Below are positions 1 through 64,000 of a stretch of DNA of 64,000 bases, one piece after another (position 1 is the first letter of the stretch; every line of letters begins with the position of its first letter). A program made the translations under genes and the position numbers. Source of the stretch: Asaccharospora irregularis DSM 2635 (GTDB taxonomy: Bacteria > Bacillota > Clostridia > Peptostreptococcales > Peptostreptococcaceae); assembly GCF_900129815.1 (NCBI RefSeq), contig NZ_FQWX01000008.1, forward strand, positions 1-64,000. Direction: 5' to 3'. Under the pieces are notes generated by a model. The model saw nothing but the letters and a program-made list of their open reading frames with translations. It was not told the DNA's origin and made no database searches.

Positions 1-2
1 AT

Positions 3-77
3 AGAAGTATTATTGATGATGATATAGGTAAGGTTGAAATAGAAAATAAAGAAAGTGAACAAATAATATTATTTTAA
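3..77 (+). CDS. C-terminal end of an unidentified protein (partial)
   Basis: An open frame enters from the left edge and ends at a TAA at 75-77. The 24 visible residues are acidic and polar (three consecutive Asp, several Glu) and end in a hydrophobic ILF. Nothing in them identifies a family. It could be a chance frame; the only support is that it is open to the window edge and is followed by a normal intergenic gap before the next gene. Confidence 0.35.
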   Translation, partial: RSIIDDDIGKVEIENKESEQIILF

Positions 78-176
78 GAAGGTTAGTCAGAGTTTACCAA
101 TAGCCTAGCTTTGCTATGTACAAATATAAAAATAGTGTATAATAATTTAAATAAAGTATTTTTAGGAGAATCATAA

Positions 177-404
177 ATGTTAAAAGAATTAGAGGAAATG
201 AGTATTGGACAAAAACTATATGACTATGAATGTAATTCATGTGGATTTAAAAAAGGAGTACCAGAGTTTCTTATTGAAGAGTTTAGACAAGATTTAATCT
301 TTGGTTTTGAAGCGGTAGCTTCGCTAGAATATGAACCGATGCCAGAATTAATTTGTCCAAACTGTGGTAGTAAATTTGAATACAAAAAAACTGACAACCG
401 TTAG
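177..404 (+). CDS. Small zinc-ribbon protein, unknown function
   Basis: 75-residue protein with two knuckles, CNSCG near residue 19 and CPNCG near residue 60, separated by about 37 residues that include an acidic helix-like stretch. Two CxxC pairs at this spacing are expected to bind one zinc ion in a ribbon fold. The start has an AGGAGA Shine-Dalgarno at 164-169. No signal peptide or membrane segment is seen, so it is probably cytoplasmic. The stop codon lies inside a hairpin and is followed by a strong terminator, so it is the last gene of its transcript. Function cannot be named from the sequence. Confidence 0.8.
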   Translation: MLKELEEMSIGQKLYDYECNSCGFKKGVPEFLIEEFRQDLIFGFEAVASLEYEPMPELICPNCGSKFEYKKTDNR

Positions 405-417
405 GTGTCAGTCAAGG

Positions 418-442
418 TGACCTATTTATAGGTCATTTTTTT
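418..442 (+). terminator. Rho-independent terminator after the zinc-ribbon gene
   Basis: Eight-base perfect arms TGACCTAT / ATAGGTCA (418-425 and 428-435) are followed by a run of seven T. A second short hairpin, CTGACA / TGTCAG at 391-396 and 406-411, covers the end of the gene. Confidence 0.85.
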
Positions 443-518
443 ATGAAAATTCATTTGTCACATTTTTTATTTTCACTTGTTACTATATATGAAAATATAT
501 AAGGGGGAGAATAAATTT

Positions 519-995
519 ATGTTTGGATTGTATGATGAAGTTTTGATAGGTTCTATAAATATATTTAAGATAGTAGGAATTTTCTTCATTGTATATGGGA
601 TTGTTTTTATAGCACTTGAAAGATATTGGGGGCTTCCTTGGTTTTATTCAATAGACCAAATCAATGGTTCGATTAATGGGTTTATAGTAGTATTAATAGG
701 ATGGGTGTTGGTATCTAATAACATTAAATACGGTATTATCATAGGGATTATTTTATTAACTTTGGTAATTGTTGAACTAAAAATTGTATTTAGTCTTATT
801 AGAAAAAAGGAGAAAGCTTTTGTAGGGAAAAAAGGTATAGTTACTAAGGAAATAAAATTTAAAGGAAAGGCTACTTTTGAAGGCAAGGAATATAGAGTGT
901 TTTCAGATTCTGAGTATATTCCTAAGGATGAAAATGTAGTAATTTCAAAATTAAGAGGTGGTCAAATTGTTGTTAGAGGGGAAAAGTGCTTGTAA
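519..995 (+). CDS. NfeD-like membrane protein
   Basis: 158 residues from the ATG at 519, chosen because GGGGGAG lies at 503-509; an upstream in-frame ATG at 477 has no ribosome site. Three hydrophobic segments (about residues 13-32, 48-66 and 68-92) are followed by a basic linker and a C-terminal beta-rich domain from about residue 100 containing a VGKKGIVTKEI strand and a final GGQIVVRG strand. This matches the short NfeD layout (membrane segments plus an OB-fold), a family thought to act in membrane protein quality control with SPFH proteins. No SPFH/floT gene is adjacent. Family assignment is by pattern only. Confidence 0.65.
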   Translation: MFGLYDEVLIGSINIFKIVGIFFIVYGIVFIALERYWGLPWFYSIDQINGSINGFIVVLIGWVLVSNNIKYGIIIGIILLTLVIVELKIVFSLIRKKEKAFVGKKGIVTKEIKFKGKATFEGKEYRVFSDSEYIPKDENVVISKLRGGQIVVRGEKCL

Positions 996-1017
996 TAAAA
1001 ATTTATACTGAATAAAT

Positions 1018-1077
1018 ATAAAAAGCTATACTCTGCAAAAGAATTATAAATTCTAATGCAGGGCTAGCTTCTTTTTA
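1018..1077. terminator. Bidirectional terminator between convergent genes
   Basis: A long hairpin with outer arm AGCTA/TAGCT, inner CTCTGCA / TGCAGGG and an apical AGAATT/AATTCT lies between the NfeD-like gene and cotJC. It has A residues on the left and TTCTTTTT on the right, so it can end transcription from either side. Confidence 0.7.
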
Positions 1078-1098
1078 ATTATCTAGTATGTCAGCATA

Positions 1099-1671
1099 TT
1101 AAAATATTTGTTGAGATTCTTCAAAATCATAAACGTCCATTAGTGCTTCACCGAATCTTTGGTAATGGACTATTTCTCTTTCACCTAAGAATCTAAGAAC
1201 GTCTATTATGTCTACGTCATCAGTTAAATTTATAAGGTGATAGTAAGTTGCAAGAGCTTTCTGTTCTGCAGCCATATCCTCATGTAAGTTAGTTACGGGA
1301 TTTGACATAACTTCTAGTGGCTTAACACTAAAAGGAACGCCATTAGCATCAGTAGGATAAGTTCCAAATCCATGTACAGCGTAGTTTGCTCCAAGTCCAG
1401 CTTCTTTTAATTGTTCTGGTGTAGTTTCTGAAGTAAGCTGATAAAGCATAGTTGATATTATCTCAACATGGGCTAGTTCTTCTGTACCGATATCTGTTAA
1501 AAGGGCACGAGACTTGCCTGTAGGCATTGTGTATCTTTGATTTATATATCTTAAGGCAGCAGCTAATTCGCCATTTGGTCCTCCAAGTTGACTCATTATA
1601 TATTTTGCCATATTTAAGTCCCCGTTTTTTATATTAACAGGGTATTGTAGTGTTTTTTGATATATCCACAT
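1099..1671 (-). CDS. cotJC: CotJC spore coat protein, manganese-catalase family
   Basis: 190 residues, the usual CotJC length. The metal ligands expected for the manganese catalase four-helix fold are present: Glu35, Glu65-x-x-His68, a Glu in the EDMAAEQKAL helix near 131-137, and Glu166-x-x-His169. In Clostridia and Bacillus CotJC is a spore coat or cortex-associated protein; catalase activity is known for some homologues but is inferred here. It is the last gene of cotJA-cotJB-cotJC, 28 bp after cotJB, with AGGAGG upstream of the ATG. cotJ operons are normally made in the mother cell during sporulation. Confidence 0.95.
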   Translation of the reverse strand: MWIYQKTLQYPVNIKNGDLNMAKYIMSQLGGPNGELAAALRYINQRYTMPTGKSRALLTDIGTEELAHVEIISTMLYQLTSETTPEQLKEAGLGANYAVHGFGTYPTDANGVPFSVKPLEVMSNPVTNLHEDMAAEQKALATYYHLINLTDDVDIIDVLRFLGEREIVHYQRFGEALMDVYDFEESQQIF

Positions 1672-1699
1672 AAAAATCGAATCCTCCTAATATTTAATG

Positions 1700-1966
1700 T
1701 TATTGGTTAAACTCTTTATCCCAAGGCCAAGGTTGGGATACCCATTCCCAAGGATATTTGCTTGGTGCGTAGCCAAAGTTTGTTAATGGTCCATATTTAT
1801 TTTCGTAAGCACATCTTGCTTGTGCAAATTGACTACACAATGAATTATAAGCATTAAGAGCATTTTTATCTTCTGGGTTATTGTCTAAATACAAGTTCAT
1901 ATCTACACATGCAAATCCCAATTCCTGAACTTTTCTTAATAATTCTGATCTAGTTGATGGTCTCAT
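1700..1966 (-). CDS. cotJB: CotJB spore coat protein
   Basis: 88 residues, rich in aromatic residues, with the CotJB-like helical N-terminus and the Trp/Pro-rich tail (PWEWVSQPWPWDKE). CotJB is needed with CotJA for assembly of CotJC into the spore coat in Bacillus. Its ATG shares one base with the TAA of cotJA (TAATG), so translation is coupled; GGAGG is 8 bases upstream on the minus strand. Confidence 0.93.
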   Translation of the reverse strand: MRPSTRSELLRKVQELGFACVDMNLYLDNNPEDKNALNAYNSLCSQFAQARCAYENKYGPLTNFGYAPSKYPWEWVSQPWPWDKEFNQ

Positions 1967-2172
1967 TATTTTCTACCTCCACGTCTAATTTTAGGTGTTG
2001 AATAAAGTTCCTTGTTATACATTTCAGAATCTATCAGAAATAGTTCAGGGAATATAGTTCCTTTTTTTAGACCAGTAGATAAATTGTACATTTTAGTCAA
2101 AACTTGATCATTTATATAAGGTCTAGCTAATTTACATCCATAATTTTGTGAAATTCCTCTATTATTTTCCAA
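1966..2172 (-). CDS. cotJA: CotJA spore coat protein
   Basis: 68-residue CotJA-family protein, recognised by the LARPYINDQVL and GTIFPELF segments typical of the family. First gene of the coat operon, with AAGGAGG upstream of the ATG on the minus strand. The upstream region on the minus strand holds two GAATATT/TAATATT boxes resembling the sigma-E -35 element, but I found no convincing -10 partner, so sigma-E control is only expected from the family, not demonstrated. Confidence 0.92.
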   Translation of the reverse strand: MENNRGISQNYGCKLARPYINDQVLTKMYNLSTGLKKGTIFPELFLIDSEMYNKELYSTPKIRRGGRK

Positions 2173-2390
2173 TGATTAAACCTCCTTGTCAAATTAGATA
2201 AGATAAAATTATCTAATAATATAATATTCATTTGGGACTAGGTTGTTACAATATTATTGAAATGGTTGGATAAAACTTAAATAGCGGTTAAAATATAAAT
2301 ATCGAGGTAACATAAATTGTGTGTAGCTTGAATTATTGCTAAGACTTATGATAAAATAAATTTTATGCTTAGTAAAAATGAGGTGATGTA

Positions 2391-3251
2391 ATGAGTGATT
2401 TGGCAGGAAAAGGCTGTGAAATTATAGTACCTTTTGACGAGAGACAGCCAGTTAGAGATATCGAAAGAAGTATAATAAAGAAATATAGAAAAAACCTGTG
2501 GTCTAAGTTTATAAAGGCAATAAGAGATTATAAATTGGTAGAAGAGGGAGACAAAATAGCCGTTGCTATATCTGGTGGGAAAGACAGTATTCTTATGGCA
2601 AAAATGTTTCAAGAATTAAAAAGACATGGGCAGGTTAATTTTGAGGTTGAATTTATAGCTATGGACCCAGGATACCATGAAGATATAAGAAAATTACTAA
2701 TAGATAACTGTGAATATCTGAATATACCAATACACTTATTTGAGTCTAGAATATTTGAGATAGCAGATGAGATAGCAAAGGATTATCCTTGTTATATGTG
2801 TGCTAGAATGAGAAGGGGTGCCTTATATTCTAAGGCAGAAGAGTTGGGATGCAATAAGCTTGCTCTAGGTCATCACTATGACGATGTTATAGAAACAACA
2901 ATGCTTAATTTGCTTTGTGCAGGAAACTTTAAGACAATGTTGCCTAAGTTAAACTCTACAAACTTCGATGGGATACAAATAATCAGACCTCTTTATTATA
3001 TAAGGGAAGAACATATAATAAGATTTATAAAAAACAGTGGAATTTGGCCTTTAAACTGTGCTTGTATGGTAGCTGCCAAAAAGACAGGAAATAAACGATA
3101 TGAAATTAAGGATCTTATAAAGAGTTTGGAGCCGAATTTCAAGGATGTAGAAAAATCTATATTTAGAGCAGCTGAAAATGTAAATATAGACTCTGTTTTA
3201 GGGTGGCAAAAAGATGGAGAAAAGCACTCTTTTATGGAAAATTATGAATAA
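2391..3251 (+). CDS. TtcA-family tRNA thiolation protein (PP-loop ATPase)
   Basis: 286 residues with the PP-loop SGGKDS at 61-66, the CYMC pair at 134-137 in a CARMRRG context, a GHHYDD motif near 160, and Cys223/Cys225. This arrangement is that of TtcA/TtuA-like enzymes that adenylate a tRNA base and insert sulfur; the cysteines may hold a [4Fe-4S] cluster or carry persulfide. The substrate base cannot be decided here: 2-thiocytidine 32 is the TtcA reaction, but clostridial homologues are often annotated only as tRNA 2-thiocytidine synthetase-like. It is a single-gene unit with GAGGTG before the ATG and a terminator after it. Confidence 0.85.
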   Translation: MSDLAGKGCEIIVPFDERQPVRDIERSIIKKYRKNLWSKFIKAIRDYKLVEEGDKIAVAISGGKDSILMAKMFQELKRHGQVNFEVEFIAMDPGYHEDIRKLLIDNCEYLNIPIHLFESRIFEIADEIAKDYPCYMCARMRRGALYSKAEELGCNKLALGHHYDDVIETTMLNLLCAGNFKTMLPKLNSTNFDGIQIIRPLYYIREEHIIRFIKNSGIWPLNCACMVAAKKTGNKRYEIKDLIKSLEPNFKDVEKSIFRAAENVNIDSVLGWQKDGEKHSFMENYE

Positions 3252-3274
3252 AGTAAAAATTATATAATAAACTC

Positions 3275-3317
3275 AAAAAACCTACTGACTAAATAAAATG
3301 TATCTGTAGGTTTTTTT
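3275..3317 (+). terminator. Terminator after the TtcA-like gene
   Basis: AAAAAACCTAC (3275-3285) pairs with GTAGGTTTTTT beginning at 3306 and ends in seven T. Confidence 0.85.
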
Positions 3318-3437
3318 GATTATAAAAAACTAAAAGAGTAGATTCTTAGGGGAAATTTTTGTCTAATGATATTAAGTATAAATTACTCTTGTATAAAATA
3401 TAAGTTAATAAAAAGCTAATACAAGAGGAGGGCTATT

Positions 3438-4610
3438 ATGCCTCATATTAAAAGTTATATAATCACAATATTTAATGTATTTATATGTTTGTCTTCTGTA
3501 TTTATTTTGTTGCAGGCAATTAGGTTTATAGGAGATTTAAATGAAAAGTCGCTGAGAAAAAAAAGAAAAAGAGGTTTTGGCTATAGACAAGATGTATTTG
3601 AAATCAAAGAAGATAAAGTGTACAAAAATAATAGGAGCAGTATCCAAAAAATAGATGGAGAAAAATTATGTAAATATGATAATGGAGATATTTACAAGGG
3701 AGAGTTTTTAAATGGAAAAAAGAATGGCTTTGGAGTATGTGTTTTTCTAAATAAAGAAAGATATGAGGGGCTGTGGAAGGACGATAAAATGCATAGCATA
3801 GGAAAATATACATACAGTGATGGGTCAACTTATAGTGGAGATTTTAAAAATGGATATATGGATGGTCTTGGCAGATATGAGTACAAAAATAAAGATGTAT
3901 ACAAAGGATACTTTAAGGAAAATAAAAAAAATGGAAAAGGCGTAATGCATTACAACAATGGAAGTAGATACATAGGAACTTGGGTAAATGATGAGCAGTG
4001 TGGAACAGGAAAGTTTATAAAGTTTAATGGAGATATATATGAGGGAGAGTTTGAAGGCTCAAAGTTCAATGGAAATGGTAGATATGAGTTTAAAGATGGG
4101 TCTGTCTATACTGGAATTTTTAAAAATAATGTATTCCATGAAAGAGGAGTGTACACAGATAAAAATGGAAATATATATGATGGTGAGTTTCAGTATGGAT
4201 ACAAAAACGGTAATGGTACATTAAAAAAAATAGATGGAGATATATATGAAGGAGATTTCAAAGATGATTTATTTGATGGTAAAGGAAGGTACAAATACCA
4301 CAATAAGGGGATTTATGAAGGTGAATTTAAAAAAGGGAAAAGAGATGGTATAGGAACTTATATTTGTGAAAAATACAAATATATTGGGGAGTGGAAGGAT
4401 GACAAAAAGGGGAAAATAGGGACTTATTACATGGAGTCTGGAGGGGTATTAGAGGTTAGAATAATAGATGAAAAGATAGAAGAGGGCATCTATAAGTTTG
4501 AAGAAGAAAAAGAAAAGATATTAAAGGATATAGATATAAGGGGAGAAAAGGAAGATATTTTAATAGAAAAGTTTAACAAGAAACATCGAAACCATTTCAA
4601 ACATATATAG
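3438..4610 (+). CDS. Membrane-anchored protein with 11 MORN repeats
   Basis: 390 residues. One hydrophobic segment near residues 7-32 is followed by a very basic stretch (KSLRKKRKRG), so the bulk is probably cytoplasmic. From about residue 84 to 330 there are eleven copies of the MORN pattern Y-x-G-x-[FW]-x5-G-x-G (for example YKGEFLNGKKNGFG and YEGEFKKGKRDGIG). The C-terminal 60 residues are highly charged. MORN repeats form extended beta surfaces that bind membranes or proteins; no enzyme domain is seen. It is followed after 31 bp, with no terminator, by an intracellular subtilisin, so the two are probably co-transcribed. Function unknown. Confidence 0.9.
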   Translation: MPHIKSYIITIFNVFICLSSVFILLQAIRFIGDLNEKSLRKKRKRGFGYRQDVFEIKEDKVYKNNRSSIQKIDGEKLCKYDNGDIYKGEFLNGKKNGFGVCVFLNKERYEGLWKDDKMHSIGKYTYSDGSTYSGDFKNGYMDGLGRYEYKNKDVYKGYFKENKKNGKGVMHYNNGSRYIGTWVNDEQCGTGKFIKFNGDIYEGEFEGSKFNGNGRYEFKDGSVYTGIFKNNVFHERGVYTDKNGNIYDGEFQYGYKNGNGTLKKIDGDIYEGDFKDDLFDGKGRYKYHNKGIYEGEFKKGKRDGIGTYICEKYKYIGEWKDDKKGKIGTYYMESGGVLEVRIIDEKIEEGIYKFEEEKEKILKDIDIRGEKEDILIEKFNKKHRNHFKHI

Positions 4611-4641
4611 ATAAATATAAACAAATTTTGGAGTGGTATTA

Positions 4642-5592
4642 ATGAAAAATAAACAAGAAGATTTAAATGTACATCTTTTACCATTTATAATAAATGAAGA
4701 AGTTAGAGGAAATTACTCTAAGCTGCAATATGGTCTAAATATGATACAGGCAAAAAATATCTGGGATGTATCTGAGAAGGGAAGAGGTGTAAATATTGCA
4801 GTAATAGACTCAGGTTGTGATGTAAACCATATAAGTCTAAAAAACAATATAGTCGATGTCAAAAACTTTACTAGTGAAGATGGAAAGTCGCCAAAAGTAG
4901 TAACTGACAATGTAGGCCATGGAACACATGTTGTTGGAACTATAGTAGCAAATGGAAATGATATAATAAGTGGGGTAGCACCCCTTGCTAATATTTATGT
5001 AATAAAAGCAATCGACAAAACAGGATCAGGAAAACTAAGTTGGGTGACAAATGCAATATACTATGCTATAGAAAAAAAGGTAGATATAATATCTATGTCT
5101 TTAGGTATGCCTGAGAGCAATGAAAAACTACACAGGGCAGTAAAATCAGCTGTAAATAAAAACATACTGTTTGTATGTGCAGCAGGGAATGAGGGGAGTT
5201 TGGACACAGAGGATTATAAGTATTCATATCCAGCTGCATATGAAGAGGTGATTTCTGTAGGTGCAGTAGACAAAAAAGCAGCACCGGCCAGTTTTACAAA
5301 CTCAAACTTAGCGATAGATGTTGTAGCTCCTGGTGTTGATATAGTATCTACTTATCCAAACAATCAATTTGCAAGCTTAAGCGGAACTAGTATGGCAACA
5401 CCACACGTTACAGGAAGTTTGGCACTGCTAAAAAATTGGTCTAAAAGTGTGTTTCAAAGGGATTTAACTGAAGAGGAGATATATGCACAACTAATTAAAC
5501 ATACAAAAACATTATCATCGCCAAGAACAGTTCAAGGAAATGGTCTAGTGTCTTTAAAAGAAGAACAAATAAAGAAAAAGGGTAGGAATTAG
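4642..5592 (+). CDS. Intracellular subtilisin-like serine protease (S8)
   Basis: 316 residues from ATG 4642, chosen because TTTTGGAGTGG ends about 8 bases upstream; the GTG at 4633 sits inside that ribosome site. The catalytic triad is intact: Asp56 (VIDSG), His93 (GHGTHVVG), Ser250 (GTSMATPHV), with the oxyanion Asn183 (AAGNEG). There is no signal peptide. The short N-terminal extension carries LLPF near residue 12, resembling the LIPY/F motif by which Bacillus intracellular subtilisins block their own active site until the extension is cut. That makes an autoinhibited cytoplasmic protease the best reading. Likely operon with the MORN gene. Confidence 0.93.
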   Translation: MKNKQEDLNVHLLPFIINEEVRGNYSKLQYGLNMIQAKNIWDVSEKGRGVNIAVIDSGCDVNHISLKNNIVDVKNFTSEDGKSPKVVTDNVGHGTHVVGTIVANGNDIISGVAPLANIYVIKAIDKTGSGKLSWVTNAIYYAIEKKVDIISMSLGMPESNEKLHRAVKSAVNKNILFVCAAGNEGSLDTEDYKYSYPAAYEEVISVGAVDKKAAPASFTNSNLAIDVVAPGVDIVSTYPNNQFASLSGTSMATPHVTGSLALLKNWSKSVFQRDLTEEEIYAQLIKHTKTLSSPRTVQGNGLVSLKEEQIKKKGRN

Positions 5593-5668
5593 AAAATTCT
5601 CATTGATTAATGTATAATCTAAATATAGAATATATTTATAGTTACGTTTAGTTTAAGGAGAATTAAAA

Positions 5669-6169
5669 ATGAGAGAATATGTAGTCGTGGACTTGGAAAC
5701 TACAGGGCTTGATCCATATAAGGGCTGTGAAATAATAGAAATAGGAATAACTGAAATAATTAACGATAAAATAGTAAGAAATTACTCTAGATTGATAAAA
5801 CCTAAAAGAGGTATACCTCCATTTATAGAAGAACTTACAAATATAAGCAATGAGATGGTTGCTAATGAAAAAAGTTTGGAGGAAGTTTTACCTAAATTTA
5901 GGGATTATATAGGAAATAAGACTATAATCGCGCATAATGCCAAATTTGATTTAAAATTCTTAAATTATTATTTAAAGGAGCTAGGCTTAGAACAAATAAC
6001 TAAGCATATTTGCACACTAGAACTCCTAAAAAAGAATAAAAACTATAAGGGAAGAAACAAAAAACTTGAGACGGCTTGTCAGTATTACAACATAGAAAAT
6101 GTAAATGCCCATAGGGCAGATAGTGATACTCTAGCTACTGCTAAGTTATTTTTAAAGATAAGAGAATAA
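5669..6169 (+). CDS. DEDDh 3'-5' exonuclease, DnaQ/PolC epsilon-like
   Basis: 166 residues comprising a single exonuclease domain. Catalytic residues are visible: Asp8 and Glu10 in VDLETTGLDP, Asp94 in AHNAKFDLKFL, His148 and Asp153 in AHRADSD. It resembles the proofreading domain of PolC/DnaQ but stands alone, with no polymerase or helicase domain. Such stand-alone proteins act in DNA repair or RNA processing; substrate cannot be inferred. AAGGAG lies upstream of the ATG and a strong terminator follows. Confidence 0.9.
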   Translation: MREYVVVDLETTGLDPYKGCEIIEIGITEIINDKIVRNYSRLIKPKRGIPPFIEELTNISNEMVANEKSLEEVLPKFRDYIGNKTIIAHNAKFDLKFLNYYLKELGLEQITKHICTLELLKKNKNYKGRNKKLETACQYYNIENVNAHRADSDTLATAKLFLKIRE

Positions 6170-6187
6170 GTATTGATTGTGATGAAG

Positions 6188-6237
6188 ATGCTGTAGGTAT
6201 GCTTGTTTAAGAACAAACTTACCTACAGCATTTTATT
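6188..6237 (+). terminator. Terminator after the DEDDh exonuclease
   Basis: Eleven-base arms ATGCTGTAGGT (6188-6198) and ACCTACAGCAT (6221-6231) with a T-rich tail (TTTTATTT). Confidence 0.85.
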
Positions 6238-6331
6238 TATAATACTATACAAATTGTAACTTTTAGTGTTCAAACTTGAACTAGATTCATATTATATAAA
6301 GACAGAATAATATTTTCTAGGAGTTGAAGCT

Positions 6332-6634
6332 ATGATTATTGACATTGATGTGTTTATAGATAAATTGGAGTTTAGTATATTCAGTATAGAAAATCAGTAC
6401 AAGAAATATATTCTAAAAGATAAAATCATAATACCAATATCTTTTGATGTCGGTAATAGATTAAGCTATTTAAGAAAATTTATATCTATTTTATTGCGTC
6501 AACATAAAATAGAAATGGCATACTTACATACAAATGATAATTTATATACAGAAGATTTAAGTATTGATATTATAAAAATAATTGGGGTAATGGAAGAATT
6601 ATTTTCTAGTTGTGGGGTAGAGCTATGCAAATAA
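6332..6634 (+). CDS. Unrecognised 100-residue partner of the Ser/Thr kinase
   Basis: I do not recognise this family. The protein is 100 residues, mixed alpha/beta by eye, has no signal peptide or metal-binding pattern, and carries two Cys near the C-terminus (SSCGVELC). The kinase gene starts at 6625, inside its last codons, so translation is coupled and both products are probably made together. A role as regulator, substrate or adaptor of the kinase is an inference from position only. TAGGAG lies upstream of the ATG at 6332. Confidence 0.75.
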   Translation: MIIDIDVFIDKLEFSIFSIENQYKKYILKDKIIIPISFDVGNRLSYLRKFISILLRQHKIEMAYLHTNDNLYTEDLSIDIIKIIGVMEELFSSCGVELCK

Positions 6635-7653
6635 ATCCAAAATTTAATTTAAGAATAATAAAAAAAATACATTCTGAGGGAGTAAACTCAGCGCTATACC
6701 TTGCGGAGGACACTCAGCTTGGGTCTATTTTTATAATTAAGCAAATGGACAAGGAAAAATTTAAAAATACGGATAGATATTTTGAAGAATCCAAAAAAAC
6801 AAGTAATCTAGAACATCCAAATATAATACCAATAAAGTATGCATCTCATGATGATAAATATGTCTATATAACTATGCCATACCTAAAAAACGGATCATTG
6901 TATAACATTATAAAAAATAGAAACCTGACTATGAGAGAAGTAATAAAATATTCAGTAGATTTTTTATCAGCTATATACTATATTCATGAAAAGGGAATTT
7001 TACATTGTGATATAAAACCAAATAATATTTTGATAAGCGATGATAATAAGGCTATTTTGACAGACTTTGGTTCTGCAGTATACCTAAATAACAATGGTTC
7101 TGCGAAACTCAGAAATGTATATTATAAACATATAGCACCAGAACAATGTAATAACTTAGTGATAGATAAGAGATTAGATATATATCAGATAGGGACTACT
7201 CTTTATCGAATGTGTAATGGAAATGAGGAGTACAATAGACAGGCCAAGAAATACAAAGGTTTAAATAATTTGAAAATTGCCTGTGCTAGGGGCAGCTTTC
7301 CAATAAGGAAAAAATACTTACCTCATGTTCCAAGAAAGATGATACTCATTATTGAAAATTGCCTAAAGGTAAATCCAAATGAGAGATATAAAAATGTAAT
7401 GGATATAATAAATGATATATCACTAGTAAATGAAAACTTGGATTGGGTATATGAGAAAATAAATAGAGATAGATACAAATGGAGTTTAGAGGATAGTACT
7501 AGAAATATAAAAATTATTTTGTACAACGAAGATAGCTCTTGGAGTATAGATGTATATACAAATAATAGGAAAAAAACTATTGAAAATATTGAGAGCAAGG
7601 CATATGGGTATAGAGTTGTAAGAGGTATTATAAACAAATACGAAAAAAAATAG
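6625..7653 (+). CDS. Hanks-type serine/threonine protein kinase with divergent motifs
   Basis: 342 residues from ATG 6625 (GGGGTAG at 6613-6618; an in-frame TTG at 6610 is less likely). Kinase landmarks: Lys39 (FIIKQ), a helix-C Glu near 54-55, catalytic loop HCDIKPNN with Asp129, Lys131 and Asn134, DFG at 147-149, APEQ at 171-174, and Arg in the ERYKN segment of subdomain XI. The glycine-rich loop is degenerate (HSEGVNSALYLA) and HRD is HCD, so it is a non-RD kinase not relying on activation-loop phosphorylation in the usual way. There are no PASTA repeats and no membrane segment. The last 70 residues form an extra domain with Trp and Tyr residues that I do not recognise. All catalytic residues are present, so activity is plausible. 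Confidence 0.9.
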   Translation: MQINPKFNLRIIKKIHSEGVNSALYLAEDTQLGSIFIIKQMDKEKFKNTDRYFEESKKTSNLEHPNIIPIKYASHDDKYVYITMPYLKNGSLYNIIKNRNLTMREVIKYSVDFLSAIYYIHEKGILHCDIKPNNILISDDNKAILTDFGSAVYLNNNGSAKLRNVYYKHIAPEQCNNLVIDKRLDIYQIGTTLYRMCNGNEEYNRQAKKYKGLNNLKIACARGSFPIRKKYLPHVPRKMILIIENCLKVNPNERYKNVMDIINDISLVNENLDWVYEKINRDRYKWSLEDSTRNIKIILYNEDSSWSIDVYTNNRKKTIENIESKAYGYRVVRGIINKYEKK

Positions 7654-7686
7654 CCTTACTCCATTCCGATCGAGTAAGGCTATTTA
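7649..7686 (+). terminator. Terminator overlapping the kinase stop codon
   Basis: Thirteen-base perfect arms, AATAGCCTTACTC (7649-7661) and GAGTAAGGCTATT (7672-7684). The stop codon of the kinase lies in the left arm. The T tract is short. Confidence 0.75.
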
Positions 7687-7984
7687 AGGGTAAAATATAT
7701 TATAAAAAGGGGTTCTTAGGGAATATATTTTATTTTGGGGAGTAAATAATCGGTTATTAGGGGAATAACCTTAGAAATATAATAACAAATTTCGACAAAA
7801 ACTGCAACGAAAATTATAAAAATAATACAGTAAAATCTGAGGTAAATTTTGTTTATTATGAATTATTAAACTATACTAGATTTTTAATAATTTATTATTA
7901 ATTTCAAGAAATGTAAAAAGTAGCTAAAATAATGTATGAAGAAATTTCCTATGGGTAAAATATATACAAGACTAGGAGGTTGTT
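7687..7984. other. Gene-free stretch with two further hairpins
   Basis: No ORF. Two stem-loops follow the kinase terminator: arms AAAATATATT/AATATATTTT (about 7692-7701 and 7722-7731) whose loop contains GGGGTTCTTAGGG, and GGTTATT/AATAACC (7752-7758 and 7764-7770) whose loop is AGGGG. The remainder is AT-rich; the promoter of the exported-protein gene must lie in the last 100 bases but I cannot fix it. Confidence 0.5.
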
Positions 7985-8461
7985 ATGAAAAAGAATATTT
8001 TAGTTACTATTTTAATTATAGCTTGTATATGCATAACATCAGGTATATCAGAGGCAAAGACAAAAAAATACTGTAAAGATATCTGGGTTAATAACACAAA
8101 CTGCAATGACATAAAAATAGAAGTACTGGATGTGGACTTATTAAAGGAACCTGTATATATAGACAAAGATTATTTGGGATCGGCAATACTAACTATGAAA
8201 ATTACTAATAAAGGGATATACGATATGGAACTGTCCAACATTGATATATACCCATATCAGGGTAAAGAACCAACAAAGTACTTTGTAAAGACTTCTGATG
8301 ATGATGTAACTGGCTTTATTGGAAATTTAAGAAGTGGAGAAAGTAAAAAAATAAAGGTAGGGGTAGCACTTAATAATATAAGTCAACCTATAAAAATGCA
8401 ACTTTCCAATATAGAGGATAGGGAAGAAGAAACAGTAATAGAAAGTATAAGGTTAAGATAA
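7985..8461 (+). CDS. Small exported protein, unknown function
   Basis: 158 residues beginning with a classic signal peptide (MKKN, hydrophobic ILVTILIIACICITSG, then SEAK; cleavage probably after the Ala near residue 24). The mature part is about 130 residues of predicted beta structure, with segments such as GSAILTMKITNKGIYDMELSNIDIYP and SGESKKIKVGVALN that resemble the immunoglobulin-like fold of DUF4352/telomeric-repeat-like extracellular proteins. That fold call is tentative. There is no lipobox. GGAGG immediately precedes the start, and a terminator follows. Confidence 0.75.
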   Translation: MKKNILVTILIIACICITSGISEAKTKKYCKDIWVNNTNCNDIKIEVLDVDLLKEPVYIDKDYLGSAILTMKITNKGIYDMELSNIDIYPYQGKEPTKYFVKTSDDDVTGFIGNLRSGESKKIKVGVALNNISQPIKMQLSNIEDREEETVIESIRLR

Positions 8462-8499
8462 AGATCAAAAAGAATATATATTTTAAAGTATTACTTTAG

Positions 8500-8540
8500 A
8501 GGTGCCTATTAAAATTTATAATTAATAGGCACCTTTTTTC
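8500..8540 (+). terminator. Terminator after the exported-protein gene
   Basis: Thirteen-base arms AGGTGCCTATTAA (8500-8512) and TTAATAGGCACCT (8522-8534) followed by TTTTT. Confidence 0.9.
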
Positions 8541-8566
8541 TGTTTAAAACCTTACAATTTTGTTCT

Positions 8567-8595
8567 TTGATTTATTTTAATCAACAATGTATAAT
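8567..8595 (+). promoter_or_regulatory. Sigma-A promoter for the glycosyltransferase gene
   Basis: TTGATT (8567-8572), 17-bp spacer, perfect TATAAT (8590-8595), 26 bp before the ATG at 8622. Confidence 0.7.
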
Positions 8596-8621
8596 TAATC
8601 CTATATAATAAGGAGGAGACT

Positions 8622-9530
8622 ATGAGTAATATCGATAAAAATGAAAATAATAGGATAAGACGTAGAAAAGTTAGTAGCAATTCAATTTCTAATCCTGCGT
8701 TTGATAATGAAAATTACAAAGTAAATAGAAAAGATAATAATAGGATTAATAAAATAAATCGTTCTAATAATAGTTCTGAATTAAAAAGAAAAAAGAAAAG
8801 CAAAAGCAAGGCAAAAAGGCATATAATATTTAAACTAGCTAAAGGATTTTTATTATTAATGTTAGTAGGATTAATATTTTTATCTACTGTGGGGCTAGTA
8901 TTTACAATGATTTCTGTAAAAGATTCCCCAAAGGTAACCAAAGAGTTGATAGAATCTAAATACGTGAGTAGTATGCCTGTGAGTACAGAACAAATACCGC
9001 AAAACCTAAAAAATGCTGTTGTAGCTATAGAAGATGAGAGGTTTTATAAGCATAAGGGAGTAGACGTAATATCTTTGACAAGATCCGTTATAAATAATAT
9101 CTTTAGTGATACTACCCAAGGAGGAAGTACTATTGATATGCAGGTTTCTAAGAACTTATTAACAGATAATGAAAAGACTATAAAGAGAAAAGTAAAGGAT
9201 ATATATAATGCAAGAAATATGAATAAAGTAATGAACAAAGATGAAATATTGACAACTTACTTAAATAATATATACCTAGGAAAATCAACTTATGGGGTTG
9301 GAAAAGGATCAAAAATTTATTTTGGTAAAGATGTTAGTGAGTTAAACTTAGCGCAGTGTGCAATGTTAGCTGGCATAACTAATAATCCGGTTAGATATAT
9401 GAATCATGATGAGGCAAAGAAACGACAAGAAACTGTTTTATACAAAATGCATGAGTTAAAATATATTACAGATAAAGAGTATAGTGATGCATTATATGAT
9501 CCAGTTCCATTTAAATCAGAAATAGGATAA
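8622..9530 (+). CDS. Monofunctional peptidoglycan glycosyltransferase (GT51)
   Basis: 302 residues: a basic cytoplasmic N-terminus (about 1-72), one membrane anchor (about 74-98), then a GT51 domain. Motif 1 is IEDERFYKH with catalytic Glu137; motif 2 QGGSTIDMQVSKNLL; motif 3 KRKVKD; motif 4 DEILTTYLNNIYLG. There is no transpeptidase domain, so it would polymerise lipid II glycan chains without cross-linking. At the position usually written RKxxE the residue is Asp193, a conservative change of the second acidic residue. It is followed after 16 bp by a DUF3785-like gene in the same transcript. Its own sigma-A promoter is at 8567-8595. Confidence 0.9.
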   Translation: MSNIDKNENNRIRRRKVSSNSISNPAFDNENYKVNRKDNNRINKINRSNNSSELKRKKKSKSKAKRHIIFKLAKGFLLLMLVGLIFLSTVGLVFTMISVKDSPKVTKELIESKYVSSMPVSTEQIPQNLKNAVVAIEDERFYKHKGVDVISLTRSVINNIFSDTTQGGSTIDMQVSKNLLTDNEKTIKRKVKDIYNARNMNKVMNKDEILTTYLNNIYLGKSTYGVGKGSKIYFGKDVSELNLAQCAMLAGITNNPVRYMNHDEAKKRQETVLYKMHELKYITDKEYSDALYDPVPFKSEIG

Positions 9531-9546
9531 AAGAAAGAGGGATAAA

Positions 9547-9966
9547 ATGAGCGTGTACAAATTTAATTATAATGGAAAAGAGTATATACTTAGTCAAGAA
9601 AGTTGCAGTGGATTAGTAAATGACGATGAAAAGCCTGTTAAAGGAATTGAAATATCAGATGTCATAGACTTATTAAATTCATCAGATAAGGTGGATTTTG
9701 ATATAGAATACTATCAGGAGGCATGTCCTGAGTGTCTAGCTGGTGTAAAAGAAAAACAAAAATTCTTTGGATTTTTAGAATATCATTTCTATATTTTCAC
9801 CAAAAATGGAGAGTATGTAATAAGTGATATATCTAGTGATTATCAGGGGTTATCTTTTAACAAACTATCTAGACAAAACAAGGTCGATGATAGCTATATA
9901 GTGAGTATAATAGTTTGTGAAAGCTGTCAGGATTATACAGTACAGATAGAAAATTGTATAGTATAA
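9547..9966 (+). CDS. DUF3785-like protein with two CxxC pairs
   Basis: 139 residues, no signal peptide. Two Cys pairs, CPEC near residue 59 and CESC near 125, could bind zinc. Overall size and sequence resemble the clostridial family DUF3785, from memory rather than a search. It starts 16 bp after the glycosyltransferase stop with AGAGGG before the ATG, and ends at a terminator, so it belongs to a two-gene operon. Function unknown. Confidence 0.7.
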   Translation: MSVYKFNYNGKEYILSQESCSGLVNDDEKPVKGIEISDVIDLLNSSDKVDFDIEYYQEACPECLAGVKEKQKFFGFLEYHFYIFTKNGEYVISDISSDYQGLSFNKLSRQNKVDDSYIVSIIVCESCQDYTVQIENCIV

Positions 9967-9980
9967 ATATTGTGTATAGA

Positions 9981-10021
9981 AATAAGAGGGAGAACACAAA
10001 AAGTTCACCCTCTTATTTTTT
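9981..10021. terminator. Bidirectional terminator between convergent genes
   Basis: AATAAGAGGG / CCCTCTTATT arms (9982-9990 and 10008-10016) with TTTTT on the plus side and a complementary A-rich flank. It overlaps the stop codon of the minus-strand SIMPL gene. Confidence 0.8.
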
Positions 10022-10691
10022 AATATGGATAAGTCTTAAAGCTAGCCTCAATCTCGGCTGTAATCCTTGCCTGACCTGGTGCTATATCTGGAATATATCC
10101 GTAGCTAGTAGGAGAATAATATGTAATAGAATAAAGTGGAGAGCTAATTTCTCTTACTTTAACAGGAGAAGGGCTATATTTTAAATTGAAGCTACTAGCT
10201 AAGTATGCTATTTTATTTAGAGCATCTTGAGATGCTCTTCTTAGGGCGCTACTATAGTAGTTTGAAGGATTTGATAGCATAAAGGTCAAGTTTATATTAT
10301 CATTTGCACCATTTTCTATTAACAGTGAGTAGATATCATGTAGTTTGGAAAAATCTTTAGTCGTAATAGCTATGACATGGTTAAACTCATAATAAGATAA
10401 GTCGTCATCTCCAGAATCATAGTGTTTAGATACTGATATATCCTTGTCGTATATATTGTCTTGGGCAATCCCAGAATCTATTAAACTTTTTATTATAGTG
10501 CTTGAAATCTCGTTATTTTTATCTTGTGCGATTTCCAAGCTACTATCTCTTGTAGATATTTTTGCACTTATTAATACCACGTCAGCTTTGACCTCTATAG
10601 TACTTGTTCCACTTATAGTAAAAATACCACTACTGTCATTAGACGAATTTGGAATTTGTGCGTTTCTGTACTGCATATTTCTATATTGCAT
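10020..10691 (-). CDS. SIMPL-domain protein (DUF541)
   Basis: 223 residues. The core from about residue 20 begins GIFTISGTSTIEVKADVVLISAKI and ends QARITAEIEASFKTYP, the pattern of SIMPL/DUF541 proteins (BP26/YggE relatives), which form ring oligomers. Bacterial members have been linked to oxidative stress and to kinase signalling complexes, but the function is poorly known. Unusually there is no signal peptide; the N-terminus has a short duplication MQYRNMQYRN. GAGGTG precedes the ATG. It is transcribed convergently to the DUF3785-like gene. Confidence 0.85.
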   Translation of the reverse strand: MQYRNMQYRNAQIPNSSNDSSGIFTISGTSTIEVKADVVLISAKISTRDSSLEIAQDKNNEISSTIIKSLIDSGIAQDNIYDKDISVSKHYDSGDDDLSYYEFNHVIAITTKDFSKLHDIYSLLIENGANDNINLTFMLSNPSNYYSSALRRASQDALNKIAYLASSFNLKYSPSPVKVREISSPLYSITYYSPTSYGYIPDIAPGQARITAEIEASFKTYPY

Positions 10692-10798
10692 ATTAAAATC
10701 ACCTCATCAAAAATATTCTATTATCCTTAAATTATATTCAACGCTTATAGAGTTTATGAGATAATAGAATTGAAACCAAAACAGGAGGATGTTGTATA

Positions 10799-12745
10799 TT
10801 GAAGAGGGTAATAGGTATTATAGCTTCAGATATTGAACTAAAGCAGAGAATAGAGAGGTTGTATTCTAGTGATATAGAGAATGGAAATATAATAATTGAT
10901 ATTTTAAATTTAGATTTGCTAGAAGAACAAGGAAAGATACTAGTGGAAAAAGGGGCACAGGCTATTATCGGTAGAGGTGGAGGATATAACCTAATACTAG
11001 ATACAGTAAATGTTCCTGTAATCCCACTAAATATGAAGGTAATAGATCTTTTAAAATATATCAAGGTTGCTAGCACTTACTCTAAAAAAATAGTTTTGGT
11101 GTTGGGGTATGATGAGGTATATTTTGATTATGATGAGTGGAGACCAGTAATAGATGTTGACTTGACTGAGGAGTGGTTTAAGTCAAAGTTTGAAATAAGG
11201 GAAAAGGTTTTGAAGTACTTAAATCAAAAAGATGATGTGGTGATAGTCGGAGGGGGAATAGCCTGCTCTTTTGCAAGACAATATGGTATGGATAGTGTTT
11301 TTATAAATGCAAGTGATAACTCTATAAAAGAGGCTATTGATTATTGCAAAAACCTTTTGGACTCTTTGGAGAATGAGAAGTTTCATAATGAGGTGCTGAG
11401 AAATATATTAGATGGTATAAAGGATGGAATAATAGCTATAGATAGCAATGGAAGTGTACTACTTTACAATGAAAGTATAAGCAAAATATTAAATATAGAT
11501 AAAACAGAAGTTCTAAATAGAAATATTTTAGAGGTTTTGCCGAGCATGGGTTGGATTTTGGAGTGTCTAAGGACAAATAAAAACAGCGATGGTAAAATAA
11601 GAACTATAAATAATTTTACGGTAAATACATCTGCAACACTGATAAAAGTAGACGATGATACTTGCGGAGTCTTAGGAATAATTCAAGATATCACAAAACT
11701 GCAAAAACTTGAAAGAAAAATAAGATTTGATTTAAATAAAAAAGGTATGTATGCAAGGTATACTTTTGATGATTTTATATTTAAAGATGAAATCACAAAA
11801 GAGTTTATCAAAGAGGCTAAGAAAATAGGCAAAACAGATTATACAGTGCTGCTTTATGGTGAGAGTGGTTCAGGAAAAGAGATATTAGCTCATAGTATAC
11901 ATAATATAAGTAGAAGAAAAGAAAAACCTTTTGTGGCAGTAAATTGTGCTACTATATCTGAAAGTTTGCTTGAAAGTGAACTATTTGGATATGAGGAAGG
12001 AGCATTTACCGGGGCTAGGAAAGGCGGAAAACCGGGACTTTTCGAGTTAGCACATGGTGGAACTCTGTTTTTAGATGAGATAAATAGCTTGTCTTTAAAT
12101 TTTCAGGCCAAACTCCTTAGGGTTATAGAAGAAAGACAGATAATGAGAATTGGGTCTGATTATATAGTACCTTTAGATATTAGGATTATAGCTGCGACAA
12201 ATGAGTCTTTGCACAAGAAAATTAAAGAAGGAACTTTTAGGGCAGATTTATTCTACAGACTTAGTAGTTTGGAGGTGGATATACCTCCACTTAGAGAGAG
12301 AAAAGAAGATATAATTTTGCTTTTTAATAACTTTGTAAATGAAATACTAAAAAGTGAGGAAAAAGAATATTTAGATACTTTAGATAAGATTTATAACTTA
12401 ACAGATTGTGAGGTACATAAGCTAAAAGAATATAATTGGCCGGGAAATGTGAGGGAAGTCAAAAATGTGGCTCAAAAGTATGTTATTACAGGAAAAGTAA
12501 GGTTAAATGAATGTGAATACACAGAGGGTATTGGTGCTGATTTGGACAATAACATAAGACAAATAAGTGATAGAGAATGTATTGAACTTAATAAAATGAG
12601 TATCGATATAAAACAAATAAATAGATACGTAGAAGAAAAAGTAATAGATATCTTACTTAAACAAGGTCTAAGTAAGGGTGAGGTAGCCCAGATTTTGGGG
12701 ATAAGTAGGACATCTTTATGGAAAAAGTACAATAAAAATACTTAA
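10799..12745 (+). CDS. Sigma-54-dependent activator with PrpR_N sensor and PAS
   Basis: 648 residues starting at a TTG (AGGAGG at 10783-10788, no in-frame ATG nearby). Domains: PrpR_N-type sensor about 1-190, PAS about 200-300, AAA+ about 325-560 with Walker A GESGSGKE (354-361), sigma-54 contact GAFTGA (401-406), Walker B TLFLDE (422-427), and a C-terminal Fis-type helix-turn-helix ending SRTSLWKKY. The PrpR_N fold in relatives senses small carboxylates. The next operon has an exact sigma-54 promoter and a double dyad lies between, so this protein very probably activates aminotransferase-iorA-iorB-buk. The inducing ligand, perhaps a 2-oxo acid, is an inference. Confidence 0.93.
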
Positions 12746-12843
12746 GTTTATTTGCACAAAATAAAAAAGTCTTACCTAAAACTTTTAAAGGATAATTTTT
12801 TGAAGTGTATATACAGAAATTATAGAAAATACTAAATTTAGAA

Positions 12844-12891
12844 TTTATTGTTCATAAAAATTAACATATGTTAACTTTTATGAACAATAAA
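12844..12891. promoter_or_regulatory. Paired dyads, likely upstream activator sites
   Basis: A 48-bp inverted repeat (24-bp arms, one mismatch) that resolves into two 18-bp dyads, TGTTCATAAAAATTAACA (12849-12866) and TGTTAACTTTTATGAACA (12869-12886), centres 20 bp apart. It is about 145 bp upstream of the sigma-54 -24 element and just after the activator gene, the usual place for enhancer-binding-protein sites. Binding is inferred. Confidence 0.75.
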
Positions 12892-12953
12892 ACTAAGTGG
12901 CAGGTATAAATATTTTGAAGTTAATTAGGACAACTACATATTAAAATAAGAAG

Positions 12954-12977
12954 ACCAAGTTATTTACTTGGTTTTTT
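12954..12977 (+). terminator. Terminator between the activator sites and the sigma-54 promoter
   Basis: ACCAAGT (12954-12960), five-base loop, ACTTGGT (12966-12972), then TTTTT. It would stop transcription coming from the activator gene before the ior operon. Confidence 0.75.
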
Positions 12978-13033
12978 AATGAAATACGTTATATAAAAAA
13001 ATAAAATATTGAATTTACAGAAAATTAAGAAAT

Positions 13034-13048
13034 TGGCACGAGCATTGC
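13034..13048 (+). promoter_or_regulatory. Sigma-54 (-24/-12) promoter
   Basis: TGGCAC (13034-13039), five bases, TTGC (13045-13048): an exact match to the sigma-54 consensus, 37 bp before the GTG start of the aminotransferase. It is the only such match I noticed outside coding sequence in the window. Confidence 0.93.
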
Positions 13049-13085
13049 TATAATAAAAGTAAATATTATATTTAGGGGTGATGTT

Positions 13086-14357
13086 GTGGTAAAAAGTATG
13101 GCTGCTAAACATGCTATATGGCCAAGGGAAAATGACATTATATTTAATTTATCAGAAAGGGCTCAAAGGGCAGAGAAAGTAACAGGAAAAGATAACGTAA
13201 TAAATGCAACTATAGGCGCACTTATGGATGATGATGGAAAGTTAATAACTATGGAATCAGTTTACAAAGAGTATAAAGAATTACCTAATGGGGAGATAGG
13301 TGCTTATGCCTCTTTAGCAGGTCAACCTGATTATATAGAATCAGTAAAAAAAATATTTTTCAGAGAGTATATGCCTGATGCTCATATAAGGGTAGTAGCT
13401 TCTCCAGGAGGAAGTGGAGCTATAAAGTTGGCTTTATGGAACTATACAAATATTGGTGATGAGATATTAACATCAGATTGGTTTTGGAGTCCATATGTAA
13501 GTATAGCTGAGGAAATAGATAGAAAGGTAGTTACTTATAAACTATTTAATGAAGGAAATAGTTTTAATTTAACTTCTTTTAAGGAAAATTTCTTGAGAAT
13601 AGCTGATAAACAAGAAAGAATTTTTACAATTATAAATACACCGGGGCACAATCCTACTGGATATAGTGTATCTGATGATGAGTGGGATGAAATTTTAGAT
13701 TTATCAAAAGAAGTTGCTAAGGATGAAAGCAAAAAAATAATGATATTTGTGGATGCAGCATATATAGACTTTGCAGGGGATGACAAGGTTATTAGAAAGT
13801 TTTTTAGAAAGTTTTCAAATCTACCAGAAAATATATTGGTGATGGTAGGGTTTAGTATGTCAAAGGGATTTACTGCTTATGGAATGAGGATGGGAGCTGT
13901 AATTGGAATAACATCAGATGAGAATATAGCGGAGGAATTCCACTATTCATGTGTTCATTCATGTAGGGCGAATTGGTCAAATTGCAATAGAGGTGCTATG
14001 GCTATTCTTTCTAATATAGTAAAGGACCAAGAAAAGTTTAATTTATATGAAGAAGAGAAAAAAATATACAAAGAAATGTTAAGTGTAAGGGCAAAGGCAT
14101 TTGTAGATGAATCAGAAAAAATAGGGCTGGAAATTCTTCCTTATAAAGCTGGATTTTTTATTAGTATACCTTGTGATAATCCGAAAGAATTATGCGAGGA
14201 ATTGACAAAAGACAATGTGTACACAATTCCACTAAAAATGGGATTGAGATTTGCTGTTTGTGCTGTATCTGAGAGCAAATGTAAAATTGCACCAAAGATA
14301 ATAAAAAATGCAATGGAATACTTAGAAAGCAAAAAGGTGGCAACATCAGAAGTATAG
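13086..14357 (+). CDS. Class I/II aminotransferase (PLP) of the ior operon
   Basis: 423 residues. Starts at GTG 13086 (AGGGGTG at 13074-13080); an in-frame ATG at 13098 is an alternative. PLP-binding residues are recognisable: GGSGAI near residue 100, an NTPGHNPTG segment near 190, and SMSKGFTAYGMRMG near 260, where the Lys forms the Schiff base. This is a fold-type I aminotransferase. Its position directly before iorAB suggests that it turns aromatic or branched amino acids into the 2-oxo acids that IorAB oxidises; the exact substrate is not visible. Confidence 0.9.
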   Translation: MVKSMAAKHAIWPRENDIIFNLSERAQRAEKVTGKDNVINATIGALMDDDGKLITMESVYKEYKELPNGEIGAYASLAGQPDYIESVKKIFFREYMPDAHIRVVASPGGSGAIKLALWNYTNIGDEILTSDWFWSPYVSIAEEIDRKVVTYKLFNEGNSFNLTSFKENFLRIADKQERIFTIINTPGHNPTGYSVSDDEWDEILDLSKEVAKDESKKIMIFVDAAYIDFAGDDKVIRKFFRKFSNLPENILVMVGFSMSKGFTAYGMRMGAVIGITSDENIAEEFHYSCVHSCRANWSNCNRGAMAILSNIVKDQEKFNLYEEEKKIYKEMLSVRAKAFVDESEKIGLEILPYKAGFFISIPCDNPKELCEELTKDNVYTIPLKMGLRFAVCAVSESKCKIAPKIIKNAMEYLESKKVATSEV

Positions 14358-14389
14358 GGGATAATAATTTATTTATGGAGGAATGAAAA

Positions 14390-16174
14390 GTGAAAAAATT
14401 GATGACAGGAAATGAAGCTATAGCTCGTGGGGCTTATGAAGCTGGGGTGAGATATGCATCTGCATATCCTGGGACTCCAAGCACTGAGATATTAGAGAAT
14501 ATAGCAACTTATAAGGGTGATGTAGTTGCAGAGTGGGCGACAAATGAAAAGGTAGCACTAGAGGCAGTTATAGGTGCATCAATTGCAGGTGCTAGAAGTA
14601 TTGCGTCTATGAAACATGTAGGGGTAAATGTTGCAGCAGATCCGTTGTTTACATACTCATATACAGGTGTAAATGGTGGAATGGTTTTGGTTACAGCAGA
14701 TGAACCAGGTATGTATTCATCGCAAAATGAGCAGGACAACAGAAATTATGCTAAGTTTGCAAAGATACCTCTGTTTGAGCCATCTACTAGTCAAGAAGCT
14801 AAGGATATGATAAAAGTAGCTTTTGATTTGAGTGAAAAGTATGATACTCCTGTATTATTTAGAGTTACAACTAGGTTATGTCACTCAAAAGGTATAGTTG
14901 AGTGTTTTGATAGAGAAGAGGTTGCAATCAAAGACTATGTTAAGGATGCCAAAAAAAGAGTTACTGTTCCTGCAAATGCAAAATTAAGAAGAGTTAAAGT
15001 AGAAGAAAGAATGAAAGAACTTGAAAGTTTCTCAAACAGTACAGAACTTAACTACTATGAAATAAATGATACAAAGATAGGTATAGTTGCATCAGGAATG
15101 TGTATAAACTTTGCTAAAGAAGTTTTTAAAGAAGATGCATCATACATGAATCTAGGATTTACTAATCCTATGCCAATAGAAAAAATAAAAGAATTTGCAC
15201 AAAAGGTTGATAAAATATATGTTGTAGAGGAAAACGATCCCTTTATAGAAGAACAAATGAAAGCTAGTGGTATAGAGTGTTTTGGAAAAGATGTACTTCC
15301 GACATATGGGGAGATGACTCCAGATGTAATAAGAAAGGCTATACTTGGGGATGAAAATCAAACTAGAAAATTCAATGAAGATTTAGTTGTACCTAGACCA
15401 CCGAGTTTATGTGCAGGATGTCCCCACAGAGGATTTTTCTATGAAATAGGAAAAAGAAAAAATTTGATGATAGCAGGAGATATAGGTTGTTATACTTTAG
15501 GGTTCGCACCACCTTATAATGCTATGGACTTTACGGTTTGTATGGGTGCAAGTTTAAGTGCGGGGCATGGTGCACAGAAAGTATTTAACATGAAAGAAAA
15601 TAACAATATAAGAGTTGTGGGAGTATTAGGTGATTCAACATTCTTCCATACAGGAGTAAACTCACTTTTAGATGTTGTTTATAATAGAGGTAATTCTATA
15701 TCAGTAATACTAGACAATAGAATAACTGGTATGACAGGGCACCAGCAAAATCCAGGAACAGGATATACTCTTCAGGGAAAAGAAACTAAAGAAGTAGATA
15801 TTGAAATGTTGGTTAGAGCTTGTGGAGTGGATAAAGTAAGAGTTATAAATCCAAATGATTTAGGTGAGGTAAATGAAGCATTGGACTGGGCAATTGCACT
15901 TGATGAACCATCAGTAATAATAACTAGATGGCCTTGTGTATTAAAGAAAATATCTGAAAAAGAGGTAGAAGAATTTAATAAACCATTTAAATCTAAGTTT
16001 GAGGTAGATCATGAAAAATGTATAGGTTGTAGACTTTGTATAAAAACAGGATGTCCATCCCTATCATTTGATAAGGAAAATAAAGTGGCAAATATAGATA
16101 AAAATCAATGTGTGGGATGTGAAGTATGCTCACAAGTATGTCCAAAACAAGCCATATCAAAGGAGGAAATATAA
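14390..16174 (+). CDS. iorA: Indolepyruvate ferredoxin oxidoreductase, alpha subunit
   Basis: 594 residues, usual length for IorA. Starts at GTG 14390 with GGAGGA at 14377-14382. N-terminal pyrimidine domain (TGNEAIARGAYEAGV), central TPP-binding region with GDIGCYTLGFAPP and GDSTFFHTG, and a C-terminal ferredoxin domain with two Cys sets (CIGCRLCIKTGCP and CVGCEVCSQVCP). Some spacing in the first set differs from CxxCxxCxxxC (an extra residue before the last Cys), as is common in IorA. With IorB it oxidatively decarboxylates aryl-pyruvates to acyl-CoA with ferredoxin as acceptor: an oxidative Stickland step. It is followed at once by iorB. Confidence 0.97.
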   Translation: MKKLMTGNEAIARGAYEAGVRYASAYPGTPSTEILENIATYKGDVVAEWATNEKVALEAVIGASIAGARSIASMKHVGVNVAADPLFTYSYTGVNGGMVLVTADEPGMYSSQNEQDNRNYAKFAKIPLFEPSTSQEAKDMIKVAFDLSEKYDTPVLFRVTTRLCHSKGIVECFDREEVAIKDYVKDAKKRVTVPANAKLRRVKVEERMKELESFSNSTELNYYEINDTKIGIVASGMCINFAKEVFKEDASYMNLGFTNPMPIEKIKEFAQKVDKIYVVEENDPFIEEQMKASGIECFGKDVLPTYGEMTPDVIRKAILGDENQTRKFNEDLVVPRPPSLCAGCPHRGFFYEIGKRKNLMIAGDIGCYTLGFAPPYNAMDFTVCMGASLSAGHGAQKVFNMKENNNIRVVGVLGDSTFFHTGVNSLLDVVYNRGNSISVILDNRITGMTGHQQNPGTGYTLQGKETKEVDIEMLVRACGVDKVRVINPNDLGEVNEALDWAIALDEPSVIITRWPCVLKKISEKEVEEFNKPFKSKFEVDHEKCIGCRLCIKTGCPSLSFDKENKVANIDKNQCVGCEVCSQVCPKQAISKEEI

Positions 16175-16175
16175 C

Positions 16176-16769
16176 ATGACTAAAAATATTATTTTGGTAG
16201 GTGTAGGAGGACAAGGAACTATACTTGCAAGTAAGTTATTGACTACAGGCTTGATGGAAGCGGGATTTGACGTAAAGATGAGTGAGATACATGGCATGAG
16301 TCAAAGAGGTGGTTCAGTATCATCGCAAGTTAGATATGGCAAGTGTGTACATTCTCCTGTTATAGAAATGGGAACGGCTGATATATTAGTAGCGTTTGAA
16401 AAAATGGAAGCACTAAGATACACTAAATACCTTAAAGAAGACGGGAAAATAGTTGTAAATAAATTCAAGGTAGACCCAATGCCTGTTTTAATAGGAGGGG
16501 CAGAGTACCTTGAAAAAGAAATAGATGAGGAATTTGAAAAATTAAACGCTGATGTAATAGATGCAGCTAACAAGGCAGTAGAACTTGGAAATGCAAAAGT
16601 AATGAATATTATATTATTGGGTAGCTTGGTTAAATCTATGCAATTAGAACATATAGATTGGGAAAATATAATAAGAGAAAATGTAAAACCGAAGTTTATA
16701 GATATAAATATAAAGGCATTTAATGAAGGTATGAAATTAATAAGTAAAGAAAGCCTTCAAGAAAACTAA
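16176..16769 (+). CDS. iorB: Indolepyruvate ferredoxin oxidoreductase, beta subunit
   Basis: 197 residues from ATG 16176, just after the iorA stop, with a perfect AGGAGG at 16161-16166. The N-terminus NIILVGVGGQGTILASKLL and the motif MSEIHGMSQRGGSVSSQVRYG are characteristic of the gamma-type domain of 2-oxo acid:ferredoxin oxidoreductases. It forms the heterodimer with IorA in the cytoplasm. Confidence 0.97.
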   Translation: MTKNIILVGVGGQGTILASKLLTTGLMEAGFDVKMSEIHGMSQRGGSVSSQVRYGKCVHSPVIEMGTADILVAFEKMEALRYTKYLKEDGKIVVNKFKVDPMPVLIGGAEYLEKEIDEEFEKLNADVIDAANKAVELGNAKVMNIILLGSLVKSMQLEHIDWENIIRENVKPKFIDINIKAFNEGMKLISKESLQEN

Positions 16770-16841
16770 TATATTATTGTATAATAAGGTTATATTTATT
16801 TGTATAATTAAAAGAAATATTATATAGAAAAGGGGAAATTT

Positions 16842-17915
16842 ATGACTTACAGAATATTGGCGATAAACCCAGGATCTACTTCAACTAAAATTGCAGTATA
16901 TGATAATGAAGAGCAGATACTATCAAAGACAATAAACCATTCAGCAGAGGAAATAGCTAAGTATCACAATATACAGGAACAATTTAAGATGAGAAAAGAG
17001 TCAATCTTAAATATTTTATCTGAAAACGATATAGAACTTGAGAGCCTGAGTGCAGTAGTTGGAAGAGGGGGGCTGCTTCCACCTGTAAAATCAGGTGCAT
17101 ACTTAGTAAATGATGAAATGATAGATAGACTAAAGCATAGACCAATATTAGACCATGCTTCTAATCTAGGGGCTATGATAGCCTTGGAAATATCAAAACC
17201 ACTAGAAATAAACTCATATATATACGATTCAGTATCGGTAGATGAGATGATGGATATAGCTAGACCTTCTGGAATTTGTGGTATGGACAGAGAGTGTTTA
17301 AGCCATGCACTAAACTCTAGAGCTATGGCGATAAAGTGTTGTGACAATAAGGGTATGGATTATAACTTATCAAACTTAATAGTTGCACACTTAGGTGGGG
17401 GTATAAGTGTAAGTGTTCATGAAAAAGGAAAGATGGTCGATATTGTATCAGATGATGAAGGCTCATTCTCTCCAGAAAGATCGGGAAGAGTTCCTTGCAA
17501 AAAACTTATAAATGCTTGTTTTTCAGGGAAGTACACTCATAAGGAAATGCTAAAAATGGTAAGAGGAAAAGGGGGAATAGTTTCTTATTTAGATACTGTA
17601 GACCTTAGAGATGTAGAAAAAATGATGAATGATGGAAATGAAAAGGCTAAGCTTATATTTGAAGCTATGGCGCTTCAAATAGCTAAAAGTATAGGGGAAC
17701 TAGCGACTGTAGTAGATGGGAATGTAGATAATATAGTTATAACAGGGGGAATTGCATATTCGCAGAAGATGACTTCAATGATTAAAAAAAGGGTAGAATT
17801 TATAGCTCCAGTAGAGATTCTTCCAGGGGAAAATGAATTAGAATCTCTTGCTTATGGAACTCTTAGAGTGTTACGAGGTGAAGAGGAAGCTAGAATTTAT
17901 AAAGAAAAAAACTAA
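16842..17915 (+). CDS. buk: Butyrate kinase family acyl kinase
   Basis: 357 residues, full length. ASKHA-fold motifs: NPGSTSTK near residue 9, GRGGLLPP near 77, AHLGGGISVSVHEKG near 183, and GSFSPERSGRVP near 210. Butyrate kinases convert acyl-phosphate plus ADP to acid plus ATP. No phosphotransacylase is next to it. Its place at the end of the aminotransferase-iorAB operon suggests that it harvests ATP from acyl-CoA made by IorAB (aryl- or branched acyl), after phosphotransacylation encoded elsewhere; substrate is an inference. A 72-bp gap separates it from iorB with no terminator. Confidence 0.93.
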   Translation: MTYRILAINPGSTSTKIAVYDNEEQILSKTINHSAEEIAKYHNIQEQFKMRKESILNILSENDIELESLSAVVGRGGLLPPVKSGAYLVNDEMIDRLKHRPILDHASNLGAMIALEISKPLEINSYIYDSVSVDEMMDIARPSGICGMDRECLSHALNSRAMAIKCCDNKGMDYNLSNLIVAHLGGGISVSVHEKGKMVDIVSDDEGSFSPERSGRVPCKKLINACFSGKYTHKEMLKMVRGKGGIVSYLDTVDLRDVEKMMNDGNEKAKLIFEAMALQIAKSIGELATVVDGNVDNIVITGGIAYSQKMTSMIKKRVEFIAPVEILPGENELESLAYGTLRVLRGEEEARIYKEKN

Positions 17916-17957
17916 AATATTTTTAATAAAATAAAAGTATTCTTAATAAAATAAAAA
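17914..17957 (+). repeat. Short direct repeat after the buk stop codon
   Basis: TAATAAAATAAAA occurs twice, each preceded by TATT(T/C)T, beginning right after the TAA of buk. This is one of several such post-stop duplications in the window. Confidence 0.6.
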
Positions 17958-17979
17958 TAGCTATAGAGGTTATAAAACA

Positions 17980-18029
17980 AAAAAGGATGTCTCGGAATGA
18001 TTATATAATCATACCGAAACATCCTTTTT
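17980..18029. terminator. Bidirectional terminator after buk
   Basis: AAAAAGGATGT (17980-17990) pairs with ACATCCTTTTT (18019-18029); an inner AATGATTAT/ATAATCATT stem extends it. It is flanked by A and T runs and so can serve buk and the convergent DUF1540 gene. Confidence 0.85.
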
Positions 18030-18032
18030 CAA

Positions 18033-18058
18033 TTAATATTAATCATGATTAATATTAA
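18033..18058. repeat. Perfect 26-bp palindrome
   Basis: Self-complementary over 26 bases with centre between 18045 and 18046 (core AATCATGATT). It lies between the bidirectional terminator and the end of the minus-strand DUF1540 gene; no T tract follows on either strand. Confidence 0.7.
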
Positions 18059-18071
18059 ACTATATAGTTGT

Positions 18072-18380
18072 CTACTCGCATACGAAAGTTTCACAACTTG
18101 CATTTTTTTTGTTTATATGAACTTCATCAGCTTTACATAGTTTTTCTTCGTTGTATTTACAGTTATAAGCTTCACAACGGATATTATTAGTACATACTTC
18201 ATTAGAACCATTAGCTACATTGTTTATTCCAGATGCAGCTCTGTCTACATAAGAAGAACAGAAAGTATTAGAAGTTGTTGTAGCTTGTTTTCCATCAACT
18301 TTTATTGCACCTGCATAGCATGAACCAGAAGTATTGTACACACAACTATTTGCAGAACAGCTTAAATTACATTTTTCCAT
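18072..18380 (-). CDS. Protein with two DUF1540 domains
   Basis: 102 residues with two Cys-rich modules: C-x3-C-x3-C...C...C...C at about 4-42 and again at about 62-100 (RCEAYNCKYNEEKLCKADEVHINKKNASCETFVC). Each module is a DUF1540 domain, a small metal-binding fold widespread in Clostridia. A serine/asparagine-rich linker joins them. AGGAGG precedes the ATG on the minus strand. Function is unknown; these proteins are often spore-associated, which is family knowledge and not shown here. Confidence 0.88.
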   Translation of the reverse strand: MEKCNLSCSANSCVYNTSGSCYAGAIKVDGKQATTTSNTFCSSYVDRAASGINNVANGSNEVCTNNIRCEAYNCKYNEEKLCKADEVHINKKNASCETFVCE

Positions 18381-18446
18381 AAGATTTACCTCCTAAAATT
18401 TAAAATTCTATTTTATTATGTGGAGGTATTTAAAATTTATACACTG

Positions 18447-18872
18447 TTAGAGAGTACATTTAGAACACATTACAATGACATCACTCTGAGTTTCTCTTCC
18501 TAAATTTTTTCTGATATGGTACACATTTACATTTTCTTTTGATCCACATATAGAACAGCTATAATTATTTTCATATAATGTTTTTTCTTTGAATACTTGC
18601 CAATGTGCTGATTTTAAATATTCATCATAAGGCACTCTTAGGCATGTTTCTAAAAAATTCATATAATGATTGTCCAAATCTTCTATAGATAAATTTGTAT
18701 GCTCGGGCTCAAAGAGTTCGCAACAATAATTAGATCTTGGTATTTTATCGAAAATTACACATTTTATATCGTATTTATATTCTTCATCAGGTCCTTTTAA
18801 AGATAAATTAGTGCAAAAAGAACAACAATTTTTTGGTAAGTTTTCTTCAAGTTTCTTTAGTTTACTATTCAT
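18447..18872 (-). CDS. Cys-rich protein with degenerate HNH-like zinc finger
   Basis: 141 residues from the ATG at 18872, chosen because GGGGG lies 6 bases upstream on the minus strand; a TTG two codons earlier overlaps it. The N-terminal part has a Cys cluster (CCSFC ... C ... CC) and the C-terminal part looks like an HNH module, CSIC...VNVYHIRKN...MCSKC, but the usual first His is Tyr and the His after the last CxxC is missing because the protein ends there. Nuclease activity is therefore unlikely; DNA or RNA binding is possible. Confidence 0.7.
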   Translation of the reverse strand: MNSKLKKLEENLPKNCCSFCTNLSLKGPDEEYKYDIKCVIFDKIPRSNYCCELFEPEHTNLSIEDLDNHYMNFLETCLRVPYDEYLKSAHWQVFKEKTLYENNYSCSICGSKENVNVYHIRKNLGRETQSDVIVMCSKCTL

Positions 18873-19035
18873 AAACAACCCCCTAGAGATTAAAAAGATT
18901 TTAATAATATATATTAGACAACTAATTAAATTATTCTATAGACCAATATAAAAATTTTATAGTTATGCTGTAAATGAGTAAATTCAACTAAGTACAAATT
19001 TAATAATCTTTAATTGTGTTAAAAATTAGATTTTA

Positions 19036-19064
19036 TTGAAGAAAAAATTATCAAGTGCTATAAT
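19036..19064 (+). promoter_or_regulatory. Sigma-A promoter of nadABC
   Basis: TTGAAG (19036-19041), 17-bp spacer, perfect TATAAT (19059-19064); expected transcription start near 19071. Confidence 0.75.
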
Positions 19065-19070
19065 GGGTTT

Positions 19071-19086
19071 ACACGTGTATATACAC
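19071..19086. promoter_or_regulatory. Candidate operator at the nadABC start site
   Basis: Two overlapping palindromes, ACACGTGT (19071-19078) and GTGTATATACAC (19075-19086), lie at the predicted transcription start. A nicotinate/NAD-responsive repressor such as NiaR is a reasonable candidate, from position only. Confidence 0.5.
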
Positions 19087-19113
19087 TAAAAAATATAGGA
19101 AAGTGGTGCAGTT

Positions 19114-20028
19114 ATGGATAAGGACTTGACATATAAGATTAAGGAATTAAAGAAAGAAAAAAATGCGAGGATACTTGCACATTACTATCAGCCACCTGAA
19201 ATACAGGATTTGGCAGACTCGGTGGGGGACTCATATTATTTAAGTGAGATAGCTAGGGACTGTCCTGAAGATGTAATTGTATTTTGTGGGGTTAAGTTTA
19301 TGGGGGAGAGTGCTAAGATATTATCACCTGACAAAAAAATACTTATGCCTAGTCTTGATGCTGGATGTTTTATGGCGGATACAATAAACGAAGAGGGTGT
19401 AAAAAAGTTAAAACAAGAACATCCAGATGCTTTAGTGGTTTGTTATATAAACTCTACAGCAAATGTAAAAGCTTACTGTGACGTATCGGTTACATCGGCT
19501 AGCGCGATAAAAATACTTAACAATATTTCTACCAAAAAAATAGTATTTTTACCAGATAAGAATCTAGGTGAGTATATAGCAGAGCAATTCCCAGAAAAAG
19601 AATTTATATTTTGGGATGGGTGTTGCAAATACCATAACGATATAAGTGTATACGAAATATTAGAATTAAAGAAAAAGTATAGTGATGCAGAGGTTTTAGT
19701 ACATCCGGAGTGTAAAAAAGAGATAAGGGAATTAGGGGATTATGTTGGAAGTACATCTGGAATAATAAGTTATGCAAATGATAGCAATAATAAAAACTTC
19801 ATAGTAGCTACTGAAGAGGGGATATTGCACGAACTAAACAAAAACAATCCAGATAAAAACTTTTTCATACCAGGCAAAAATGTTTTATGTCCAGATATGA
19901 AGAAAACTACACTAGAAAATTTATATTCTACCCTTTTAAATATGGAAAATGAAGTAGATGTAGAGGAGTCTATAAGGGAAAAGGCGCTTAACTCTCTACT
20001 TAATATGCATAAATTAGCGGAGGCGTAG
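19114..20028 (+). CDS. nadA: Quinolinate synthase A
   Basis: 304 residues. Typical features: ILAHYYQPPEIQDLADSVGDSY near the N-terminus, CGVKFMGESAKILSPDK, the Cys ligands for the [4Fe-4S] cluster (in CGVKFMGE, in the GCCKYH/HPEC region and in CPDMKKTT). NadA condenses iminoaspartate with dihydroxyacetone phosphate to quinolinate in de novo NAD synthesis; it acts with NadB, whose gene follows with a 2-base gap. Confidence 0.97.
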   Translation: MDKDLTYKIKELKKEKNARILAHYYQPPEIQDLADSVGDSYYLSEIARDCPEDVIVFCGVKFMGESAKILSPDKKILMPSLDAGCFMADTINEEGVKKLKQEHPDALVVCYINSTANVKAYCDVSVTSASAIKILNNISTKKIVFLPDKNLGEYIAEQFPEKEFIFWDGCCKYHNDISVYEILELKKKYSDAEVLVHPECKKEIRELGDYVGSTSGIISYANDSNNKNFIVATEEGILHELNKNNPDKNFFIPGKNVLCPDMKKTTLENLYSTLLNMENEVDVEESIREKALNSLLNMHKLAEA

Positions 20029-20030
20029 TG

Positions 20031-21335
20031 ATGGCTTTTAAATATGATGTTTTGATAGTTGGAAGTGGTGTTTCAGGGTTGTATTGTGCTTTAAATTTAG
20101 ATGAAAATCTAAATGTGGCGGTAGTATCAAAGTCGAGTTTGGATAATAACAACACATATTTAGCACAGGGGGGAATCTCTACGGCAAGAGATAAAGATGA
20201 CATAGAGTCATTTATAGAAGATACATTAAAAGCTGGTCAATATGAGAATAAGATAGAGGCAGTTGAAATCTTGGCTAAAGAATCAATAGAGAACATAGAA
20301 CAAATAGTAAGATACGGAATGCCTCTAGATAAAGAAAACGGGGAAATAGATTATACAAGGGAAGGCGCTCATAGTATAAATAGGATAGTGCACAGCAAGG
20401 ATAACACAGGTGAAATTGTGTATAAAACACTGATTAAAGAAGTAAGTAAAAGAGGAAATATAAGTTTAATAGAAGATGCATGTTTAGTTGATATTTTTAC
20501 AGAAAAGGAAAAGTGTATTGGTGCAAGATTTTTAAAAGGGGATCAAGAGTTACATATTTTTTCAAAGGTATTAGTTTTGGCAACAGGTGGAATAGGAGGA
20601 CTGTTTAAAAAATCTACAAACCAAAGGCATTTAACTGGGGATGGAATTGCTATAGCTTTAAAAAATAAAATAAAGATAAAAAATTTAAAATACATACAAA
20701 TTCACCCGACAGCATTTTATGAGGAAAACAATAAGGGAAGAAGAATGCTGATATCTGAATCTCTAAGAGGTGAGGGAGGAAAACTTTTAAATAAAAACAA
20801 AGAAAGATTTGTAGACGAATTATTACCTAGAGATGTAGTATCAAGGGCGATATTTGAACAAATGAAAAAAGACGGGTCTCAATATGTATATTTAGATGCC
20901 ACTCATTTAGGAGAAGAATACTTAAAAAATAGATTTTCATTTATATACAATGAGTGCCTAGCTAGGGGTACTGATATAACGAAGGAACTTATAAAGGTAT
21001 CTCCTGCACAGCATTATTTTATGGGGGGAATAGATGTAGATTTAAAATCAAAAACATCTATGGAAAATTTATATGCAGTTGGAGAAGTTAGTTGTACTGG
21101 AGTGCACGGGGCCAATAGATTGGCTAGCAACTCTTTACTTGAAGGACTTGTTTTTTCAAAAAGAGCTGCAAAAGATATAAATAGAATTGTAGGGAATATA
21201 GACATAAAAGTTAAGAACCTAGACTATATAGATACAACTGTAGATCAGGCTATTTTTGATAATATAAATATTGTCATAAATGAAATAAAAAAGACAAGTG
21301 AGGATTTTAGTGATGAATTATTTGCTTATAGATAA
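20031..21335 (+). CDS. nadB: L-aspartate oxidase
   Basis: 434 residues from ATG 20031 (GGAGG at 20019-20023, spacing 7); a GTG at 20028 overlaps the nadA stop and is too close. FAD-binding GSGVSGLYCALNL at the N-terminus, NNTYLAQGGIS, the substrate loop REGAHSINRIVH, HPTAFYE, and HYFMGGIDVD near residue 325. It oxidises aspartate to iminoaspartate for NadA; in an anaerobe fumarate is the likely electron acceptor. It is at the short end of the family (a long C-terminal helical extension is reduced). Confidence 0.97.
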   Translation: MAFKYDVLIVGSGVSGLYCALNLDENLNVAVVSKSSLDNNNTYLAQGGISTARDKDDIESFIEDTLKAGQYENKIEAVEILAKESIENIEQIVRYGMPLDKENGEIDYTREGAHSINRIVHSKDNTGEIVYKTLIKEVSKRGNISLIEDACLVDIFTEKEKCIGARFLKGDQELHIFSKVLVLATGGIGGLFKKSTNQRHLTGDGIAIALKNKIKIKNLKYIQIHPTAFYEENNKGRRMLISESLRGEGGKLLNKNKERFVDELLPRDVVSRAIFEQMKKDGSQYVYLDATHLGEEYLKNRFSFIYNECLARGTDITKELIKVSPAQHYFMGGIDVDLKSKTSMENLYAVGEVSCTGVHGANRLASNSLLEGLVFSKRAAKDINRIVGNIDIKVKNLDYIDTTVDQAIFDNINIVINEIKKTSEDFSDELFAYR

Positions 21336-22149
21336 GATGATTAAAGAGGCTCTAATAGAGGATGTACCAAATGAGGATATAACTACAAACTCTGTAGTAA
21401 GTAAAGATTCAAAATCTAAAGTAGATCTTATTTGCAAAGAAGACGGAGTTATATCTGGTCTTGATGTGTTTAAAAGGGTATTTGAAATACTTGGTGAAAT
21501 CGAGGTCATACTTTACAAAAAAGATGGAGATAAGGTAAAGCAGTTTGAAAAATTGGCTGTTTTAACAGGAAATACTAGAAAACTACTTGTAGGTGAAAGG
21601 GTTGCTCTAAATTACTTACAAAGAATGAGCGGGATAGCTACACTTACTAGCAAGTATGTAGAAAAACTAAATGGTACTAACATCAAGCTATTAGATAGCA
21701 GAAAAACGATTCCAAACCTTAGAATACTGGATAAGTATTCTGTTAAAGTTGGAGGAGGGCATAACCATAGATTTAATTTATCAGATGGAATATTGCTAAA
21801 GGATAACCATATTGATGCGGCAGGTGGAGTGAAAAGTGCTATCGAGCTAGCTAGAAAAAATGCATCTTTTGTTAGAAAAATAGAGGTGGAAGTTGAAAGC
21901 CTAGATATGGTGAGAGAGGCTGTAGAGTCTAAGGCAGATATAATAATGCTAGATAATATGGACTTAGATACAGCTAAGGAGGCTCTTAAAATAATAAATA
22001 AACAGGCACTAGTTGAATTCTCAGGAAATGTGAACTTAGAAACTATAGAATCTATATCAAAACTAGGAGTAGACTATGTTTCTGTTGGTGCTTTAACTCA
22101 TTCGGTCAAAGCCTTAGACATAAGTATGAAAAACTTAAGAAATATATAA
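21313..22149 (+). CDS. nadC: Nicotinate-nucleotide pyrophosphorylase (carboxylating)
   Basis: 278 residues from ATG 21313, overlapping the end of nadB by 23 bp; GTGAGG at 21298-21303 is the likely ribosome site. Motifs EDVPNEDITT, GERVALNYLQRMSGIATLT, DSRKTIPNLR, KVGGGHNHRFNLSDGILLKDNH are those of QAPRTase. It makes nicotinate mononucleotide from quinolinate and PRPP. It is the last gene of nadABC. Confidence 0.97.
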   Translation: MNYLLIDKMIKEALIEDVPNEDITTNSVVSKDSKSKVDLICKEDGVISGLDVFKRVFEILGEIEVILYKKDGDKVKQFEKLAVLTGNTRKLLVGERVALNYLQRMSGIATLTSKYVEKLNGTNIKLLDSRKTIPNLRILDKYSVKVGGGHNHRFNLSDGILLKDNHIDAAGGVKSAIELARKNASFVRKIEVEVESLDMVREAVESKADIIMLDNMDLDTAKEALKIINKQALVEFSGNVNLETIESISKLGVDYVSVGALTHSVKALDISMKNLRNI

Positions 22150-22176
22150 AACTGTATTATTTATCTTTGCAATCAC

Positions 22177-22203
22177 AGGGGGGCTTAATTGCTCCCCTTT
22201 TTA
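22177..22203 (+). terminator. Terminator of nadABC
   Basis: GGGGGGC (22178-22184), loop TTAATT, GCTCCCC (22191-22197), then TTTTT. The tail continues ATAATGCATAGGAAA, a sequence repeated after another terminator at 62732. Confidence 0.9.
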
Positions 22204-22319
22204 TAATGCATAGGAAACTTTTTATATAAAAAAATACTACAATACACAAAATATTGAAGGTGTTTTGTAAGTTATGAAGTATTGTAATTATTAACAATAA
22301 AATTTATAAGGTGATGTAC

Positions 22320-23510
22320 ATGAATAATATAAAAAGAGAGATGAAAAAAATAAATAATGAAATAGATAATAGACTAGCTGAAAATAAAGAGAATTACTAT
22401 TTTCAGCTAAATTTATTTAAAGAGGAGTTTTTGGTAGAAGAGTCCTATGTAAAAGGAGGGATAGGTAATAAACTAAAAAACCTCTACGACCTAAAAAGCG
22501 ATACAGAAACTATATTTACTACAATAGAAAATAAATTTATAGGTGGTTTAGCTAAAAGTAATATAAGTCTTAATTATGATAAATTTATAAACTGTAGTTT
22601 TAAAGATATAAAATTTGAAAGTTGCACTTTTTATGGGACTATGTTTTCAAGTTGTGATTTTAAAAATGTGGAATTTTCAAACTGTCTGTTTTTTGGATCA
22701 TCAGGTATATTGTTTATTTCAAACTGTAACTTTCAAAACTGTAGTTTTAATAACTGTAATATGGAAAATAGCTTAATTAGAGATTCAATTTTAGCAAATA
22801 CTAAGTTTGTATTAAGCAATTTAAGAAATAGTATATTTGCAAAGGTTTGTTTAAATCAGATATCTATTATTGATTGTGATTTTAGATCCTTAAAAATTAT
22901 AGATCACAATATAAAAGGATTTGAGTTTAGAGATAGTTTTGTAACGAAGTTTGATGAAGATACTTTTATATCCCCTATAGATTTAAATCAAACTAAAAAA
23001 GAACATTTGAAAGATGAGTTTTATGAAAGGTACTTTAAGTTTTATAAAATTATATCATCTAAATTTGCGGAAAACGGGTTATTAGATATATCTGGAAGTT
23101 ATTACTATTTGTCTAAGAGTATTGAGAGGAAGGTACTAAAGGGAATAACAAAGATAAAGTCATATATTTTTTGGATGCTATGTGGATATGGGGAAAAGCC
23201 TACATATGCTTTAGTGACATCGCTAGAAATAATTCTGATTTTTACAATAATATATATGTTTGCAGGTTTAAATATAAATGGAGATATAATAAACTACAGG
23301 CTGTTTATCATAAAAGATTTAGCTGACAAAAATCTAATTCTTGATTTTATGAAATCCTTATATTTTAGTATAGTTACATTTACTACTGTTGGTTATGGAG
23401 ATATAACACCAATAGGGTATAGTGTGATTTTATCGGGGATTGAAATGTTTTTAGGTGTGACAATGGTAGGAGTTTGGACGGCCACATTGGCTAGAAAAAT
23501 TTCAAGGTAA
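22320..23510 (+). CDS. Pentapeptide-repeat potassium channel fusion
   Basis: 396 residues from ATG 22320; AAGGTG at 22308-22313 supports this over the in-frame GTG 22311. Residues about 85-215 contain many pentapeptide repeats of the A/S/C-[N/D]-[L/F] type (for example CSFKDIKFESCTFYGTMFSSCDF), predicted to form a right-handed beta helix on the cytoplasmic side. The C-terminal 110 residues hold two membrane helices flanking the K+ selectivity filter TTVGYGDITP. It is a single-subunit gene for a tetrameric 2-TM channel with an unusual N-terminal domain. No RCK domain. Gating signal unknown. Confidence 0.92.
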   Translation: MNNIKREMKKINNEIDNRLAENKENYYFQLNLFKEEFLVEESYVKGGIGNKLKNLYDLKSDTETIFTTIENKFIGGLAKSNISLNYDKFINCSFKDIKFESCTFYGTMFSSCDFKNVEFSNCLFFGSSGILFISNCNFQNCSFNNCNMENSLIRDSILANTKFVLSNLRNSIFAKVCLNQISIIDCDFRSLKIIDHNIKGFEFRDSFVTKFDEDTFISPIDLNQTKKEHLKDEFYERYFKFYKIISSKFAENGLLDISGSYYYLSKSIERKVLKGITKIKSYIFWMLCGYGEKPTYALVTSLEIILIFTIIYMFAGLNINGDIINYRLFIIKDLADKNLILDFMKSLYFSIVTFTTVGYGDITPIGYSVILSGIEMFLGVTMVGVWTATLARKISR

Positions 23511-23602
23511 TTTAATAGTAATTGTTATTAAATGGTATAATATAATAAAAATAATAGAATTTTATATCTACTAAGCTAGGTATAAAGGGAGGGATAAAGA
23601 AT

Positions 23603-25297
23603 ATGAAATTCTCAGATTTTGAATATAAAAGACCGGTATATGAAGATGTAAAAGTTGAGTTTTTATATATTGTAGGAGAAATAGAGAATTCGAGTACATA
23701 TAAAGAGCAAAAAGAAAAAATAGACAAATTAAATGTACTTAGAAACACTGTGGAAACTATGTCGACTATAGCATCTATAAGATACACTATAAATACAAGA
23801 GATGAGTTTTATGAAAAAGAAAGAGAATACTGGGATGAATACTCTCCGTTATATGACGAATTAAATTCTAATTTTTATAAGGTAATCGTAAGTTCAAATT
23901 TTAAAGAAGATATAATAAAAGATTTTGGAGAACAGTTTTTTAATATAGCAAGCTATTCACTAAAGAGCTTCTCACCTAAGATAATAAAGGACCTACAAGA
24001 AGAGAATAGATTGTGTTCTCAATATACAAAATTGATGGCTGGAGCTAAGATAAATTATAAAGGTGAGGTATACAACCTATCTAAATTAGGAAAGTACATG
24101 TTAGGCAAAGACAGAGAAGAAAGAAGAACGTCATCTGAGGCTTACTACGGATATTTTAAAGATAATCAAGAAAAATTTGAAGAGTTGTTTGATAAGTTAG
24201 TAAAAATAAGAACGAATATAGCTAATAAGCTTGGATTTGAAGATTTTGTAGAATTAGGTTATATCAGAATGATGAGAACTGACTACAACGAGAAAATGGT
24301 AGAGAAATTTAGGGAACAAGTATTAGAATATATTGTTCCATTAGCAAATAAAATTTATAAAAGACAGGCAGAAAGACTAAATTTAGAAAAACTTACTTAT
24401 ATAGATGAGAACTTTGAATTCTTAAGTGGTAATGCAACACCTAAATGTAGTTCAAGGGAAATTATAGAAAATGGAAAGAAAATGTATAAAGAATTATCAT
24501 CAGAAACAAGTGAATTTTTTAACTTTATGCTTGAAAATGAATTGATGGATTTAGTTACAAAGGAAGGAAAAGGTGCAGGAGGTTACTGTACGTACATCCC
24601 AAATTATAAATCGCCTTTTATATTTTCAAACTTCAATCAAACAGCTGATGATATAGATGTTTTGACTCATGAAGCAGGGCATGCATTCCAACTATATATG
24701 TCAAGAGACATAGATATGCCTGAGATAAACTTTCCTACCTATGAAAGTTGTGAAATACACTCTATGAGTATGGAGTTTATAACTTGGCCTTGGATGGAGT
24801 TGTTTTTCAAAGAGGATTCTGAAAAATATAGATTTATTCATATGTCATCAGCTATTAAATTTATACCATATGGTATAGTAGTTGATGAATTCCAACATTA
24901 TGTATACAAACAGCCAGATTTAAGCAAGGAAGAAAGAAGAAATGTCTGGAGAAATTTAGAAAAAAAATATCTTCCTCATAAGGATTACAGCGGCTGTGAA
25001 TTCCTAGAAAATGGAGGATGGTGGTTCAAACAGGGGCATATATTCAAAAATCCATTTTATTATGTTGATTATACATTAGCACAGATTTGTGCTCTTCAAT
25101 TCTGGAAAAAGATTAGAGAGGACAAGAAAGGTGGATGGGATGACTATATAAATATTTGCAAGGTTGGTGGAAGAAAGTCCTTCCTAGAAATAGTTAAAAT
25201 AGGAAACCTGAAGTCTCCTTTTGAAGAGGGATGTGTAAGTAGTGTTATAGATAATATCGATGGTTGGTTAATGAGTATAGATGATAAAAATATGTAA
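23603..25297 (+). CDS. Oligoendopeptidase F-like M3 metallopeptidase
   Basis: 564 residues, typical for the M3B group. The zinc motif HEAGHAFQ lies near residue 356 with a downstream Glu in SCEIHSMSMEFITWPW. Other family features: SFSPKIIKDL near 110, GKDREERRTSSEAYYGYF, and HIFKNPFYYVDYTLAQICALQFW near the C-terminus. It hydrolyses small peptides in the cytoplasm, feeding amino acids to fermentation. No signal peptide. GGAGGG precedes the ATG. No terminator was obvious before the duplicated promoters that follow. Confidence 0.95.
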   Translation: MKFSDFEYKRPVYEDVKVEFLYIVGEIENSSTYKEQKEKIDKLNVLRNTVETMSTIASIRYTINTRDEFYEKEREYWDEYSPLYDELNSNFYKVIVSSNFKEDIIKDFGEQFFNIASYSLKSFSPKIIKDLQEENRLCSQYTKLMAGAKINYKGEVYNLSKLGKYMLGKDREERRTSSEAYYGYFKDNQEKFEELFDKLVKIRTNIANKLGFEDFVELGYIRMMRTDYNEKMVEKFREQVLEYIVPLANKIYKRQAERLNLEKLTYIDENFEFLSGNATPKCSSREIIENGKKMYKELSSETSEFFNFMLENELMDLVTKEGKGAGGYCTYIPNYKSPFIFSNFNQTADDIDVLTHEAGHAFQLYMSRDIDMPEINFPTYESCEIHSMSMEFITWPWMELFFKEDSEKYRFIHMSSAIKFIPYGIVVDEFQHYVYKQPDLSKEERRNVWRNLEKKYLPHKDYSGCEFLENGGWWFKQGHIFKNPFYYVDYTLAQICALQFWKKIREDKKGGWDDYINICKVGGRKSFLEIVKIGNLKSPFEEGCVSSVIDNIDGWLMSIDDKNM

Positions 25298-25305
25298 TTA
25301 AAATA

Positions 25306-25323
25306 GTGTTCAAAAAATGTACA
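25306..25323. promoter_or_regulatory. Conserved box, copy 1, upstream of grd promoter 1
   Basis: GTGTTCAAAAAATGTACA is identical at 25306-25323 and 25514-25531. It has a TGT...ACA outline and lies just upstream of each promoter copy. Activator or repressor binding is inferred. Confidence 0.6.
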
Positions 25324-25343
25324 CAAAAAAATCAAAAAAAGTG

Positions 25344-25372
25344 TTTGAATTTAGACAAAAAAGCATTATACT
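25344..25372 (+). promoter_or_regulatory. grd operon promoter 1
   Basis: TTTGAA (25344-25349), 17-bp spacer, TATACT (25367-25372). The surrounding 80 bp are duplicated about 205 bp downstream. Confidence 0.6.
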
Positions 25373-25513
25373 TAAAGTATAAGATAAGTAAAAAATAGAA
25401 GAGCATCCAATTAAAGTATGTATAACTACTATGAAACTATATTAAAGTATTGTAATAATCAAAAAGTAGTTTATTTAAGAAATAAAAATGATAAAAAAGC
25501 TATAATTTAAACG

Positions 25514-25531
25514 GTGTTCAAAAAATGTACA
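25514..25531. promoter_or_regulatory. Conserved box, copy 2, upstream of grd promoter 2
   Basis: Identical to the 18-bp box at 25306-25323, at the same offset from the second promoter. Confidence 0.6.
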
Positions 25532-25548
25532 AAAAAATAAAAAAAGTG

Positions 25549-25577
25549 TTTAAAATTAAACAAAAATAGTTTATACT
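25549..25577 (+). promoter_or_regulatory. grd operon promoter 2
   Basis: TTTAAA (25549-25554), 17-bp spacer, TATACT (25572-25577), inside the second copy of the duplicated segment; the start would be near 25584, some 40 bp before the riboswitch. Confidence 0.65.
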
Positions 25578-25620
25578 TAAATCATAAGATAAATAAAAGA
25601 AATAAATAAAAAATATAAAT

Positions 25621-25752
25621 ATATCCGAGTGAAGGATGTAGGAGACGGTTTCTTAAATGAAACGGCCGAAGGGACAAGTTTAATCTTCCCCAAAGATTAA
25701 ATGAAATTCTCAGGTAAAAGGATTACAGCCGGACGGAACTCTGGAAGAAGTT
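25621..25752 (+). ncRNA. Glycine riboswitch (single aptamer)
   Basis: The conserved glycine aptamer core is visible: GGCCGAAGGGACAAG (about 25663-25677), a variable AATCTT/AAGATT stem, TTCTCAGGTAAAAGGA (about 25707-25722), and ACTCTGGA closing near 25746. Only one core set is present, so it is a single aptamer rather than the common tandem pair. It precedes a terminator and grdX, and is expected to let transcription of the glycine reductase operon proceed when glycine is abundant (established for glycine-catabolic operons; the direction here is inferred). Confidence 0.92.
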
Positions 25753-25753
25753 G

Positions 25754-25800
25754 AAACAGAGAAAGCAAATTAGAGGGATTTGTTTTCTCTGTTTTTATTT
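25754..25800 (+). terminator. Riboswitch-controlled terminator before grdX
   Basis: 17-bp arms (25754-25770 and 25778-25794, one G-T pair), seven-base loop, then TTATTTT. The left arm CAGAG can alternatively pair with CTCTG at the end of the aptamer, giving a simple switching mechanism. Confidence 0.88.
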
Positions 25801-25866
25801 TATACTATGTTAAAAAACCAACGAAAACAGACAGTAAAAATTCGCTTATGAAGGAGGAGATGCAAT

Positions 25867-26238
25867 ATGTTAATAGTGACTAATAATCCTATGGTTAAGG
25901 AAAACGATTCCTGTGGCAAGGAAATATTATTCATAGAGGGAACTTATAGTGACATTCTAAAAGAATGTAGAGATCTTATCCATAAAGGATATGAGTTATT
26001 ATCTCATCCGCTTTATTCTAGTGTTAAACCAAATGAAACACCTTATAGAACTATAATATTAAAAGATAGTGCTGCAGCAGACAATAATTCAATAATTTTA
26101 ATAGAAGAAGCAATAAACACATCGACTAAATTTCAAAATGACAAAATGACACCAAATTGGACAAAAAGAGTATTAGAAGATTTTCAAGTGATTGACTATG
26201 ATATATTTAATAATACAATACAAAGAATACAATATTAA
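25867..26238 (+). CDS. grdX: GrdX, glycine reductase operon protein
   Basis: 123-residue GrdX-family protein, recognised from size, the MLIVTNNPMV start and the HKGYELLSHPLYSSVKPNETPYRTI segment. Function is not established; it is the usual first gene of glycine, sarcosine or betaine reductase operons. AAGGAGG (25851-25857) precedes the ATG. Confidence 0.93.
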   Translation: MLIVTNNPMVKENDSCGKEILFIEGTYSDILKECRDLIHKGYELLSHPLYSSVKPNETPYRTIILKDSAAADNNSIILIEEAINTSTKFQNDKMTPNWTKRVLEDFQVIDYDIFNNTIQRIQY

Positions 26239-26432
26239 ACTTAAATCACTTACCAAATATTTAAAACTGAAGGTACATATTGACGAAAAAGATATTTTAT
26301 TGTTAGATTTTTAATTAACGAGGCTTGATTTACTTTTAAGTTACTAAGGAAATAAATTTTTACAAATAAATTTGTAAGAAGTTTATTGATAGAATCAAAA
26401 AAATGTATTTTACGCAAGGGGGATAAAGTTAA

Positions 26433-27386
26433 ATGGAAAATTTATACGATCTAATTATAATTGGGTCAGGACCAGCTGGACTATCTGCAGCGCTTTATGG
26501 TGCTAGAGCCAAATTAAAAACATTGATAATAGAAAAAGGCAAGACTGGTGGGCAAATAGTAATCACTCATGAGGTTGCTAACTACCCAGGATCTATACAA
26601 GATGCTTCAGGACCAAAGTTAGTAGCTAGAATGGTAGAACAGTGCAAAGAGTTTGGTGCTGAAATGGTAAGAGATAACGTAGTAAGTACAGATTTAGATT
26701 CAAATATAAAAGTAGTAAAAGGAGAAAAAGGCGAGTATAGAGGCAAGACAGTTATAGTTGCAACAGGAGCTAATCCAAGAAAGTTAGATGTACCTGGTGA
26801 AAAAGAATTTACAGGAAAAGGTGTATCTTACTGTGCTACTTGTGATGGTGACTTCTTTACAGATTTAGAAGTATTTGTAATAGGTGGAGGAGACAGTGCT
26901 GTTGAAGAGGCAATGTTCTTAACTAAGTTTGCTAGAAAGGTTACAATAGTTCACAGAAGAGATGCATTCCGCTGTGCTAAATCAGTAGAGGAAAAAGCAA
27001 GACAAAACCCTAAGATAGAATTCTTACTTGATACAGTTATAGAAGAGCTAAAAGGCGATGGAGTACTAGAGTCTATAGTATTTAAAAACAAAAAAACTGG
27101 AGAAATAAGTGAGTACGTTGCAGATGAAGATGATGGAATTTTAGGAGCATTTGTATTTGTTGGTTTAGTACCACAAACAGAATTATTCAAAGGAAAGATA
27201 GATATGGATTCTGCTGGATATATAATAACTGATGCAGACATGAAAACTAATATAGATGGGGTATTTGCAGCTGGTGACTGTAGAGTTAAGTCACTAAGAC
27301 AAGTGGTTACAGCTACTAATGATGGAGCTATAGCTGCTGTGATAGCTGAGAAATATATAACAGAATTCTTTAAAGAAGAACAATAA
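26433..27386 (+). CDS. trxB: Thioredoxin reductase of the glycine reductase operon
   Basis: 317 residues. FAD site GSGPAGLSAALYGARA (11-26), redox pair CATC (134-137), NADPH site GGGDSAVEEA, and the C-terminal FAD motif GVFAAGDCR. It transfers electrons from NADPH to the operon's thioredoxin, which re-reduces glycine reductase. AAGGGGG precedes the ATG. A 194-bp gap after grdX contains a small hairpin TTACAAAT/ATTTGTAA (26360-26377). Confidence 0.97.
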   Translation: MENLYDLIIIGSGPAGLSAALYGARAKLKTLIIEKGKTGGQIVITHEVANYPGSIQDASGPKLVARMVEQCKEFGAEMVRDNVVSTDLDSNIKVVKGEKGEYRGKTVIVATGANPRKLDVPGEKEFTGKGVSYCATCDGDFFTDLEVFVIGGGDSAVEEAMFLTKFARKVTIVHRRDAFRCAKSVEEKARQNPKIEFLLDTVIEELKGDGVLESIVFKNKKTGEISEYVADEDDGILGAFVFVGLVPQTELFKGKIDMDSAGYIITDADMKTNIDGVFAAGDCRVKSLRQVVTATNDGAIAAVIAEKYITEFFKEEQ

Positions 27387-27449
27387 ATAATTAAATCGTA
27401 GGTTAATAGGTTATATAATCTACAACTATAAAATAAAGGGGGATATAAA

Positions 27450-27767
27450 ATGATCGCTTTAGACAAAAATACTTTTGAAGAAGAAGTGAAAAATCAAGAA
27501 GGGCTAGTTTTAGTAGACTTCTGGAGTGAAGGGTGTGAACCTTGTAAGGCATTATTACCAGATATAGAGAGAATGTCTAATGAATATGGTGAAAGCCTTA
27601 AGTTCTGTAAGCTAGATACTACTAAAGCAAGAAGATTAGCTATAAAGGAAAAGGTATTAGGACTTCCAACAATAGCTGTATACAAGGATGGAACTAAAAT
27701 AGATGAACTTACTAAGGATGATGCAACTGTATCTAATATAGAAGAAATGATAAAGAAATACATCTAA
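27450..27767 (+). CDS. trxA: Thioredoxin of the glycine reductase operon
   Basis: 105 residues with active site C29-E-P-C32 (WSEGCEPCKALLPD) instead of the usual WCGPC, as typical for glycine-reductase-linked thioredoxins. It passes electrons from TrxB to the selenoprotein A/C system. AAGGGGG precedes the ATG. Confidence 0.96.
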   Translation: MIALDKNTFEEEVKNQEGLVLVDFWSEGCEPCKALLPDIERMSNEYGESLKFCKLDTTKARRLAIKEKVLGLPTIAVYKDGTKIDELTKDDATVSNIEEMIKKYI

Positions 27768-27811
27768 TATCAGCAAAATTAGTGCAACAAATTCAAGTTA
27801 AGTTGTTATAA

Positions 27812-27828
27812 ATTTGGCAGAGCCAAAT
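27812..27828 (+). other. Intercistronic hairpin between trxA and grdE
   Basis: ATTTGGC-AGA-GCCAAAT, a perfect 7-bp stem with a 3-base loop and no T tract; more likely an mRNA processing or stability element than a terminator. Confidence 0.45.
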
Positions 27829-27862
27829 CTATATATATAAAAATTTATTGGGGGGTGAAAGT

Positions 27863-29149
27863 ATGCGTCTTGAATTAGGAAAAATCTTTATAAAGGATGT
27901 CCAATTTGGAGATGTTACAGAAGTTAAAGACGGAGTACTATATATTAATAAAGAAGAGATGTTAAGTGAGATAGGCGGAGATGAACACATAAAGTCTATA
28001 GATTTAGAGTTAGTTCATCCTGGAGATAGTGTAAGAATAATGCCTGTAAAAGACGTTATAGAGCCAAGAGTTAAGGTTGAAGGTAGAGGGGGAATATTCC
28101 CAGGTATAATATCTAAGGTTGATACTGTTGGAGAAGGTAGAACTCATGCATTAAAAGGTGTAGGAGTTGTGACTACTGGTAAAATAGTAGGATTCCAAGA
28201 AGGTATAATAGATATGACTGGCCCAGGAGCTAAGTATAGCCCATTCTCTACACTACACAATGTTGTAGTGGTAGCTGAACCAGTAGATGGATTAAAGCAG
28301 CATGATCATGAAAAAGCTGTTAGAATGATAGGATTTAAATCAGCAGCTTACTTAGGAGAGGCAGCTAGAAACATCACTCCTGATGAAGTAAAAGTATATG
28401 AAACTAAGCCTGTATTAGAAGCTATAAATGAAAACCCAGAACTTCCAAAAGTAGGGTATGTGTATATGCTTCAAACTCAAGGATTACTTCATGATACATA
28501 TGTATATGGAGTAGATGCTAAACAAATAGTTCCAACTATACTATACCCAACTGAGGTAATGGATGGTGCTGTTGTAAGTGGAAACTGTGTTTCTGCATGT
28601 GATAAGAACCCTTCTTACGCACATTTAAATAATGGAATAATAGAAGAGTTATATGAGAAACATGGAAAAGAAATAAACTTCATGGGTGTTATAATCACTA
28701 ATGAAAACGTATACCTAACAGATAAAGAAAGATCTTCTAACTGGACTGCTAAATTATGTAAATTCTTAGGATTAGATGCTGTTATAGTATCTCAAGAAGG
28801 ATTTGGCAACCCAGATACAGACTTAATAATGAACTGTAAGAAGATAGAAAAAGAAGGAATAAAAACTGTTATAGTAACTGATGAGTATGCAGGCCGTGAT
28901 GGAGCTTCTCAATCACTTGCAGACGCAGATGTAAGTGCTAATGCAGTTGTTACTGGAGGAAATGCTAACCAGGTTGTATTATTACCTAAGTTAGATAGAG
29001 TTATAGGTCACGTTGAAGTAGCTGATGTTATAGCTGGTGGATTTGCTGGAAGTTTAAGAGAAGATGGAAGCATTGAAGCTGAGATACAAGTTATAACTGG
29101 GGCAACTAACGAGGCAGGATTTGGATATTTAACAGCTAAAGGATACTAA
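27863..29149 (+). CDS. grdE: Glycine reductase complex component B, alpha/beta subunits (proprotein)
   Basis: 428 residues from ATG 27863 with GGGGGG at 27850-27855 (an in-frame TTG at 27848 precedes that site). The proprotein is cut at an internal Cys whose residue becomes the pyruvoyl group binding glycine; SGNCVSACDKN places that Cys at residue 242. With GrdB it makes the substrate-binding component B that transfers glycine as a Schiff base to the selenoprotein A. The stop codon lies inside the first unit of a tandem repeat. Confidence 0.97.
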   Translation: MRLELGKIFIKDVQFGDVTEVKDGVLYINKEEMLSEIGGDEHIKSIDLELVHPGDSVRIMPVKDVIEPRVKVEGRGGIFPGIISKVDTVGEGRTHALKGVGVVTTGKIVGFQEGIIDMTGPGAKYSPFSTLHNVVVVAEPVDGLKQHDHEKAVRMIGFKSAAYLGEAARNITPDEVKVYETKPVLEAINENPELPKVGYVYMLQTQGLLHDTYVYGVDAKQIVPTILYPTEVMDGAVVSGNCVSACDKNPSYAHLNNGIIEELYEKHGKEINFMGVIITNENVYLTDKERSSNWTAKLCKFLGLDAVIVSQEGFGNPDTDLIMNCKKIEKEGIKTVIVTDEYAGRDGASQSLADADVSANAVVTGGNANQVVLLPKLDRVIGHVEVADVIAGGFAGSLREDGSIEAEIQVITGATNEAGFGYLTAKGY

Positions 29150-29271
29150 GACTAAGATATGATACTAAAAAATAAAACTAAGATTGATACTAAAACTAAG
29201 ATTGATACTAAAACTAAAATTGATACTAGAACTAAGATATGATACGATACTAAAACTAAGATTTGATTTTA
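29142..29271 (+). repeat. Tandem repeat between grdE and grdA (unit about 18 bp, about 6 copies)
   Basis: Units beginning GATACTAAAACTAAGATT start at 29142, 29161, 29186, 29204, 29222 and 29246, with small insertions and substitutions. The first unit includes the grdE codons GGA-TAC-TAA. No ORF and no spacer structure, so it is not a CRISPR. Copy number may vary between strains. Confidence 0.85.
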
Positions 29272-29326
29272 AAATAAACTATACACTATAAATTAAAAAT
29301 ATATGAAAAATTGAAAGGAGATTGTT

Positions 29327-29803
29327 ATGAGCGTACTTGAGAATAAAAAAGTAATCATAATAGGTGACCGTGACGGTATACCTGGACCAGCAATAGAAGA
29401 GTGTGTAAGAACAGTAGATGGAGCAGAGGTAATATTTTCTTCAACAGAATGTTTTGTCTGAACTGCTGCTGGGGCTATGGACTTAGAAAACCAAAAGAGA
29501 GTTAAAGAAGCTGCTGATAAACATGGAGCAGAAAATCTTGTGGTTTTACTAGGTGCAGCAGAAGCCGAAGCTGCAGGTCTTGCAGCTGAAACAGTAACAG
29601 CAGGAGATCCAACATTCGCTGGACCACTAGCTGGAGTTGAGTTAGGACTTAGAGTATATCATGTTGTAGAAAACGAAATGAAAGAATCATTTGACGAAAG
29701 TGTTTACGAAGATCAAATAAGTATGATGGAAATGGTACTAGAAGTTGATGAAATAGTAGAAGAAATGGAAAGTATAAGAGGAGAATTTTGTAAGTTTGCT
29801 TAG
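29327..29803 (+). CDS. grdA: Glycine reductase selenoprotein A
   Basis: 158 residues from ATG 29327 (AAAGGAG upstream) when the in-frame TGA at 29459-29461 is read as selenocysteine, residue 45 in ECFVU. The sequence [28 protein letters not shown] before it and [11 protein letters not shown] after it match protein A. It carries the carboxymethylselenocysteine intermediate between components B and C. A reading that stops at the TGA would lose most of the protein. Selenocysteine insertion genes are not in the window. The next base after TGA is A; an insertion hairpin is expected just downstream but I did not derive it. Confidence 0.97.
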
Positions 29804-29828
29804 AATCTAAAGTAGAGGGGTGATATAT

Positions 29829-31139
29829 ATGGGAAAAGTAAGAGCGGTTCATTATGTTAACCAATTCTTCGCAGGAATCGGAGGAGAGGAAAAAGCTGAT
29901 ACTGTACCTCATATTGCAGAAGCTTTACCACCAATAAGTTTACAATTAGGTAAAGTTTTAGGTGAAGAAATAGAAGTTGTTGGAACAGTAGTGTGTGGAG
30001 ATACTTATTTCAACGAAAATTTAGAAACTGCAAGAGCAGAAGTTTTGGAAATGATAAAAGGATTAAAGCCAGAACTTTTCATAGCAGGCCCTGCTTTTAA
30101 TGCTGGAAGATATGGGGTTGCCGCTGGTGAGATAACTAAGGCTGTACAGGAAAGTTTAGGCATACCTTGTCTGACTGGGATGTATATAGAAAATCCAGGA
30201 GCGGATATGTACAAAAAAGATGTTTATGTAATAGAGACATCTGACTCAGCTGCAGGAATGAGAAAAGCGCTTCCTAAGATGGGTAAATTAGCAAAGAAAT
30301 TAGTTAACAAAGAAGAAATAGGCTCACCTAAAGAAGAAGGATACATGGAAAGAGGAATAAGAGTAAACTTCTTCCATGAAGAAAGAGGAGCCAAAAGAGC
30401 TGTAGATATGCTTTTAAAGAAAATAAAAGGTGAAGAATTTGTTACTGAATACCCAATGCCTAGCTTTGATAGAGTTGAACCAAATAAGGCTATAAAGGAT
30501 CTATCTACTGCTAAAATAGCATTAGTTACATCTGGTGGTATAGTACCAAAAGGAAACCCAGACAGAATAGAATCATCTTCTGCTTCTAAGTATGGAGAGT
30601 ATTCAATAGAAGGTTTTAATGATTTAACTGAGGAAACTCATGAAACTGCTCATGGTGGATACGACCCAGTATACGCTAATCTTGATTCTGATAGAGTACT
30701 TCCAGTTGACGTACTTAGAGACTTAGAAAAAGAAGGTGTAATAGGAAAGCTACACGAGTTATTCTATACTACAGTTGGTAATGGTACATCTGTTGCAAAC
30801 TCAAAAGCATATGCTTCAGAATTTGCTCAAAAGCTTATAGCTGATGGTGTAGACGCTGTAATTCTTACTTCTACGTGAGGTACTTGTACGCGTTGCGGTG
30901 CAACGATGGTAAAAGAAATAGAAAGAGCAGGATTACCAGTAGTTCATATATGTACAGTAGTTCCTATATCTTTAACAGTTGGAGCAAATAGAATAGTTCC
31001 AGCAATAGCAATACCTTATCCTCTTGGAAACCCATCATTAGATGCTGCTGAAGAAAAGCAAGTAAGAAGAGGAATTGTAGAAAAAGCTTTAGAAGCTTTA
31101 ACTACAGAAGTTGAAGGTCAAACAGTATTTGAAGGATAA
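29829..31139 (+). CDS. grdB: Glycine reductase complex component B, gamma subunit (selenoprotein)
   Basis: 436 residues from ATG 29829 (GAGGGGTG upstream) with TGA at 30876-30878 read as selenocysteine, residue 350, in the context TSTUGTCTRCGATM. The N-terminus VRAVHYVNQFFAGIGGEEKAD is that of GrdB. It binds and activates glycine together with the GrdE products. Two extra cysteines follow the Sec at +3 and +6 residues. Usual length for the family. Confidence 0.97.
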
Positions 31140-31200
31140 TACAAATAAAAAATATAAAAATAATACAAATAAAAATAATACAAATAAAAATAATACAAAT
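31136..31200 (+). repeat. Tandem repeat after grdB (unit about 16 bp, about 4 copies)
   Basis: Units of AATAATACAAATAAAA beginning in the grdB stop codon (GGA TAA TAC) run up to the hairpin at 31201. Confidence 0.8.
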
Positions 31201-31240
31201 AGTTGGACTTATACTTATATGTATAGGTATAAGTCCAACT
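31201..31240 (+). other. Strong stem-loop between grdB and grdC without T tract
   Basis: Perfect 14-bp arms AGTTGGACTTATAC (31201-31214) and GTATAAGTCCAACT (31227-31240) with a 12-base loop, followed by AAAAAAG rather than T. It is more likely an mRNA stability or processing element than a terminator of the plus strand; on the minus strand it would have a T run. Confidence 0.65.
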
Positions 31241-31276
31241 AAAAAAGTAAATAAAATAAACAAAAGGGGGGCTGTT

Positions 31277-31342
31277 TTGAAGGATGAACTTAAAATAGCC
31301 TCGTTTAATGAATATAAAAAACTATTGGGGGTGCGACAATGA
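31277..31342 (+). CDS. Short leader ORF coupled to grdC
   Basis: TTG start at 31277 preceded by GGGGGG (31266-31271); 21 codons (MKDELKIASFNEYKK...) ending at TGA 31340-31342, which overlaps the grdC start codon as ATGA. A second ribosome site, GGGGGTG at 31328-31333, serves grdC. The arrangement suggests translational coupling. I do not recognise the peptide; it may be an unannotated small protein or a leader. Confidence 0.5.
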   Translation: MKDELKIASFNEYKKLLGVRQ

Positions 31343-32871
31343 CATATCCAGTATTAAAAGGGGCAAGCTATATACTTGCTCACACACCAGATATGATTGT
31401 TCAAAATGGAAGTACATGTGCAGTAGAAAGACAAACAAATCCAGATTCAGAATTTTTAAAGGAAATAAAAAATCATATAAGAAGTTATGAAGATGTAGTA
31501 AACTATATGCCAAACCAAGTTTACATAGGAAACAATAGACCAGAGGAGCTAAGAGATTTAGCTATGCCTTGGTGTAAACAAGAAACAAAAGGTACTAGAG
31601 ATGGTAAGTTTGGGGAAATAATGCCTCAAGATGAGTTCATAGCATTAATGCAAATAAGTGATGCTTTTGACTTAGTAAAGTTAAGTGAAGAATTTGTAAA
31701 CACAGTAAAACCTAAAATAGAAAATAACTACCCTGAATTAGAAAATTTTATATCTAAATTAAAAGGAGATAATATAGAAGAAGGAAAAGAACTTGTTGCC
31801 AATCATATAGCAGAAGGTCTTTACCATAATGGAGAATTTGTAGGATATGTAAAAAGAGCACATGATGTGGATGTAAACTTAAGCGCCCACACAATGTTTG
31901 AAAACCTAGTAGTTAAAGCATCTGGAGTTTTATCTGCTATGCACTTAGTTAGAAAAGGTAATATAGACCCTAATGAAATAGATTATGTAATAGAGTGTTC
32001 AGAAGAGGCTTGTGGAGATATAAACCAAAGAGGTGGAGGAAACTTTGCAAAATCAATCGCTGAAATAGCTGGCCTTACAAATGCAACAGGATCTGACGTA
32101 AGAGGTTTCTGTGCAGCTCCAACTCATGCACTTATTCAAGCTTCTGCATTAGTTAAGTCTGGAGTATTCAAAAATGTTATGGTTGTTGCTGGAGGGGCAA
32201 GTGCAAAGCTTGGAATGAACGCAAAGGATCATATCAAAAAAGAACTTCCAGTTTTAGAAGATGTGGTTGGAGGATTTGCCGTACTTGTATCTGAAAATGA
32301 CGGTATAAATCCAATAATAAGAACTGATTTAGTAGGAAAGCATACTGTAGGAACTGGTTCTTCACCTCAAGCAGTTATGACTTCTCTTATAACTACAGGT
32401 CTTGATAGAGCAGATTTAAAAATAACTGATGTTGATGTATATTCAGTTGAAATGCAAAACCCAGATGTAACAAAGCCAGCAGGAGCTGGAGACGTACCAG
32501 AGGCTAACTACAAGATGATAGGTGCTCTTGCAGTTAAGCGTGGGGACATGGAAAAGAAAGACTTAAAGAGTTTTGTATCAGAAAAAGGATTACCAGGATG
32601 GGCTCCAACTCAAGGGCATATACCATCAGGAGTACCTTATGTAGGATTCTTGATAGATGATTTAACTACTGGTGACAGAAATAGAGCCATGATAGTTGGA
32701 AAGGGTAGTTTATTCTTAGGAAGAATGACTAACCTATTTGATGGGGTATCATTTATATCTGAAAGAAATAACGGTGTACAAGAAGAAAATAATGGAGTGT
32801 CAAGAGAAGAAATAAAGAAAATCATAGCTGAGTCTATGAAAAAGATAGCACTAGATATGATGGAAGAATAG
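31339..32871 (+). CDS. grdC: Glycine reductase complex component C, beta subunit
   Basis: 510 residues, full length. It has the thiolase/KAS III-like fold typical of GrdC, with ECSEEACGDINQRGGGNFAKSIAEIAG and GSDVRGFCAAPTHALIQASALVKSG around the active Cys. Component C accepts the carboxymethyl group from protein A and releases acetyl phosphate with GrdD. Its start codon overlaps the leader ORF stop. Confidence 0.97.
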   Translation: MTYPVLKGASYILAHTPDMIVQNGSTCAVERQTNPDSEFLKEIKNHIRSYEDVVNYMPNQVYIGNNRPEELRDLAMPWCKQETKGTRDGKFGEIMPQDEFIALMQISDAFDLVKLSEEFVNTVKPKIENNYPELENFISKLKGDNIEEGKELVANHIAEGLYHNGEFVGYVKRAHDVDVNLSAHTMFENLVVKASGVLSAMHLVRKGNIDPNEIDYVIECSEEACGDINQRGGGNFAKSIAEIAGLTNATGSDVRGFCAAPTHALIQASALVKSGVFKNVMVVAGGASAKLGMNAKDHIKKELPVLEDVVGGFAVLVSENDGINPIIRTDLVGKHTVGTGSSPQAVMTSLITTGLDRADLKITDVDVYSVEMQNPDVTKPAGAGDVPEANYKMIGALAVKRGDMEKKDLKSFVSEKGLPGWAPTQGHIPSGVPYVGFLIDDLTTGDRNRAMIVGKGSLFLGRMTNLFDGVSFISERNNGVQEENNGVSREEIKKIIAESMKKIALDMMEE

Positions 32872-32881
32872 GGGTGAGGAT

Positions 32882-34027
32882 ATGTCAAAAAAAGTTATTG
32901 CAGATGTATTCTTAGAAGTAGCTAATGCAATAGAGAGTGGAGAATTTGGCAAAAAGGTAAGAATAGGACTGACTACTCTTGGAAGTGAACACGGAGTAGA
33001 AAACCTTGTAAATGGAGCACATTTAGCAAATTCTTCTTTATTTGATATAGTATTAATAGGACCAAAGGTTGAAACTGACCTTGAAGTTGTTGAAGTTAAT
33101 GAAGAAAAGGAAATGCACTGCAAGATGGAGGAACTATTAGACTCTGGATATATTGATGCATGCGTTACTATGCATTACAACTTCCCAATAGGGGTATCAA
33201 CAGTAGGTAGAGTGGTAACTCCTGGTAAGGGAAAAGAAATGATATTAGCTACAACAACTGGAACTAGTGCTACAAATAGAATAGAGGCTATGGTAAGAAA
33301 TGCTATATATGGTATAGCTACTGCAAAATCTATAGGAATAAAGTCTCCAAAGGTAGGAATTCTTAATGTAGATGGTGCAAGACAAGTTGAAAAATGTTTA
33401 AAAGAACTAAAAGATAACGGATATGATCTAGAATTTGCAGAATCAGTAAGAGCAGATGGTGGAAGCGTAATGAGAGGAAATGACCTATTAGTTGGTGCAC
33501 CAGATGTTATGGTAACTGATACTTTAAGTGGAAATATATTTATGAAGGTATTCTCTTCTTATACAACAGGAGGAGACTACGAGGCCAACGGATTTGGTTA
33601 TGGACCAGGTGTTGGAGAAAATTATGATAGAAAAGTACTTATATTATCAAGAGCATCAGGATCTCCAGTTGTAGCAAATGCTTTAAGATATGCATACGAT
33701 GTCGTAAAAGGAAATGTAAGCGATATAGCAAAAAAAGAATTTGTGGATGCAAAGAAAGCTAAATTTGATGATATAATAGCTTCTGTCACTAAAAAAGAGG
33801 TAAAGGTACAGACTGAAGAGGTAGCTATGCCAGAAAAGCAAATAGTTACAAGACAAATCTCTGGAGTTGATATAATGGATCTAGAGGATGCTGTTAAAGA
33901 ACTATGGAAAAACGGCATATATGCTGAAAGTGGAATGGGATGTACAGGACCTATTGTTTTAGTAAATGAGGATAAAGGAGATTTAGCAGTAGAAACTTTA
34001 ATAAAAGCCGGATATACTGCTAAGTAA
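32882..34027 (+). CDS. grdD: Glycine reductase complex component C, alpha subunit
   Basis: 381 residues, starting 10 bp after grdC. Related to FabK/PlsX-type phosphate acyl proteins (GLTTLGSEHGVENLVNGAHLAN; VMVTDTLSGNIFMKVFSSYTTGG). It has a conserved Cys near the C-terminus in AESGMGCTGPIVLVNE, thought to form the acetyl thioester that is phosphorolysed to acetyl phosphate. Last gene of the operon. Confidence 0.97.
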   Translation: MSKKVIADVFLEVANAIESGEFGKKVRIGLTTLGSEHGVENLVNGAHLANSSLFDIVLIGPKVETDLEVVEVNEEKEMHCKMEELLDSGYIDACVTMHYNFPIGVSTVGRVVTPGKGKEMILATTTGTSATNRIEAMVRNAIYGIATAKSIGIKSPKVGILNVDGARQVEKCLKELKDNGYDLEFAESVRADGGSVMRGNDLLVGAPDVMVTDTLSGNIFMKVFSSYTTGGDYEANGFGYGPGVGENYDRKVLILSRASGSPVVANALRYAYDVVKGNVSDIAKKEFVDAKKAKFDDIIASVTKKEVKVQTEEVAMPEKQIVTRQISGVDIMDLEDAVKELWKNGIYAESGMGCTGPIVLVNEDKGDLAVETLIKAGYTAK

Positions 34028-34111
34028 TATATTAAAAGCTTATCACGATCAAACAAGAGTACGAAAAAATATATGTTTATAATTCTAATAGTCACAGTAA
34101 AAATTTAAAAA

Positions 34112-34160
34112 GAGAATATCCCAAAATGTCTGATGACATTTTAAGGGATATTCTTTTTTT
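34112..34160 (+). terminator. Terminator of the grd operon
   Basis: Two-part stem, GAATATCCC / GGGATATTC with AAAATGTC / GACATTTT above it, ending TTTTTTT. Confidence 0.92.
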
Positions 34161-34494
34161 AGTCTTAAAATATATTATAATTAAAAAAATAAAAAAGGGC
34201 TGATTTTCATACAATATATAATATTATACATAGAATTAATGGTAGGGATTAAACTATGCTAATAAATATATTGCATCGACAAATCTAGCCCGAAACTCTG
34301 AAAAAATTTATTCAGAGTCAAACAGTATTTGAAAAATAATACAATATATATTATATATGAATATAAGAAATATACATTAAAAATACAAAATAACTATATT
34401 GGAAAATAAGAGTATAGATTTATACGATAGAAAAATGTAGTGATAATTTCAAGAAACGTGTAAAAATATTTATTAGAAAAGAGGGCTTATTACA
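34161..34494. other. Gene-free stretch with a grdB 3'-end fragment
   Basis: No ORF of note. Positions 34317-34344 repeat the 3' end of grdB and the bases after its stop (31117-31144) with 26 of 28 identical. A hairpin ACTCTGAA/TTCAGAGT (34295-34318) precedes it. The remainder is AT-rich and must contain the promoter of the next gene. Confidence 0.6.
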
Positions 34495-35385
34495 ATGAAA
34501 ATGACAAAAAAGTATATTTTTTTGTTTGGGGTTGTTATATTTTTTTTGATATACATTTTAAATAAAATATTAACATCGCCAGAACGCCAAGTATTATTCG
34601 ATTTTAATTATTTGAATAATGATAAAGTAGTTAATAACTCTAATACATTGTTATTAAACAACGATATCCCTGAAAGAAATGTTGACCTTTGGATGAAATA
34701 TGTAAAAAGATACAATACAGAAAACAAAGCCTTCATAAAAGACACATCTAATGGATGGAAAACAATCTACTTAAATAAGTACAATAGGATAAATTTTAAT
34801 AGTATTTTAGATAAATGGTATGAAGAAAAGGATTCTTTTGATTTAAACTGTAGACAAAGTTCATTTATACTGATAAAGGATATGGTTTCTGGTGAGTGCG
34901 TTATAGAGGAACGTGATTCTGATATAGAACAAGAAATAAATAAATTAAAATCTATTTCTAATGAGAAAATAACAAATAAAGATGCTAGGACATACATATA
35001 TTTATTTACTCCTATTAAATTAAAGATAGGTAACTCAAAAGACATTGATGTCTATGATGAAACTTTAAGCGCCTTAAAAGACTATTGGAACAAAGGAAAT
35101 TTAAAATTTAAAGATGGGAAAAAATCTAAGTTAATTCAAGTGGTACTTATTGAACCAAACGCAAGTGATATTAAGGCTACTATAGCTCATACTGGTTTGT
35201 CAATAAAGGATGGAGACATGATATATTTTATTGAGAAAAAGAATCCGTGTTTTCCGTATCAGATTTCTAGATTTAAAAATTATGACGACTTAAATAGGTA
35301 CATTATTACACAGTTTAAATCACCTAAAGATTATAAATTAATGATTTTGGAAAATAATAATGTGATATATAAAAATGATAATTAA
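34495..35385 (+). CDS. DUF4300-like membrane-anchored exported protein
   Basis: 296 residues: basic MKMTKK, one hydrophobic segment (about 7-24), then an extracellular domain. No lipobox Cys is seen, so it is a signal-anchor or cleaved signal peptide. Size and segments such as NVDLWMKYVKRYN, FDLNCRQSSFILIKDM and IEPNASDIKATIAHTGLSI resemble DUF4300 proteins of Firmicutes; this is from memory. Function unknown. GAGGG precedes the ATG. Confidence 0.7.
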   Translation: MKMTKKYIFLFGVVIFFLIYILNKILTSPERQVLFDFNYLNNDKVVNNSNTLLLNNDIPERNVDLWMKYVKRYNTENKAFIKDTSNGWKTIYLNKYNRINFNSILDKWYEEKDSFDLNCRQSSFILIKDMVSGECVIEERDSDIEQEINKLKSISNEKITNKDARTYIYLFTPIKLKIGNSKDIDVYDETLSALKDYWNKGNLKFKDGKKSKLIQVVLIEPNASDIKATIAHTGLSIKDGDMIYFIEKKNPCFPYQISRFKNYDDLNRYIITQFKSPKDYKLMILENNNVIYKNDN

Positions 35386-35429
35386 GAAATATAATAAAAA
35401 TATACATATAAATTTTGACAAACTCGACT

Positions 35430-35472
35430 TAATATTTAATTTATAATATATGTTATTATAAATTAAATATTA
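35430..35472. promoter_or_regulatory. 43-bp inverted repeat upstream of xpt
   Basis: Perfect 19-bp arms (35430-35448 and 35454-35472) around TATGT, entirely A/T in the arms. A TTGACA lies 10 bp before it at 35415-35420, so it may overlap a promoter. No T tract follows; no purine riboswitch was seen before xpt. Confidence 0.6.
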
Positions 35473-35548
35473 TAGTATAATAATATTGTACTTAACACTA
35501 AACATACAAATTAGAGCTTGTCGCAGTATATAGTTTAGGAGGAAATAG

Positions 35549-36121
35549 ATGAAATCATTACAAGAGAAGATATTAAAAGAAGGAAGTGTATCAGGAAGTG
35601 ATATATTAAAAGTAGATAGTTTTTTAAATCATCAAATTGATATAAGATTTTTAAATGAAATAGGAAAAGAGTTTAAAGAAAGATTTAAAGAAGATAAAGT
35701 AGATAAAATTCTTACCATAGAGGCCTCAGGAATTGGAATAGCGTCCATTGCATCTCAATATTTCGAAAATGTACCAGTTGTTTTTGCAAAAAAAGTAGAA
35801 TCTAAGAATTTAGATAAGGAGGTATATGAAACAAAGGTGTATTCATTTACAAAAGGCAAAGAATATACAGTTAGAGTTTCCAAAAAATATCTAAATAAAG
35901 GTGAAAATATACTTGTAGTAGATGATTTTTTAGCAAATGGAAGAGCAGTATTAGGTTTAAATAATATAATAAACCAGTCAGGTGCAAATTTAGTTGGTGT
36001 AGGTATAGTAATAGAAAAGGGATTCCAAGAGGGAAGAAAGGTTTTAGAGGACGAAGGTATCAGGGTAGAGTCATTAGCTATAGTAGAGTCTATACAAGAC
36101 GGAAAAGTTGTATTTAAATAG
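35549..36121 (+). CDS. xpt: Xanthine phosphoribosyltransferase
   Basis: 190 residues, standard length. PRPP motif [17 protein letters not shown] near residues 122-138; N-terminus [31 protein letters not shown] is characteristic of Xpt. It salvages xanthine to XMP. Many firmicute xpt genes sit behind a guanine riboswitch, but here I see an inverted repeat instead. AGGAGG precedes the ATG. No pbuX-type permease is adjacent. Confidence 0.95.
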
Positions 36122-36244
36122 ACCTGATATATATTTTGAGTTTAATCAAAATCATTATGGGAATAATAATTTTGATTAAACATTTTATGTTGTGTATTAA
36201 ATTTTATTTTTATATATTATATTAAAAAATTAGGAGGTAGAAAA

Positions 36245-36889
36245 ATGAGATTTTTTATAGATACAGCAAATATAGAAGACATAAAGGAAGCAAATGAATT
36301 AGGTGTTATTTGTGGGGTGACGACAAACCCTTCGTTAATAGCTAAAGAAGGAAGAGATTTCAAACAAGTAGTAAAAGAAATAAGTGAAATAGTAGATGGG
36401 CCAATAAGTGCAGAGGTTATAAGTTTAGAGCATAATGAAATGATTAAAGAGGCTGAGGAATTAGCTAAAATACATAAAAATATAGTTATAAAGGTACCTA
36501 TGACAGAAGAAGGATTAAAAGCTGTAAAAGTGCTATCTGAAAAAGGTATAAAAACAAACGTAACATTAATATTCTCTGCAGTTCAAGCATTACTTGCGGC
36601 TAGAGCGGGTGCTACTTATGTAAGTCCTTTTTTAGGAAGATTAGACGATATAGGGCAAGATGGATTAGGATTAATAGAAGAAATTGTAACAATATTTAGT
36701 GTTAATGCTATAGAAACAGAAATAATAGTTGCAAGTGTAAGAAATCCAATACATGTATCAGAAGCTGCTAAAATAGGTGCAGATATAGCGACAGTACCAT
36801 TTAAAGTTATAAAACAAATGTTTAAACATCCTTTAACAGATAAAGGTATAGAAAACTTTATGAATGACTGGCAAAAAACGTTTAAATAA
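36245..36889 (+). CDS. tal: Transaldolase-like protein (FSA/TalC type)
   Basis: 214 residues, the short transaldolase family. [31 protein letters not shown] at the N-terminus, Schiff-base Lys near residue 84 in [15 protein letters not shown], and [27 protein letters not shown] near the C-terminus. It acts either as transaldolase or fructose-6-phosphate aldolase; sequence length alone does not decide. Cytoplasmic. AGGAGG precedes the ATG. Confidence 0.93.
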
Positions 36890-37025
36890 TTCATAAAAAG
36901 ATTACGACTTTGTAATCCAAAGTAACAGAGGTGTAACTGTTATATGGATAGCCTGTATGATATTATTTAATTATAGAAATAATAAATTTTATAATAAATT
37001 ATAGGTTAAGAGGAAGTGAATTGAT

Positions 37026-37601
37026 ATGAAAAAATCAGTAAGAGCATTATCAATATTATGTGGATCATTATTATTAGTAAGCCCAATGAATGCTACAATA
37101 TTTGCAGAAGACTTTGTTACAAACAATAAAGTAAATGTAGCTGACGTTAAAGAAATAGAGACTACAAAAGAAGAATACACAGAAGTTAAATGTGAAGATA
37201 AAGAACAAGTAGTATTAAATAACAATAAAGGACAATCAGATTTAGATAAAGACATAAATAACACAGTAGACACTAATACTAAATTAGATACTAATGCTAA
37301 TAAAGTAGTAGACAGCACTAATAAAGATAGTGAGCAAGAAAAATATGTAGAAGTACAAAAAGAAGAAGTTAAAACTCAATTAACTAAGGAACAAGCAAAA
37401 CAAATATTAGTAGATAGAAATCCTAATGTAGAGTACATATACCAAGGTGATGAAAATACATTCGAAGTCTTAAAAGAAAAAAATGTTAGTGGATATGTAT
37501 TTTTACCAAATGAGGAAGGCGATATGGGATTCCTTGTAGATAAAAATACTTCAAACATATATTACTTCCACCCAAGCGGATATGTTGAACCAGTTATGTA
37601 A
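37026..37601 (+). CDS. Exported protein with charged low-complexity middle
   Basis: 191 residues with signal peptide (MKKSVRALSILCGSLLLVSPMNATIFAE; cleavage probably after IFA). Residues about 30-118 are rich in Asp, Asn, Thr, Lys and Glu, with an imperfect repeat of T-N-T/D-N-A-N. The last 70 residues look folded (EQAKQILVDRNPNVEYIYQGDENTFEVL...GYVEPVM). No anchoring motif, so probably secreted. I do not recognise a family. A terminator follows immediately. Confidence 0.8.
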   Translation: MKKSVRALSILCGSLLLVSPMNATIFAEDFVTNNKVNVADVKEIETTKEEYTEVKCEDKEQVVLNNNKGQSDLDKDINNTVDTNTKLDTNANKVVDSTNKDSEQEKYVEVQKEEVKTQLTKEQAKQILVDRNPNVEYIYQGDENTFEVLKEKNVSGYVFLPNEEGDMGFLVDKNTSNIYYFHPSGYVEPVM

Positions 37602-37608
37602 TTACTAT

Positions 37609-37640
37609 AAAAGGGCTTCTCTAAAAGAGAGGCCCTTTTA
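37609..37640 (+). terminator. Terminator after the exported-protein gene
   Basis: AAAAGGGC(T)TCTC / GAGAGGCCCTTTT stem with T tail; the tail continues ATAGTGCATAG, a variant of the sequence seen after the terminators at 22203 and 62732. Confidence 0.85.
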
Positions 37641-37755
37641 TAGTGCATAGAATTTTTTTATACTTATTTGGGTAACAAGTAGGTTATTTGGTATAATAAG
37701 ATATTATAGTTATATAAACTTTAAATAATTAATTTAATGAAGGGAAAATTTAATC

Positions 37756-38052
37756 ATGGATATAGTAATAAATAATACTGCAAAAGTAGAGATAGATAAG
37801 TTATTAGAAAATAGCGATAAAAAATATATAAGAATAATAACAAGATGTATAACAATGCACGAGGATGCCAAATTTGATTTGATACTAGATGAAAAAAGAG
37901 AAGGAGATAGATTATTTGAAGTGGATGGATACAATATAATAATCGAATCTAACTTTGCAGATCAAATTGCAAGTATGATTATATCTTACGGAGGTTTGAT
38001 GAGTAGAGATAGTTTTTCCATACATGCAGACTTTGGATTTTATGAATATTAG
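37756..38052 (+). CDS. HesB-like iron-sulfur scaffold-fold protein
   Basis: 98 residues with the outline of the HesB/IscA fold (AKVEIDKLLENSDKKYIRIITRCITMHEDAKFDLILDE...FEVDGYNIIIESNFADQIASMIISYGG). The three cluster-binding cysteines of true A-type carriers are absent: there is a single Cys near residue 31. It is therefore probably not a conventional Fe-S carrier, though such degenerate members are common in Clostridia. TTGGGT-18 bp-TATAAT around 37668-37697 may be its promoter. Confidence 0.75.
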   Translation: MDIVINNTAKVEIDKLLENSDKKYIRIITRCITMHEDAKFDLILDEKREGDRLFEVDGYNIIIESNFADQIASMIISYGGLMSRDSFSIHADFGFYEY

Positions 38053-38202
38053 TTATAAAAATTCTAAGGATTATCTGAGAAAAAATTCTTGGAACTATAT
38101 TTTAATGCTTAAATATATAAATATCTAAAGTTAAACATCGATAATAAATAAATATAAATAATAAATAGATACAAAATAAATATAAGAAAGATAGGAAATT
38201 TT

Positions 38203-40320
38203 ATGAAGAAAATATTAGTACTAGCAGAGAAACCATCTGTAGGAAGGGATATAGCTAAAGTTTTAGGATGCAAAAATGAAAAAAATGGATACATAGAAGG
38301 ACCAAAGTATGTGGTAACTTGGGCTCTTGGTCATTTAGTTACTTTAGCAGATCCTGAAGCTTATGGTCAAAACTATAAATCTTGGAATATAGATGATTTG
38401 CCAATATTACCAAAACATTTAAAAACAGTTGTAATAAAAAAGACCTCAAAACAGTTTAATACAGTAAAGGCTCAAATAAACAGAGATGATATAGAAGAGA
38501 TAGTTATAGCAACAGATGCAGGGCGTGAAGGAGAACTTGTTGCAAGGTGGATAATAGACAAGTCCCATACTAAAAAGCCACTAAAGCGTCTTTGGATATC
38601 ATCTAGTACAGATAAAGCTATAAAAGAGGGCTTTGATAAATTAAAAGACGGAAAAGAATATGAAAATCTGTATTACTCAGCAATAGCAAGAGCAGAAGCT
38701 GACTGGGTGGTAGGAATAAATGCAACAAGAGCACTAACAACAAAGCACAATGCCCAGCTTTCATGTGGTAGGGTTCAAACGCCAACCCTTGCAATGATAT
38801 TAAAAAGAGAAGAAGAAATAAGAAACTTTAAGGCAAAGGATTACTACTCAATAAACATACTTGCAGTAAAAGGGAGTAGTAATATAAAGTTATCTTGGGT
38901 AGATAAAAATAATAGTTCATCTAGTTTTAGTAAAGAAAAAATAAATCAAGTAGCAGCTAAAATAAAGGATAAGGATATAAAAATAATAGATGTAATTAAA
39001 ACAGACAAGAAAAAATACTCACCTGCTCTTTACGATTTAACAGAACTTCAAAGGGATGCAAATAAAATATTTGGGTACTCAGCTAAAGAGACCCTATCTA
39101 TAATGCAAAAATTATATGAATATCACAAAGTCCTTACTTATCCAAGAACAGACTCTAGATACCTTACAAGTGATATAGTAGATACTCTAAAGGATAGAAT
39201 AAAGGCAGTTAATGTAAGTGATTATTCAAGGGTATGTACGAAGTTACTAAAAACAAAAATCACAGGAAATAAATCTTTTGTAGATAATTCAAAGGTAAGT
39301 GACCACCACGCTATTATACCCACAGAGCAGAAGGTATTTTTAAGCGATTTAAGCGATAAGGAAAGAAAGATATATGACCTTGTAGTAAAGAGATTTTTAA
39401 GTGTGTTATTACCTCCTTTTGAGTATGTCCAAACTTCAATAAAAGCTGAAATAGAAGGAGAAACATTTATAGCAAAGGGAAATAAGGTAGTAAGCTTGGG
39501 ATGGAAAGAAAGCTACAAAGACTTAGATGATGAAGAAACTTATGAAAGTATTCCTAATATTAATAAAAATGATGTACTAAAGGTTGAAAAAGTAAATATT
39601 ACTAGTGGAAAAACCAATCCTCCTCCATATTTAAATGAAGGTACACTTCTTACAGGTATGGAGAAAAGTGGTCTAGGAACTGTTGCTACAAGGGCAGATA
39701 TAATAGAAAAACTATTTAATTTATTCCTAGTAGAGAAAAAAGGGAAAGACATACATATAACTTCTAAGGGAAGACAATTGTTGGATTTAGTTCCTGTTGA
39801 TTTAAAGACTCCAGAACTTACATCTTCTTGGGAGAAAAAGCTTCTAGACATATCAAAAGGAAAGCTAAATAAAAATATATTTATAGATGAAATGAAAAAT
39901 TATTCAAAAGCAATAGTTAAAGAAATTAAAAATAGTGATAGTAAATTTAAACATGATAACTTAACTAAAAATAAATGTCCAGAGTGTGGCAAATTTATGT
40001 TAGAGGTAAATGGTAAACGTGGTAAAATGCTAGTTTGTGAGGACAGAGAGTGCAATACTAGAAAGACAATAGCTCAAGTGACAAATTCTAGATGCCCTAA
40101 TTGCCATAAAAAATTAGAACTTCGCGGTGAGGGTGAGGGTAGAATATTTACTTGTAGCTGTGGGTATAGAGAAAAGTTATCATCATTTAATAAAAGAAAA
40201 CAAGAGGAAAAAAAGAAAGCCTCAAAAAAAGATATAAATAAATATTTAAAAGATCAAAATAAAAATCAGGAGAGTTTTAACAATCCTTTTGCAGAAGCAC
40301 TTTTAAAATTAAAAAAATAA
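38203..40320 (+). CDS. topB: DNA topoisomerase III
   Basis: 705 residues. Toprim domain at the N-terminus (LVLAEKPSVGRDIAKVLG; ATDAGREGE near 106), active-site Tyr near 314 in TYPRTDSRYLTSD, and a C-terminal zinc-ribbon part with CPECGKF...CEDREC and CPNCHKKL...CSCG. Type IA topoisomerase that decatenates and relaxes negatively supercoiled DNA. The tail is Lys-rich. The gene ends 7 bp before the remnant substrate-binding protein. Confidence 0.96.
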   Translation: MKKILVLAEKPSVGRDIAKVLGCKNEKNGYIEGPKYVVTWALGHLVTLADPEAYGQNYKSWNIDDLPILPKHLKTVVIKKTSKQFNTVKAQINRDDIEEIVIATDAGREGELVARWIIDKSHTKKPLKRLWISSSTDKAIKEGFDKLKDGKEYENLYYSAIARAEADWVVGINATRALTTKHNAQLSCGRVQTPTLAMILKREEEIRNFKAKDYYSINILAVKGSSNIKLSWVDKNNSSSSFSKEKINQVAAKIKDKDIKIIDVIKTDKKKYSPALYDLTELQRDANKIFGYSAKETLSIMQKLYEYHKVLTYPRTDSRYLTSDIVDTLKDRIKAVNVSDYSRVCTKLLKTKITGNKSFVDNSKVSDHHAIIPTEQKVFLSDLSDKERKIYDLVVKRFLSVLLPPFEYVQTSIKAEIEGETFIAKGNKVVSLGWKESYKDLDDEETYESIPNINKNDVLKVEKVNITSGKTNPPPYLNEGTLLTGMEKSGLGTVATRADIIEKLFNLFLVEKKGKDIHITSKGRQLLDLVPVDLKTPELTSSWEKKLLDISKGKLNKNIFIDEMKNYSKAIVKEIKNSDSKFKHDNLTKNKCPECGKFMLEVNGKRGKMLVCEDRECNTRKTIAQVTNSRCPNCHKKLELRGEGEGRIFTCSCGYREKLSSFNKRKQEEKKKASKKDINKYLKDQNKNQESFNNPFAEALLKLKK

Positions 40321-40327
40321 TTTCTAG

Positions 40328-40534
40328 ACCAATCTAAATGTTGCTAATATAAAACAAAAATCATATATAGATACAGGTGTGTATGAAATAAATCAATATC
40401 CATTTAGAAAAGAAGAAAAAAGTGAAGCTATTATAAAAGATGTAAACAAAGCTATAAAAGAAATGCATGAGGACGGTACATTTACAGAGCTGTCAAATAA
40501 ATGGTTTGGCTTAGACACAACAAAAGAAAATTAA
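40328..40534 (+). pseudogene. Remnant of an amino acid ABC substrate-binding protein (C-terminus only)
   Basis: A 68-codon open frame without a start codon (TAG directly before it at 40325) encodes YEINQYPFRKEEKSEAII...INKA-like helix...EMHEDGTFTELSNKWFG, the C-terminal end of family 3 solute-binding proteins. The N-terminal 200 or so residues, the signal peptide and the ribosome site are missing; topB ends just 7 bp upstream. The permease gene that would follow it in an intact operon is present 12 bp downstream. Confidence 0.88.
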
Positions 40535-40546
40535 TGGTGACTAGTG

Positions 40547-41215
40547 ATGCATGTATTCGATACTAGTTTTGTAATAAAGATATTCCCATTGGTTTTAAAG
40601 TATTTGACTGTAACTTTTAAGATGTCTTTTTTAGCATTTATAGTAGGGATTTTAGTTTCCTTGGTTATAGTATTAATTGTGGATTTGAAGATTCCAATAC
40701 TCAAGACATTTTGCAAGATATATATATCATTTTTTAGAGGGACACCTCTAGCAGCGCAACTTTTCTTTATATATTTTGGGCTTATACAGTTAATACCTAG
40801 TCTTACAAAACTGGAGGCTTATCAGGCGTCGGTTATAGTAATTGGGCTAAATTCCTCAGCATATTTTGCAGAGAGTTTAAGGGGAGCTATATCATCTGTA
40901 GATAAAGGTCAAGTGGAGGCTAGTATAGCTTTTGGTATGACATATACACAGATGATGAGGAGAATAGTTTTACCTCAGGCTATAAGGGTAGCTATCCCTC
41001 CATTTACAAATACATTTGCTGATATAATAAAGGGGACTTCCTTAGCATTTACTATTGGAGTTACTGAAATTATGGCTGTTGCACAATCAGAAGCTGCTGC
41101 AAGTTATAAGTATTTAGAAGCTTTTACGTGTGTAATATTAGTTTATTGGATAATAAATTTAGCGATTGTCTTTATACAAGGCAAGTTGGAAGATAAATTG
41201 AGCAAGCTTTATTAA
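40547..41215 (+). CDS. Polar amino acid ABC transporter permease (orphan)
   Basis: 222 residues from ATG 40547 (GGTGA at 40536; a GTG at 40544 is possible). Five or so hydrophobic segments and the HEAA-type EAA loop SVDKGQVEASIAFGMTYTQMMRRIVLPQAIRVAIPPFTN. It would form the membrane channel of a His/Gln/Cys-type importer. Its substrate-binding gene upstream is a remnant and no ATPase gene follows; a terminator closes the unit. It may be non-functional or use subunits from elsewhere. Confidence 0.9.
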   Translation: MHVFDTSFVIKIFPLVLKYLTVTFKMSFLAFIVGILVSLVIVLIVDLKIPILKTFCKIYISFFRGTPLAAQLFFIYFGLIQLIPSLTKLEAYQASVIVIGLNSSAYFAESLRGAISSVDKGQVEASIAFGMTYTQMMRRIVLPQAIRVAIPPFTNTFADIIKGTSLAFTIGVTEIMAVAQSEAAASYKYLEAFTCVILVYWIINLAIVFIQGKLEDKLSKLY

Positions 41216-41226
41216 ATTAAAATGCG

Positions 41227-41264
41227 ACCGAGTGAGACTATTTGTTCTCACTCGGTTTTATTTT
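41227..41264 (+). terminator. Terminator after the orphan permease
   Basis: ACCGAGTGAGA / TCTCACTCGGT arms (41227-41237 and 41246-41256) followed by TTTATTTT. Confidence 0.9.
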
Positions 41265-41406
41265 AGGATATATAGAATAAATTCAGTAAATCCGCATATT
41301 AGTAAGTATTGGTAAATTAATACTTTATTTTAAAAATTTATATTTACAATATTGGGTAAAATAAATTGTAGCATTTATTTAAAGTAGTATAAAGAGGGGG
41401 TAGTAT

Positions 41407-41973
41407 ATGAAAGAAAATAGGTTTTTAAAGGTATTGACATTGATTTTGTATATTGTATATGCTGCATCTATGGCTTTGTTTATAGGAAGAAAAGAAATAA
41501 TAAATATAGTAGTAGTTCTTTTTTGTATAGTAACAACTTTCTTACTTAGAATAGTAAATAAAAGATACAAGAAATTACTTAGTGATAATTTATATATAGT
41601 AATTCTATTATTTGTACTATTCTCATCTTTACTAGGAACTTGCTATAATTTTTATGATATTAATCATTACGATGATTTTTTACATGTATGGTCGGGATTT
41701 ATATCTTGTACGGTGGCATTTTCTATAATAGTTTCTTTAAATAATAAAAATCAAATTAAAAATATGAATAAGGTTTTTATATTTTTATTTATTTTTATGT
41801 TCAGTATGGGAGTAGCGAGCTTATGGGAAATATTAGAGTTTAATATGGACCTATTTATAGGAACTAGAACGCAGGCAGGTGGGCTTAGGGATACTGTTAT
41901 TGATATGATTGATGCATTAGTAGGAACAATCGTTATAATGCCTATACTTTTACATAATATAAAAAAGTACTAA
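41407..41973 (+). CDS. YjdF-like (DUF2238) membrane protein
   Basis: 188 residues with about six membrane segments. Conserved features of the DUF2238 family are visible: NFYDINHYDDFLHVWSGF near residue 80-100 and WEILEFNMDLFIGTRTQAGGLRDTVIDMIDALVGT near 140-175. Acidic and His residues at these places could bind a metal. Function unknown. GAGGGGG precedes the ATG; single-gene unit. Confidence 0.8.
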   Translation: MKENRFLKVLTLILYIVYAASMALFIGRKEIINIVVVLFCIVTTFLLRIVNKRYKKLLSDNLYIVILLFVLFSSLLGTCYNFYDINHYDDFLHVWSGFISCTVAFSIIVSLNNKNQIKNMNKVFIFLFIFMFSMGVASLWEILEFNMDLFIGTRTQAGGLRDTVIDMIDALVGTIVIMPILLHNIKKY

Positions 41974-41977
41974 ATTA

Positions 41978-42017
41978 AAAAAATCTAGGTTGATATTAGG
42001 TCAACCTAGATTTTTTA
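41978..42017. terminator. Bidirectional terminator
   Basis: AAAAAATCTAGGTTGA / TCAACCTAGATTTTTT, perfect arms with A and T runs, between convergent genes. Confidence 0.9.
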
Positions 42018-42059
42018 GTTATTAAATAAGACTGGTTATTAAGTGTATTGATTAATAAT

Positions 42060-43298
42060 TTACTCAATAAATTGTTTTAGATAGTTGTCCATAGAAATAG
42101 AGATTTCTTTGGCAGAAACTACTGCTTGTATAACAGTCTTGGCACCATGTGTTACATCTCCACAAGCAAAAACTCCTTGTCTAGTTGTTTCACCTATTTC
42201 ATTTGTAACAAGTAGTCCATTTCTCTTTACATCAAGTCCTTCATTACTCAATACTATAGTATTTCTAGGGACCTGACTTATTGCTATTAATATGGAGTCA
42301 AACTCATAGAATTTTTCGCTTCCTTCTATATTTGCTATTGAAACTGTTCCATCTTCATTGTAAACTTTCTCAGTGTCTACTAAGATGATACCATTATCAA
42401 CTATTTCTTTTGGAGTTTTAAATGTTTTAAATATAATGCCTTCATTTTTGGCGTCATTAATTTCAGCTTTAGTAGCAGTCATATCTTCAAAGTCACGTCT
42501 ATAAGCTACGAAAACTTCTTTAGAACCGTTAAACTTGGCGCTTCTAGCAGCATCCATAGCGACATTTCCTGCTCCTATTACCAAAACTCTATATCCTAGG
42601 TTGTAGCTCTTAGGACTTCTTAGATAGTTTATTGCATAGTGAACATGTCCAAATGTCTCACCTGGTATGTTTAATTTTCTAGGATTCCATACTCCAGTTC
42701 CTATAAATATTCCCTTAAATCCATCCTCAAATAACTTATCTAAAGTAACTACTGGGCCGATAAGAGAGTTTATCTTGATTTTTACACCAAGTGATAAAAG
42801 ACATTTTTCTAAAAGTTGGATGTTAGTTCTTGGTAGTCTAAATTCAGGAATACCATATGTTAATATACCACCTATTTTTTCGTTCTTCTCGAAAATAGTT
42901 ACATCATAACCTATGCTTGCCAATCTAAGGGCAATAGTTATTCCTGCAGGGCCTGATCCAACAACAGCAACTTTAACATTATTACTCTTTGGTTTTTCTA
43001 ATCTTAAATTTTGAAGATACTTTGTAGATATTTCATGCTCGATACTATGAAACTCTATTGGTTCCCCTTTTATCCCTTTTATGCAATTACCTTTACATTG
43101 ATCCTCGTGAGGACATACAACAGCACAAATAGCAGATAGAGGATTATTTTCAAAAAGAATTCTACCAGCTTCTGATAGATTTCCTTCTTTATACAACTTT
43201 ATTATTTCTGGTATAGGTGTATCTATTGGACAGTTCTTTTGACATCTAGCATTTTTGCACATTAGACACCTATTAGCTTCATTTAAATTGATGTTCAT
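42060..43298 (-). CDS. GltD-like NAD(P)H oxidoreductase (FAD, Fe-S)
   Basis: 412 residues. The N-terminus has Cys sets CLMCKNARCQKNCP and CAVVCPHEDQCKGNC that bind [4Fe-4S] clusters; then FAD motif GSGPAGITIALRLAS, NADPH-type motif GAGNVAMDAARSAK, and C-terminal GVFACGDVTHGAKTVIQAV. This is the small-subunit family of glutamate synthase and NfnB-like proteins. No GltB large subunit or NfnA is beside it, so it could be a ferredoxin:NAD(P) oxidoreductase component or act alone. A large inverted repeat lies directly upstream of its ribosome site. Confidence 0.9.
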   Translation of the reverse strand: MNINLNEANRCLMCKNARCQKNCPIDTPIPEIIKLYKEGNLSEAGRILFENNPLSAICAVVCPHEDQCKGNCIKGIKGEPIEFHSIEHEISTKYLQNLRLEKPKSNNVKVAVVGSGPAGITIALRLASIGYDVTIFEKNEKIGGILTYGIPEFRLPRTNIQLLEKCLLSLGVKIKINSLIGPVVTLDKLFEDGFKGIFIGTGVWNPRKLNIPGETFGHVHYAINYLRSPKSYNLGYRVLVIGAGNVAMDAARSAKFNGSKEVFVAYRRDFEDMTATKAEINDAKNEGIIFKTFKTPKEIVDNGIILVDTEKVYNEDGTVSIANIEGSEKFYEFDSILIAISQVPRNTIVLSNEGLDVKRNGLLVTNEIGETTRQGVFACGDVTHGAKTVIQAVVSAKEISISMDNYLKQFIE

Positions 43299-43315
43299 TA
43301 TTCCACCACCTTGAT

Positions 43316-43375
43316 GATATAATATTAAATACTGTACACGATTTAAATATTGTATACAATATTTAATATTATATC
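43316..43375. promoter_or_regulatory. 60-bp inverted repeat upstream of the GltD-like gene
   Basis: Perfect 16-bp arms (43316-43331, 43360-43375) enclosing TGTACACGATTTAAATATT and TGTATACAATATTTAATATT, which are also direct repeats of each other. Position 18 bp before the minus-strand gene and upstream of the divergent PrsA-like gene suggests operator function. Confidence 0.6.
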
Positions 43376-43613
43376 AAAGTTTTATATAAAAATATATAGA
43401 AGCAGTAAATAATACATATATTAATAATTTAACGAAAGGCCTTTTTATCGCGCAGTTTAACTTAGTAATATGATAAATTGAAAAATATTATTCATAAAAT
43501 TTTAGTTTACTTCATATTAATTTCACAATACTTTCAATGTATATTCACACATTTAAACATACAATGGTGTACAATAAATTTATTCAAAATAAATATGTTC
43601 GAGGAGATAGTTT

Positions 43614-44693
43614 ATGGATAAAGAGACAAAAGATAAAGTAAACACAGATGAAATTAACGAAAAAAATCAAAATAATTGTATGCTTAGCACAAAAAAACAT
43701 GACAAACACAGTAAAAGCTTAATAAAAAAATATATAGCTATTATGACAGCAGGGGTTTTGTGTGTAGGGATTGGATTTGTAGGAGGAAAAGAAGTTGGTA
43801 GGCGTTTACCAGCTACACACAAAAGCTATAGCAATAAAAAAGTAGTCGCAACTGTTGGAGATAGCAAGATAACTGGAGAACAATTAAAAAATAGAATGGA
43901 ACCGGTATTTTATTTAAATGGCAAAAGGAAGATGACAACTGAAGAAGTACAGGCTTATGAGGCTAGTATGATAGATTATATGACAACAACAGAGATGCTT
44001 TATTTAAAAGGTAAGGAGGAAAATATAAAGGTCACAGAAGATGAGGTAACTAAAGAATACGATAGCCTTATGGATAGTATAAAAGAAAAATTCTCAATGA
44101 GTGAGGAGGAATTTTTAGAAGAGTTTAATTTTACCAAAAAACTTATAAGATCAGAAGTAAAAAAAGAAGCAATTGCTACTAAATATTTAGCGAAGGCATC
44201 TGAAGTTAAAGAGGATGAAGCTAAAAATTACTATGATAGAAATAAAGAACAGTTCGCTCAGGTAAGAGCATCCCATATATTGCTTAAAACAGTTGATGAT
44301 ACAGGTAATGCATTGAGCAAAAAAGAAAAATCTGATAAGAAACTTAAGGCTAATGAAGTATTGAAAAAAGTTAAGAACGGTGAAGACTTTTCAAGTTTAG
44401 CTAAAAAATACTCTGAGGATAATAGTTCATCAAAGGGTGGAGATGTCGGATATTTTTCAAAGGGTCAAATGGTTGAAGTGTTTGAAAATGAGGCTTTTAA
44501 GCTTAAAATCGGAGATGTGTCAAAAAGTCTTATAGAAAGCGATTATGGATACCATATAATTAAAAAGACCGGGGAGAGATATGAAAATTTTAATGATATC
44601 AAGGATGATCTAATATACAGATTGTCATATGAAAAGCAGGGAAACATAGTAGACAATTTAGTAGAGGAGTATAACGTTAAAATTAATAAATAA
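43614..44693 (+). CDS. PrsA-like foldase with parvulin PPIase domain
   Basis: 359 residues: Lys-rich cytoplasmic N-terminus, one membrane anchor (about 39-62), a SurA/PrsA-type N-domain, and a parvulin domain (about 215-335) with VRASHILLKT, FSSLAKKYSEDNSSSKGGDVGYFSKGQMVEVFENEAFKLKIGDVSKSLIESDYGYHIIK. There is no lipobox, so unlike Bacillus PrsA it is membrane-anchored by its N-terminus. It would help fold exported proteins. GAGGAG precedes the ATG. Confidence 0.92.
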   Translation: MDKETKDKVNTDEINEKNQNNCMLSTKKHDKHSKSLIKKYIAIMTAGVLCVGIGFVGGKEVGRRLPATHKSYSNKKVVATVGDSKITGEQLKNRMEPVFYLNGKRKMTTEEVQAYEASMIDYMTTTEMLYLKGKEENIKVTEDEVTKEYDSLMDSIKEKFSMSEEEFLEEFNFTKKLIRSEVKKEAIATKYLAKASEVKEDEAKNYYDRNKEQFAQVRASHILLKTVDDTGNALSKKEKSDKKLKANEVLKKVKNGEDFSSLAKKYSEDNSSSKGGDVGYFSKGQMVEVFENEAFKLKIGDVSKSLIESDYGYHIIKKTGERYENFNDIKDDLIYRLSYEKQGNIVDNLVEEYNVKINK

Positions 44694-45143
44694 AATAATG
44701 GAACTGGTTTTAAAATGATATTTCATATTATTAATATTTATTTTAAATTAATGAAATATATACAATAGAAAACCTAAACCTTGTTGAAGAAATAAAATAT
44801 AAGTATAATACAAAAACTAGAAAAATCTTGTCAATTACTATATTTAACCTGAGATTTAGAATAAAAAACAGGCTATATATAAAAATAAATTTATGTACAA
44901 TTTATATAAATATGAAATGCATTTTATAACTGCAAAAAATCAATCCAATACAAAGACATCAATGAATTAATAAGCTGTATTGAGTATTTAAATAAAAGAT
45001 GCTATTATTAAGAAGAAATAGAAGGTAATAATTTGCAATAAACATCTAGATTAGACTAAAAAGAATCATTAATATATCAACTATTGAATTAATATATTAA
45101 TGATTCGACAAGTATAGCAAAAATGTTTAGGTAAATTGAAAAT
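44694..45143. other. Gene-free stretch with a 15-bp stem-loop
   Basis: No intact ORF. A perfect hairpin with arms GAATCATTAATATAT (45063-45077) and ATATATTAATGATTC (45092-45106) stands near the right end with no T tract. A broken reading (INELISCIEYLNKRCYY near 44950-45010, interrupted by stops) may be a decayed gene, but it is too short to identify. Confidence 0.4.
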
Positions 45144-45190
45144 AAGGGGAATTTCCCCTTTCATGTTAGTGGAAATTTCATTATAATAAA

Positions 45191-45249
45191 AGAGACGATA
45201 TATTGTTCATTTTGAATAAAAAATTTAACAAAAGTGAACATCCGTCTCT
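45191..45249 (+). promoter_or_regulatory. Structured leader of the Xaa-Pro aminopeptidase gene
   Basis: AGAGACG (45191-45197) pairs with CGTCTCT (45243-45249); inside it TGTTCATTTTG (45204-45214) pairs with CAAAAGTGAACA (45229-45240). There is no T tract. It ends 10 bp before the ribosome site. A second palindrome AAGGGGA-ATT-TCCCCTT lies at 45144-45160. Confidence 0.6.
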
Positions 45250-45272
45250 AAAACAATTAAGGGGGTTTTGTC

Positions 45273-47069
45273 GTGAGCACAATAAAAAACAGATTAAGTG
45301 AATTAAGAAAACTTATGGAAGAAAAAAATATAGATGCCTATATTATACCATCTTCTGACAACCATCAAAGTGAATATGTAGGGGACCACTTTAAATCAAG
45401 AGAATTTATATCAGGTTTTACAGGATCAGCAGGTACTGTTATAGTAACTAAAGATGAAGCTGGTTTATGGACAGATGGAAGATACTTTATACAAGCAGAA
45501 AAAGAATTAGAAGGAAGTACAATAAAATTATTTAAAATGGGGGAAGAAGGCGTTCCTACTACTGATGAATACTTATGTGAAAATTTACCACAAGGCGGAA
45601 CTTTAGGATTTGATGGTAAAGTTATATCAGCAAAAGAGGGAATGGCTTTAGCTGAAAAATTATCATCAAAAAACGTTAAGATAGAGTACCAATATGATTT
45701 AATAGACAGTGTATGGGAAGATAGACCTGCTTTAGCATCTGAGAAAGCGTTTTTATTAGATGTTAAATATTGCGGTGAAAGCTTCAGCTCTAAATTAGCT
45801 AGATTAAGACAAAGAATGGAAGAATTAAATACTACTAATCATGTAATAACTACTCTTGATGATATAGCTTGGTTATTCAATATGAGAGGTGGAGACATAA
45901 GATTCAACCCAGTTGTTCTTTCTTATGCAGTAGTAACTTTAAAAGAAGTTTATTTATTCTTAGATGAAGAAAAATTAAATGAAGAACTTTTAGCTGAATT
46001 TGCTAAAGAAAACGTTCAAGTAAGACCATACAATGATGTATATGAATTCGTTAAGAATATATGCCCAAAAGAAAGAATGTTATTAGATGCTGCTAAAGTA
46101 AACTATGCTATATACAATAACTTACCTACAGAATTAGAAAAAGTAAATGAATTTAATCCTGTAATGTTCTTTAAAGCTAGAAAAAATGAAGTTGAGTTAG
46201 AAAGCATAAGAAATTCTCATATAAAAGATGGTGTAGCTTTCACTAAGTTCATGTACTGGTTAAAGACTAACATAGGTAAAATGGAAATAACTGAAATAAC
46301 TGCAAGTGAAAAATTAGAAGGATTTAGAAGAGAGCAAGAAGGATTTATAGAGCCAAGTTTTGGTACAATAGCTGGATACAAAGAACATGCAGCTATGATG
46401 CACTACAGTGCAACTCCAGAATCTGCTTATAAATTAGAACCAGAGCACTTATTCTTAATAGATTCAGGTGGACAATACTTTGATGGAACTACAGATATAA
46501 CTAGAACATTAGTTTTAGGACCAATAAGTGATAAATTAAAATTACACTTTACATCTGTAGTAAGAGGTATGATAAACTTATCTATGGCTAAATTCTTACA
46601 TGGATGCAAAGGTTATAACTTAGATATAATCTGTAGAGGTGTTATGTGGAAATTAGGAATAGACTACAAATGTGGTACAGGACATGGTATAGGATTCTTA
46701 TTAAATGTTCACGAAGCTCCAAATGGATTTAGATGGAGAGTAGTTCCAGAAAGATTTGACAGCGCTACTTTAGAAGAAGGAATGGTTACAACTAACGAAC
46801 CAGGTATATACATAGAAGGTTCTCATGGTATAAGAGTAGAAAATGAGATAGTAGTTAGAAAAGCTGAAAAGAATGAATTCGGACAATTCATGGACTTTGA
46901 AGTTGTAACATTAGCTCCAATAGACTTAGACGGAATAAATGTAGACTTATTAACTAAAGAAGAAAAAGATTACTTAAACTTCTATCATAAGTTAGTATTT
47001 GACAAAGTATCTCCTCATTTAACTGATGAAGAGAGAGAATGGTTAAAAGAATACACTAGAGAAGTATAA
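45273..47069 (+). CDS. Xaa-Pro aminopeptidase, M24 family (long form)
   Basis: 598 residues, starting at GTG 45273 with AAGGGGG upstream. Two creatinase-N domains (about 1-300) precede the pita-bread domain with metal ligands in DSGGQYFDGTTDITRT (near 395), GTGHGIGFLLNVHE (near 470) and NEPGIYIEGSHGIRVENE (near 510-525). This is the three-domain eukaryote-like APP form. It removes N-terminal residues before proline. Codon use looks strongly biased to A/T-ending preferred codons, which suggests high expression. Confidence 0.95.
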   Translation: MSTIKNRLSELRKLMEEKNIDAYIIPSSDNHQSEYVGDHFKSREFISGFTGSAGTVIVTKDEAGLWTDGRYFIQAEKELEGSTIKLFKMGEEGVPTTDEYLCENLPQGGTLGFDGKVISAKEGMALAEKLSSKNVKIEYQYDLIDSVWEDRPALASEKAFLLDVKYCGESFSSKLARLRQRMEELNTTNHVITTLDDIAWLFNMRGGDIRFNPVVLSYAVVTLKEVYLFLDEEKLNEELLAEFAKENVQVRPYNDVYEFVKNICPKERMLLDAAKVNYAIYNNLPTELEKVNEFNPVMFFKARKNEVELESIRNSHIKDGVAFTKFMYWLKTNIGKMEITEITASEKLEGFRREQEGFIEPSFGTIAGYKEHAAMMHYSATPESAYKLEPEHLFLIDSGGQYFDGTTDITRTLVLGPISDKLKLHFTSVVRGMINLSMAKFLHGCKGYNLDIICRGVMWKLGIDYKCGTGHGIGFLLNVHEAPNGFRWRVVPERFDSATLEEGMVTTNEPGIYIEGSHGIRVENEIVVRKAEKNEFGQFMDFEVVTLAPIDLDGINVDLLTKEEKDYLNFYHKLVFDKVSPHLTDEEREWLKEYTREV

Positions 47070-47112
47070 TATATAAATTATAATATATAAATTATAATAT
47101 ATAAGTTATATA
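47070..47112 (+). repeat. AT-rich tandem repeat after the aminopeptidase stop
   Basis: Units of about 16 bp, TATAATATATAAATTA, repeat about 2.5 times starting in the TAA stop codon. Confidence 0.7.
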
Positions 47113-47130
47113 TATTTACAATTTATTAAG

Positions 47131-47167
47131 AAAAGCCAGCCACTAATAATTTTAGTGACTGGCTTTT
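47131..47167. terminator. Bidirectional terminator
   Basis: AAAAGCCAG-CACTAA / TTAGTG-CTGGCTTTT with one mismatch, between the aminopeptidase and the convergent PqqD-like gene. Confidence 0.9.
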
Positions 47168-47170
47168 ATA

Positions 47171-47518
47171 TTACATATTTATCATTTCAATATAATGACA
47201 GTTTACATTTATGTGATTTAAAAAAACTAATAGTCTTTCATAAAGAGGTTGAATTTTCTCTCCATACTTAATTTCTAAAATCTCACCAATTTCTTTGACT
47301 GTTCTTTTGCCATTAATCTGAGTGAATACAGTGCTACTATATTCATCTAATGTGACTTTTTTATACTTAGGAATTTTAAATTTTAATTTTCTAAAAAACT
47401 TCTGTATTTTATGATCTTGTTTTTCAAGTATGGTTACAGTACCATCTTCATTTAACTCATAATCTATATTATCTGAAACTCTAAATACTATATTTAAAAC
47501 ATCTTCATTATTCTTCAT
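47171..47518 (-). CDS. PqqD-like protein next to OPT transporter
   Basis: 115 residues. The C-terminal 75 residues (LDEYSSTVFTQINGKRTVKEIGEILEIKYGEKIQPLYERLLVFLNHI) show the PqqD winged-helix pattern used by peptide-modifying systems to bind leader peptides. Here it overlaps the end of the OPT transporter gene by 11 bp and is translated with it. No radical SAM enzyme or precursor peptide is visible nearby, so its role may be peptide-related but not the usual modification. Confidence 0.75.
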   Translation of the reverse strand: MKNNEDVLNIVFRVSDNIDYELNEDGTVTILEKQDHKIQKFFRKLKFKIPKYKKVTLDEYSSTVFTQINGKRTVKEIGEILEIKYGEKIQPLYERLLVFLNHINVNCHYIEMINM

Positions 47519-49433
47519 TGCTACTAACCTTAGATGAAATAATAGGTAACGTTGTAGCTATAACTAAAACTACTAATAAAACTATAGCCATCATGTTACT
47601 ACCAACAAATCCAGCTGGAGTACCTGGAGTTATAATTCCTGTTACTTGTAGTATTATACCTACTAATCCTATTATAGAACCTCCAGCAACAAGACCAGAA
47701 GATAAACTTATACCATTTGCAACTCTTGTTTCTTTTTCAGCTTCACTTTTGCTCATTTTTTCAACAAATAAACGTATTAGAGCTCCAACTAGTATTATAG
47801 AAGTTGTTGAAATTGGTAAGTAGAAACCTATAGCTACAGTCATTATTGGTAGATCTAAGAAGTATAGAACTATAGCAATAAATATACCAGTAATAATCAT
47901 AACCCAAGGCAAGTCGCCTGACATTATACCAGAAGTTAATGTAGACATTAAGTTTGCCTGAGGTAATGCGAAAGGTGCTTCACTACCTGTTATACTAAGT
48001 TGGCTAGAAAGTAATAATATAGTACCTGTAACTACTATTACACCAACTATACCAGATATAGCGAAGAAGTTTTGCATTTCACGCTTGCTACCACCTATAA
48101 TATAAGTCGCTTTTTGAGATTGAGTATAACCACCAGATACAGCTATAGCAACAACCATAAATGAAGCGAATAAAAGTAGTGATTTATTGTCGGCTTGACT
48201 TTTCCATCCCATTATAACAAATACCAATGTTAATATAACTAAAGATGCTATTGTCATACCTGACACAGGTAGGTTTGATGTTCCTATTGTACCTGTTAAA
48301 CGTCCTGACACTATAACAAACAGTAAAGATAATATAAGTGAAACAATTCCACCAACTATTGCCATTGTGATACTTCCAGATATTAAAAACGCTGCTACAA
48401 AGCCAACAACAATACCACCAAGTAAGATTAACATTTCACTTGAAAATCCATTAGAGTTGCCAGTAGTACCTGATTTTGCTTTAAGTGTTTCTTTTATAGA
48501 AAATACTATAGTAGGTATTAATTTTATAGCGCCTATTATACCACCACAAAGCATCATACCAGCACCTATATATTTTACATAACTACCAGATATTGAGTTA
48601 ACATCCATTTGATTGATTGCTATAGAAGGGTCATTCCATACTGAAGCTCCACTTGACGCCATATCAGTAAAGTAACCTATCAAAGGGGCTACTGCAAAAT
48701 TTGAAAGTATAGAACCTGCAAACATTGTAAGTGAAACTTCAAGCCCTACTATAAATCCTATTCCTAGAAGAAGAGGGTTTACCTCTGTAGAGAACTTCCA
48801 TTTGTAAAATCTACTTCCAAGAAAAGTCATAGTATTATTTACTAGATTTAAGAATGATCCTGTTAATACATTTATGATACCACTTATACCAAATCCTATT
48901 CCCATATACTTAATAGCATCTCCACCACCATCTGAAGCCACAAGTGTTTCAGAGATAGCCATTGATTCTGGGTACATAAGCTTTCCATGTTCTTCAATTA
49001 TTAAATAATTGTAAACTAGTGATGAACAACCTATGCCAAATAAAACTCCTCCAACTCCAACAATTACGCCTTCAATGAAGGAAATTTGACTTCCAATTAA
49101 TATAACTGCAGGTAATACGAAAATCATACCACTTGCAATTGATTCTCCACCACTTGACATACCTTGTAAAATATTTTTTCCAAGTATACCTTTTTCACGT
49201 GCGAACAATCCTACAAACATAGAACCTATTATGGCTCCGGGAATACCAGCTGCAACAGTAAGCCCTGACTTCATACCAGAGTACGCTGTAGATGCAGCAA
49301 AGATAGTAGCTAAAATGATACCTATAATTAATATAGCTGCGTTTCCGCCTTTTTGGGACTTATCAGTTATATAAGGCACATACTCTTTACCAGATACGCC
49401 TCCATAAGCCTCTTTGGGTAATTTTTTCTTCAT
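47508..49433 (-). CDS. OPT-family oligopeptide transporter
   Basis: 641 residues from the ATG at 49433; the ATG nine bases earlier lies against the GGAGG and is less likely. About 14-16 hydrophobic segments and the OPT signatures GMKSGLTVAAGIPGAIIGSMF and GIVVGFVAAFLISGS are present. It is a proton-driven oligopeptide or metal-chelate importer in the cytoplasmic membrane. It is transcribed with the PqqD-like gene and suits a peptide-fermenting organism. Confidence 0.93.
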   Translation of the reverse strand: MKKKLPKEAYGGVSGKEYVPYITDKSQKGGNAAILIIGIILATIFAASTAYSGMKSGLTVAAGIPGAIIGSMFVGLFAREKGILGKNILQGMSSGGESIASGMIFVLPAVILIGSQISFIEGVIVGVGGVLFGIGCSSLVYNYLIIEEHGKLMYPESMAISETLVASDGGGDAIKYMGIGFGISGIINVLTGSFLNLVNNTMTFLGSRFYKWKFSTEVNPLLLGIGFIVGLEVSLTMFAGSILSNFAVAPLIGYFTDMASSGASVWNDPSIAINQMDVNSISGSYVKYIGAGMMLCGGIIGAIKLIPTIVFSIKETLKAKSGTTGNSNGFSSEMLILLGGIVVGFVAAFLISGSITMAIVGGIVSLILSLLFVIVSGRLTGTIGTSNLPVSGMTIASLVILTLVFVIMGWKSQADNKSLLLFASFMVVAIAVSGGYTQSQKATYIIGGSKREMQNFFAISGIVGVIVVTGTILLLSSQLSITGSEAPFALPQANLMSTLTSGIMSGDLPWVMIITGIFIAIVLYFLDLPIMTVAIGFYLPISTTSIILVGALIRLFVEKMSKSEAEKETRVANGISLSSGLVAGGSIIGLVGIILQVTGIITPGTPAGFVGSNMMAIVLLVVLVIATTLPIISSKVSSNEE

Positions 49434-49947
49434 TAAAAACATCCTCCTTACTTAATATCAGTTAATTATAACCTATTAATTCGACAAAAAGTACTAAAAT
49501 TTTGAAAGAAAGCATTGTTTTTCTAAAAAAGGCAATGTTAATAAGAAAAAATAAATATAATACATACTATAAATATACATTATATTTAAAATTTGTTGTA
49601 ATTGTACATTTAATAAAATAGTTTAAGTTAAAAAATAGGTTACTTAAAGTATTTGTATTTAATGGTGCAATTATACGAAATTAATTTATAGTATTTTTAT
49701 CCTATTTAATATTAAAATAACTTAACTGATTTATTAAGTTGCCTTGAGTACTTTTTAATATGATACTGACATAGTTTAAACCATTTATATAGAAAAATAT
49801 ACTACTTGTGTCTATAAAATAAAAAAATTGTATTATTTAGTTATAAAGTTTATTTTGCAACATTAAAAAATATAATTGTTGAATAATAATGAGTAGGATA
49901 ATATTATAGTAATTAAAGGTAGTATAATAGTTTTGGAGGGGATTATT
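49434..49947. other. Divergent gene-free region, OPT gene and cupin gene
   Basis: About 500 bp, very AT-rich, no ORF, no clear riboswitch. Only a weak imperfect stem GCATTG/CAATGT near 49517-49543 was seen. It must hold promoters for both flanking genes. Confidence 0.4.
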
Positions 49948-50295
49948 ATGATAAATAGAAAAAATGAATTATTAGTAGAAGAAAAGGAAAATGTTAGATT
50001 AGGTAAGGGTAAAGTTATATTTGAGAAAATAGTAAAACAAGAAGATCTTAGAGGCAAAGGGAAGTTATTTAGTAAAATAACAATTTTACCAGGCAGCTCA
50101 ATAGGTATGCATGACCATACTGATGATTTTGAAGTTTATTACATATTAAAAGGAAAGGCAAAAGTATTTGATAATGGGGAGTATGTCGAAGTAAACGAGG
50201 GAGATGTAGTATATACTGCGGATGGTCAAAAACATAATATAGAAAATATAGGGCAAGACAACTTAGAATTTATAGCATTAGTATTAAATGATTAA
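49948..50295 (+). CDS. Small cupin-domain protein
   Basis: 115 residues from ATG 49948 (GGAGGGG at 49935-49941). Single-barrel cupin with motif 1 GSSIGMHDHTDDFEVYYILKG (two His and a Glu as metal ligands) and motif 2 GDVVYTADGQKHNIENIG (third His). Cytoplasmic, metal-binding, function unknown. Single-gene unit ending at a bidirectional terminator. Confidence 0.92.
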   Translation: MINRKNELLVEEKENVRLGKGKVIFEKIVKQEDLRGKGKLFSKITILPGSSIGMHDHTDDFEVYYILKGKAKVFDNGEYVEVNEGDVVYTADGQKHNIENIGQDNLEFIALVLND

Positions 50296-50300
50296 CATTA

Positions 50301-50348
50301 AAAAAGGGATAGCTAATAGTCTTTTAGTAGTTTATTAGCTATCCTTTT
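50301..50348. terminator. Bidirectional terminator after the cupin gene
   Basis: AAAAAGGGATAGCTAATA / TATTAGCTATCCTTTT arms with one bulge, shared with the convergent PTS-like gene. Confidence 0.88.
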
Positions 50349-50376
50349 AAAATGTTGTTTACCTGGATTACTTTTT

Positions 50377-51426
50377 TTATATATCTATTTTTAGATCACC
50401 GGGCTTTATAAGTCCTTTTTTTCTCATAAATTCAGATATAATAAGAGTTACTACTATAGGGAGTACAAAGTGAAGAAGTATGATACCTATCCACATAGAA
50501 GGCCCACCTTTGTCAGCAGCTTGCATAGCAGTAATTGTTCCAAATTGTCCAACTAACCCACTAGACCCCATACCGGATCCTATAGGTATATTTTCCATTT
50601 TAAATACAGAGGTAGAAATTGGACCTAGTACAAAAGAAGCAAGAGTAGGTGGAATCCATATTTTATAATTCTTAATTATATTAGGCATTTGTAGCATGGA
50701 TGTACCAAGTCCTTGGGCAAAAAGTCCTCCGACTCCATTTTCTCTAAAACTCATAACTGCAAATCCAATCATTTGACAACAACAGCCGACTGTTGCTGCT
50801 CCACCAGCAAGTCCACCTAGACTAAGCATCATACATATGGCAGCACTACTTATAGGAAGTGTAAGTGCAATACCTACCAAAGTAGATACAAGTGCACCCA
50901 TTATTATAGGTTGCATTTCAGTAGCTTGCATTATTAGAGTCCCAAAGTAAGTCATAAATTTTGCAACTACTGGTCCTACTAGTTGAGCAACAATTACACC
51001 GACTAAAATTGTGACTGCTGGAGTTATCAATATATCTACCTTTGTCTCTTTTGATATAAGCTTTCCGAATTCTACAGCAAAAATTGTTGCAATAAATGCT
51101 CCTACAGGACCACCTAATTCATTTCCACAAGCTCCAACAAGGGCACATGAAAATATTACAAGAGGTGGCGCTTGAAGACCGTACGCAATAGCAACAGCAA
51201 TTGCTGGGCCAGTGACTTGTTTTGCTAAAGGGCTTATTACGTCAGTAAAAAGAACTATGCCAAATTTATCTCCTATTGTATTAAAAATAGTCCCTATTAA
51301 TAAAGAAGCAAAAAGTCCAAGAGCCATATATCCTAGGGCATCAATCAAATATCTTTGTACTGATATTTCGATATTTTTTTTCTGTATAAAAGATTTGAAG
51401 TTTGTATTCTTATTTGCTTTATTCAA
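50377..51426 (-). CDS. PTS EIIC-like membrane protein (PTS_EIIC_2 family)
   Basis: 349 residues with about ten hydrophobic segments and Gly-rich stretches (CALVGACGNELGGPVGAFIATIFAVEFGKLI, IPIGSGMGSSGLVGQFGTITAM). Starts at TTG with AAGGAGG 9 bases upstream on the minus strand. It matches the PTS_EIIC_2 family of putative sugar-transporting EIIC proteins that lack fused EIIA/EIIB. No PTS partner gene is nearby, so transport mode and substrate are unknown. Confidence 0.85.
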   Translation of the reverse strand: MNKANKNTNFKSFIQKKNIEISVQRYLIDALGYMALGLFASLLIGTIFNTIGDKFGIVLFTDVISPLAKQVTGPAIAVAIAYGLQAPPLVIFSCALVGACGNELGGPVGAFIATIFAVEFGKLISKETKVDILITPAVTILVGVIVAQLVGPVVAKFMTYFGTLIMQATEMQPIIMGALVSTLVGIALTLPISSAAICMMLSLGGLAGGAATVGCCCQMIGFAVMSFRENGVGGLFAQGLGTSMLQMPNIIKNYKIWIPPTLASFVLGPISTSVFKMENIPIGSGMGSSGLVGQFGTITAMQAADKGGPSMWIGIILLHFVLPIVVTLIISEFMRKKGLIKPGDLKIDI

Positions 51427-51775
51427 TTTTGTAATCCTCCTTAAAGATTATAAATTATCCATAACTTATTATATATCTTTTCAGCTGACAAGACAAACTA
51501 TAAATATTAAAAAGCTATAATATTAATAAAACTTATTATAGTTTTAAATTTCAAATTAATGGTTTATAATTAGAGTAAAGAATTAATTATGGGGACTGTC
51601 TGTTTAGGCGGTCTCTTCAAATATAAATTAGGTTTATAAAGTAAAAAAACATGTAATATTGTGAACAAGTTCAAGAATAAATTTAACTAATAACATTATT
51701 AAGAGAGAAATAATAGAATTTTTATATAGATAGTTTTTTAGCTATACACTAAATGGATTGGAAGGGAGTGGATAT
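51427..51775. other. Divergent gene-free region
   Basis: About 350 bp with no ORF. A weak stem GGGACTGTC / GGCGGTCTC lies near 51593-51616 and AAACTATAA/TTATAGTTT near 51492 and 51537; neither is followed by T residues. Promoters for the PTS-like gene (minus) and Big2 protein (plus) must be inside. Confidence 0.4.
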
Positions 51776-53308
51776 ATGATTAATTTAAAAAATAATAAGC
51801 ACAAGACAATCTTTGTAATAATATCTATTCCAATACTATTTATTGCCCAATACTATCTTTTTAAATTTGGTGTGCTAAGACCAATGGTAAAAGGTGCAGA
51901 AATTAAAATAGTTGGAGGGGAGTATGTAAAAGATATTGACAAATATGTTGTAAAACTTAATGATACAGTGACCCTGTCTACAGGAAATTATCTAAAGATC
52001 CCATCATATGCACAAGATGCGAATATATGGTTTAATGTACTAGATGACACAGGTGTATTAAAGATAGAGGGAAACAAAATGACTGCACTAAAAGAGGGGT
52101 TCTCATCTATAGGTATAATGAAGAATTCTAGAGTTATAAAGAAGGCAGCGATAAAGGTTGTAGATCCAAAAGTTCAAAATCTAGAAATGAATATAGATGG
52201 GGACTTAGAATATGTTGGGGATAAAGCTACAATAGATAGTGTGGTAGAGGTTGATTATAAAAAATTCCAGGACACATATAAAGTATCATTTGAAAGTAGT
52301 GATGAAGATGTATTAAGAGTAGAGGGAAATAAAATAAAGGCAGTAGGAGTTGGAACTGCAACCCTAAGTGCTAATTCAGGTGGGAAAAAGATATACTCCA
52401 AGTTTAGGATTAATGCATGGGTTTCAGATATAGATATAAATAGAAATTTGGAGATAGAAATAGGTCAAACTCAAAACTTAAATCCAGAGATAAAGACTTC
52501 ACCTAGGGGACTTAAACATCCTAAGATTAGATATGAGTTTTTAGAGCGAAAATTGCCAGTAGCTAGAGCTTTAAGTATAAATGAAGACGGAACTATGGTA
52601 GGACTTAGGGAAGGAAAGGAAACTATAAAAATAATTTGTGGAAATAAATCCAAGCTTGTGAAGGTAAATGTAGTAGAAGATTCAATAACAAACAACAAGG
52701 TCCAAAATTTAGAGTACACATACGATATAGTGGATAATAAACTTATAGTTACACTTAAATGGGATTATTTAAATGGCGTATACGACTACGATGTATATAT
52801 GAAAAACAATTTAATTAATAGAAATAAATTCTCAAAGATTAAATCAGTAACTATTGATAAAGATGATATTGACAAGTCTAGAAAAATCAAGACTACTATA
52901 GAAATTGATTTGGATGGTAATAAGTCTGCAAATATAGATATATATGTAGTAGGAAAGACTAAAGTAGGGACTACAAAACCTAGTAATGTAGTAAATATAA
53001 AAATTGGTGATAGTAATCCAGGTTATATAGATGATATGAAGGTAGAAGGTTTGACTGCAAATATAGATTTAGAAAACAACATCGTAAACATTGTATGGGA
53101 TGATATAGAAAAATATAATTGTACCTACAATATTTATGTGAGAAACAACTCAAAAGGAGAAAGTAACTTTAGCTTATATAGACAGGGTATACAAGGCAAT
53201 GAATGTACAATAGGTATACCAGAAGGAGAGTTAAACTTAGATGTTTATGTTGTAGCTATATACAATGGAAGTAGCTCACAAAATAGTAATATTATAAATA
53301 TAAGATAG
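51776..53308 (+). CDS. Membrane-anchored protein with Big2 and Fn3-like domains
   Basis: 510 residues from ATG 51776 (GGAAGGGAGTGG upstream; an in-frame TTG at 51758 precedes it). Cytoplasmic KNNKHK then one membrane anchor (about 11-29). Two bacterial Ig-like Big2 repeats are suggested by VLKIEGNKMTALKEGFSSIGIM and VLRVEGNKIKAVGVGTATLSAN, and a third by ALSINEDGTMVGLREGKETIKI. Two Fn3-like repeats follow in the C-terminal 190 residues. Probably a cell-surface protein with a structural or binding role; no catalytic motif or sortase signal. Confidence 0.85.
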   Translation: MINLKNNKHKTIFVIISIPILFIAQYYLFKFGVLRPMVKGAEIKIVGGEYVKDIDKYVVKLNDTVTLSTGNYLKIPSYAQDANIWFNVLDDTGVLKIEGNKMTALKEGFSSIGIMKNSRVIKKAAIKVVDPKVQNLEMNIDGDLEYVGDKATIDSVVEVDYKKFQDTYKVSFESSDEDVLRVEGNKIKAVGVGTATLSANSGGKKIYSKFRINAWVSDIDINRNLEIEIGQTQNLNPEIKTSPRGLKHPKIRYEFLERKLPVARALSINEDGTMVGLREGKETIKIICGNKSKLVKVNVVEDSITNNKVQNLEYTYDIVDNKLIVTLKWDYLNGVYDYDVYMKNNLINRNKFSKIKSVTIDKDDIDKSRKIKTTIEIDLDGNKSANIDIYVVGKTKVGTTKPSNVVNIKIGDSNPGYIDDMKVEGLTANIDLENNIVNIVWDDIEKYNCTYNIYVRNNSKGESNFSLYRQGIQGNECTIGIPEGELNLDVYVVAIYNGSSSQNSNIINIR

Positions 53309-53370
53309 AATAATATCATCCTTAAAGACATATATTTTAGAAATTTATATATGTTTAAGGAGAGGTTATT

Positions 53371-53577
53371 TTGGAGAGAAGATATAAAAGAATAAATGAT
53401 GCATCAAAAGAATTATCAGAAGAGGCATTCAGGGCATATACGGGCAAGAAAGATTATAAAAGGGCAATCGAGATTTATTATTTACTAGCCGAATCTATCT
53501 GTGTTCCAAAGGAAATATCAAATTTCTCTAAAAATATGCTTGGAAAACTCAGTAAACAAATTAAAGAAAAGTCTTAA
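53371..53577 (+). CDS. Small helical protein, unknown
   Basis: 68 residues, starts at TTG 53371 with AAGGAGAGG ahead. Basic, helical by composition, with a TPR-like stretch (AFRAYTGKKDYKRAIEIYYLLAESI). No family recognised. It lies 62 bp after the Big2 protein without terminator between, so it may be co-transcribed, and is closed by a strong terminator. Confidence 0.65.
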   Translation: MERRYKRINDASKELSEEAFRAYTGKKDYKRAIEIYYLLAESICVPKEISNFSKNMLGKLSKQIKEKS

Positions 53578-53580
53578 TCT

Positions 53581-53618
53581 AAAATCTCGTACTCAACAAG
53601 TTGGGTACGAGATTTTAT
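53581..53618 (+). terminator. Terminator after the small helical protein gene
   Basis: AAAATCTCGTAC-TCAAC / GTTGG-GTACGAGATTTT with TTATT tail. Confidence 0.9.
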
Positions 53619-53684
53619 TAGTTATCATAAGTTTTATTAATCATATATACATTAGGTGAATTATGGAATTCAGGAGGTGTTAAC

Positions 53685-54269
53685 ATAAGTTAAGAGGCAA
53701 TAGTAAAATACAAAGGTGACATATTGAAACTAGAAAATGAACTCAGTGTCTCAGTAGAGATAATGAGTCCTGCTTATGCCATAATAGTGTCTACTAATAA
53801 AGAGAGTATAGAACAGTTAAAAAATTATACTGAAATAGAGGAAATAGAAGAGCCATTTACACTTGAAGCGCAAGACGTAACATCCTCTTATTATTCAAGA
53901 TAGGTGCGTATAGCGACAAGACAAATAGTATATGGATAGGATCGTCGAAGGGATGCAATGAAGAAAATGCATAAAACCGGATATAGTAGCCCCTGGAGTA
54001 AATATAATTTCAACATATATAAATTCAACATACAATACAGCAACAGGGACAGGGGTGAGTAGTTCGATAGTTTCAGGTGCTTTGGCTCTAATAATGGAGT
54101 ATCTGGTTAATGAGTCTGAAATACCTAGGATATCTTTGTTTGACGAAGTACTTAAGACATATTTAATGCTTGGAGCAACAAAAAATTCAATATATATCCG
54201 AACAATTTTCAAGGTTATAGTGTTTTAAATTTAAAAAATACAATTCAAGAAATTGCAGATAATTTATAG
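53685..54269 (+). pseudogene. Decayed clostridial subtilase (S8, Csp-related)
   Basis: A ribosome site AGGAGGTG (53672-53679) is followed by ATA instead of a start codon and a TAA two codons on. The frame then encodes the prodomain typical of clostridial S8 peptidases ([20 protein letters not shown]...[13 protein letters not shown]) to a stop at 53902. A different frame resumes with AYSDKTNSIWIGSSKG, and after another shift [31 protein letters not shown] and, after a last shift, [15 protein letters not shown]. The middle, including Asp and His of the triad, is deleted, and the Ser motif GTS reads GTG. Confidence 0.9.
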
Positions 54270-54357
54270 TATTAGCTAAAATATTAAATTATATAACATG
54301 AATTTAATTAAAAAAAAAGCTAAAACTATTACAAAAGAAAAAGGAGAGGTGATTAGT

Positions 54358-54552
54358 TTGGATAAGGAAAAATCAAAAGCTTTAAATGGTAAGTCTAATA
54401 GAAGATTAAATTTAAAGGATTCAGTAGACAGAAATACTAATGCTGCTTGGGCAGATATAGAAAAGCTTAGACCGATAACTAATGTATCAGTTCCTTCTTT
54501 AGAAAATGTAAAGAATGCTAAAGAGTGGGTAGACAATGGAAGCAAACTGTAA
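54358..54552 (+). CDS. DUF3787-like small protein
   Basis: 64 residues from TTG 54358, chosen for AGGAGAGGTGA directly upstream; a longer reading from ATG 54298 has no ribosome site. The C-terminal half, NTNAAWADIEKLRPITNVSVPSLENVKNAKEWVDNGSK, resembles DUF3787 of Clostridia (from memory). Function unknown. Small, basic N-terminus, no export signal. Confidence 0.7.
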   Translation: MDKEKSKALNGKSNRRLNLKDSVDRNTNAAWADIEKLRPITNVSVPSLENVKNAKEWVDNGSKL

Positions 54553-54652
54553 GTAATCATTGGAAATACTGTATTCTAGGTTATAAAACAACAAAATATA
54601 CCTTTATTTTGGCCCAGAAGTTGACATTATGTTGGTTTCTAATAATATTTTA

Positions 54653-54696
54653 AAAGGAGCTTTAGTCAATAGTTTTATATTGATTAAAGCTCCTTT
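54653..54696. terminator. Bidirectional terminator
   Basis: AAAGGAGCTTTA-TCAATA / TATTGA-TAAAGCTCCTTT, near-perfect arms, between the DUF3787-like gene and the convergent LysM-like gene. Confidence 0.85.
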
Positions 54697-54734
54697 ATAT
54701 TTAATAAAATATTTAACAATTAAAATAAATAGGA

Positions 54735-55130
54735 TTATTTGGTAGGTATTACGACATACTCACCTGACTTAATCTCATATGATTCAGATACTATTCCAGG
54801 GTTCTCCTTAACTATAACTTTTCTAAAGTCATCTATGTCATCAATATCAGAATTATAACTTTTAATAATTTCATCCAGAGTTTCATTTGGAGAAATTAAA
54901 TGCTTGGTAAAGTATCTGTCTTTCATAACTTTTTTGTATGTTCTTTTGTAGGGTACTTCTGCAAGATTTGATATAGCAGGTACATTATCAACTAGGTAGT
55001 CAAAAGAACTATCCAAGCATGTAATATAATTATATACCCCCTTTCTCACAACAGAGGGAATAGAGTCACCCTTATCAGCAGAAGGGCCTATAAATGAAAG
55101 AATAAGGAGAAATATAAGTATATATTTCAT
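54735..55130 (-). CDS. Small exported protein with LysM-like C-terminus
   Basis: 131 residues. Signal-like N-terminus (MKYILIFLLILSFIGPSADKG). The last 55 residues (ISPNETLDEIIKSYNSDIDDIDDFRKVIVKENPGIVSESYEIKSGEYVVIPTK) have the LysM outline of threshold pattern T-x6-Y ... NP ... G-x-x-x-x-IP. It may bind peptidoglycan. AAGGAGG precedes the ATG; the preceding bases repeat AAAACCTCCTT on the plus strand. Confidence 0.75.
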   Translation of the reverse strand: MKYILIFLLILSFIGPSADKGDSIPSVVRKGVYNYITCLDSSFDYLVDNVPAISNLAEVPYKRTYKKVMKDRYFTKHLISPNETLDEIIKSYNSDIDDIDDFRKVIVKENPGIVSESYEIKSGEYVVIPTK

Positions 55131-55307
55131 ATTAAAACCTCCTTTTAAAACCTCCTTAGGTACATTTTATTTATAATAATGTAGATATAGGATATATAAC
55201 ATGTGTTTATATATTATTATTGAGTAAAAAGTAAAACTTTAAACAAAAAAATTAGTTTAGTTGTATATATAATCAATCCAAATTGACTTAATGTATTAAA
55301 TAAAATG

Positions 55308-55336
55308 TTGACTAAAATTTTATAAGTTGGTATAAT
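55308..55336 (+). promoter_or_regulatory. Sigma-A promoter of the asnS T-box transcript
   Basis: TTGACT (55308-55313), 17-bp spacer, perfect TATAAT (55331-55336); start expected near 55343, about 55 bp before the T-box stem I. Confidence 0.8.
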
Positions 55337-55394
55337 CTTTTTAAATAATGGATATAATTTATATAGTAAATACTATGAAGAGAAGAGTAAATAT

Positions 55395-55622
55395 ATATAG
55401 AAGTCGCAGCGAGTTGAGGATGGTGTAAGCTCAATACGGAATTTATATTGAAGAACATCTCGGAGTTTCTAACCGAAAGCTTTTTAGTTAGTAGATTTAG
55501 ACGGTGGGTCCCGTTATAGACTGATAAGCATAGCTTACTAAGAGGTCATTTTTGACAATTAGGGTGGTACCGCGATAGTTATAACCTTTCGTCCCTTTAT
55601 ATGGGATGAAGGGTTTTTTTTA
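55395..55622 (+). promoter_or_regulatory. T-box leader of asnS
   Basis: Stem I begins near AGCGAGTTGAGGATGGTGTAAGCTC; a candidate specifier AAC (Asn) occurs in GAAGAACATCTC near 55452-55463. The T-box antiterminator sequence AGGGTGGTACCGCGA is at 55561-55575. The terminator follows: AACCTTTCGTCCC / GGGATGAAGGGTT then TTTTTTT (55583-55622). Uncharged tRNA-Asn would allow read-through into asnS. The specifier choice is inferred from sequence and downstream gene. Confidence 0.95.
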
Positions 55623-55656
55623 TTATATAAAAATAAATTTATAATAGGAGGAAAAA

Positions 55657-57054
55657 ATGCAAAAAGAATTTATAATAGTAAAAGATCTATATAAAAGCAA
55701 AGAAGAGTACATAGGAAAGACAGTAAAGGTAGCGGGTTGGATAAGAACATCTAGAAGTTCTAAAAATTTTGGGTTTATAGAGTTAAATGATGGAAGTTTC
55801 TTTAAAAACATGCAAATAGTATTTGATGAAAAATTAGATAATTTTAAGGATATAAGTAAATTACCAATAAGTTCGTCAATATTAGTAGAAGGTGAACTAG
55901 TATCTACTGAGGGGGCTAAACAGCCAGTAGAGATACATGCTAAAAGCATAGTAGTAGAAGGAACATCAGATAATTCATATCCACTTCAAAAGAAAAGACA
56001 TACTCTTGAGTATTTAAGAACTATAGCTCACTTAAGACCGAGAAGTAATACTTTTTCAGCTGTATTTAGAGTAAGAAGTATAGCTGCATATGCTATACAT
56101 AAATTTTTCCAAGATAGAAACTTTGTATACGCACATTCACCAATAATAACAGGAAGTGACTGTGAAGGTGCAGGTGAAATGTTTAGATTAACAACTATGG
56201 ATTTAAACAATATTCCAAAAACAGAAGATGGAAAAATAGATTATTCTCAGGACTTTTTTGGTAAAGAGGCGAATTTAACAGTTAGTGGGCAATTAAATGC
56301 TGAGATAATGGCTCTTGCTTTTAGAAATGTTTACACATTTGGGCCAACATTTAGAGCTGAAAACTCATATACAGGAAGACATGCTTCTGAGTTCTGGATG
56401 ATAGAACCTGAGATAGTGTTTGCAGATCTTGAAGATAATATGGAACTTGCAGAGGATATGATAAAATATGTTATAAGCTACGTTCTTGAAAATGCTCCAG
56501 AAGAAATGGAATTTTTCAATAATTTTATAGATAAAGGGCTTTTAGAGAGATTAAACAAAATAGTAAACTCTGATTTTGTAAGAATAACTTACACTAAAGC
56601 TGTAGAATTGTTAATTGAATCAGGACAAGAGTTTGAATATCCTGTTGAATGGGGATGTGACCTTCAAACTGAACACGAGAGATATATAACAGAAAAAATA
56701 TATAACTCTCCAGTATTTGTTACAGATTATCCAAAAGATATAAAGGCATTCTATATGAGAATGAATGAAGATGGAAAAACTGTTAGAGCTATGGACTTAT
56801 TAGTTCCTGGTGTAGGAGAAATAGTAGGTGGATCTCAAAGGGAAGAAAGAGAAGATGTATTATTAGAAAGAATAAAAGAAATGAACCTAAATGAAGAAGA
56901 CTATTGGTGGTACTTAGAACTTAGAAAATATGGAACTGCCACTCATTCAGGTTTTGGTCTTGGATTTGAAAGAATAATAATGTACATGACTGGAATGTCT
57001 AATATAAGAGACGTAATACCATTCCCAAGAACACCTAAGAATGCTGAATTCTAA
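55657..57054 (+). CDS. asnS: Asparaginyl-tRNA synthetase
   Basis: 465 residues, standard length. N-terminal OB-fold anticodon domain ([25 protein letters not shown]), then class II motifs: [29 protein letters not shown], motif 2 in [26 protein letters not shown] and motif 3 [15 protein letters not shown]. The sequence [14 protein letters not shown] distinguishes AsnRS from AspRS. Expression is controlled by the upstream T-box. AGGAGG precedes the ATG. Confidence 0.97.
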
Positions 57055-57079
57055 AAAATTAAAGATATATTTATATAAA

Positions 57080-57117
57080 AATAAAGGTGAGTAGATTTCT
57101 GCTCACCTTTATTTTGT
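57080..57117 (+). terminator. Terminator after asnS
   Basis: AATAAAGGTGAG / CTCACCTTTATT arms followed by TTGTTTTT. Confidence 0.88.
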
Positions 57118-57176
57118 TTTTGGCTATAAATATTTAATTATGAATAAGTTAATTTTATTATATTTTAAAAAAAAGG

Positions 57177-57205
57177 TTGCATTATCAAAATGATAATTCT
57201 ATAAT
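57177..57205 (+). promoter_or_regulatory. Promoter of the amino acid ABC operon
   Basis: TTGCAT (57177-57182), 17-bp spacer, perfect TATAAT (57200-57205). It is enclosed by two dyads. Confidence 0.75.
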
Positions 57206-57231
57206 GTATTTATAATTATCATTTTGATAAT
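57181..57231. promoter_or_regulatory. Two dyad operators over the ABC operon promoter
   Basis: ATTATCAAAATGATAAT (57181-57197) occupies the spacer of the promoter and ATTATCATTTTGATAAT (57215-57231) lies at the transcription start. Each is ATTATCA-N3-TGATAAT, and together they form 18-bp inverted repeats. Repression of the operon is the likely purpose; the regulator is not identified. Confidence 0.7.
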
Positions 57232-57250
57232 AGAAATATATAGAAAGGTG

Positions 57251-57919
57251 GTGAGAGAAATAAACTTAGATATCATTATAGAATATATCCCACTCTATAT
57301 TCAGGCGGCAGGTCTTACGCTAAGGTTAGGAATGGGGGGAATTTTGCTTGCATTAATAGTTGGATTTTTATCTAGTCTAAGTCAGTACTACAAAACTCCT
57401 TTAATAAACGGTGTGTTCAAGGCTTATACTGAGGTATCTAGAAATACTCCAATGTTAATACAGTTATTCTTTATTTATTATGGGTTACCGAAGCTAGGTA
57501 TAAAAGTTTCTCCAGAGGTGTGTGCCATATTTGGGTTGGGATTTTTAGGTGGAGGTTACTTTTCAGAGGCATTTAGAGGAGGTTTAGATTCAGTAAGTAA
57601 GTCGCAAATAGATGCTGGAAAAAGTATAGGTCTTACTAGATTTCAGATTATGAAATACGTGATTTTTCCACAAGCTCTAGCAGTATCTATTCCTAATATA
57701 GGGGCTAATATAATATTTTTACTTAAGGAGACATCAATTTTTAGTGTAATAGCAATTGCAGATCTTACCCATTTAGCAAAGGATCTCATTGGAATTTACT
57801 ATAATACCAACGAGGCGTTATTTTTACTTGTAGTATCATATCTCATAATTTTATTGCCATTAGCTATTATTACTACATTTTTAGAAAGAAAGTTGAGGTA
57901 TGCAGGTTATGGGGTATGA
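57251..57919 (+). CDS. Polar amino acid ABC transporter, permease 1
   Basis: About 222 residues. The start is uncertain: GTG 57251 is used here, but the best ribosome site GGTGG (57247-57251) is spaced for the ATA codon at 57260, where homologues would be expected to have Met (xNLDIIIEYIPLY). Five or six membrane segments and the EAA loop SVSKSQIDAGKSIGLTRFQIMKYVIFPQALAVSIPN. Member of the HisM/GlnP family; forms the channel with permease 2. Confidence 0.9.
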   Translation: MREINLDIIIEYIPLYIQAAGLTLRLGMGGILLALIVGFLSSLSQYYKTPLINGVFKAYTEVSRNTPMLIQLFFIYYGLPKLGIKVSPEVCAIFGLGFLGGGYFSEAFRGGLDSVSKSQIDAGKSIGLTRFQIMKYVIFPQALAVSIPNIGANIIFLLKETSIFSVIAIADLTHLAKDLIGIYYNTNEALFLLVVSYLIILLPLAIITTFLERKLRYAGYGV

Positions 57920-58577
57920 GGTTTTATTTAATGGGAAAAATATGGAAAGAATATTGGTTGGACTTGGTGTTACTTTAGAAATTGCAGTTTTTTCAGTTTT
58001 AATATCAATGATAGTAGGGACTATTTTTGGAGTTATAATGTCTAGTAAAAATAGATTAGTAGTACTCATAGGAAGGATATACATCGAAACAATTCGCATA
58101 ATTCCGATTTTGGTTTGGTTATTTATATTTTATTTTGGACTAACAAAATTAATAGGAGTTCATATTGATTCATTTATTATCTCTGTAGTTGTATTTTCTA
58201 TGTGGGGTGTAGCTGAGATGGGTGATATTGTAAGAGGAGCTATTACATCTATACCAAAGCATCAAATTGAAAGTGGAAGGGCAATTGGACTTAGAGATAT
58301 CCAAATATATATGTATATAATAATCCCACAGTCGATTAAAAGAATGATACCTTCAGCAATTAATCTTACTACTAGAATGATAAAAACTACATCGCTAGTA
58401 GCTTTAATAGGTGTCATAGAGGTATTAAAAGTAGGGCAACAGATAATAGAATCATCTCTTTTTAATAATCCAAGTGCTCCTCTTTGGGTGTATGCTTTTA
58501 TTTCGGGTTTGTATTTTATTATTTGTTTTCCAGTGTCGACGTTATCAAAAAAACTTGAAACTAGGTGGGGTGATTAA
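57909..58577 (+). CDS. Polar amino acid ABC transporter, permease 2
   Basis: 222 residues from ATG 57909, overlapping the first permease stop by 11 bp; GAGG at 57895-57898 gives good spacing (the ATG at 57900 is too close). EAA loop [39 protein letters not shown]. Pairs with permease 1 to form the membrane domain. Confidence 0.93.
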
Positions 58578-58579
58578 TT

Positions 58580-59317
58580 ATGGAAACAGAGGTTATTAAA
58601 ATTGAAAATCTAAAGAAAAATTATAATGACACTGAGGTTTTAAAAGGAGTGTCACTTGATATTAATAGAGGAGAGGTTATTGTAATATTAGGTCCATCTG
58701 GATGTGGGAAGAGCACATTGCTTAGATGTATAAATGGATTAGAGGAATTTCAGCATGGGACCATTAAGTTTAATGGTGAAGTTATGGGTACAAAAGATAC
58801 TCAGTGGTATTTGCTTAGACAAAAAATAGGTATGGTATTTCAGAGTTATGAGTTATTTCCTCATATGACTATCTTGGATAATATAATGCTAGGACCTTTA
58901 AAGTCACAAAAACGTGATAAAGATGATGTTAAGGCTCAGGCAAAGGGATTATTAAAAAGAGTTGGATTGGAGCATAGAGCAAATTCATTTCCAAGGGAAT
59001 TATCTGGAGGACAAAAGCAAAGAGTTGCTATTGTTAGAGCTTTATGTATGAATCCAGAAATTATTTTGTTTGATGAAGTAACTGCAGCTCTAGATCCGGA
59101 AATGGTTAGGGAGGTTTTAGATGTAATATTAGAACTCTCTAATCAAGGAATGACAATGGCTATTGTAACACATGAAATGAAGTTTGCAGAGGCTGTTGCC
59201 GATAGGATTATTTTTATTGATGATGGTGTTATCGTTGAGGAAAATACACCAAAAGAATTTTTCAAAAACCCTAAGACAAATAGGGCAAAAGATTTTTTAA
59301 ATATTTTTAATTTTTAA
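58580..59317 (+). CDS. Polar amino acid ABC transporter, ATPase
   Basis: 245 residues, typical GlnQ/HisP length. Walker [10 protein letters not shown] (near 35-43), Q-loop [15 protein letters not shown], signature [15 protein letters not shown], Walker [14 protein letters not shown] and switch His in VTHEMKFA. Starts 2 bp after permease 2 and drives import. Confidence 0.96.
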
Positions 59318-59329
59318 TGGGAGGATTAT

Positions 59330-60199
59330 ATGAAAAAATATAAATTTATATTAACTTTATCAATGATACTAGTATTAATAGCGGGGATAGTAAGTGGTTG
59401 CGGTGTAAACAAGACAAATAAAGAAGATAGTAAATCTAAATCATCTATACAAAAAATTAAGGAGTCTGGGAAGGTACGTATTGGAGTTTTTAGTGACAAA
59501 GCTCCATTTGGATATATCGATGAAAATGGAAGACCACAAGGGTATGATGTATACTTTGGTAAACGTATTGCAAAAGATTTGCTTGGTGATGAAAATGCCG
59601 TAGAATTTGTGTCTGTAGAAGCGGCTAGTAGAGTAGAATTTTTAGAGACAAACAAAATTGATATTTTACTTGCAAACTTTACTGTGACAGATGAGAGAAA
59701 AGAAAAAGTGGATTTTGCTCTACCTTATATGAAAGTTGCACTTGGAATTGCTTCTCCAGACTCTAATCCTATAACAAGCATTGACCAGCTAAAGGGGAAA
59801 AAGCTTATAGTTAATAAGGGTACAACAGCAGAGACTTATTTTATGAAAAATTATCCAGAAATCGAACTTTTAAAATATGATGAGAATACTGAAGCTTTTA
59901 ATGCGCTTTTGGATAAAAGAGGGGATGCAATAGCACATGATAATACGTTACTTTATGCTTGGGTTAAAAAGCACAAAGGTTTTTCTACTAGTATGGATTC
60001 ATTAGGGCAAATAGATACAATTGCTCCTGCAGTTAAAAAAGGGGATAAAGAACTCTTGGATTGGATAAATCAAGAAATAGAAAAATTAGGTGAGGAAAAT
60101 TTCTTCCATAATGCTTATAAGTCGACTCTACTTCCATTCTATGGTGATATTGTAGATCCTGAGAGCATTGTCGTAGAAGGTGGAAAGGTGGAGAAATAA
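59330..60199 (+). CDS. Polar amino acid ABC transporter, substrate-binding lipoprotein
   Basis: 289 residues. Lipoprotein signal peptide with lipobox IVSGC (Cys near 24), then family 3 solute-binding domain: RIGVFSDKAPFGYIDENGRPQGYDVYFGKRIAKDLLGDE, DILLANFTVTDERKEKVDFALPYM, KGTTAETYFMKNYPEIELL. The combination R/D in VTDERKEKVDF is typical for polar amino acid binding; the exact ligand is not visible. Anchored outside the membrane as the receptor of the transporter. Confidence 0.95.
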   Translation: MKKYKFILTLSMILVLIAGIVSGCGVNKTNKEDSKSKSSIQKIKESGKVRIGVFSDKAPFGYIDENGRPQGYDVYFGKRIAKDLLGDENAVEFVSVEAASRVEFLETNKIDILLANFTVTDERKEKVDFALPYMKVALGIASPDSNPITSIDQLKGKKLIVNKGTTAETYFMKNYPEIELLKYDENTEAFNALLDKRGDAIAHDNTLLYAWVKKHKGFSTSMDSLGQIDTIAPAVKKGDKELLDWINQEIEKLGEENFFHNAYKSTLLPFYGDIVDPESIVVEGGKVEK

Positions 60200-60225
60200 A
60201 GATATTTTAGAAAATATCATATATA

Positions 60226-60270
60226 TATAATTTAAATATATAAAATTTAAATATATAAAATTTAAATAAT
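60226..60270 (+). repeat. AT-rich short tandem repeat after the ABC operon
   Basis: ATATATAAAATTTAA-type units repeat about 2.5 times between the stop codon and the terminator. Confidence 0.6.
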
Positions 60271-60271
60271 A

Positions 60272-60310
60272 AAAAATAGAGGTTGGCAATAATGCTGGCC
60301 TCTATTTTTA
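60272..60310 (+). terminator. Terminator of the ABC operon
   Basis: AAAAATAGAGG-TTGGC / GCTGG-CCTCTATTTTT with G-T pairs in the upper stem. Confidence 0.88.
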
Positions 60311-60415
60311 TGTTTATATAAGTTCTTTATACTTATTTAAAATAGATTTTATTTTTCTTTAAAGTGGGTAAAAACTTATTACAATACTTTATAAAATATA
60401 GACAGAGGTGAAATT

Positions 60416-60715
60416 ATGAACTACAAAAATATAAATAAAAAACAGTTAAAAGAGATTTTAGATAAAAAGGAAGATATAGTATTAATAGATGTAAGAACAA
60501 AAGACGAATTTTTGGAGGGAAGTATAGAATCAGCTATAAACTTACCATTACAGGATATACCATACAATATTGATGAACTAGATGAATATAGAGATAGCAA
60601 AATAGTAATCTATTGTAGGAGTGGACATAGAAGTATAACTGCATGCAATTTATTATCTGTAGAAGGATTTGATAATTTATACAACTTAGACAAAGGGATT
60701 ATTGATTATTTTTAA
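60416..60715 (+). CDS. Single-domain rhodanese-like protein
   Basis: 99 residues, one rhodanese domain with LIDVRTKDEFLEGSIESAINLPL and the active-site loop CRSGHRS (Cys near residue 70). Likely a cytoplasmic sulfur carrier or sulfurtransferase. GAGGTG precedes the ATG. Acceptor unknown. Confidence 0.93.
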   Translation: MNYKNINKKQLKEILDKKEDIVLIDVRTKDEFLEGSIESAINLPLQDIPYNIDELDEYRDSKIVIYCRSGHRSITACNLLSVEGFDNLYNLDKGIIDYF

Positions 60716-60851
60716 GTAGCTATATGCAGATAAAAGTATAATAATAAGATTGATAGTAGAAAAATGATATAATTAAAATAACTCCATTAGATGAAAAATA
60801 GTATTACTTGTGATAAACTATAATAGTATTTAAGATTTATGGAGGTATATT

Positions 60852-61706
60852 ATGAGTAAGGATGTAAAGGCAAAACACAAAAAAAAGTACGATACTTTTA
60901 GTATAACTATGGAACTTGAAAGACCTTTACTTTATGATGAAGATGACGACGAGGATATAGCTAATTACAGGGGAGATAAAATAAAAAAAGGGATTGGATT
61001 ATTTGCTTTAGGGATATTAATTCTTTCGGTAGTATCTTTTTTTATTTGGTGCAGCAATTCTTATAAACCGCAGGAACTAGCTAGAGAGTCTTTGGTCAGT
61101 GACAATATAGTTGAAGTAGAGGATGGAGATTATATATCGTTTACACCAAAACAAGTTAATACAAATAAAGGATTTATATTTTATCCAGGAGCCAGGGTAG
61201 AGCCTGAGAGTTATGCACCTCTTTGTAGAAAGATAGCACAAAGTGGGTATAAGGTAATAGTATTAAAGATGCCTTTTAACTTTCCTATGCTTTCACCAAA
61301 TAGAGGAGAAAAAGTTATTGAAAAATACAATAATATAGATACATGGATAGTTGGAGGTCATTCTTTAGGAGGAACTATGGCAGCTAAATTTGCATCTGAT
61401 AATAGGATGACTGATGGTGTAGTTTTAATTGCATCTTACCCTATGAATGATGATCTTAAGAATTTAGGTAAAAGAGTGATTTCTATATGTGGTAGTAAAG
61501 ATGGAGTAATAAACTTCAAAAAGTTCGTAGATTCTAAAGGTAAATTACCGACAGATACAATATTTGATGAGATAGAGGGGGCTAACCACAGCCAATTCGG
61601 AGATTATGGAAAGCAAAAAGGTGATAATGATGCTATTATAAGCCAAGAAAAGCAATTGGATATAACGGCTAGTAGCATAATTAAGTTTATTGAGGGCATT
61701 AATTAA
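60852..61706 (+). CDS. Membrane-anchored alpha/beta hydrolase
   Basis: 284 residues: charged cytoplasmic N-terminus with a DEDDDED cluster, one membrane segment (about 49-70), then an alpha/beta hydrolase domain facing outward. Nucleophile elbow GGHSLGGTM near residue 170, FYPGARVEPESYAPLCRKIAQSGY as the first part of the core, Asp in CGSKDGVI and catalytic His in GANHSQFGDYG. Typical of the clostridial Abhydrolase_5-like family. Substrate unknown. GGAGG precedes the ATG. Confidence 0.88.
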   Translation: MSKDVKAKHKKKYDTFSITMELERPLLYDEDDDEDIANYRGDKIKKGIGLFALGILILSVVSFFIWCSNSYKPQELARESLVSDNIVEVEDGDYISFTPKQVNTNKGFIFYPGARVEPESYAPLCRKIAQSGYKVIVLKMPFNFPMLSPNRGEKVIEKYNNIDTWIVGGHSLGGTMAAKFASDNRMTDGVVLIASYPMNDDLKNLGKRVISICGSKDGVINFKKFVDSKGKLPTDTIFDEIEGANHSQFGDYGKQKGDNDAIISQEKQLDITASSIIKFIEGIN

Positions 61707-61732
61707 TAATACTAGGATTAGAGGGAGATTAT

Positions 61733-62170
61733 ATGAAACTTATGATAATAAATGGTCCTAATATCAATATGCTAGGGATTAGAGAAAAAAATGTTTATGG
61801 GAGTACAGATTTTGATGAAGTCTGTTCTTATATAAAAGAAGAAGGGAAAAAACGTAAACATGATGTAACCCTATTTCAAAGTAATATTGAAGGAGAAATT
61901 ATAAACTTTCTCCAAGAGGCATATTTTGAAGAATACGATGGAGTTATAATAAATCCAGGGGCGTTTACACACTATAGTTATGCAATTTATGATGCAATAA
62001 AATCAATTAGCATACCTACAGTGGAAGTTCATATATCAAATATACACTCTAGAGAGGATTTTAGACATAAATCTGTGACTGCTCCAGCATGTGTAGCACA
62101 ACTTTGTGGGTGTGGAAAACTTGGATACGTGCTTGCAATGGACGTTCTAGAAGACAAGCTATCAAAATAA
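61733..62170 (+). CDS. aroQ: 3-dehydroquinate dehydratase, type II
   Basis: 145 residues, standard length. GPNINMLGIREKNVYGS near the N-terminus contains the catalytic Arg and Tyr; NPGAFTHYSYAIYDAI and VEVHISNIHSREDFRHKS near the C-terminus carry the substrate Asn and His. Catalyses the third step of the shikimate pathway. It is followed after 31 bp by a HAD phosphatase gene. Confidence 0.96.
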   Translation: MKLMIINGPNINMLGIREKNVYGSTDFDEVCSYIKEEGKKRKHDVTLFQSNIEGEIINFLQEAYFEEYDGVIINPGAFTHYSYAIYDAIKSISIPTVEVHISNIHSREDFRHKSVTAPACVAQLCGCGKLGYVLAMDVLEDKLSK

Positions 62171-62201
62171 AATGCATTACAATACATTTTTGGAGGGTTA
62201 A

Positions 62202-62669
62202 ATGATAGATATAGATATACCTGGAAGAAGAAAATATAATATAAGTAATATAGTGTTTGATTACAATGGAACTTTGGCAGTAGATGGCAAGATGAGTAAA
62301 ACTACATTAGATAATATAAATAAACTTAGCGAATTGGTTGAAATATATATATTAACAGCAGATACTTACGGAGATGTAAACGATTATTGTGAAGGGTTGC
62401 CTGTAAACTTAAAAACATTTCCTGGAAACAATGCTGCCAGTCATAAAAAAGAAATAGTAGCATCATTATCTGGGGAAAGTATATGCATAGGAAACGGATT
62501 TAATGATATAGAAATGTTTAAAATTAGTGATTTATCAATATGTATTTTAGGAGATGAAGGTTGCTGTTCAAAAACAATTGCCGAGAGTGATATAGTTGCT
62601 AAGTCTATAAACGATGTTTTTGATATGTTATTTAATAAAAATAGAATAAGAGCTACTTTGAGAGCTTAG
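62202..62669 (+). CDS. HAD-family hydrolase, soluble P-type-ATPase-like
   Basis: 155 residues. HAD motif I is DYNGTLAVDG (first Asp near 20, but the second acidic position is Asn rather than Asp), motif II TAD near 53, motif IV GNGFNDIEMF near 107. The family of small soluble HADs related to the P domain of P-type ATPases fits. The Asn at the general-acid position resembles ATPase P domains more than phosphatases, so phosphatase activity is uncertain. Co-transcribed with aroQ. Confidence 0.85.
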   Translation: MIDIDIPGRRKYNISNIVFDYNGTLAVDGKMSKTTLDNINKLSELVEIYILTADTYGDVNDYCEGLPVNLKTFPGNNAASHKKEIVASLSGESICIGNGFNDIEMFKISDLSICILGDEGCCSKTIAESDIVAKSINDVFDMLFNKNRIRATLRA

Positions 62670-62685
62670 AAATTTATTTACTAAC

Positions 62686-62733
62686 AAAAATACCCTATCA
62701 AAGGATTAAAAATTTCCTAATAGGGTATTTTTT
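62686..62733 (+). terminator. Terminator after aroQ-HAD
   Basis: AAAAATACCCTAT / ATAGGGTATTTTTT arms (62686-62698 and 62719-62732) with an AAGGA/TCCT inner stem. Confidence 0.9.
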
Positions 62734-62803
62734 ATAATGCATAGGAAAGTATAGTATAGACTAATTCACTTAGATTTAGTTTAAAGTAAAGCTTAAAAAT
62801 ATA

Positions 62804-62819
62804 TTAGCTGACTAATTAA
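62804..62819. promoter_or_regulatory. MarR-type operator, distal copy
   Basis: TTAGCTGACTAATTAA, one base different from the copy at 63004-63019. Core TTAG-N4-CTAA is a MarR-like dyad. Confidence 0.55.
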
Positions 62820-63003
62820 TTACATAACTAAAGTATATTCTTTTTATAAAAACAAACATATAAAATAGATCTTTAAGAATGTATTTGTATAAATTATGAT
62901 ATGAATTATGGAGGGATACTCATTTTAAGCCATGAAAATATAGATAATATAATAACTAATAAAAAAATATTGAAATTAAATTTATTATAGAGTAATATAA
63001 TAG

Positions 63004-63019
63004 TTAGCTGGCTAATTAA
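63004..63019. promoter_or_regulatory. MarR-type operator, proximal copy
   Basis: TTAGCTGGCTAATTAA directly before the AGGAGGG ribosome site of the marR gene and next to a TATAAT at 62996-63001. Autoregulation is inferred. Confidence 0.65.
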
Positions 63020-63033
63020 AAGGAGGGTGACAA

Positions 63034-63510
63034 ATGAGCTACAATCATGATGAGTCTTTGAATTATATATTTGTTCAATTGACACATCTTTACTTTTTAA
63101 GAACGCATAGTTTACTAGACAAAATAGGATTGTACCCTGGGCAACCACCATTGCTTTTTAAACTTGAAAAAAACAATGGTCTAAGTCAGAAGGAGTTAGC
63201 AGATGCACTTTCTGTTAAGCCATCAACTATAACTATGATGATAAAAAGAATGGAAAAGAACGAATTAATAAGAAGAGAACAAGACGAAAAAGACCAGAGG
63301 GTATCAAGAATATTTATAACAAACTTGGGACTAGAAAAAACTAAACAGCTAAGAGAGTTAAATGAGGAGCTGGAAAAAGAGTATACGGCAGACTTTACCC
63401 AAGAGGAAAAAATCTTGTTGAGAAGGTTTTTTATTCAAATGAGAGATAATTTAAAGGTTGGTTATAATATGAATAAAAAAGGTCGTTGTGATTTGGATGA
63501 GAAAGGATAG
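63034..63510 (+). CDS. MarR-family transcriptional regulator
   Basis: 158 residues with the winged helix: GLSQKELADALSVKPSTITMMIKRMEKNELIRREQDEKDQRVSRIFITNLG (about 50-100). Helical dimerisation ends on both sides. AGGAGGG precedes the ATG. It lies 6 bp before an ABC exporter gene, with candidate operators upstream, so it probably represses both. Confidence 0.93.
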   Translation: MSYNHDESLNYIFVQLTHLYFLRTHSLLDKIGLYPGQPPLLFKLEKNNGLSQKELADALSVKPSTITMMIKRMEKNELIRREQDEKDQRVSRIFITNLGLEKTKQLRELNEELEKEYTADFTQEEKILLRRFFIQMRDNLKVGYNMNKKGRCDLDEKG

Positions 63511-63516
63511 AGATAT

Positions 63517-64000
63517 ATGCTACAGTTAGTTAAACATTTAAAGAAATCAGTTGTATCGATAATAGCGATAGTAATACTGTTATTAGTTCAGGCGACGTGC
63601 GATCTTTCTTTGCCGGAATATACTTCTGATATAGTTAATATAGGTATACAGCAGGGCGGAGTTAAAGATGCAGTATTAGATGTAATACGAAGAAGTGAAC
63701 TAGAAAAAATAACTTTAATTATGAATGAAAAGGATAAGGAAAAAGTACTAGATAGCTATGAATTAATAGATAGAGGATCTTTAAGCAAGAAAGAGTATGA
63801 TACTTACAAAGAAAAGTATCCAGCACTAGAAGATCAAGAACTTTATAGACTGAGAAATATTGACGAAGAGTCTAGAGATAAATTAAGTAGTACAATGTCA
63901 AAATATATTTTAATAACTTCTATACTAGAAAGTGATAGCAAAGAAATAAAACTTATGAAAGATAGTATTGTTTCAAAGTTGCCACCTCAATTAATAAGTA
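63517..64000 (+). CDS. ABC exporter (permease/ATPase), 5' part
   Basis: 161 codons to the window edge. N-terminal membrane helix (KHLKKSVVSIIAIVILLLVQATCDLSLPEYTSDIVNIGIQQGG) is the typical start of clostridial multidrug-type half-transporters, followed by a long extracytoplasmic insertion rich in Lys and Glu. The ATP-binding domain would be outside the window. Only 6 bp after the MarR gene, so in the same operon. Half-transporters often come in pairs; the partner may follow. Confidence 0.85.
   Translation, partial: MLQLVKHLKKSVVSIIAIVILLLVQATCDLSLPEYTSDIVNIGIQQGGVKDAVLDVIRRSELEKITLIMNEKDKEKVLDSYELIDRGSLSKKEYDTYKEKYPALEDQELYRLRNIDEESRDKLSSTMSKYILITSILESDSKEIKLMKDSIVSKLPPQLIS

Follow-up and report, generated by a model that had tools for sequence, protein, structure and literature searches.

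A probable ZypR-type sigma-54 control region in Asaccharospora irregularis, with paired predicted activator sites inside a single near-perfect palindrome

The window analysed here, a stretch of 64,000 nucleotides from Asaccharospora irregularis DSM 2635, very probably holds the region that controls a sigma-54 regulon of the ZypR type, with an aminotransferase-iorAB-buk operon as its target. The ZypR regulon has been described previously; the window is thus a further member of it rather than a new system, and its analysis extends a described switch of amino-acid fermentation to another genome and explains the parts of that switch. What goes beyond the known system is an apparent overlap between enhancer and transcription terminator in relatives of the window, which we put forward tentatively, at slightly less than even odds.

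The activator gene (10799-12745, forward strand, as are all genes of the locus described here) encodes a ZypR ortholog with PrpR_N and PAS domains, an AAA+ domain with GAFTGA, and a Fis-type HTH. It matches the Pfam families PrpR_N (4.8e-25) and Sigma54_activat (2.2e-66), its translation contains the GAFTGA motif, and its C-terminal 49 residues match HTH_8 with a score over the cut-off; it thus has the make-up of an enhancer-binding protein, that is, an AAA+ domain with GAFTGA and a C-terminal Fis-type HTH. It is orthologous to CD2383 and adjoins tyrB-iorAB-butK, the two marks of a ZypR ortholog. The operon opens with a tyrB-like class I/II aminotransferase (13086-14357; Pfam Aminotran_1_2, 1.2e-34), followed by iorA, the alpha subunit of indolepyruvate ferredoxin oxidoreductase (14390-16174; NCBIfam TIGR03336, 719 bits), iorB, the beta subunit of indolepyruvate oxidoreductase (16170-16769; NCBIfam NF005325, 285.6 bits; its start is probably the ATG at 16176), and buk, butyrate kinase (16842-17915; NCBIfam TIGR02707, 467 bits), the last three all scoring over their cut-offs. 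Because of these enzyme names and the annotation in PMC7438776, the operon is taken to degrade aromatic amino acids. The genome encodes a single rpoN (Sigma54_DBD, one match, 6.7e-61). Downstream of the operon, three successive genes look like nadA, nadB and nadC (19114-22149).

Between activator and operon lie two exact TGTT-N10-AACA dyads, both predicted upstream activator sites on the forward strand (TGTTCATAAAAATTAACA, 12849-12866, and TGTTAACTTTTATGAACA, 12869-12886), with a start-to-start distance of 20 bp; their position and spacing are kept in orthologs. They have the TGT-N10-12-ACA form of a ZypR site, upstream of the operon and as a conserved pair. Single dyads of this kind are not rarer than chance (four in the window, where 2.0 are expected); the exact pair at 20 bp, however, occurs once in the 2.62-Mb genome, in which no second pair is found at up to two mismatches and in which matches with three mismatches do not exceed the background given by a reversed control pattern. 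Given this genome-wide uniqueness and the conservation of the pair, we reject chance as the source of the dyads. The two dyads together form one near-perfect palindrome of 48 bp (12844-12891, 23 of 24 pairs, no strand assigned), which folds as RNA with its flanks at -21.2 kcal/mol; in the window it does not have the form of an intrinsic terminator, as it is followed by ACTAAGTGG and not by a T-run. The centre of the dyad pair lies 167 bp from the GG of the -24 element, which belongs to an exact -24/-12 promoter on the forward strand (TGGCACGAGCATTGC, 13034-13048) that is conserved in orthologs. The ZypR promoter pattern TTGGCAT-N5-TTGCT is matched by TTGGCACGAGCATTGCT, downstream of the dyads, with a C in place of the consensus T at a single position; the pattern TGGCAY-N5-TTGCT has six exact matches in the genome, against none for its reversed control.

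A hairpin with a T-run between dyads and promoter (12953-12977, forward strand) resembles an intrinsic terminator and presumably ends the activator transcript. It shows the stem-loop followed by a T-run that is typical of such terminators (GACCAAGTTATTTACTTGGTT and then TTTTAATG, 12953-12981), with a short and weak stem of -8.8 to -9.1 kcal/mol; a comparable site arises in 3% of shuffles of the interval. The anatomy agrees with the earlier note, which had described two TGTT-N10-AACA dyads 20 bp apart at 12849-12886 (both are exact), a terminator at 12954-12977 (present, though weak at about -9 kcal/mol), and an exact TGGCAC-N5-TTGC at 13034-13048 (now seen to be the sole exact match in the window), placed in that order between a PrpR_N/PAS/AAA+ activator and aminotransferase-iorA-iorB-buk. 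It had overlooked that the dyads form a single, covarying palindrome, that relatives apparently use this palindrome as a terminator, and that the system had a prior description.

Activators at 65-72% identity, and more distant ones, precede the same genes in other genera, and the dyad pair persists in the orthologous loci even where the surrounding DNA has diverged. Among the 20 other loci of the same family that have the activator, the best dyad pair has a spacing of 20 bp in 18, and of 21 bp in L147 and L158; a -24/-12 element lies downstream of the pair in every one of the 20; orthologs in other families mostly have the 21-bp spacing. The aminotransferase is absent next to iorA in L147, L155 and L158, and the operon is altered in L154 and L159-L164; most of these loci nevertheless retain the order of activator, site and promoter. 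The activators of L165 and L166 (genus g10) resemble the query strongly only beyond residue ~290, and their N-terminal sensor half is just 34% identical; the sensor has thus diverged, in contrast to the sites and to the AAA+ and DNA-binding parts, which have been retained.

A terminator-like hairpin (at most -8 kcal/mol, plus a T-run) occurs between the activator stop and the -24 element in 39 of 40 loci of the ZypR group, where about 1.0 is expected from dinucleotide shuffles; insulation thus belongs to the design almost without exception. In a mixed set of distant activators, drawn from a protein-alignment scan and comprising, among the matches listed, 39 loci with a downstream -24/-12 element, such a hairpin is present in 21 and missing from 18; it lies apart from any TGT-N10-12-ACA site in 20 and overlaps one in a single locus, a count that is too low insofar as the true sites of distant activators may differ from TGT-N10-12-ACA. 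Several Clostridia of families other than that of the window (L153, L155, L160, L161, L168, L172, L174) have an insulating terminator whose T-run abuts or enters the TTGGCA of the -24 element.

These comparisons support what the earlier note had drawn from the single locus. The insulating terminator is nearly universal among related loci; the argument that both dyads face the same side of the helix holds, since spacings of 20 bp and of 21 bp each come near two turns of B-DNA; and the dyads, whose loss from relatives with the same operon had been named beforehand as grounds for refutation, occur as a pair at 20-21 bp in each of the 20 same-family loci. The reading of the whole as a sigma-54 regulatory unit is backed by the conserved dyads and -24/-12 element and by sigL data from C. 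difficile (PMC7438776).

The activator would bind both dyads side by side, about two helical turns apart and on one face of the DNA. Its PrpR_N/PAS part would sense a metabolite and bring the protein into its active state, in which it would loop to the sigma-54 RNA polymerase at 13034-13048, leading to transcription of aminotransferase-iorAB-buk. The terminator between dyads and promoter would stop the activator transcript in vivo before it enters the operon, preventing unregulated read-through.

In some relatives, enhancer and terminator appear to coincide. The only terminator-like hairpin in g21 (L137), g17 (L138-L145, the C. difficile-like group) and g10 (L157, L165, L166) is the dyad pair itself, joined to a T-run; these fused hairpins are long palindromes with folding energies of -15 to -21 kcal/mol. 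In g8, g3, g12, g13, g16 and f3 g51, whose dyads stand as direct repeats or make only a weak fold, a separate terminator follows further downstream. Outside the family, a similar overlap is found in L176, where it takes in both dyads, and in L163, L164 and L170, where the second dyad is the stem. In an alignment of the palindrome from 19 loci, both partners have changed in 12 of the 22 pairs, with a covariation score of 0.294, as against 0.118 after shuffling and ~0.1 after sliding; pairing inside each single dyad shows no covariation in excess of the shuffles in the same alignment. With one sequence taken per genus, 12-14 of 15 variable spacer and flank positions pair within a lineage, compared with 4-9 of 15 when the halves are swapped between lineages. 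The TGTT/AACA boxes, in contrast, are nearly invariant across species, which fits their being read by a protein. Spacers that covary although the protein does not hold them constant are poorly explained by protein binding, whereas selection for a hairpin would account for them. With the palindrome kept and a weak terminator standing apart from it, the window has the look of an intermediate; its placement is not firm on the IorA tree, which requires ~2-3 changes between the fused and separate states.

In ZypR-type loci, the sigma-54 enhancer may thus carry two codes: the activator would recognise the boxes in the DNA, and the covarying spacers and flanks would form the intrinsic terminator in the activator mRNA. 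Enhancer and insulation of the operon would then be one sequence, and evolution would exchange fused for separate arrangements, with the window between the two; we lean slightly against this fuller account, as we do against its corollary that the hairpin of the window is a remnant, or a stabiliser of the mRNA 3' end, besides being an enhancer. This dual reading supplements the ZypR-regulon explanation and does not replace it. It draws on covariation that spans the whole palindrome and stays at the shuffled level inside the dyads, on pairing that is better within than between lineages, on the complementary distribution by which g21, g17 and g10 have the hairpin and T-run with no other terminator and the loci lacking such a hairpin have a separate one, and on the recurrence of the overlap in other families (L163/L164, L170, L176). 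Against it stand the stems, which are mostly A-U, and the ~2-3 state changes on the tree, owing to which the association within the family rests on few independent events. A search of the open-access literature found no relevant report of an overlap between enhancer and terminator, which is a weak negative. If the dual reading is true, the fused form is a compact arrangement, with a single sequence acting both as activator site and as transcription stop, and it ties the binding site of the activator to the 3' end of the activator's own gene, as a possible roadblock or feedback.

The strong hairpin and its covariation would also fit a palindrome that serves the activator gene only as a bidirectional RNA hairpin or terminator, with other sites activating the operon; the boxes, however, stay nearly invariant while their surroundings change, the pair keeps its 20-21 bp spacing with no strong hairpin in L149-L151, L153, L155, L172 and L174, and the palindrome of the window has no T-run. 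We consider this highly improbable and reject a role solely as RNA hairpin, since boxes and spacing survive where the hairpin does not. Perfect palindromes can also serve as repressor operators, and the palindrome might be the operator of an unrelated repressor, or else the remnant of a mobile element; this is the least credible of the readings, given that the palindrome is linked to the activator-operon pair in many genera, that the dyad pair is unique in the genome, and that the dyads match the motif class published for ZypR (PMC6615313).

Two further intervals of the window's genome have a comparable appearance; the names PrdR-like, CdsR-like, prdA-like, prdC-like and cdsB-like used for them are assumed from resemblance. 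Upstream of a prdC-like gene on the reverse strand (L182:9997-11316, G000:C47) lies AAAGTGTCTATAAATAGACGGTGTCTATTTATAGACACTTTTT, in which two TGTCTA-N4-TAGACA dyads of the PrdR type make up a hairpin that has a T-run. It is placed ~200 bp ahead of an exact -24/-12 element and is possibly another enhancer-terminator overlap. This proline-reductase region contains three prdA-like frames (1-854, 953-1396, 6188-7963) and two prdC-like genes (8096-9382, 9997-11316). A prdA-like gene of this genome lies downstream of a PrdR-like activator and is accompanied by a TGTCTA-N4-TAGACA dyad as well as by a terminator of its own standing apart from the dyad. After a CdsR-like activator, a hairpin-terminator is followed by a cdsB-like gene: in L183 (G000:C17), between a GAFTGA activator (2370-3779) and the cdsB-like gene (4049-5353), the hairpin AAAAAGTCTCAAAATGATACGAAATATCATTTTGAGACTTTTTT comes directly after the activator stop and is succeeded by another TTGAGAC half; it is possibly a terminator merged with a CdsR site.

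Among known systems, enhancers of the NifA/FhlA type (TGT-N10-ACA) share the dyad architecture of the activator site, a comparison drawn in PMC6615313. They differ from the system of the window in activator family and target. For these enhancers, we know of no overlap with a terminator. The C. difficile 630 operon CD2382-iorAB-butK has the same gene order and a -24/-12 promoter as in the window; the operon has been assigned to CD2383/ZypR (PMC7438776), and its promoter, TTGGCATAGTAATTGCTTA, occurs letter for letter in L143, a C. difficile-like locus from a genome of the window's family, with the same gene order and an activator ~70% identical to that of the window. In a sigL mutant of C. difficile, expression of this operon falls to 0.2-0.01 of wild type, that is, 5- to 100-fold, a dependence on SigL that rests on transcriptomics (Soutourina et al. 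2020, PMC7438776); the sigL test proposed in the earlier note has thus already been done in a relative. L143 differs from the window in that a T-run follows its enhancer pair and no separate terminator is present, whereas the window has a separate one. There is likewise a close resemblance to the ZypR regulon tyrB-iorAB-butK of Clostridiales, predicted for Clostridioides, Clostridium and Romboutsia with sites of the TGT-N10-12-ACA type (Nie et al. 2019, PMC6615313): the main text makes no mention of a fixed 20-21 bp pairing, a terminator or a palindrome and hairpin, and what it does describe, namely the pairing of activator and operon, the type of site and the sigma-54 promoter, is shared by the window.
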